IMG/VR virus record: IMGVR_UViG_3300035199_000360 | Coordinates: 1-22,748 of that record | DNA: 22,748 nt | Strand: one strand, 5' to 3' | Source of the DNA: a virus | Part shown: positions 1 to 22,748 of the stretch, piece after piece | Numbering within the stretch: the first letter of the stretch is position 1 | Layout of the letters: each line of letters begins with the position of its first letter | Notes under the pieces: generated by a model | Told to the model about the DNA's origin: nothing | What the model saw: the letters and a program-made list of their open reading frames with translations, nothing else | The model's database searches: none | Program-made: the position numbers and the translations under genes

Positions 1-867
1 ATAAAAGCACAAAATGAATATGTAATTAATAATGCCGGCGGTTATGTGGTGTTTGGAACCGATCGAACTGGAACACAGGCCGATGGAATGGGCGCCCCCG
101 GCGCCCAAAAATCATCCGCAATTGATATATGTGTCGGTCGAATGTCGGGAGTCAAGAAGGGGAAAGGACTCAAAGATGGTGCCATGGTTGGTGCCAGTTT
201 TTCAGGAGATGCAGCTCGAATTTATATAAGCCAACTTGTCAAGATTGATAAAGCATTCGGTCTAGCTGATGGAGTTTCGGGCAAAAAAGGAGCAATTCCT
301 GGCCTCGACGAAGGCGGCCCGGGCCCAGCATCGGGTATTGGAATCAAAGCAGATGATGTTCGGATTATCGGCCGCCGTAGCATTAAGATCGTAACGGGAC
401 GCCAACAAGGTGTTAAAGGATATGGCACTGGCGGCGAGCCGACCGCACTAGGCGACTGGATGCATCAGCGCGCCCCAACCATCGAATTGATAGCTGGAAA
501 CTATACAGAGTCAAGAATTGTCTTCGGGGGTCTAAAGAACCCAGTCGAACGAATTAAGACCCTTCAACGGGCGTGTTTAGGATCCAACACCCGAGACGGC
601 TTTAAAGAGTTAAATGCCATCGTTGGCCAGATCTGGTCGGCTGTGTATAATCTAGCTCTTATTCAAACATCGTGGAATGGCGTACTAGGAGTGGATCCTT
701 TCCGGCCGTGGGTCGCCGCGGCCGCGCCTGTCGTCGGGTGCGGTAATCTTTCAAAGGTGTTAGCAAGCTTGTATCGAACAAAGATTAATTCAATGTTCTG
801 GGAAGTAAACTACTGCGAAGAATATGGATATAAATATGTTTGCAGCACAAATGTCAAAATTAGTTAA
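1..867 (+). CDS. Phage virion structural protein, C-terminal part (possible baseplate hub or spike-associated)
   Basis: The reading frame is open from base 1, so the gene begins left of the window and 288 codons are visible. A GTG at 46 is only an internal valine. The visible protein is glycine-rich with short beta-type segments: YVVFGTDRTG at the left end, SAIDICVGRM near residues 38-47, AARIYISQ near 71-78 and a block ADDVRIIGRRSIKIVTG near 117-133. That last block resembles the repeated strand pattern in gp5/VgrG-type spike and beta-helix proteins. The last ~110 residues look helical (VERIKTLQRACLG, ELNAIVGQIWSAV) and end in a STNVKIS tail. I recall similar proteins as uncharacterised structural proteins of marine myoviruses; a hub or spike role is inference from the repeats and from the wedge genes downstream. 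It ends 13 bases before the next gene. It could instead be a tail-fibre or decoration protein. Confidence 0.6.
   Translation: MKAQNEYVINNAGGYVVFGTDRTGTQADGMGAPGAQKSSAIDICVGRMSGVKKGKGLKDGAMVGASFSGDAARIYISQLVKIDKAFGLADGVSGKKGAIPGLDEGGPGPASGIGIKADDVRIIGRRSIKIVTGRQQGVKGYGTGGEPTALGDWMHQRAPTIELIAGNYTESRIVFGGLKNPVERIKTLQRACLGSNTRDGFKELNAIVGQIWSAVYNLALIQTSWNGVLGVDPFRPWVAAAAPVVGCGNLSKVLASLYRTKINSMFWEVNYCEEYGYKYVCSTNVKIS
829..836 (+). promoter_or_regulatory. Possible T4-type late promoter (TATAAATA)
   Basis: An exact match to the T4 late-promoter octamer TATAAATA lies inside the 3' end of the upstream gene, 44 bases before the start codon at 881. Initiation a few bases downstream would leave a leader of about 35-40 bases that includes the Shine-Dalgarno site. 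In T4, such octamers are read by gp55 sigma with gp33/gp45; whether this phage has that system cannot be seen here. The same bases encode part of GYKYVC, and roughly one chance match per strand is expected in a window this size, so this is only a candidate. Confidence 0.35.
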
Positions 868-869
868 AT

Positions 870-876
870 AGGGGAA
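870..876 (+). promoter_or_regulatory. Shine-Dalgarno site for the 2446-aa gene
   Basis: AGGGGAA lies in the 13-base gap after the upstream stop codon, with its G run ending 6 bases before ATG at 881. This supports that ATG as the start of the giant gene. Confidence 0.75.
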
Positions 877-880
877 TAAA

Positions 881-3800
881 ATGGCAGAGTCTAAGTTTTT
901 AAAATGGCAGGATATGGACAGTGATGGGCTCATCGACGTTTGCGATGATCTTATCATGGAGAAGCCACTACCGTGTCCTTCTAAATGTATACCAAATCCA
1001 GTAGCGATTACTCCGAATTGGAAGAAAGAGCCAAGTTTAGCCCCGTGGATAAACAAGAAAACGTGCTACTACGAGATAGTGAAAGAAACTCACTATACCA
1101 CCACGGTCCCCGAAGAATTGTTAGAGGGGGATGAAGTAGATGAGGGAAAGGTGCGCGAAGCCTTGAATGCTCGAGCACTGGAATTTGTTCCAGAGGTAAT
1201 CGAAACACTACTGATGGAAACCAATAAGGCTGACAGCGTTACTAATATCAACGCAGTTAGTGCCGACCTCCAATTTCACAAATATGATTTAGGCGTCCGA
1301 AAAGCAAATCGGCTTAAATTATTATTTAGAGTTCCGTTTGACACAATTGATCCGCTAGAAGAGGCGGAGGACGACGGCCCGATCCCAGAAGATGAAAAGC
1401 CAGGGTGGGTGTCAGTAGAATACTCGGCCGCTGATCTTTCCACTAAATTAATCACAGTCCGCCGGGGCCTAAATATGATGGGTCGCTATGTGAAGGTATA
1501 CCGCGCCATCGACGGCGGAAATGTTAAATTTTTAGAAGATGACCGCCTTTTTAATCTAGAAAATTATGGAGACCCTTGTTTGTTCACCCCTAATGGTTCT
1601 ATATTAGCAAAAATGCAGAATGAATTAGAATCTTTCATGAACGATCGTAATTTACAAATTCCCGGAATTGGCAATAATTCGTCATTTGGCGCCACCTTGG
1701 CCTCTCCATTCGCATCTATTACAAAAGATAATATTACGAGAATCAAGTTTGAATCTAAAGATTATAAATTAAAACAAATTGTTTTTTGGACAGACGGTTG
1801 TGGCGAAAAGGCCTTCTATTTAAATAAGAAATTAGCGCCTCTTTTAAGATCTGAAAACTGGTCAGACATAACCGCGGTAGGCTACATCTCTCAGCTTTAT
1901 AAGATGGATGCTGCCCTAACCGCACGAAAGCCGCCAGAGTGGCAAGATTTTATTATCGAATACACTTATCCTAAAATTTATGCAACAACTAATCCGGGCG
2001 ATATTAGTCCTTGGAACAAAACATCATCATGCATCCAAGACGCGCTTGACAATGAGTTGAAAGAATTAGGCCAAGATATTTTTGACGAAGTTCTCAATAT
2101 CGGGGATGTAATCGCATATCAATTTAGAAATGGCCTTTGTCGGTACAACATGGAAGAATTGCGAGACATGGAGATGGACTACGGTATCGCAGACACTATC
2201 AATCCCGGTAGCAAAAAGAAACACAGCATGATGGCCATGGCTAAAATGCAAGCTTTCAAAGAACTGGCGGAAAGTGATCAGGTATTTGCTGCATTATGCG
2301 CTCGTATTTTGGGAGATTCGCTTGGGTGGAAAAATGTTACTCAACAAATGGATGATATGTATGAATATGGTCTCGAGAGAATAAAAGTATGCGGCCTTTT
2401 TGATCTCGGCCTTGATGCAATTAAGTGCCTATTAGGAGGCCTCACGCTGGAACAAGCTCTGAGTAGCATGCTAAAGGCGGCCCTGGCAGCCATGAACATT
2501 GAAAATTTTGGAGACTTATTCATAGGGCTCCCGGCCGGCAAACAAGCTGAACTCGACGCACTAGTTAAGAAGAACTTTGAAAAAGGGAACCTGTTTAGAC
2601 CCGATTCTGAAATGCAACAGTATTCTGATGCACTAGCAGCACCCGGAACAGAATACAAGGGCGACGGTGAATCGATTGAAGATACACCGCTCACCTCTCT
2701 TGGATCCGGCACCCTAGGCACCGGCATGAAACTTACAAAGCCGTGGGAAGATCCCGTGGTAGTTAGCGAAGATCACAATAAGCGTTCTAATATGGATCAG
2801 TGGTCAGACTCGTCATCTGCACGCCGGTCACTATCCGATCAAATAGCATCCGGCCGCGCTTCTGACGATAACTTAGATCCAACTTTAGTAATGGATTTAT
2901 ACATTCAAGGTCTCTTGGAAGTATATCAAGACAACTATCTTGAATTGTTGGATGAACTGAACAAGTTCCCAGGCGCCGAACTGATTAGCGCTTTAATCGC
3001 TTTGTTTGATTGTCCAATGCCTCCTCTCTTTAATCCAAGCATTGCTGATTTTATGAAGTCTTTTGGTCTTCCTTTCTGTCGTGATATGAGAGAGATCCGG
3101 ATCCCACGAATGTGGGATCCCAGTGAGTGGTATCCGGATTTTTGTGACTTTATGAAATGGCTGTGGGACCAGTTCAAAATAGCAGTAAAACAAGCAGTTT
3201 TCAATATACTGATTTTGATTCTTGTTAAGATTTGTCAAATTCTTGGAGATGCGATCTGCAAAGCTTTAGAAACAGTTGGCAATATTGCCGCCGCGATGCC
3301 CGCACTATTGGCTGGAAACCAGCAGATTCGTAATATTATTCGCGACTCTATTTGTGGCCCCGATGCGACTGATGAAATGATCGATAACACAATGATTGAC
3401 CTATTTGCAAAATTAGGCCCCGGGGCAGCAGCCTTGGCCAATCAAGAATCAGTTATTAAGTTTGTAGAAGACTTATCTTCTTCGACCACTCGTAGAGAAT
3501 TGGCTGAAGCTTTTGAGGGCCGTCCCTCACAAGAGTTCCTTGAAGTGTCGAGGCAGTTGATAGAATATGAATACCCAGAGTTTAAGGCCGGCCTAGGCAA
3601 TCCGGATCAACTAACGAGTCTGTTTAGAAATACCGGCGCAATGATGCCGGCACAAGCCCGCCAAGATTTGAAAGATTTCCTTAATGAACTACCTGACGAC
3701 GACTTTTTTCCTGCCAATCCTACCCTGTGCTTGTCTCCCAAAAAGCAAGAAGATTTTGCAGCATTAAGGTGTGAGCTTTTGGCCGGCCAGCACCGCACAT

Positions 3801-6800
3801 CTACTGGACAATGTGAAGACTCGTTCAGAGATCTGATAGACGAGATGAAGGGAAATGTAACCGACTTAACTGCAATGATGAGTGGTGCACCCGGAGGCCC
3901 GGGCGGAGATGGTGCCTTTGAAGATTTTGTAATGCAAAATATGCCTAAGCTATTTTCTGAACCCGGATGTGACGATGGGCTTTTACCAGACATGCCAGAG
4001 GCTACTAAAACAGTCGCCTCGTCAGCGCTAGGTAATGATTTCGAAATGCTAAAAATAGACTACTCCAAGGATATGCTTGGAAACGGCGGCCTTTTTGCCA
4101 CCAACAGCGATTGGGGATTCATGAACATGATCCTGTCAGATACGAAAGGAAATCCTTTAACAGCACATCATCGTCTCGGGCACAATAGGAACAATTATGT
4201 CGACTTCGCATCAAATCTGATAAATGGAGGAGAAGCATCAACAGGGTTCTTCGCCTTTATGCAGGGAAATTCCAAATTTAATGATCAAAGAGGGCAGTTT
4301 CCTTCATATGTTGGAGAGTGGCTGATGCGTCAGCTTTTATGTGCCGGCGGAGTTACTGATGACTTGGACGAAGCAGACATGTTCGACAATGGCGAAACAT
4401 ATAATCTTTTCCCGATTCAGAGTCCCGGCGGCTGGGCGAAAGACCTGAAAAATGGAGAGTCAGATGTCATCGACGGCAGGACAAGCTTTAGCTACAATGC
4501 CGGAAACACATGGGATCCCGGTGGTGCTTGGTCTGTCACGTGGGAGGACCTAGACTTTAACCAAGGGTGGGGAGTTAATGTCGACCTCATGCAAATTCCT
4601 GATTTTGGATACAACACTCCTATTTCAGTCGACTGGGACGGAGAAAAAATTGTTATAGAAGAAAAGGGCCGCAAAAAATATCCAGATATGATTTTAAATT
4701 ATCAAGACAATGCAGCCGGCTTGAGAGAGGGTTGTAACCGCGGCCGCAACAAAAATAGTTCATCCGGCGATGAGGGAAGTTTTTCTTTCTCGAGCGGCGA
4801 AGATATGGACTCTAGCTGGAGTTACGGATTTGAAATACTGTATTTTAGCGGAGACATGGTAGATGATTCATCTTTCGATTCTTCAGGAGAAGAAAGTGAA
4901 CCGGTCGAATTGCCCGGCCCCGAAGGCGAATATGATTTAACAAAAGACATGTCCCCGGAAGAGAAGGCTGAATATGAGGCTGCGGTAAGAAGCAGCAACC
5001 CTGATGCAATCACCAATGTTCAGGACGGAGTTAAACGTAATCGCGCAGACGACAATGTTCGTATTAAAATTGTAGAAAAAATGAATACATCTGCCAACGT
5101 CGAATCGCCCCTGTCAGAAATGATGGCCGAAGATATGGATAAGTCCGACGGGTTTGACCTCCCAACTTGGATAGAACAGGTGCCCATTGTTGGTTGGGTG
5201 TTACAGGCCGTGGTTAATATATTTACAAAACCTTTTTCCAGCTTGATTCGACCAGCTAGCGCAATCGGCGCCCCCAACGACGACGGAGAGACAATTGTTT
5301 TGAACGAGAGATATGAATTTTTGGCTGTAGATAATGGCCTTGATGGAATTGATTTGTCTCAATATCCTGAGTTTTTAAAATGCTTCACTTCTCATACCGC
5401 ACACTCTCCGCAGGTTGTGATGTTGTCAGAACTAGCAGGGATCGACAAGGAGTCTGCTTTGACTTCTGTTAATAGTTTTATGGATAAATTCTTCAAAGAT
5501 TGGGCCAAAGAGATTGGGACCAATCAAAACGGCTGGTTATACGGAGCAAAATTTGATTATCTACTTCCGTCCGATACAGATTATGTGGCCTCCTATGGCA
5601 GTAAATATGATACATCTTACCCCACTCCAAGAATGTACGACACAATATCGATAACAGAAACAGATACCGATGGCGATACGTCTACCCGGCCAGTAAGAAA
5701 TCGCGATATGATCATGGGGCAGTCTCGTGATCAGTACATGAACGAAGTGAATGGGACCCCCGAATCCACCAGAGTATATTACCTTAACCCAGGAAACTAT
5801 GGAGGATCATATGTTAATCCTCCCATCCACATCAAACCACTGCAATTTGGAGGATGGATGGGCCTTGTCCAAGTTATGTTCCCAGAACTTAGCCCATGCA
5901 AGCCCCAGAGAACAGATTTAGTTAATTTTGGAGAAATTCAGCAAAAAATAGACAGCAGAATCTCTAAAATACCAGAAGATCCTCGCCTGAAACAAGGGCC
6001 CGATTGTGCACTAGAGGTTCCGTATAACCGAATTCTAGACCGCGCCGGCAAGACCGGCTTAATGGGAGTTATTGAGGCGGCCATTAGAATTTTTGCTAGT
6101 ACTCATTTCCTAAAAGGCATGCCCACATTCTCTCGTATTCAGCCGAAATTCCCAGAGAATTTTAGTAATATTTATTCTCAATACATCGTGGAAATTATGG
6201 AGGAGAGATTCAAAGAAGCTCAGCATCCGTTTTGGGAAATGTTTAACCTATTTTCCGATCAAGAGTTCTGGTATGCATTCTTGGAACAATCAGTTCAGTT
6301 TTATGCATGGCGCTTGGACAACGGAGAAATAGAAAATCCGTCAGCATCAGTCTTAAATGCTTTGAGAAGGCTGAATGATTATCAAGAGAGATATGATTTT
6401 CCATATGGCGAGGATCTAATAGACGCAAAACAGATGAAAGACGCACACTGGCTTCAGACGCTTAAGGGATATCGTTTTGATAAAAACCTCGAAGGCGTCG
6501 TCGAAACCGAAGAAGATGCTAAATTGGTTCTTGCTGAATTGGTTGCTGAACAACTTACAATAATGGGTGATCGTCTCGTTAGTAATCTTCGGGCCCAAGG
6601 GTATATCCCGACGGTGTATGATCTGGATTATTGGATTTTCCAACATCAATGCGCCGGCAGCGAGATAAAGATCGCTGGACCCAAGTTCATAGAAGAGCCT
6701 GTTGGCCTTCCGACGCCTGATAATCCAGATCCTGCAGGCGCCGGCGATGAGTGGCCAGGTCCCTATTATACCGCCGGCGGCGAATTTCGAGTGGCTGCGG

Positions 6801-8221
6801 ATGGCGATCTTGATAATGGCTTTGAATTGGGAGACGAATACATAGGCTTTTATTTTGGCTATGAAGAATCAACTGAGGATGGAGCGCTCCAGGGGGATAT
6901 AGTTTACGTCGTTGGAGATCCCGCTGGCGGATTCCCCTTTCCGATAGAAGGAGAAAGTATTACCGACGTCGCCGACGTGATTAGACCCTTGGCGACCAAG
7001 ATCAAGGTTGTCTCCGAGCAAGTAAAGAAGCAAACTTACTCTGAAGATCTCCCGGCTCACAAAGCACAACACAGCAAAGACGGCGACCGTGATAAAACAG
7101 GGTTAGTGACGACTCTTATAGATCTTGGAGATGTCCCGGAATATGGAACCGCATCAACATCAGGCGACTATCCGTTTGCTCTTGAAAAGTTTATCTCAAT
7201 TGAGGGGACAAAAATGTCATCCAGTAGCGCACTCTCCGTTATTATGGGCTCTAATGATAATGCATTGCTGATGTCAGAAGCATATCCGGGCCCGGCCGGA
7301 AATAGATTGAGACAGGTAAGAAACTCTGCCGGTATTGTGGTGGGCGTCGAAGGAGAGATGGGGGTGAGATATGGCCTACAATTTTACTTCTTACATGCCG
7401 GCTCAAAGATACCGATTGCGGATGTGTCAGTAAATGCATTAGATTTGCCAATTGCTGCAACTCCTCCGTTTGATGGAAGCTCCAAACTACTCCTGTGTCT
7501 GTTAAATATGATGAAATCACATCCTCAATATAGATTGATGACAAGCTATATTTTTCCCATGAAAAAGATTACGTCTACTCTCGCAGTATATAATGATATG
7601 GGTTTCTTATCTGCCATTGGAGAAGTGACAGTTGGCCGCGGCGACTGGGACAGATATGTGCCCATGGGCGATGGGGTATTTAGTTTCAACGGACCTAAAT
7701 CTGACACAGAAGGCGACTGGATCAATAGTGATATTAAGGGCGTACGCTCAAAACCCGGAAGCATAGCCTTCATAAGTGAGGACGAATCAGAAATCGAAGT
7801 GGAAGATCCTTATTGGGGCGACGGGGGAATTCTCCGTCCGGACGGCGACGAACCATACTGGCTTAAGATTAAAACTTTGAATCAGGGTAAAAGTTTCGTC
7901 GGAGGCAATGAGGGCTGGGTGCACCACAAAAACAGACAGCCTGGCTGGTTTGGAGGCATCGGCATAATGGAATGGGACTCTTGGGATAGGGTCTTATTAA
8001 GAAATTCCGTTGCGCGCATTAAGAGGATGTTTAAGGGCTATTATAATTCTCGTGATTGGCAACCGGGAGATATAGATAAATTCCCGGCCGGCGCCGTTTT
8101 CATTAAGAACCTAAAGAACAGAATGATGCCCAACCCTGCTATGGGAATTGTACCATGGTGGAAGAGGAACAGAGTCCGCTCCACTCCCTTTAACGATAAA
8201 GGTGCTTTGTGTGACAAATAA
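881..8221 (+). CDS. Giant uncharacterised phage structural protein (2446 aa)
   Basis: Function unknown; its place between a spike-like gene and gp25/gp6 suggests a virion protein at or near the baseplate. ATG at 881 follows a good AGGGG site. Residues 11-23 (DMDSDGLIDVCDD) match a calcium-binding loop of EF-hand/thrombospondin type-3 form, followed by CPSKC (32-36) and Cys62. About residues 685-760 hold a Cys/Pro-rich block (KFPGAELISAL, FDCPMPPLFNPS, GLPFCRD), then a hydrophobic segment around 772-800. Residues about 1293-1355 are a Ser/Asp/Glu-rich linker, and a second hydrophobic stretch lies at 1434-1448. A helical block near 1716-1753 contains LDRAGKTGLMGVIEAAIR and STHFLKGMPTFSRI. The C-terminus is basic (PWWKRNRVR). 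I recall this block order from unnamed proteins of marine phages. There is no recognised enzyme motif and no coiled-coil pattern typical of a tape measure. The frame is intact over 7.3 kb. Confidence 0.75.
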   Translation: MAESKFLKWQDMDSDGLIDVCDDLIMEKPLPCPSKCIPNPVAITPNWKKEPSLAPWINKKTCYYEIVKETHYTTTVPEELLEGDEVDEGKVREALNARALEFVPEVIETLLMETNKADSVTNINAVSADLQFHKYDLGVRKANRLKLLFRVPFDTIDPLEEAEDDGPIPEDEKPGWVSVEYSAADLSTKLITVRRGLNMMGRYVKVYRAIDGGNVKFLEDDRLFNLENYGDPCLFTPNGSILAKMQNELESFMNDRNLQIPGIGNNSSFGATLASPFASITKDNITRIKFESKDYKLKQIVFWTDGCGEKAFYLNKKLAPLLRSENWSDITAVGYISQLYKMDAALTARKPPEWQDFIIEYTYPKIYATTNPGDISPWNKTSSCIQDALDNELKELGQDIFDEVLNIGDVIAYQFRNGLCRYNMEELRDMEMDYGIADTINPGSKKKHSMMAMAKMQAFKELAESDQVFAALCARILGDSLGWKNVTQQMDDMYEYGLERIKVCGLFDLGLDAIKCLLGGLTLEQALSSMLKAALAAMNIENFGDLFIGLPAGKQAELDALVKKNFEKGNLFRPDSEMQQYSDALAAPGTEYKGDGESIEDTPLTSLGSGTLGTGMKLTKPWEDPVVVSEDHNKRSNMDQWSDSSSARRSLSDQIASGRASDDNLDPTLVMDLYIQGLLEVYQDNYLELLDELNKFPGAELISALIALFDCPMPPLFNPSIADFMKSFGLPFCRDMREIRIPRMWDPSEWYPDFCDFMKWLWDQFKIAVKQAVFNILILILVKICQILGDAICKALETVGNIAAAMPALLAGNQQIRNIIRDSICGPDATDEMIDNTMIDLFAKLGPGAAALANQESVIKFVEDLSSSTTRRELAEAFEGRPSQEFLEVSRQLIEYEYPEFKAGLGNPDQLTSLFRNTGAMMPAQARQDLKDFLNELPDDDFFPANPTLCLSPKKQEDFAALRCELLAGQHRTSTGQCEDSFRDLIDEMKGNVTDLTAMMSGAPGGPGGDGAFEDFVMQNMPKLFSEPGCDDGLLPDMPEATKTVASSALGNDFEMLKIDYSKDMLGNGGLFATNSDWGFMNMILSDTKGNPLTAHHRLGHNRNNYVDFASNLINGGEASTGFFAFMQGNSKFNDQRGQFPSYVGEWLMRQLLCAGGVTDDLDEADMFDNGETYNLFPIQSPGGWAKDLKNGESDVIDGRTSFSYNAGNTWDPGGAWSVTWEDLDFNQGWGVNVDLMQIPDFGYNTPISVDWDGEKIVIEEKGRKKYPDMILNYQDNAAGLREGCNRGRNKNSSSGDEGSFSFSSGEDMDSSWSYGFEILYFSGDMVDDSSFDSSGEESEPVELPGPEGEYDLTKDMSPEEKAEYEAAVRSSNPDAITNVQDGVKRNRADDNVRIKIVEKMNTSANVESPLSEMMAEDMDKSDGFDLPTWIEQVPIVGWVLQAVVNIFTKPFSSLIRPASAIGAPNDDGETIVLNERYEFLAVDNGLDGIDLSQYPEFLKCFTSHTAHSPQVVMLSELAGIDKESALTSVNSFMDKFFKDWAKEIGTNQNGWLYGAKFDYLLPSDTDYVASYGSKYDTSYPTPRMYDTISITETDTDGDTSTRPVRNRDMIMGQSRDQYMNEVNGTPESTRVYYLNPGNYGGSYVNPPIHIKPLQFGGWMGLVQVMFPELSPCKPQRTDLVNFGEIQQKIDSRISKIPEDPRLKQGPDCALEVPYNRILDRAGKTGLMGVIEAAIRIFASTHFLKGMPTFSRIQPKFPENFSNIYSQYIVEIMEERFKEAQHPFWEMFNLFSDQEFWYAFLEQSVQFYAWRLDNGEIENPSASVLNALRRLNDYQERYDFPYGEDLIDAKQMKDAHWLQTLKGYRFDKNLEGVVETEEDAKLVLAELVAEQLTIMGDRLVSNLRAQGYIPTVYDLDYWIFQHQCAGSEIKIAGPKFIEEPVGLPTPDNPDPAGAGDEWPGPYYTAGGEFRVAADGDLDNGFELGDEYIGFYFGYEESTEDGALQGDIVYVVGDPAGGFPFPIEGESITDVADVIRPLATKIKVVSEQVKKQTYSEDLPAHKAQHSKDGDRDKTGLVTTLIDLGDVPEYGTASTSGDYPFALEKFISIEGTKMSSSSALSVIMGSNDNALLMSEAYPGPAGNRLRQVRNSAGIVVGVEGEMGVRYGLQFYFLHAGSKIPIADVSVNALDLPIAATPPFDGSSKLLLCLLNMMKSHPQYRLMTSYIFPMKKITSTLAVYNDMGFLSAIGEVTVGRGDWDRYVPMGDGVFSFNGPKSDTEGDWINSDIKGVRSKPGSIAFISEDESEIEVEDPYWGDGGILRPDGDEPYWLKIKTLNQGKSFVGGNEGWVHHKNRQPGWFGGIGIMEWDSWDRVLLRNSVARIKRMFKGYYNSRDWQPGDIDKFPAGAVFIKNLKNRMMPNPAMGIVPWWKRNRVRSTPFNDKGALCDK
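3099..3120 (+). repeat. Perfect 9-bp inverted repeat (hairpin) inside the 2446-aa gene
   Basis: GGATCCCAC (3099-3107) and GTGGGATCC (3112-3120) are exact reverse complements separated by a GAAT loop, so the DNA or mRNA could form a 9-bp stem with six G-C pairs. It contains two GGATCC sites and lies about 55 bases before the codons of the hydrophobic segment. It is coding sequence (IPRMWDPSE) and has no T run after it, so it is not a terminator. Confidence 0.6.
3182..3290 (+). other. Hydrophobic segment of the 2446-aa protein
   Basis: Codons 768-803 encode AVKQAVFNILILILVKICQI and then a further Leu/Ile/Ala-rich helix with two cysteines and few charges. The FNILILILV core is about 9 residues of uninterrupted hydrophobicity, followed by AICKALETVGNIAAAMPALLAG. 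It could be a membrane-inserting helix or a buried helix of a multimer. Confidence 0.55.
4757..4945 (+). other. Acidic serine-rich low-complexity linker of the 2446-aa protein
   Basis: Codons about 1293-1355 encode runs such as SSSGDEGSFSFSSGEDMDSS and SSFDSSGEESEPVELPGPEG, dominated by Ser, Asp, Glu and Gly. Such composition usually marks a flexible, exposed linker; here it separates the Cys/Pro-rich N-terminal half from the second hydrophobic stretch and C-terminal half. Confidence 0.6.
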
Positions 8222-8239
8222 ATACGATTAAGGTATAAT
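8211..8239 (+). promoter_or_regulatory. Candidate promoter for the gp25-gp6 genes (sigma70-like, with overlapping late-type octamer)
   Basis: GTGACA at 8211-8216 matches five of six bases of the -35 consensus TTGACA, TATAAT at 8234-8239 matches the -10 consensus exactly, and the spacer is 17 bases. Initiation about 7 bases past the -10 would fall near 8246, leaving only about 12 leader bases starting at the Shine-Dalgarno site. An alternative sits inside it: AATAAATA at 8217-8224, seven of eight to the T4 late octamer TATAAATA, which would start near 8230 and keep the whole ribosome site. The box straddles the end of the upstream gene and the longest gap in the window (36 bases). Confidence 0.45.
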
Positions 8240-8245
8240 TATTAT

Positions 8246-8253
8246 GAGGGAAG
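8246..8253 (+). promoter_or_regulatory. Shine-Dalgarno site for the gp25-like gene
   Basis: GAGGGAAG lies 4-11 bases before ATG at 8258, with the GGG ending 7 bases before it. An ATG at 8244 is out of frame with the gp25 gene, so 8258 is the start. Confidence 0.75.
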
Positions 8254-8257
8254 AATC

Positions 8258-8626
8258 ATGGCTTCATTTAGCGTAGCACTACCAATTTCCAGAGATAGCG
8301 ATGACGGATTTACCATGTTGAAGAGCTTTAGAAAGCTTATTAAACAAAATTTAAAAATGCTTTTATTGACGGCTCCTGGCGAGAGAGTGATGGAGCCTGA
8401 ATTTGGAGTCGGAATGAGGAACTATCTATTTGAAAACTTCACTTCGTCGACGTATAGCAAAATAGAAACAAATATCAGAAAACAAGCATCCATATACATG
8501 CCAAACATCAACATACAGGAAGTTCAATTCTCAGAGGGCGCCATAGATCAGAATAGAGTAAATTTAAGAATTATATTCTCAGTGCCCGCCATAGGAATAA
8601 CCGAAATGTTGGAGCTAACTACTTAA
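8258..8626 (+). CDS. 25: Baseplate wedge protein, gp25/gpW (TssE-like) family
   Basis: At 122 residues the protein is close to T4 gp25 (132) and P2 gpW (115). The family signature is clear: LLLTAPGERVMEPEFGVG at about residues 36-53, then MRNYLFEN, with a helix around MLKSFRKLIKQNLKM before it and amphipathic strands after it (INIQEVQFSEG, NRVNLRIIFSVP). In contractile injection machines this protein joins gp6 and gp7 equivalents in the inner baseplate and touches the first sheath ring, so it helps start sheath assembly. The gp6-like gene follows 15 bases downstream, the same partnership seen across contractile systems. The old 'lysozyme' label of the family is not a supported activity. The gene has its own likely promoter and ribosome site. 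The symbol is by family homology. Confidence 0.92.
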   Translation: MASFSVALPISRDSDDGFTMLKSFRKLIKQNLKMLLLTAPGERVMEPEFGVGMRNYLFENFTSSTYSKIETNIRKQASIYMPNINIQEVQFSEGAIDQNRVNLRIIFSVPAIGITEMLELTT

Positions 8627-8640
8627 AAAAGAGGATTTTT
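8626..8640 (+). promoter_or_regulatory. Ribosome site of the gp6-like gene in a small A/T inverted repeat
   Basis: GAGGA (8631-8635) is flanked by AAAAA (8626-8630) and TTTTT (8636-8640), so the Shine-Dalgarno would sit in the loop of a weak 5-bp A-U hairpin just 6 bases before ATG at 8642. The stem is weak and may mean nothing; the Shine-Dalgarno itself supports the start. Confidence 0.5.
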
Positions 8641-8641
8641 A

Positions 8642-10438
8642 ATGTCAGATCAACAAAAAAAAGTACTCCCCATAAACTATACGAATAGGGAGTTTGAGAG
8701 CATCAGGGGAGACTTGATGCAACTGGCGGAAAGGTTTTACCCGGATTCATTCCAAGACTTTAGCGAAGCTTCTTTCGGCTCGATTATGATAGATTCGGTA
8801 GCGTATGTCGCCGATCAGCTTTCGTTTTATTTAGATTATAACGTTAATGAGTCCTTCCTTGATACGGCATATCAATTTGATAATGTACTGCGCCATGGCC
8901 GAATTTTAGGATACAAATCTCAAGGGCGCCCTTCGACATATGGTTCGGTTGCCTTATACGTGGTTGTGCCGGCTAGCCAGACTGCTCTTGGTCCCGATAG
9001 CGCATATATCCCTTTATTGAAAAGAGGATCAAGATTTACATCGACTAACGGCCTCAATTATGTTTTAACCGAAAATATCGATTTTGCAAATTCTACCAAC
9101 CCGGTTGTGGTTGCGCGCATGGATCCAACCACTGGCGCCCCCACTCACTTTGCCATTAAGAGTTACGGAACTGTTGTTTCGGGCTATTTTAGTCAAGAAA
9201 CAGTATCCACTGGCCCATATGAGCGATTTAAGACCTTAAGGCTTTCAAGCCCGAACATCTCTGAAATAATTTCGGTATTTGATTCAAATGGTAACGAGTA
9301 TTATGAAGTAGATTATTTGGCTCAAGACATGGTTTATAAAGAATTGTCAAACATAAACTATAAGAATGACAATGTACCATCTATTTTAAAGCCTTATCTG
9401 GTTTCACGTAAATTTGTAGTTGAAAGGACCAGAAACGACGTGTTCCTACAATTTGGAAGCGGCGACAGTGCCGGCACAAATGTGGTAGCCGAACCACAAA
9501 ACGTAGCAATGGATGTATTCGGAAAAGATTACATATACAATACCACCTTTGATCCTACCCGGTTGATGCAAAATCAAACCTTTGGCATATCACCGGCAAA
9601 CACAACCTTAACGGTTACATTTAGAGTGACCAATCCGACTAACTCAAATTTATCAACTGGAGGTTTAACGGAGGTATCTAATGCTAGAATTGAATTTGCG
9701 GACAGGAATATACTAACAGAGTCCAAAATACGCGCCGTCGTTTCTTCCGTAGAAGTATATAACGAGGCGCCCATTGTTGGGAGCGTGAGTAACATCAACA
9801 CTGGCGAGCTTAAGCGAAGAATATTCGATACGTTTCCTACTCAAAACCGAGCAGTCACACAAGCAGACTACGAAAATGTTGCATATAGAATGCCGGCCAA
9901 ATACGGTTCTATAAAAAGAACCTCTGTACAAAGAGATCCAAGTTCTCAAAAAAGAAATTTAAATATGTACATTGTTTCCGAAGACGCGTTCGGAAAACTA
10001 ACAACTTCCAACGACACCATTAAAACTAATTTAAAAACATGGCTAAATCAGTATAGAATGATTAACGATACAATAGATATTTTGGATCCGTACATTATTA
10101 ATTTAGGAGTCGACTTTTTGGTTAAGACAGTAGTTGGGACTAACAAATACTCAGTCCTTGATGCTTGCGTAGACTCTTTGAAAGATTTATATAAGGTTGC
10201 ATTCTTTATTGGGGAGCCAATCTACATCTCAGACGTTTATAGTCGCCTTAAGGATGTTAATGGAGTATTAGATGTGGTCAAAGTTAAATTGGTCAATAAG
10301 ACGGGAACGAGCTATTCGGGATCGACGATCGATATAAATAAAAACTTATCTCCTGATGGTACTTATCTCGTCGTTCCTAAGAATGCAATTGTTGAAATTA
10401 AATATCCAGACACAGATATCAAGGGAAGAATTAGATAA
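8642..10438 (+). CDS. 6: Baseplate wedge protein, gp6/gpJ (Baseplate J-like) family
   Basis: The 598 residues compare with 660 in T4 gp6 and about 300 in P2 gpJ, so it is of the T4 type. The N-terminal region (about 10-60: INYTNREFESIRGDLMQLAE, FGSIMIDSVAYVADQLSFYL) carries the helical start typical of gp6, with LRHGRILGYKSQGRPS next. Residues about 397-430 (FPTQNRAVTQADYENVAYRM and AKYGSIKRTSVQRD) are the best signature of the Baseplate_J fold core. The C-terminal third has the expected strand/helix repeats and ends with NAIVEIKYPDTDIKGRIR. Gp6 dimers form the continuous inner ring of the baseplate and hold gp25 and gp7. The stop codon overlaps the next start by one base, so translation is probably coupled. 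The symbol is by family homology. Confidence 0.92.
   Translation: MSDQQKKVLPINYTNREFESIRGDLMQLAERFYPDSFQDFSEASFGSIMIDSVAYVADQLSFYLDYNVNESFLDTAYQFDNVLRHGRILGYKSQGRPSTYGSVALYVVVPASQTALGPDSAYIPLLKRGSRFTSTNGLNYVLTENIDFANSTNPVVVARMDPTTGAPTHFAIKSYGTVVSGYFSQETVSTGPYERFKTLRLSSPNISEIISVFDSNGNEYYEVDYLAQDMVYKELSNINYKNDNVPSILKPYLVSRKFVVERTRNDVFLQFGSGDSAGTNVVAEPQNVAMDVFGKDYIYNTTFDPTRLMQNQTFGISPANTTLTVTFRVTNPTNSNLSTGGLTEVSNARIEFADRNILTESKIRAVVSSVEVYNEAPIVGSVSNINTGELKRRIFDTFPTQNRAVTQADYENVAYRMPAKYGSIKRTSVQRDPSSQKRNLNMYIVSEDAFGKLTTSNDTIKTNLKTWLNQYRMINDTIDILDPYIINLGVDFLVKTVVGTNKYSVLDACVDSLKDLYKVAFFIGEPIYISDVYSRLKDVNGVLDVVKVKLVNKTGTSYSGSTIDINKNLSPDGTYLVVPKNAIVEIKYPDTDIKGRIR
10333..10340 (+). promoter_or_regulatory. 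Second exact TATAAATA octamer (weak late-promoter candidate)
   Basis: TATAAATA occurs inside the gp6-like gene, 97 bases before the start of the 522-aa gene. It fits the T4 late-promoter octamer but encodes part of IDINKN and is expected about once per strand by chance. Confidence 0.2.
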
Positions 10439-12006
10439 TGGGAATAAAAAGGTACAAAGCGAATGCAGACAATACCATCGTTAATGCATATCAGCCAAAT
10501 TTACGCACCCGCGGAACCGGCGCCAACTGTGGCGAGTCGGACGTATTGGAATGCTTTTCTATCTATGATCGCACGCTTCTTAGTGGTTCGAAAGGGGATG
10601 GCACTGTAGCGTCTTCCGAATTATCGCGTATTATTATTAACTTTCCAATTGCGGATATCAAAACAGATCGAACAAATGGTAAAATTCCGGCCTCCGGTAG
10701 CGTTAGCTTTTATCTAAGATTGTTCAATGCACAAACTTCGAAGACGGTCCCGCGCAATTTTAAATTAGTTGTTAATCCCATGTCTCAATCTTGGGAAGAA
10801 GGAAACGGAGTTGATCTAGAGACCTACAAAGATCAAACGAAGGGCGGCATCGGCTCAAATTGGATTTATGCATCCAGCGGAAGCAAGTGGCAATCTATAG
10901 ATGGAGATGATATAGTAGGAGGCTCCTACAAGACCGGCTCATCAGACCCTGCGTTCACTCAGTCATTCACCACCGGTCTTGAAGATTTGAAAGTTGATAT
11001 ATCCGATCTGGTGGAAAAATGGGTATCCGAGGACATTGAACGCTATGGGGTCGGTATTCGCCTTTCTTCGAGTTATGAAGCCTACTTTTCTAGTTCTTTG
11101 GGCGAGAATGTATCTAGCGGGAGTGTGCTCGACAATTTAGACGGCGCCAAAACTTCGTATTACACCAAGAGATTCTTTGCTCGAGGCAGTCAATATTTTT
11201 TCAAGCGCCCAACAATCGAGGCCCGCTGGAATTCAGTAACTCGCGATGACCGGGGAGACTTTTATTATAGTAGTTCTCTCGCACCGGCCGACGATAACTT
11301 GAATGTGTTGTATTTATACAACTATGTTCGCGGCCGCCTGGTCAACATACCTTCAATTGGCACCGACAACATTTACGTAACCTTGTATTCTGGCTCTTCT
11401 GCTCCCACTGGCTCAAAGCTTGTCCTCTACGATGGATATACCAATGTTACCGGTGGACATGTTTCAACTGGCATCTACTCTGCATCTATAGCGATTACGG
11501 CCGCTACAACGCCCCTTACTGACATTTTTGACGTGTGGCACGATGATAGTGGCACTCAATTTTTTACAAGCTCTGTTAAGCCCAAGACTCTGATGGCGCA
11601 TGTTAATACACGCGAGCCGACTTATTACATGAACATTACCAACATGAGGGATCGTTATCGCTCCGATGAAACGGCAAGATTTAATTTATATGTCCGAGAA
11701 AAGAATTGGAAACCCACGATATACACTGTTGCTTCCGAGCGCGTAGAGACAATTCCAGTGAACAGCGCCTCATATCGAGTATATCGCACGTATGACGGTC
11801 TCGAAGCCATACCTTATGGAACCGGTAGTGACTTCTGTACAGGTCTATCATATGATATTTCAGGCAATTATTTTGATTTTGATATGAACTTGTTGGATCC
11901 TGGATATGCGTACGCCCTCAAATTCGCCTTCTATGATCCTGAGTTAAAATCCTGGACAGAACAAAACGAAACCTTTAAGTTTAGAGTAGAGAGTTATGAG
12001 TATTAA
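10438..12006 (+). CDS. Baseplate-associated protein with DNRLRE-like beta domain (522 aa)
   Basis: ATG at 10438 shares its A with the upstream TAA, and AAGGGAAG lies 9 bases before it. The N-terminal ~275 residues follow the pattern of DNRLRE-type beta-sandwich domains: SRIIINFPIADI (about 63-74), SVSFYLRLFNA, then NPMSQSWEEGNGVD (about 113-126), a Gly/Ser loop with a conserved Trp, and LKVDISDLVEKWVSE (about 183-197) before YGVGIRLS. Members of that family are mostly carbohydrate-associated surface proteins. Residues about 285-400 read as an Ig-like beta region (NIYVTLYSG, KLVLYDGY), and the last ~110 residues (SYRVYRTYDGLEAIPYG, DFDMNLLDPGYAYALKFAFY) form another compact beta domain. Its place after gp6 is where T4 has gp7 and gp8, but I see no sequence tie to either. 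It probably belongs to the outer baseplate or the base of a fibre; glycan binding is inference. Confidence 0.65.
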   Translation: MGIKRYKANADNTIVNAYQPNLRTRGTGANCGESDVLECFSIYDRTLLSGSKGDGTVASSELSRIIINFPIADIKTDRTNGKIPASGSVSFYLRLFNAQTSKTVPRNFKLVVNPMSQSWEEGNGVDLETYKDQTKGGIGSNWIYASSGSKWQSIDGDDIVGGSYKTGSSDPAFTQSFTTGLEDLKVDISDLVEKWVSEDIERYGVGIRLSSSYEAYFSSSLGENVSSGSVLDNLDGAKTSYYTKRFFARGSQYFFKRPTIEARWNSVTRDDRGDFYYSSSLAPADDNLNVLYLYNYVRGRLVNIPSIGTDNIYVTLYSGSSAPTGSKLVLYDGYTNVTGGHVSTGIYSASIAITAATTPLTDIFDVWHDDSGTQFFTSSVKPKTLMAHVNTREPTYYMNITNMRDRYRSDETARFNLYVREKNWKPTIYTVASERVETIPVNSASYRVYRTYDGLEAIPYGTGSDFCTGLSYDISGNYFDFDMNLLDPGYAYALKFAFYDPELKSWTEQNETFKFRVESYEY

Positions 12007-15000
12007 AAAGCTCTTCGGAGCCTCTGATAAAGAAAAAAATTATCTATCAAATACCGACACTAAAGATGCGATCAATGAAGAGGTCGAGTCCACTAGAAAT
12101 TTAAAACAGCTCTCCATTCGCGACGATCAAAATATTCCGCACATTGATTATTCAAATCCTGCGAACTTCGCTAGATTTGGATCCGCTTACCTCTACTATA
12201 AATCTGCTATAGAGAGGATTTTGGATTACTATCCCTATGACGGATCCGGTGCAGAAATCCATCAGTTCTATAACGAAAGCCTGAATATAGAAAAATACAT
12301 TTTAGATAACCTTTATCCTCGCGCCCACGGGTATATCACCGTCAACGTTGATGGATATGGTACTTCGGAACCTACAAGGGTCGATGGTTACGGCGCGCCC
12401 GCAGCATCCTATCAAGAATACATTACTTTCTACGGGGGCCCCAATACTGGCTCTGGAGGGGACACAATTCAGCAGTTAATGCCGGATCCCACAGACAGTA
12501 AGTTCCAATATGCCAATATATATGATGAGGATATATATCAAACTGAGGGCCTCCCCTCAGATTATGGATCCGGAACAAGAACGTCCAACCTTCGATCGAA
12601 CTTTGATGATGGAGTTACGGTTGAGTTTTGGTTAAAAACTGGGTCACTGGGTGACGACTTTTCTGAGGGAATTCTTTCCGACAAACAAGTTGTTTTTGAT
12701 CTGTGGAACAATGAAGACACCGCTAGCGCTGATTATGGGCGCATAAGGGTTGAACTAACGAGTTCTGTGTCGTGCGATGCAAACGAAACCCCATTTTTCC
12801 TTTCGGTTCGATCGGGCTCCGACGGCATAAATACAGTCGCTTTAGGCCAGAATTTGGATAGCGCCCAGCTAACTGATTGGAATCATTATGCTATTACCAT
12901 AAAGAACTCAGGCAGCAATTTAATATCTAAATTGTATATTAATGGAGGTCTCAATCACGAGAGAACCGATACCAGTGATGCTTTGGGAGAGCTTAAGTCA
13001 AAGAACATGACCGGTCGCATCGGAGCCCTCTTAACCGCCCCTGCCGGCACCGCCGCCACGGCCGGCGCCGGAAAACTCTCTGGGTCTATGGATGAGTTCC
13101 GCTTTTGGAAAGTCGCACGTAACGGCCAACAGATCGGCCGCAATTGGTTCACGCAAGTCCGCGGCGGTGTCAACACAGATATCGCAAACACCACATTAGG
13201 ACTATATTATAAGTTCAACGAGGGCATTACTGACGACACAAACATAGATCAAGTTGTATTAGACTACGGTGGTAGAATATGCAATGGTCTTTGGGCAGGA
13301 TATGGAAGCAACTCTAGAAACACAGGCTCAGCCATTTTGGAGGCCTCAGCATCCATTAAAGAATACAAAGATCCAATTATACGATCTCCTCATTATGCGG
13401 TAACCGATCTTAAAACCGGATTATTGGCCAGCGGATCATTCCACGATGCTAATACTAATTCTTCTTTCTTAAGTTTGGTTCCCGGCTGGATTTTAGACGA
13501 GCAAGACAGAGAAGAATTAAGTGACCTAAGCAATATCGCACACATTGCCGGCGCCTATTTTGATAAGCTGTATTTGCAAATTTCAGAACTTCCAAAATTG
13601 AGACAAATGAATTATGTTAGCGGTGCTTATAAGCCGTTCACTTTTGCTGAGCACTTGCCCCAGTCTCTTGGTCTTTATACTCCCGATCTTTTTGTCGATG
13701 CAAGTGTCATGGAGAGATTCGCCAACCGAACAGACACCGAGCTATTTGAGGGAAGCTTAGAAGAGGTTAAAAACTTAATTTATATTAATCTCTATAACAA
13801 CTTAACTAATATTTTTAAATCAAAAGGCACCGAAAAGGCAATTAAAAATGTTTTGAGATGCTTTAACATTGACGATAAATTATTAAGAGTGAGCGTAAAC
13901 TCAAACAATGCGGAGTATGTCCTCAAGAACAATCTACAACAAACCTTAATTAATAAAAATTGCTTGAACCTAAACGAGCAACAAAACATAGGAGGAGTTG
14001 TTTATCAGTCCTCCGACGGAGCCTCGTTCACCACCCAGGAGCGCGCCCATACACGCGGATATATTTCTGGATCCAACGATCACGAAGAACTCGGCCTAGG
14101 CTTTACGATGGAAACCAATGTAATATTTCCACATTATATGAAAAACAACGACAAGATAGCACGTGATTTTAACACAGTGTCTTTATTCGGGGCTGTTATG
14201 GTGGATACCGGTAGCACGAACAGTAAGACCGGTAAAGATACGACCACGTTGGCATACGATAAAGCCAATTTTCAAGTGCTTGCCGTTAGAGATTCTCAAT
14301 TTTCTAAAAATATACATTTTAAACTAACCTCTTCGTTGTCTCCCGGATTCGGAACTGAACTTACAAGCAGTACATATCTCAATGTTTATGACAATCAACT
14401 GTGGAACTTATCGGTCCGCCTGAAGCCTAATAAATATCCCTACGCCGGCTTTGTAAGCGGCGCCGCGATCACGGATGTCGCGACCACCTACGAGCTGATC
14501 TTTAAAGGAATTAATACAGAAAGCACCAACATAAACCAAAGCTTTAGAGTAACTGCGCCTGTCAGTAACGCCGTCGGCCGAGAATTTCTTAAAGCAGCTA
14601 AAAGAGCTTACGTCGGCGCCCAGAAAACAAATATAACAGGCAACTTAGTTTACCCCTCTGACGTTCTTATCTCTTCTACTAAATATTGGGCCCGCCATAT
14701 CGGCGATGACGATCTTCTGCAGCATACACTGGATCCAGAAAATATCGGTATTTCCGGCTCACTTCAAAATATATCGCCTTTTTCGACCACGCCACGAGAC
14801 GAATTCACAGACGATATTCTCAACAGTGATACTTTGGCCTTAAATTGGAACTTTATAGGACTTACGGGGTCTACAACGTCTCCCGGAGTGTTCACAACAG
14901 AAGACTATAGTTCGGGCTCACTTGAAGAAATCGCTACCCAGGGGTGGGTAGGTAAAGTCGCAGGCTATCGACACCCAGCCCGATCGGAAGGGTTTAATGT

Positions 15001-18000
15001 CTCAAACATCGATCGTAAGCATTTTAACTCCTATCGACTGATAAGCCCAGAACAAGTTGTATCATCTGATATGGTACAAATTTTTTCTGATAACGATGAG
15101 TTATTTCCTAATTTTAGACGAGAAGAGATTTTACCTAACTACATTTATACAATTGAAAAGAGCCTTTATAACGCCATTTCAGAAGACATGCTAGATTTCT
15201 TCGCCGGCGTTTTGGACTTTAATAACATAATTGGCCACCCCGTTAACCGATATCGAGCCCGGTATAAAGAGATGGAAAAGCTGAGAGAAATCTTCTTCAG
15301 AAGAGTCAATTCAGTCTCTGCAGTAGAAAAGTACATTAAATATTATAAATGGTTTGATGATACTCTTACTGAAATAATCTCACAACTAGTACCAGCTTCT
15401 TCTGAGTTCGTCAACGATGTTTTGAATGTTGTTGAGTCTCATGTGCTCGAGAGGAACAAATATAAATCAAAATTTCCAACATTGGATTTTATACGAGATG
15501 ACTTAGATAGTGTAATCATGGGTGTGCACGAAAGAGAATATCCTTGGTATGCGGGATCTGCTCCGCCCCCGGAGTCGCCACGACCTACCGATCAGCGCGA
15601 GTGGTTTTGGAAGCGCAGAGCGATGCGCACAGCCACAGAGATCTCTGCTACTCTCCCGGATGGAACTGCCGCAACAATAATAAATCAACAACGAGAACAA
15701 TTTAAAGATACCATCTATGCCAGGCCTCACTTTAGCATGTCTCTGGCACAAGTATCAACGGTTGGTGGTCAGCGATATTTAATTCCTGATCTAGATCTAC
15801 AAAGATTTACAACCACATATGCCTTCAAAGTTTCTGATATAGAAATGATAAGAGATTCAAATGTGCACGTTGGAACCAACTACTCCCCTCAAAAGAATAT
15901 TGAATTTTCGGCCGCCACATTTCGAAGTTTGAGCAAAATCGAGAGAGACAATAACACTTATATACCACTTAATGTCTTGTTGGCTACCTCCAAAGATATG
16001 GTTGAAATCCCGGAATTTAGAGACCCATCAGAACCAAAAGACAAGATTAAGAAACAAACGCGAGACTTTAAAGTTCTGTACGGCCCAGATTTTGGTGATG
16101 GGTTAACTTATCTCAATACAACGTCGCGTTATGCATTTCCTTTTAACATCGTTAGTTCATCTGTGAGGACAGGATTCAACACCGAAGTTGTAAGCAATTT
16201 GACTTCTGGTATTGAAATCACAAACCGGCACCATGAAGGCTGGGGCGAAGGAAACAATGTCGGCCTTCAAGGGCCCTTCACTCGCGCAAAGGTTGGTGGC
16301 CATCAATCACGGCATGTTCCACTAAACAAGGGCACTGACAATTGGATGACGCGCCCAGAAAAAGATAAAATTCTAATTGGCACCTGCGGCGGCTCATGGC
16401 CACAGGGCGCAGTAGGACTTACAGATCCTTTCTATCCCTACCCGGAAGCCAACGATATTGGCATGCCGCCCTACCCGTTAACAGCTGCTCAAGGAGCAAT
16501 ATATTACCGCGATCAGATCGCCCAGCGCCCGTTTAACCTCAAGAATATTCAGATAGTCACTGGCTCAAATGAACTTGGAAACTACACCTATAATTACGAG
16601 GTGGTTAGCTCAGTTGGTGCTCACTCTAATCCGCGTCAATTCATCGAAAGTCAACCTACTCTACCGACTGGTGCCTTCCAGCAGCGAGCGACAGCCTCCA
16701 CACAGATTAGAGGATTATGGGATATACATCGAACATCAGAAGAGCATTTTCAATGGATTTCAGAATATTCGACGGAATACTTAGATAACACCGCAAACAA
16801 GTCAATTATTGTGGGGAGATATAGAACCGCCGGCGGCATCGAACAAGAAACTCTGGGGTATAAAGGTTTCCGCGCTAGCGAATACTCTGTATACAATGCT
16901 GTCCCATACCGAAATCTCACAGTGCTTAAGCCAATGCAGCCCCCCTCTGGGGTCGTCGGTACCGATACACTATTCAGCACCCTGGGAAGTTCAACGCCAT
17001 CTGATATCAAGGTAATAGATATCCACAACCAGCCGTACGGCCTTAATGCCCATCAGGCGCGCCATACCGCACGATTTGGTAGAGACTCCCTGATAGTCAC
17101 AGGCACCAGCATGGCGACCAACGGACCCGGAGCATCTTATGATCAGTCTCCAGGCTGGCACAAAATTAACAGAAACAACAAGCAAATAGTGGCCAACTGT
17201 GGCGAAGAAACTATTCACTCAAACTCCAACACAGGCATTGCCAACTTGTCGGGGCTGTCTATGGGAACGGCCGTCAACTCTGGCAACACACAATATGGCA
17301 AGCTCTATCATTCGTCTTCCTTTGTGGATGGCGCCGGCACTCTTACCGCCACCACTTGGACGGTCGGATTATGGATTAAACCAAATGCCAATATTGGAAA
17401 CTACAGTAGTTTAGTGTCCCTAGGGGATAATGGAGCCTCCTCGAATAGAGATATTGCGCTAGATTTTGGTATCAAAGTAAACGCGAGTTATGATCGCTTG
17501 AGTCTGTGGTCCAAGTCTGATGCCGGAGACAAAGGGAAGTTTTATGGAGATATAGAATTAGTTCAAGGATCCTGGCAACATGTCGCATTCACGTGGAACG
17601 GCGCCCAAGGCACAACTCCAACCTTCTATGTGAACGGAGTGGCCGACACTACTAATACTGATCAGGCCGCCGGCGGTGCTAACGTGTCAGTAAACAGTGT
17701 GGGATCAGGGCAATCATATATTGGAGGAACCAATAGAGATTCATCGACTTCCCACAAGAGTCTTCCACAAATAGATATCGATGAAATTGTAATTTATGAT
17801 GAGGTTCTGACGGCCGCAGACATAAGCACTCTCTATGCCAACGGCGGAGCCCTTAATCTAACAAGCTCAATTGCACCTAAAACCGGATCTTTGGTTACGT
17901 GGATTCGTTGTGGCGATGTGGCCGGCGATCCGACAGAGGGTTCGGAGGTGGATGTAGCCGTTGCCGGCTATGCGGGATATTTCCACGATCAGATGGGAAA

Positions 18001-21000
18001 CAATGACTACATCATTAAAGGCTCTAACGGAAATGCGACCTACATGGCCATGGTGTCGCAGTCGGCCGCCGGCGGGCTTCCAATTGCGTATATAACCGCT
18101 AGCGTAACAAACCAGTTAATATGCGATGAGCAGCTTTACGATAACTGGTATATTCAACATCAAATCCCGAGATCTGATCGACAATACCAGTGGATTAATC
18201 AATCCATAGTAGATGGACAAAACATCCGATATTCAGGATTCCAACCAACGTATGCCCGTGACATAGGGCCATTTCTGTCTCAGTCTTCTGGGTTAACATA
18301 TTTTTATGATTTTGTAAGCTCGAGCGACGTTCGCGCAGACACGGGATCTCCCTATGCTGGAGGGCACCAGCCAACAAATCGACTTAATATTCTCACAGTA
18401 GATGCAATAACAGGCGCCTCGTCAGACATTGCCACCAATACGTTAGGCTTCCCGAATACGTCCGATGTTAGTCAGTATCTCAATACCACGCTAAATCCAA
18501 GCTTGAACGAGTCTGATTATTTAAATCTTCTTCTATGCCGCCGCGGCGCCAAATACGGATGGACATGGCAACAATTACGCCTGGGTGATCATCCGGTATT
18601 AGTAAATGAGAGAAAATATAACACCATTACAGTAATGACGGCCGCCCTACAACAATTAATGGATGGTTATTTGTTGCCCCCAGTCTCCTTGAAAGGTCGC
18701 CCAGCAATCGCTAACTTTGATGCCCCAACTGTTGAAAATCGCGGTAGAAACAATGTCACCCTAAAGGCAACCCACAATAACGAGCACATATTCTTTAATG
18801 AGTATCAAATGGATAATCTAACCAAAATGAAGAGATCGGTGACACCGTTTGACCAATTGATGCTATCGCTGTCTCATCCCCTGTGGATGACCAACTATAT
18901 CATATATCGCCAAAATGTATTCCCATCGATGAAAAATGAATTCTCAAGCTGGTCTACGGGATATGATTTTACAACGTCTTATAAAAACGATGTGTGGAAT
19001 ACCGACTATAATCAACGACGTTATTTGGGCGGATTATATAATGCAACTAACTCTAGTGGGATAGTAGTGTCTCAGAGTATCTGGCCCCTTGATCCTCCGG
19101 GCGCATTCTCCACATCGAATTCTGGAATTTACTCGCCCGACGGATTTAAGTCTTTCGCGGCCCGAACCAACGTACCCCAAATTGACAAGACGATGAATGG
19201 AAATGGTGTTGAAGAACAATTGCGAGGGAACGGATATGCCGGCGAACTTCAAAACTCTAAGTTCTCGTTTATGGTTGGCACTGAAACAATTGGCTCAAGC
19301 CAAGATGTTTTAGATCGTCGTCTTCGGAGCCTAGTACCCGGCGCCCTAGGGTGGGCCAAGCATCTGATCGGCACCGCACAATCTGTAACTCGCCTCGGTA
19401 GCCAAGATATTCCAGAAACAGGGAGCCTTACCGGCTCTTGGGATCCAAGTGAACAACTCACCGATGTTTATGCCGGCGAAGCCGATTGGGCTAGCGACAC
19501 TCCCAATAATGCCGGCCGACCTATTAAAAATTCAGAGCGCCCCGTGCCAGTATTTGAGGTTACCGGCTCTCAGCCGTGGTATGATACTTACAATGAATAC
19601 TGGCAAGACTTGAAATTGCTCGCTAAAGGTTATTCAGTCTTGCCTGAATATAGAATCAGCGAACACGTTGAGGATTATTTAGATTACGGGGTTGAAAATC
19701 TGGGTGTTATAGATACGTTTGAGTTCCCTGGCGTAGATCCCGAAGTAAACAGTACTCAAGGAGACTTCTACAAGACATATACCAATAGTGAATTTATGAA
19801 AGGATTTTTAAGAATCCCTCAACAGTCCTTCGCTAAAGCAGATCAGATTCGTTTAACCTGTGACGCCGCCATTTGTTGGCGCCCACAGCCATCATTTTAC
19901 CCAGCCCAGCGCGCCGTTGACATGGTAGCACAGTTCTCCAAATCATACGGAGACAAAATAGTTAGCTTCTTCAATGATACGGTGGCCTCTGGTTCCTCCT
20001 TGTATGAAGAAAATGGGGGAGCACTAAGACCGCTTTACGAAGCTCTCTATTCTCCTGGGATTCTTTTTAACAGCCTCAAGGCCGGTATAGCATGCAATTA
20101 TCCAGTAATTACTGATTCCACAATCGTTTCGGGATCCTGGTTTGGCTCGCGCTCGGTTAAAGTAGATAGCACGTGGCCCGGGCAGGACACACGCTCCACA
20201 GGCGCCCCAAGTACAAACAATTGGGCGATAGTTCCCAATAATGTTCAAAGTGCATTAAACCAGTTGCCACCGGCCGGCCGCAGTAAATATAAGGCCCAAG
20301 GTCTATATGCGGGAGTAGGAAGTCCTTTTTATAAACTCCCGTTCGAATCGATTGTTGAACCGGCCCGGTATCTAAACGGCGTCGATTTTTACGACATTAA
20401 CCCACACCCTTCGGCAACACTGATCACTCAGCATTATGCTTCGGCAAATGCGCCATATAAGGGAGTGAAGACATCTTTGGCTTCCAATGGTGACGATTTG
20501 GCTTATACCATGTTCGCGGAGAACTTTTTGGGAGAAATTCCAAATATGTTTTTAAAAGGTGGGACATTTAGTTCAATTAAATCATCTGTTATTCCATCTG
20601 ATTTAACGTTTAAGCCAATTCTACGTGATCGCAGTAGCAAGGGACAAGGATCCACTTCAGGAGGCGCCGGCGCCTATTTCATGAGAATTAAAATGGTACC
20701 CCCAAGCAATGGAAAAATTGATAAAACACACGAAGTAGATGCCCTCGGCCTCACGAAAAATACCCTCGGCGCCTGGGGCAAGTTTGGAGCACGCGTGTGG
20801 GATGATTCCGATACGCTTCCCGGGAACTATAAATTTGGAACAGCCGAATATGCGGTCCCTCAGTGGCCCATGCATAATCCAAACTTCAAGCGGACACAAA
20901 CGATGGCTAGCCGCCCGTCCTCGTACTCTCAAATTGCAGTTGCCGGCCGGCCCGCGGGAATCTATGCTAACAGAAATCAAGCATGCCAGAGTATTCCGGA

Positions 21001-22687
21001 TTCTTTTGTCGGGTTTAATCCTCTTTATACTCATCCAATGTCAGATGGAGAAGCTTGGATTGATTGCTGGTTCTACCCAAGCGCATCGGAAGGCGGCAAC
21101 TTGGAGGCATATGATCTTGAAAGAATTCTAGCTGAAATGGAAGTTCGTATGTGGAGATTTGATCCCGGATTTGTTACCGGATCCGCAGCCGCGGCCTCCG
21201 CCGGCGAAGATTCACCGGCACTCATCACTGCTAGCCTGGGTGAACCAAAATTCTATGATGGAAATCTAATCAACAAGGTCTCTATGCAAGCTAGCGCCTC
21301 TCTTAACTATTTGGGAATTGAGCGAGTCTTCAAATCTACCAGAGACAAAAGAGGCAACCTAGTATCTGAACAAAACGAAACCGCGGGAATGAGATTGATA
21401 ATTTCGCCAAAATTTGAAACCCCCACATTTAACTTTTCGGATCAAGGAATTAGACCAATTAGCGCCGAAGCCGGAACGTTAACGCTTCCGCTCTATGCGT
21501 CCCAGTCGGTCAACCGCGGTATTTGGCAGCAATTTGGCTGTTATCCTACCAAAGTGAGAGAATATCCTAAAGTCATCGTTGAGGGCCCCCGCCAAGGTGG
21601 AGCAACAGGTATCAACAACTGGCTTAAATATCACTATAGCGTTGTTAACGAACCATCGATTTACAACAACTATAATGCAGAAGAAGGGTATAGAGTCTCA
21701 AGACAAACAAAATCATTAGCTAAGCTGCTTGGTCTTGAAAAAGGCAATAATAGCATGAATTTGGGCGAATTGCGCGAGAAATTCACACTAAAAGAGGCCG
21801 TCGTAGCGATTCCCTATATTGTGGAAGAAATTCCAGTAAAAGATCAAGATCCTTGTGTCGAAAACACACGCATGCGAAAAAGATTTATAAACATTCCTCC
21901 CGCTCGCGTCAAGGCAGCCCTGAAAGAAAATCAAAACACAGCGCAGGGAGATTCCCTACAGTCCGCCGGTGTTTCCATTCGAAATCTGGCCGCCAGAATG
22001 GAAGATTTCGTTCTGCCCCCTCAGTTAGATTGGGTTCATAATTCAAAAATTCAACCTATTGTAATGTATATTTTCCCATTTGAATATGAATTAGATAAGG
22101 ATGACCTGTCTTATATCTATCAAAACCTTGCGCCCCGAGAATCAAAGAAAATCCGACTTAAGAGTACGTCGGTTGCACACAATCTATTGAGCACGGAACT
22201 TCTGAGATCTCAGAATATCATGACAACCGATCAGTTAAGGTGGATGGTATTCAAGGTTAAGCAACGCTCAACATCTAATTACTATGATCATGTGCCAAGC
22301 CAAGCCGGCGAAGCATCATCACAGTTGACAGAAATGCAAGATCAGATTGATAAAAATAAGCAACGCCAGAAACTTCAGGGCGACAACGCACCCAGCCGAG
22401 ATTTTAAAATTCAATATAACTGGCCATATGATTATATTTCTTTAATTGAATTGGCGCGCCTCGATGTGGAAGTACTGTATAATAATTCTCCAACCAGTAG
22501 GGATGCCGAACGTGTGAGGAGTGCCAAATATACAAAAGATCTAAATTCTAAAAATAATGCCAAAATAGGCTCGAATCGAATAAAGAAGAAAGGCCTAACG
22601 ATCGATCCGCCCCCTCTATCACCAAAGGGAGGCCGAAAAGTTGGCAAGAAAGGGGGAGGAAATAAAGGTGGGGGAGGCCAATACTAA
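11996..22687 (+). CDS. Giant modular baseplate/tail protein: gpI/gp7-like motif plus LamG modules (3563 aa)
   Basis: The start overlaps the upstream gene by 11 bases and has only a weak Shine-Dalgarno, so translational coupling is likely. Order of blocks: LamG module (about 204-370); helical region about 497-640 ending in NIFKSKGTEKAIKNVLRCF, which fits the KGT-helix motif of P2 gpI/T4 gp7; degenerate LamG-like region (about 685-915); long helical block about 1064-1162 (DMLDFFAGVLDFNNIIG, YIKYYKWFDDTLTEIISQ); QGPFTRAKVGGHQSRH (about 1425-1440); second LamG (about 1751-1952); YDNWYIQHQIPRSDRQYQW (about 2048-2066); GSQPWYDTYNEYWQDL and VLPEYRISEHV (about 2523-2558); YNWPYDYISLIELA near 3476; Lys/Gly tail. 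Several blocks match, from memory, unnamed giant proteins of marine phages. At over three times T4 gp7 (1032 aa), it would join wedge and display roles. No enzyme motif was seen. A separate fibre role is the main alternative. Confidence 0.7.
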   Translation: MSIKKLFGASDKEKNYLSNTDTKDAINEEVESTRNLKQLSIRDDQNIPHIDYSNPANFARFGSAYLYYKSAIERILDYYPYDGSGAEIHQFYNESLNIEKYILDNLYPRAHGYITVNVDGYGTSEPTRVDGYGAPAASYQEYITFYGGPNTGSGGDTIQQLMPDPTDSKFQYANIYDEDIYQTEGLPSDYGSGTRTSNLRSNFDDGVTVEFWLKTGSLGDDFSEGILSDKQVVFDLWNNEDTASADYGRIRVELTSSVSCDANETPFFLSVRSGSDGINTVALGQNLDSAQLTDWNHYAITIKNSGSNLISKLYINGGLNHERTDTSDALGELKSKNMTGRIGALLTAPAGTAATAGAGKLSGSMDEFRFWKVARNGQQIGRNWFTQVRGGVNTDIANTTLGLYYKFNEGITDDTNIDQVVLDYGGRICNGLWAGYGSNSRNTGSAILEASASIKEYKDPIIRSPHYAVTDLKTGLLASGSFHDANTNSSFLSLVPGWILDEQDREELSDLSNIAHIAGAYFDKLYLQISELPKLRQMNYVSGAYKPFTFAEHLPQSLGLYTPDLFVDASVMERFANRTDTELFEGSLEEVKNLIYINLYNNLTNIFKSKGTEKAIKNVLRCFNIDDKLLRVSVNSNNAEYVLKNNLQQTLINKNCLNLNEQQNIGGVVYQSSDGASFTTQERAHTRGYISGSNDHEELGLGFTMETNVIFPHYMKNNDKIARDFNTVSLFGAVMVDTGSTNSKTGKDTTTLAYDKANFQVLAVRDSQFSKNIHFKLTSSLSPGFGTELTSSTYLNVYDNQLWNLSVRLKPNKYPYAGFVSGAAITDVATTYELIFKGINTESTNINQSFRVTAPVSNAVGREFLKAAKRAYVGAQKTNITGNLVYPSDVLISSTKYWARHIGDDDLLQHTLDPENIGISGSLQNISPFSTTPRDEFTDDILNSDTLALNWNFIGLTGSTTSPGVFTTEDYSSGSLEEIATQGWVGKVAGYRHPARSEGFNVSNIDRKHFNSYRLISPEQVVSSDMVQIFSDNDELFPNFRREEILPNYIYTIEKSLYNAISEDMLDFFAGVLDFNNIIGHPVNRYRARYKEMEKLREIFFRRVNSVSAVEKYIKYYKWFDDTLTEIISQLVPASSEFVNDVLNVVESHVLERNKYKSKFPTLDFIRDDLDSVIMGVHEREYPWYAGSAPPPESPRPTDQREWFWKRRAMRTATEISATLPDGTAATIINQQREQFKDTIYARPHFSMSLAQVSTVGGQRYLIPDLDLQRFTTTYAFKVSDIEMIRDSNVHVGTNYSPQKNIEFSAATFRSLSKIERDNNTYIPLNVLLATSKDMVEIPEFRDPSEPKDKIKKQTRDFKVLYGPDFGDGLTYLNTTSRYAFPFNIVSSSVRTGFNTEVVSNLTSGIEITNRHHEGWGEGNNVGLQGPFTRAKVGGHQSRHVPLNKGTDNWMTRPEKDKILIGTCGGSWPQGAVGLTDPFYPYPEANDIGMPPYPLTAAQGAIYYRDQIAQRPFNLKNIQIVTGSNELGNYTYNYEVVSSVGAHSNPRQFIESQPTLPTGAFQQRATASTQIRGLWDIHRTSEEHFQWISEYSTEYLDNTANKSIIVGRYRTAGGIEQETLGYKGFRASEYSVYNAVPYRNLTVLKPMQPPSGVVGTDTLFSTLGSSTPSDIKVIDIHNQPYGLNAHQARHTARFGRDSLIVTGTSMATNGPGASYDQSPGWHKINRNNKQIVANCGEETIHSNSNTGIANLSGLSMGTAVNSGNTQYGKLYHSSSFVDGAGTLTATTWTVGLWIKPNANIGNYSSLVSLGDNGASSNRDIALDFGIKVNASYDRLSLWSKSDAGDKGKFYGDIELVQGSWQHVAFTWNGAQGTTPTFYVNGVADTTNTDQAAGGANVSVNSVGSGQSYIGGTNRDSSTSHKSLPQIDIDEIVIYDEVLTAADISTLYANGGALNLTSSIAPKTGSLVTWIRCGDVAGDPTEGSEVDVAVAGYAGYFHDQMGNNDYIIKGSNGNATYMAMVSQSAAGGLPIAYITASVTNQLICDEQLYDNWYIQHQIPRSDRQYQWINQSIVDGQNIRYSGFQPTYARDIGPFLSQSSGLTYFYDFVSSSDVRADTGSPYAGGHQPTNRLNILTVDAITGASSDIATNTLGFPNTSDVSQYLNTTLNPSLNESDYLNLLLCRRGAKYGWTWQQLRLGDHPVLVNERKYNTITVMTAALQQLMDGYLLPPVSLKGRPAIANFDAPTVENRGRNNVTLKATHNNEHIFFNEYQMDNLTKMKRSVTPFDQLMLSLSHPLWMTNYIIYRQNVFPSMKNEFSSWSTGYDFTTSYKNDVWNTDYNQRRYLGGLYNATNSSGIVVSQSIWPLDPPGAFSTSNSGIYSPDGFKSFAARTNVPQIDKTMNGNGVEEQLRGNGYAGELQNSKFSFMVGTETIGSSQDVLDRRLRSLVPGALGWAKHLIGTAQSVTRLGSQDIPETGSLTGSWDPSEQLTDVYAGEADWASDTPNNAGRPIKNSERPVPVFEVTGSQPWYDTYNEYWQDLKLLAKGYSVLPEYRISEHVEDYLDYGVENLGVIDTFEFPGVDPEVNSTQGDFYKTYTNSEFMKGFLRIPQQSFAKADQIRLTCDAAICWRPQPSFYPAQRAVDMVAQFSKSYGDKIVSFFNDTVASGSSLYEENGGALRPLYEALYSPGILFNSLKAGIACNYPVITDSTIVSGSWFGSRSVKVDSTWPGQDTRSTGAPSTNNWAIVPNNVQSALNQLPPAGRSKYKAQGLYAGVGSPFYKLPFESIVEPARYLNGVDFYDINPHPSATLITQHYASANAPYKGVKTSLASNGDDLAYTMFAENFLGEIPNMFLKGGTFSSIKSSVIPSDLTFKPILRDRSSKGQGSTSGGAGAYFMRIKMVPPSNGKIDKTHEVDALGLTKNTLGAWGKFGARVWDDSDTLPGNYKFGTAEYAVPQWPMHNPNFKRTQTMASRPSSYSQIAVAGRPAGIYANRNQACQSIPDSFVGFNPLYTHPMSDGEAWIDCWFYPSASEGGNLEAYDLERILAEMEVRMWRFDPGFVTGSAAAASAGEDSPALITASLGEPKFYDGNLINKVSMQASASLNYLGIERVFKSTRDKRGNLVSEQNETAGMRLIISPKFETPTFNFSDQGIRPISAEAGTLTLPLYASQSVNRGIWQQFGCYPTKVREYPKVIVEGPRQGGATGINNWLKYHYSVVNEPSIYNNYNAEEGYRVSRQTKSLAKLLGLEKGNNSMNLGELREKFTLKEAVVAIPYIVEEIPVKDQDPCVENTRMRKRFINIPPARVKAALKENQNTAQGDSLQSAGVSIRNLAARMEDFVLPPQLDWVHNSKIQPIVMYIFPFEYELDKDDLSYIYQNLAPRESKKIRLKSTSVAHNLLSTELLRSQNIMTTDQLRWMVFKVKQRSTSNYYDHVPSQAGEASSQLTEMQDQIDKNKQRQKLQGDNAPSRDFKIQYNWPYDYISLIELARLDVEVLYNNSPTSRDAERVRSAKYTKDLNSKNNAKIGSNRIKKKGLTIDPPPLSPKGGRKVGKKGGGNKGGGGQY
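12605..13100 (+). other. LamG/concanavalin-like module 1 of the 3563-aa protein
   Basis: The order of conserved strands is that of LamG-like jelly rolls: DGVTVEFWLKTG, a strand with VVFDLWN, LTDWNHYAITIKNSGSN, KLYINGGLNHE, GRIGALL and finally SGSMDEFRFWKVARNGQQIG. These modules in phage tails usually bind glycans or serve as spacers. It ends in FRFWKVARN followed by LGLYYKFNEG, as is common after such modules. Confidence 0.8.
13486..13870 (+). other. gpI/gp7-like helical region of the 3563-aa protein
   Basis: About residues 497-624 are helical (GWILDEQDREELSDLSNI, AYFDKLYLQISELPKLRQ) and end in LIYINLYNNLTNIFKSKGTE followed by KAIKNVLRCFNI. P2 gpI-type proteins, the simple-phage counterpart of T4 gp7, carry a helix-KGT-helix motif of this form, and gpI genes follow gpJ (gp6) genes. 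Position and motif together suggest the wedge part of the giant, but the match is short. Confidence 0.5.
14050..14745 (+). other. Degenerate LamG-like region of the 3563-aa protein
   Basis: About residues 685-915 show a beta pattern with pieces reminiscent of LamG: LGFTMETNVIFP, ANFQVLAVRDS, DNQLWNLSVRLKPN, TYELIFKGIN, AKRAYVGAQKTNITG and STKYWARHI followed by LLQHTLDPENIG. The strand order and the VGA-x-G and W-R features fit a diverged jelly roll, but it is much weaker than the other two. Confidence 0.4.
17246..17850 (+). other. LamG/concanavalin-like module 2 of the 3563-aa protein
   Basis: Clear LamG signatures in order: TATTWTVGLWIKPN, SSLVSLGDNG, DRLSLWSKSD, GSWQHVAFTWNG, TPTFYVNGVADT, SYIGGTNR and IDEIVIYDEVLTAADISTLY. 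The module lies between KINRNNKQIVANC and DNWYIQHQIPRSD blocks, which belong, as I recall, to one conserved region in related phage proteins. Confidence 0.85.
22673..22677 (+). promoter_or_regulatory. Shine-Dalgarno site inside the Gly-rich tail codons
   Basis: GGAGG, within a longer G run from 22670, lies 9 bases before ATG at 22687. The same bases encode the glycines of GGGGQY at the end of the 3563-aa protein. Confidence 0.6.
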
Positions 22688-22748
22688 TGAAGATATTAGA
22701 TAAGAAAGAACGAGTGATCGATTTTAAGCTTACTCCGTACGGAAGATA
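22687..22748 (+). CDS. N-terminal fragment of next phage structural protein (cut by window edge)
   Basis: ATG at 22687 shares its A with the TAA of the giant gene and is preceded by GGAGG. Twenty codons are visible and read MKILDKKERVIDFKLTPYG plus Arg before the window ends. The phrase ERVIDFKLTPYGR is, as I recall, the usual N-terminus of a family of uncharacterised structural proteins that follow the giant tail gene in marine phages (start of form MK-x-L-x-x-x-ERVID-x-x-LT-x-x-G-R/K). The overlap suggests coupled translation with the giant gene. Function unknown. Confidence 0.7.
   Translation, partial: MKILDKKERVIDFKLTPYGR

Follow-up and report, generated by a model that had tools for sequence, protein, structure and literature searches.

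The analyzed window is the whole 22,748-bp stretch of DNA, which is a complete IMG/VR record; the virus itself is represented only by this 22.7-kb fragment. The gene encoding the giant protein P0001 is located between the end of the gene for a putative spike-like protein, P0005, and the genes for two baseplate wedge proteins similar to gp25 and gp6, which are followed by the ORFs of a 522-aa and a 3563-aa protein (Table 1). The spike role of P0005 is suggested by its sequence pattern and position, and in relatives the full-length protein comprises about 310–390 aa. The 522-aa protein is a distant counterpart of the product of a 369-aa Immutovirus gene that comes after gp6, and the 3563-aa protein has a short similarity to an Immutovirus protein of 1265 aa. 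The lectin domain of the 3563-aa protein was identified as Laminin_G_3 (1e-25, residues 1781–1944).

Table 1. Genes and protein regions of the window, followed by genes found in related records (coordinates of the respective record)
Feature	Position	Strand	Remarks
P0005, C-terminal part of putative spike-like protein	1..867	+	Directly upstream of the P0001 gene
P0001, 2446-aa giant protein	881..8221	+	ATG start, no internal stop
P0001 residues 40–370	998..1990	+	N-terminal alpha/beta region, confident; block pLDDT mostly 75–93
P0001 residues 380–1080	2018..4120	+	Mostly helical; holds most of the invariant Cys
P0001 residues 754–797	3140..3271	+	Predicted 44-residue helix, strongest hydrophobic stretch
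P0001 residues 953–1001	3737..3883	+	Helical hairpin with sliding Cys pair (C964–C978 in the window)
P0001 residues 997–2446	3869..8218	+	C-terminal half, high-confidence fold modelled on the homologue L049
gp25-like baseplate wedge protein	8258..8626	+	PF04965, 9.3e-15
gp6-like baseplate wedge protein	8642..10438	+	PHROG 219, 1.8e-16
522-aa protein	10438..12006	+	Weak DNRLRE-domain match
3563-aa protein	11996..22687	+	Concanavalin-A-like lectin domain
Laminin_G_3 domain of the 3563-aa protein	17336..17827
P0001 relative with early ORF end	L096:10001-16480
439-aa Amidase_2 protein	L002:7415-8734	+
Thioredoxin-like lipoprotein	G001:C1:12716-13312	-
Thioredoxin-like lipoprotein	G002:C1:27472-28083	+
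COX2	L002:6106-7113	+
COX2	G001:C1:172600-173607	-
Trypsin-like protease	G001:C1:24913-25653	-	Also in G002
Lipoprotein-like protein	G001:C1:25672-26760	-	Also in G002
528-aa ORF	G001:C1:58592-60178	-

The ORF of P0001 is genuine, uninterrupted and protein-coding. Open runs in 30 mononucleotide shuffles of the window reached at most 204 codons, versus 2446 aa for P0001, and the intact frame reported in an earlier sequence-only reading of the window is kept over its full length by relatives with 32–47% identity. Complete members of the family contain 2095–2459 aa. In IMG/VR, 284 relatives were confirmed by one profile scan and 324 by a second, separate one, and the best 80 of each set were retained; 119 non-redundant members were used for the analysis of cysteines. 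The family was found only in uncultured viruses. The sole match in species genomes was a single 4.6-kb contig of a Flavobacteriales MAG, which is too weak for naming Flavobacteriales as the host.

As the sequence-only reading had stated, P0001 could be assigned to no named family: searches in Pfam, PHROGs, NCBIfam and the PDB sequences gave no family match, and tblastn analysis with P0001 and P0007 against INPHARED (about 50,700 phage records) likewise gave none. Weak hits of P0001 to OTU deubiquitinases (E 0.06–0.2) were judged to be due to chance. The hhalign comparison of P0001 with eight T4 baseplate proteins (gp5, 5.4, 7, 8, 9, 10, 11 and 53) yielded probabilities of 0.1–0.7%, and the presence within P0001 of T4 gp53, the hub or the small Immutovirus gene was ruled out by the same program. 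No sequence or profile similarity was detected between P0001 and the gene occupying the same place in Immutovirus, and comparison of the two halves of P0001 with each other gave no signal of internal duplication.

Prediction of the structure by segments, which had been proposed together with the sequence-only reading, was successful mainly for the C-terminal half. AlphaFold2 models were built with 63 and 73 sequences. Residues 960–2131 of the homologue L049, corresponding to residues 997–2446 of the window protein, were modelled with a pLDDT of 85.2 and a pTM of 0.88, whereas the model of residues 1–1120 of P0001 was moderate (pLDDT 66.6), with confidence concentrated in residues 40–370. According to the Foldseek analysis, neither half has a match in the PDB with E under 0.001; Foldseek and VIA returned from the PDB only low-scoring helical or efflux-pump entries, with a Z of at most 6.0 on second look. 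The best neighbour of the N-terminal region, Lpp20, reached a Z of 6.0 over 95 residues only and was not accepted as a homologue. The C-terminal half is similar to the BFVD model A0A516M7H3_2 (Foldseek E 1e-31, TM 0.55–0.58, about 1100 residues) at 16% identity, this half alone being compared, and more weakly to A0A1B1IUZ9 (6.7e-8). A solved structure of this half would be informative, since its fold is predicted with confidence but matches no PDB entry.

The order of genes around P0001 is constant in metagenomic relatives, namely, P0005, P0001, gp25, gp6, the 522-aa protein and a 3563-aa type protein. The gp25 gene follows that of P0001 in all 88 testable loci and a P0005 homologue directly precedes it in 60 of 60, so that the position beside baseplate genes, described earlier as fixed, is indeed invariable. 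The distance to gp25 does not exceed 300 bp in 87 of the 88 loci. It is 488 bp in L096, where the ORF of the P0001 relative ends early through either an assembly error or a real truncation. In the L002 record, an Amidase_2 domain (3.2e-16) marks a 439-aa protein encoded upstream of the P0005 gene as a likely tail-associated cell-wall enzyme.

A gene of the 3563-aa type is present on every contig that extends beyond the 522-aa gene. The earlier suggestion that the 3563-aa protein may have P0001 as a second giant partner is supported only by this co-occurrence; the mirror-tree correlation between the two is modest (rho 0.37; 0.40 for P0005 and 0.28 for gp6 with P0001). The mean identity between members is 0.42 for P0001, which is as low as in P0005 (0.43) and far under that in gp6 (0.64). 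Such divergence could be expected of a protein serving mainly for host recognition, i.e., an adhesin on the tail tip. This role is highly improbable for P0001, in which the variation is spread over the protein, invariant residues occur throughout, and neither a lectin nor a carbohydrate-binding domain was detected, while the 3563-aa neighbour has one.

The affiliation of the source viruses was assessed using the gp25 and gp6 genes of the window and the 187-kb genome of the relative G001, which encodes a T4-type portal (Portal_T4, 5.9e-75), a large terminase (TerL phrog_2, 3e-52) and a tail sheath (phrog_23, 5e-63). Judged by terminase, the isolates closest to G001 are Immutovirus (47.5%) and Microcystis phage Mel-JY01 (44%). 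The source viruses are myoviruses of the Far-T4 type that are distant from both of these. Counterparts of the G001 head genes, sheath, tube, hub-like protein, gp25 and gp6 are all found in Immutovirus. Within the Far-T4 clade, Immutovirus, Mel-JY01 and the uncultured LR756508 were compared (PMC4360716, PMC7198788); these share the colinear head, sheath and gp25–gp6 modules, with terminases 44–48% identical, but carry in the place of P0001 a gene of 126–176 aa that is unrelated to it by HMM and hhalign. No P0001 relative was detected at 80 gp6 loci of the Immutovirus-like sister lineage, and where the gene upstream of gp25 is complete at these loci, it encodes 126–164 aa. The absence from the sister lineage indicates that P0001 is a lineage-specific addition or replacement. 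P0001 represents a large unnamed family that is characteristic of a widespread T4-like lineage of uncultured viruses.

The place of the tape measure in the tube/hub cluster of G001 is occupied by an 868-aa candidate, named by position only: it comes after the hub-like gene, in the same relative place as the annotated Immutovirus tape measure, to which it has no sequence match. This gene is about 65 kb away from that of P0001. Since the genes of the tube, the sheath and the tape-measure candidate are located elsewhere in the genome, P0001 appears to be an extra component.

The most informative feature of P0001, missing from the sequence-only reading and unexpected to a specialist, is its paired cysteines. 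Conservation of Cys, Pro and Trp had been pointed out earlier; it is strongest for Cys, where 20 of the 27 scored window columns (74%) are kept in at least 95% of members, versus 18% for Pro, 13% for Trp and 20% for Gly. Across the 119 non-redundant members, 21 columns hold Cys in at least 96% of the sequences. The counts given below exclude L057, which has an odd local sequence, and L096, which ends early.

Positions 964 and 978 both carry Cys in 51 members and neither does in 64, with no single occurrence (51/0/0/64; p 6.7e-34). For the pair 960–982, both Cys are present in 57 members, one of the two in one member each, and neither in 54. The two pairs are mutually exclusive (states of positions 960/964/978/982: 57 CxxC, 51 xCCx, 5 with none and 2 with a single Cys). 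The Fisher p-values ignore relatedness, and the counts on the tree are safer evidence: this pattern changed about 15 times, and 964 and 978 changed together in all 11 of their events. Co-variation was also found, in few members, for the pairs 880–916, 882–912, 513–812 and 290–778. Two pairs of conserved Cys are lost jointly, each in one event on the tree: 516 with 793 (L062 and L089) and 384 with 825 (L094 and L208). Among variable columns, a near-perfect partner (phi over 0.9) exists for 33% of Cys and 14% of Trp columns and for under 4% of those of every other residue.

The sums of the alternative positions are equal (960 + 982 = 964 + 978 = 1942), as they should be in an antiparallel hairpin, and the two pairs sit one helix turn apart. 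AlphaFold2 predicts antiparallel helices at 953–969 and 975–1001, consistent with this sum, yet the model uses the same alignment and is not independent. Gain and loss of Cys in twos was observed for 964–978, 960–982, 880–916, 882–912, 513–812, 516–793 and 384–825, and because its cysteines evolve in matched pairs, P0001 very probably carries disulfide staples. In the helical region, the bonded pairs would be 516–793, 384–825, 964–978 (in the window) and 960–982 (in other members). Not every Cys of P0001 is clearly paired; in the N-terminal part, single losses of Cys 32 and 62 occur in a few members and depart from the pairwise pattern.

These single losses, which are unlike a simple disulfide pair, and the possible four-Cys site formed by C21, C32, C36 and C62 would fit cysteines acting as ligands of zinc or an iron–sulfur cluster. 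Such an explanation of the Cys pairs is very unlikely: elsewhere the losses and gains occur in twos rather than fours, the helical part contains no CxxC motifs, and the swap by one helix turn between 960–982 and 964–978 is the classical behaviour of a two-helix staple. Two points against disulfide staples are that virions of tailed phages assemble in the reducing cytoplasm and that the proteins neighbouring P0001, in contrast to phage Milano, are poor in Cys. A search for the sulfhydryl oxidase Evr1_Alr gave no match, the controls being likewise unmatched.

The retention of cysteines distinguishes P0001 from the tail and head proteins of these viruses. Across G001, G010 and G013, it keeps 18 of 27 Cys at 35–36% identity, whereas none is kept in the MCP, tube, tape-measure candidate, gp25, gp6 or P0005, one of two in the sheath and one of ten in the 3563-type protein. 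Agrobacterium phage Milano has a contractile tail with disulfide bonds in the baseplate region, and its contraction needs reduction, at a cost of stability; nearly all its virion proteins have a high Cys content, and small subunits are joined by the bonds of the baseplate (PMC10811340, PMC10491603). Disulfide-dependent tails are already known from Milano and its relatives. Comparison of the Cys distribution shows that the bonds of Milano are spread across most virion proteins, whereas here, among tail and head structural proteins, only the one giant protein keeps many Cys, in contrast to a virion-wide network.

The best explanation, to which we assign a probability of about 60%, is that P0001 is a structural protein of the baseplate or tail tip, specific to this lineage of Far-T4 viruses, with a helical middle stapled by intrachain disulfides. 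The baseplate or tail-tip role is proposed because the gene is located between the spike-like gene and gp25/gp6 in every testable locus and because the genes of the tape-measure candidate, sheath and tube lie elsewhere. The T4 baseplate wedge and hub genes likewise keep company with gp25, gp6 and a spike-like gene, but nothing of comparable size is encoded at that place in T4. The earlier suggestion that P0001 is a major tail-tip component is plausible and partly supported, its presence in the virion being inferred from gene context.

Gene context alone does not distinguish virion parts from assembly factors. P0001 could act as a non-virion scaffold or assembly factor of the baseplate, translated with the wedge genes and absent from the particle; the T4 baseplate itself depends on non-structural proteins like gp51, which is annotated as a chaperone, and P0001 is Cys-rich next to Cys-poor virion neighbours. 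We consider this unlikely, as 2100–2450 aa would be an unusual size for such a factor and the strict pairing of Cys is more in keeping with a folded part that persists than with a transient factor.

A different role would follow if the hydrophobic helix 754–797 entered the host envelope, P0001 being an ejected or membrane-interacting tail protein, either tape-measure-like or channel-forming. The hydrophobicity of this helix peaks at residue 776 in the family mean and exceeds 1.6 on the Kyte–Doolittle scale in 69 of 85 members; the mostly helical middle and the adjoining spike gene also agree with this role. It is nevertheless quite improbable: G001 already has a tape-measure candidate in the tube/hub cluster (by position only), the C-terminal half of P0001 is predicted to be compact and confidently globular, its length varies among members from 2095 to 2459 aa, and disulfide staples would oppose threading through the tube.

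As a stapled structural protein, P0001 would be placed at the interface between the central spike and the gp25/gp6 wedge, as the gene order suggests. It would consist of the confident N-terminal alpha/beta region, the mostly helical middle held by intrachain bonds, which are probably disulfides rather than metal sites, and the confidently folded C-terminal half. The bonds would form mainly once the virion leaves the reducing cytoplasm for an oxidizing environment, and the staples may keep this very large tail-tip part rigid until infection. P0001 thus offers a testable case, drawn purely from sequences, for disulfides in a phage tail-tip protein. A further step, in which stapled P0001 would lock the tip in oxidizing seawater and reduction at the host envelope would loosen it and help to trigger contraction, is quite improbable.

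The relatives G001 and G002 encode a conserved exported thioredoxin-like lipoprotein with a WCGPC or WCPPC motif and a lipobox-like start; thioredoxin matches were found in 11 of the 14 records searched, 7 of them over the cut-off. This lipoprotein might act on the bonds of P0001 in the envelope of the infected cell, and in G001 it could equally serve the viral cytochrome c oxidase subunit II. The latter combines a transmembrane, a CuA-type and a cytochrome c domain (COX2 6.7e-20, COX2_TM 5.5e-11, Cytochrom_C 1.9e-8), is present in one of the 14 records, and is encoded just before the tail-amidase and spike genes. In addition, G001 and G002 encode an exported trypsin-like protease (Trypsin_2, 1.5e-16) adjoined by a lipoprotein-like protein that weakly matches von Willebrand A. 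The start of a 528-aa ORF of G001 resembles the GroEL chaperonin, this name being given from the sequence only.

Follow-up and report, generated by a model that had tools for sequence, protein, structure and literature searches.

A 3563-aa putative gp7/gpI-type baseplate wedge subunit with fixed and variable lectin-fold domains in a lineage of marine contractile-tailed phages

In a 22.7-kb IMG/VR virus fragment, referred to here as the window, the second gene after gp6 encodes a 3563-aa protein. We consider it fairly likely that this giant is a gp7/gpI-type baseplate wedge subunit enlarged by added domains, one of which, LamG-C, is a candidate recognition module acting beside separate adhesins. 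This reading is based on the gene's position behind gp25 and gp6, seen in two cultured phages and in every relative that shows the locus, on a match to gpI that is in register at a KGT motif and scores above shuffled controls, and on a sheath gene in 9 of 9 records tested together with lectin-fold domains that divide into fixed and variable ones. It is also based on AlgoCIS, where the gp7-like part of Alg12 is exposed, contacts the tail fibres and has been termed a hotspot of re-engineering (PMC8894135).

Results

A giant gene behind gp25 and gp6

The giant open reading frame starts with ATG and comprises 3563 open codons with no internal stop (Table 1). Its coordinates, its place after gp25, gp6 and one further gene, and its size of more than three times that of T4 gp7 (1032 aa; the giant is 3.5 times larger) were all as the sequence-only reading had stated. 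The PHROG matched by the window gp6 protein includes the gp6 of cyanophage S-PM2. The 522-aa gene that intervenes between gp6 and the giant overlaps the giant ORF by 11 bases and matched no Pfam or PHROG family. Every IMG/VR relative of sufficient length has the same gene order and a giant ORF, so the ORF is not a chance one. A frameshift or an assembly fusion of several genes was considered as the origin of the giant and rejected, because the long ORF recurs in independent contigs.

Table 1. Features of the window, with positions in nucleotides and residues numbered within the giant
Feature	Position	Strand	Details
gp25-like wedge / sheath-initiator protein	8258..8626	+	122 aa; Pfam PF04965 9.3e-15; PHROG 261 5.3e-21
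gp6-like wedge protein	8642..10438	+	598 aa; PHROG 219 baseplate wedge subunit 1.8e-16
Beta-rich-looking gene between gp6 and giant	10438..12006	+	522 aa; conserved in lineage
Giant, putative gp7/gpI-type wedge subunit	11996..22687	+	3563 aa
LamG-A	12578..13315	+	residues 195-440; Pfam PF13385 Laminin_G_3 1.2e-10 (segment alone)
gp7/gpI-like helical core, first half	13403..13915	+	residues 470-640; hhalign to gpI
KGT helix KSKGTEKAIKNVLRCFNI	13817..13870	+	residues 608-625; in register with P2 gpI KGT
ConA-B, ConA/LamG-like jelly roll inside core	13943..14785	+	residues about 650-930; predicted structure
Helical core, second half	15113..15475	+	residues 1040-1160; 54-73% identical in lineage
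LamG-C, variable module	17336..17860	+	residues 1781-1955; Pfam best stretch 1781-1944
Gly-rich C-terminal tail, last residue Tyr	22625..22684	+	residues 3544-3563; similar endings in relatives

The giant ends in ...KKGGGNKGGGGQY, and Gly-rich, Tyr-terminated ends were also observed in the giants of loci L095, L097, L102 and L107. In some relatives a second tail-region protein of 240-286 aa (L097 16639-17499, L098 16781-17614 and L106 2163-2891) has the same type of ending (...GTSGGGY, ...TDGSGY, ...TAGGGSY), as if the giants and these proteins might share a C-terminal signal.

Directly ahead of gp25, the window encodes a 2446-aa protein (881-8221) without a Pfam or PHROG family; its counterpart in the 203-kb relative G001 has 2232 aa, a similar N-terminus and the same place (L278 8045-14743). 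Directly upstream of the tail module of G001 there are also ~20 apparent sugar-nucleotide and glycosyltransferase genes, a judgement based on N-terminal sequences alone (L277 and L278 1-4100, about 42-64 kb). Two genes ahead of gp25, G001 encodes a 400-aa protein with a VanY D-Ala-D-Ala carboxypeptidase domain (L278 5824-7026), probably a tail-associated peptidoglycan enzyme.

The giant recurs in a lineage of contractile-tailed phages

Relatives of the window gp6 protein are encoded on 235 IMG/VR stretches, and relatives of the core of the giant on at least 471. The order gp6, 522-aa-type gene, giant was found wherever the locus of an IMG/VR relative was long enough. Complete giants in the relatives have 3195-3895 aa, and one more is still open at 4093 aa. 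The largest contigs of the lineage measure 187-203 kb, and the sheath gene shows that these are contractile-tailed phages; the lineage is an abundant group of marine phages of roughly 190-205 kb. Because most relatives are metagenomic fragments, genes missing from them are weak evidence. Core relatives were also observed in a WOR-3 MAG chromosome (L342, CP070664.1 586764-594947) and in short Maricaulis MAG contigs (L343, L344), where they represent either prophages or misbinned phages.

The cultured phages nearest to the window by their gp6 protein are Microcystis phage Mel-JY01 (32%) and the Flavobacterium phages immuto (30%). In both, and in the 484-kb uncultured phage LR756508, the place of the giant is taken by a protein of 1265-1400 aa with a KTKGT motif, and that of the 522-aa gene by genes encoding 369-420 aa. 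The KTKGT proteins are related to one another by tblastn; tblastn with both parts of the giant against cultured phages gave no match.

A KGT helix and a helical core of probable gp7/gpI type

The KGT-helix motif of the sequence-only reading was recovered as KSKGT at residues 608-612, in which K608, K610, G611 and T612 are invariant among 13 aligned giants. The Mel-JY01, immuto and LR756508 families have a homologous first half of the core, and in an alignment of the core across all families the D, P, FD, G, KGT, P and LxRxK positions are invariant. When a profile of residues 470-660 was compared with a profile of 11 gpI proteins, KGT was placed on KGT with a score of 28.4 (maximum of 30 column shuffles, 16.7); a wider, insert-free core scored 23.4 against a shuffled maximum of 19.6 (100 shuffles). 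Furthermore, the best match of a gpI HMM sits on the KGT in 69 of 77 members from seven subgroups, a test in which only the match position is telling because the bit scores overlap those of decoys. Over whole genomes the gpI HMM gave no match, in a search that had no positive control and was therefore uninformative.

Comparisons with T4 gp7 were less clear. As a single sequence it gave no significant match to the giant, and its family profile was in register at the KGT but reached 18.0, below the shuffled maximum of 21.9, and was thus not significant. T4 gp7 and its relatives have a comparable helix around residue 738 that carries KGI, KGV or KGT. The Pfam Tail_P2_I HMM matched the frame of the giant in 8 of 20 records (7 of the 17 IMG/VR relatives and LR756508), always below the curated cut-off, with best scores in the relatives of 11-13 bits against the required 20.6. 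PF23786 Baseplate_wedge matched four cyanophages; it matched neither the window lineage nor T4. No curated family cut-off was attained for gpI or gp7. A Pfam cut-off is a detection threshold and not a biological trait; because Tail_P2_I stays below it, the formal family label is withheld and the claim is held at gp7/gpI type. The sequence-only reading had named a separate gp7 homologue elsewhere in the genome as evidence against itself, and with Tail_P2_I no second gpI-like site was detected outside the frame of the giant in the 20 related records, most of which are fragments.

AlphaFold2 modelled ConA-B as the only confident part of window residues 440-1180, and the insert-free immuto core reached a mean pLDDT of 50; a fold search of the PDB with this low-confidence model returned nothing significant. 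Sequence-profile searches of the PDB with A1, A2 and A4 gave LamG/pentraxin matches (A1) or chance matches only, and in a viral library the first matches outside the family, with weak E-values, include 204-222-aa proteins labelled 'tail protein'.

The gene thus lies next to gp25 and gp6, and its KGT helix and strand align in register with gpI over a short match of modest significance. These results lend consistent though weak support to gp7/gpI homology, and we judge the giant likely to be of gp7/gpI type. Of the wedge assignment made from the sequence alone, position and motif stood; the Tail_P2_I and T4 gp7 comparisons stayed short of their thresholds. The giant could instead be an adhesin or a tail protein resembling a fibre, whose gene just happens to lie behind the wedge genes; its KGT would then be a brief coincidental likeness to gpI, and the real gp7 would be encoded by a different, unrecognised gene. 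The shortness of the gpI match, the cut-offs that were not reached, the lack of a significant PDB match in the fold tests and the 522-aa gene that separates gp6 from the giant would all fit such a protein. We nevertheless regard it as improbable, as the KGT is invariant and in register across several diverged families, the 20 records hold no other gpI-like site, and giants of cultured cyanophages, one of them annotated as a baseplate wedge subunit, share both motif and position.

Fixed and variable lectin-fold domains

Searched over the whole giant, Laminin_G_3 (PF13385) gave 1e-25 with its best stretch at residues 1781-1944, and both LamG-A and LamG-C exceeded the curated cut-off. The at least two LamG modules noted earlier were therefore confirmed, and structure prediction added a third, ConA-like domain. 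This domain, ConA-B, matched no Pfam family; it follows the KGT helix-strand, precedes the second half of the core and was predicted with a pLDDT mostly of 70-93 over most of its length. Foldseek related it to pentraxin (1.9e-5) and laminin LG (6.8e-5). An insert at the same site is present in the Mel-JY01 and LR756508 families and absent from the immuto family.

Among the aligned giants, identity to the window was 52-65% for the first half of the core and 54-73% for the second, 50-61% for LamG-A, which is present in 13 of 13 giants, and 41-48% for ConA-B. The identity of LamG-C fell to 22-38%; of 12 relatives, 4 lack this module in its slot, two have it doubled and two apparently displaced, and one giant has an extra weak copy near the C-terminus. 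Judged from these alignments, LamG-C is a fast-diverging module with 0-2 copies at shifting sites. Because LamG-A and ConA-B are fixed, they probably have a structural or constant-ligand role; the rapid divergence of LamG-C, together with its gains, losses and moves, makes it the strongest candidate for a module on the wedge that recognises surfaces.

All the LamG and ConA domains of a gp7-type wedge subunit might instead be structural links among the periphery of the wedge, adjacent tail proteins or fibres, and bind no host. We hold this to be a real possibility, though of less than even probability: LamG-A and ConA-B are conserved as much as the scaffold and the gp7-like part in AlgoCIS touches fibres (PMC8894135), but the low identity and the changing number and place of LamG-C are unlike a fixed structural contact.

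Separate adhesins

It had been proposed from the sequence that the wedge carries surface-binding modules instead of using separate fibres. Three lectin-fold domains on a single protein, and the fact that no known fibre family was recognised among the tail-region proteins scanned, would suit a complete replacement of the tail fibres. However, the tail module of the relatives continues after the giant with large proteins (936-1680 aa) without an assigned family, in the relative G020 a 1655-aa protein distinct from the giant carries three LamG domains, and in immuto tail fibre and tail spike genes are annotated downstream. The replacement of separate fibres by wedge modules is thus not supported, and we regard it as highly improbable. 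gp8 was not found in the relatives, and gp9/10-N gave two weak matches there.

Discussion

A proposed model of an enlarged wedge

In our preferred reading, the giant is a putative gp7/gpI-type baseplate wedge subunit enlarged by added domains. Residues 470-640 and 1040-1160 would pack against gp6 in the manner of gp7/gpI, and the additional domains would project outward from the wedge, with LamG-A and ConA-B as its presumed constant parts. LamG-C would serve in surface recognition on the wedge alongside, and not demonstrably instead of, separate adhesins. A more far-reaching idea, which we put forward only tentatively and think rather unlikely, is that the wedge scaffold has a few defined slots for exchangeable lectin modules. 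Host recognition would then evolve as LamG modules are acquired, dropped or exchanged within a wedge subunit, close to the machinery that sets off sheath contraction. The division into fixed and variable modules offers a concrete, testable guess at the part that touches the host, and an abundant marine phage group would be tied to the gp7/gpI wedge lineage.

Comparison with known systems

The proposal that this baseplate design had not been described did not survive comparison with cultured cyanophages, in which giants lie directly after gp6: S-PM2 (YP_195115, 3048 aa), ACG-2014j (3516 aa), S-CREM1 (UYA57620, 5422 aa; region L353 17465-30537) and P-RSM6 (8573 aa; region L352 17021-30303). The S-CREM1 protein is annotated as baseplate wedge subunit, and the PHROG of that name, 2885, is a 4179-position profile. 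All four giants have a KGT motif, which is found near residue 197 or 712. For S-CREM1 and P-RSM6, this motif falls inside a PF23786 match that is above the cut-off by hmmscan and slightly below it in a whole-genome search. The same two exceed the Laminin_G_3 cut-off at about residues 2250-2450. Like the window giant, the cyanophage proteins have over 3000 aa, follow gp25-gp6 and carry the KGT helix. They differ in that all four contain a YHYH domain, which the window lineage lacks, and in that they adjoin gp6 with no 522-aa gene between. In the window lineage a lectin fold splits the core, and LamG sites are both fixed and variable. The window giant has no overall sequence similarity to the cyanophage giants and none to PHROG 4406, 2885 or 701. 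As far as sequence comparison can tell, it is the same kind of protein as the gp7-position giants of Kyanoviridae, but of a different family.

The domains themselves have also been published: Laminin G3 lectin domains occur in jumbo phages, on tail fibres as well as on further components of the virion, and YHYH domains are fused to tail or baseplate proteins (PMC7824862). The available part of that article describes domains of the same type on virion and tail proteins, and does not describe LamG in a gp7-type subunit or in variable slots. In the open-access literature we found no paper that combines LamG with a gp7-type wedge.

P2 gpI and Pfam Tail_P2_I PF09684 (pyocin R2 Tri2 PA0619, 6u5b) share with the giant the gene order gp25-gp6-gpI and a KGT helix followed by a strand, but gpI has only 176 aa and no lectin folds. 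T4 gp7 likewise follows gp6; it lacks LamG, and is followed by gp8. Mel-JY01 WWT39511 (1336 aa) and immuto gp161 (1265 aa) have a homologous KxKGT core and likewise follow gp25, gp6 and a gene of intermediate size, although they have a third of the length of the giant and one further small gene precedes them. The insert after the KGT in Mel-JY01 looks like the ConA domain of the window, whereas immuto has no insert. These proteins form a graded series from the 176-aa gpI through immuto and Mel-JY01 with its ConA-like insert to the 3195-3895-aa giants with several lectin folds. In Klebsiella phage ST16-OXA48phi5.4 (L271 277-1110), the annotation makes gpI the beginning of a tail protein of 1008 aa, which may be a natural fusion of gpI with a fibre.

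A gp7-position giant with a LamG module is therefore of a kind already present, unremarked, in the public genomes of cultured cyanophages, and the window giant, though instructive, is a variant and not a new machine. Attention is thereby drawn to the unremarked 3000-8500-aa wedge-position proteins of these cyanophages. What is new in the window lineage is the ConA domain that interrupts the wedge core behind the KGT strand, and the combination of a fixed LamG-A and core with a variable LamG-C.
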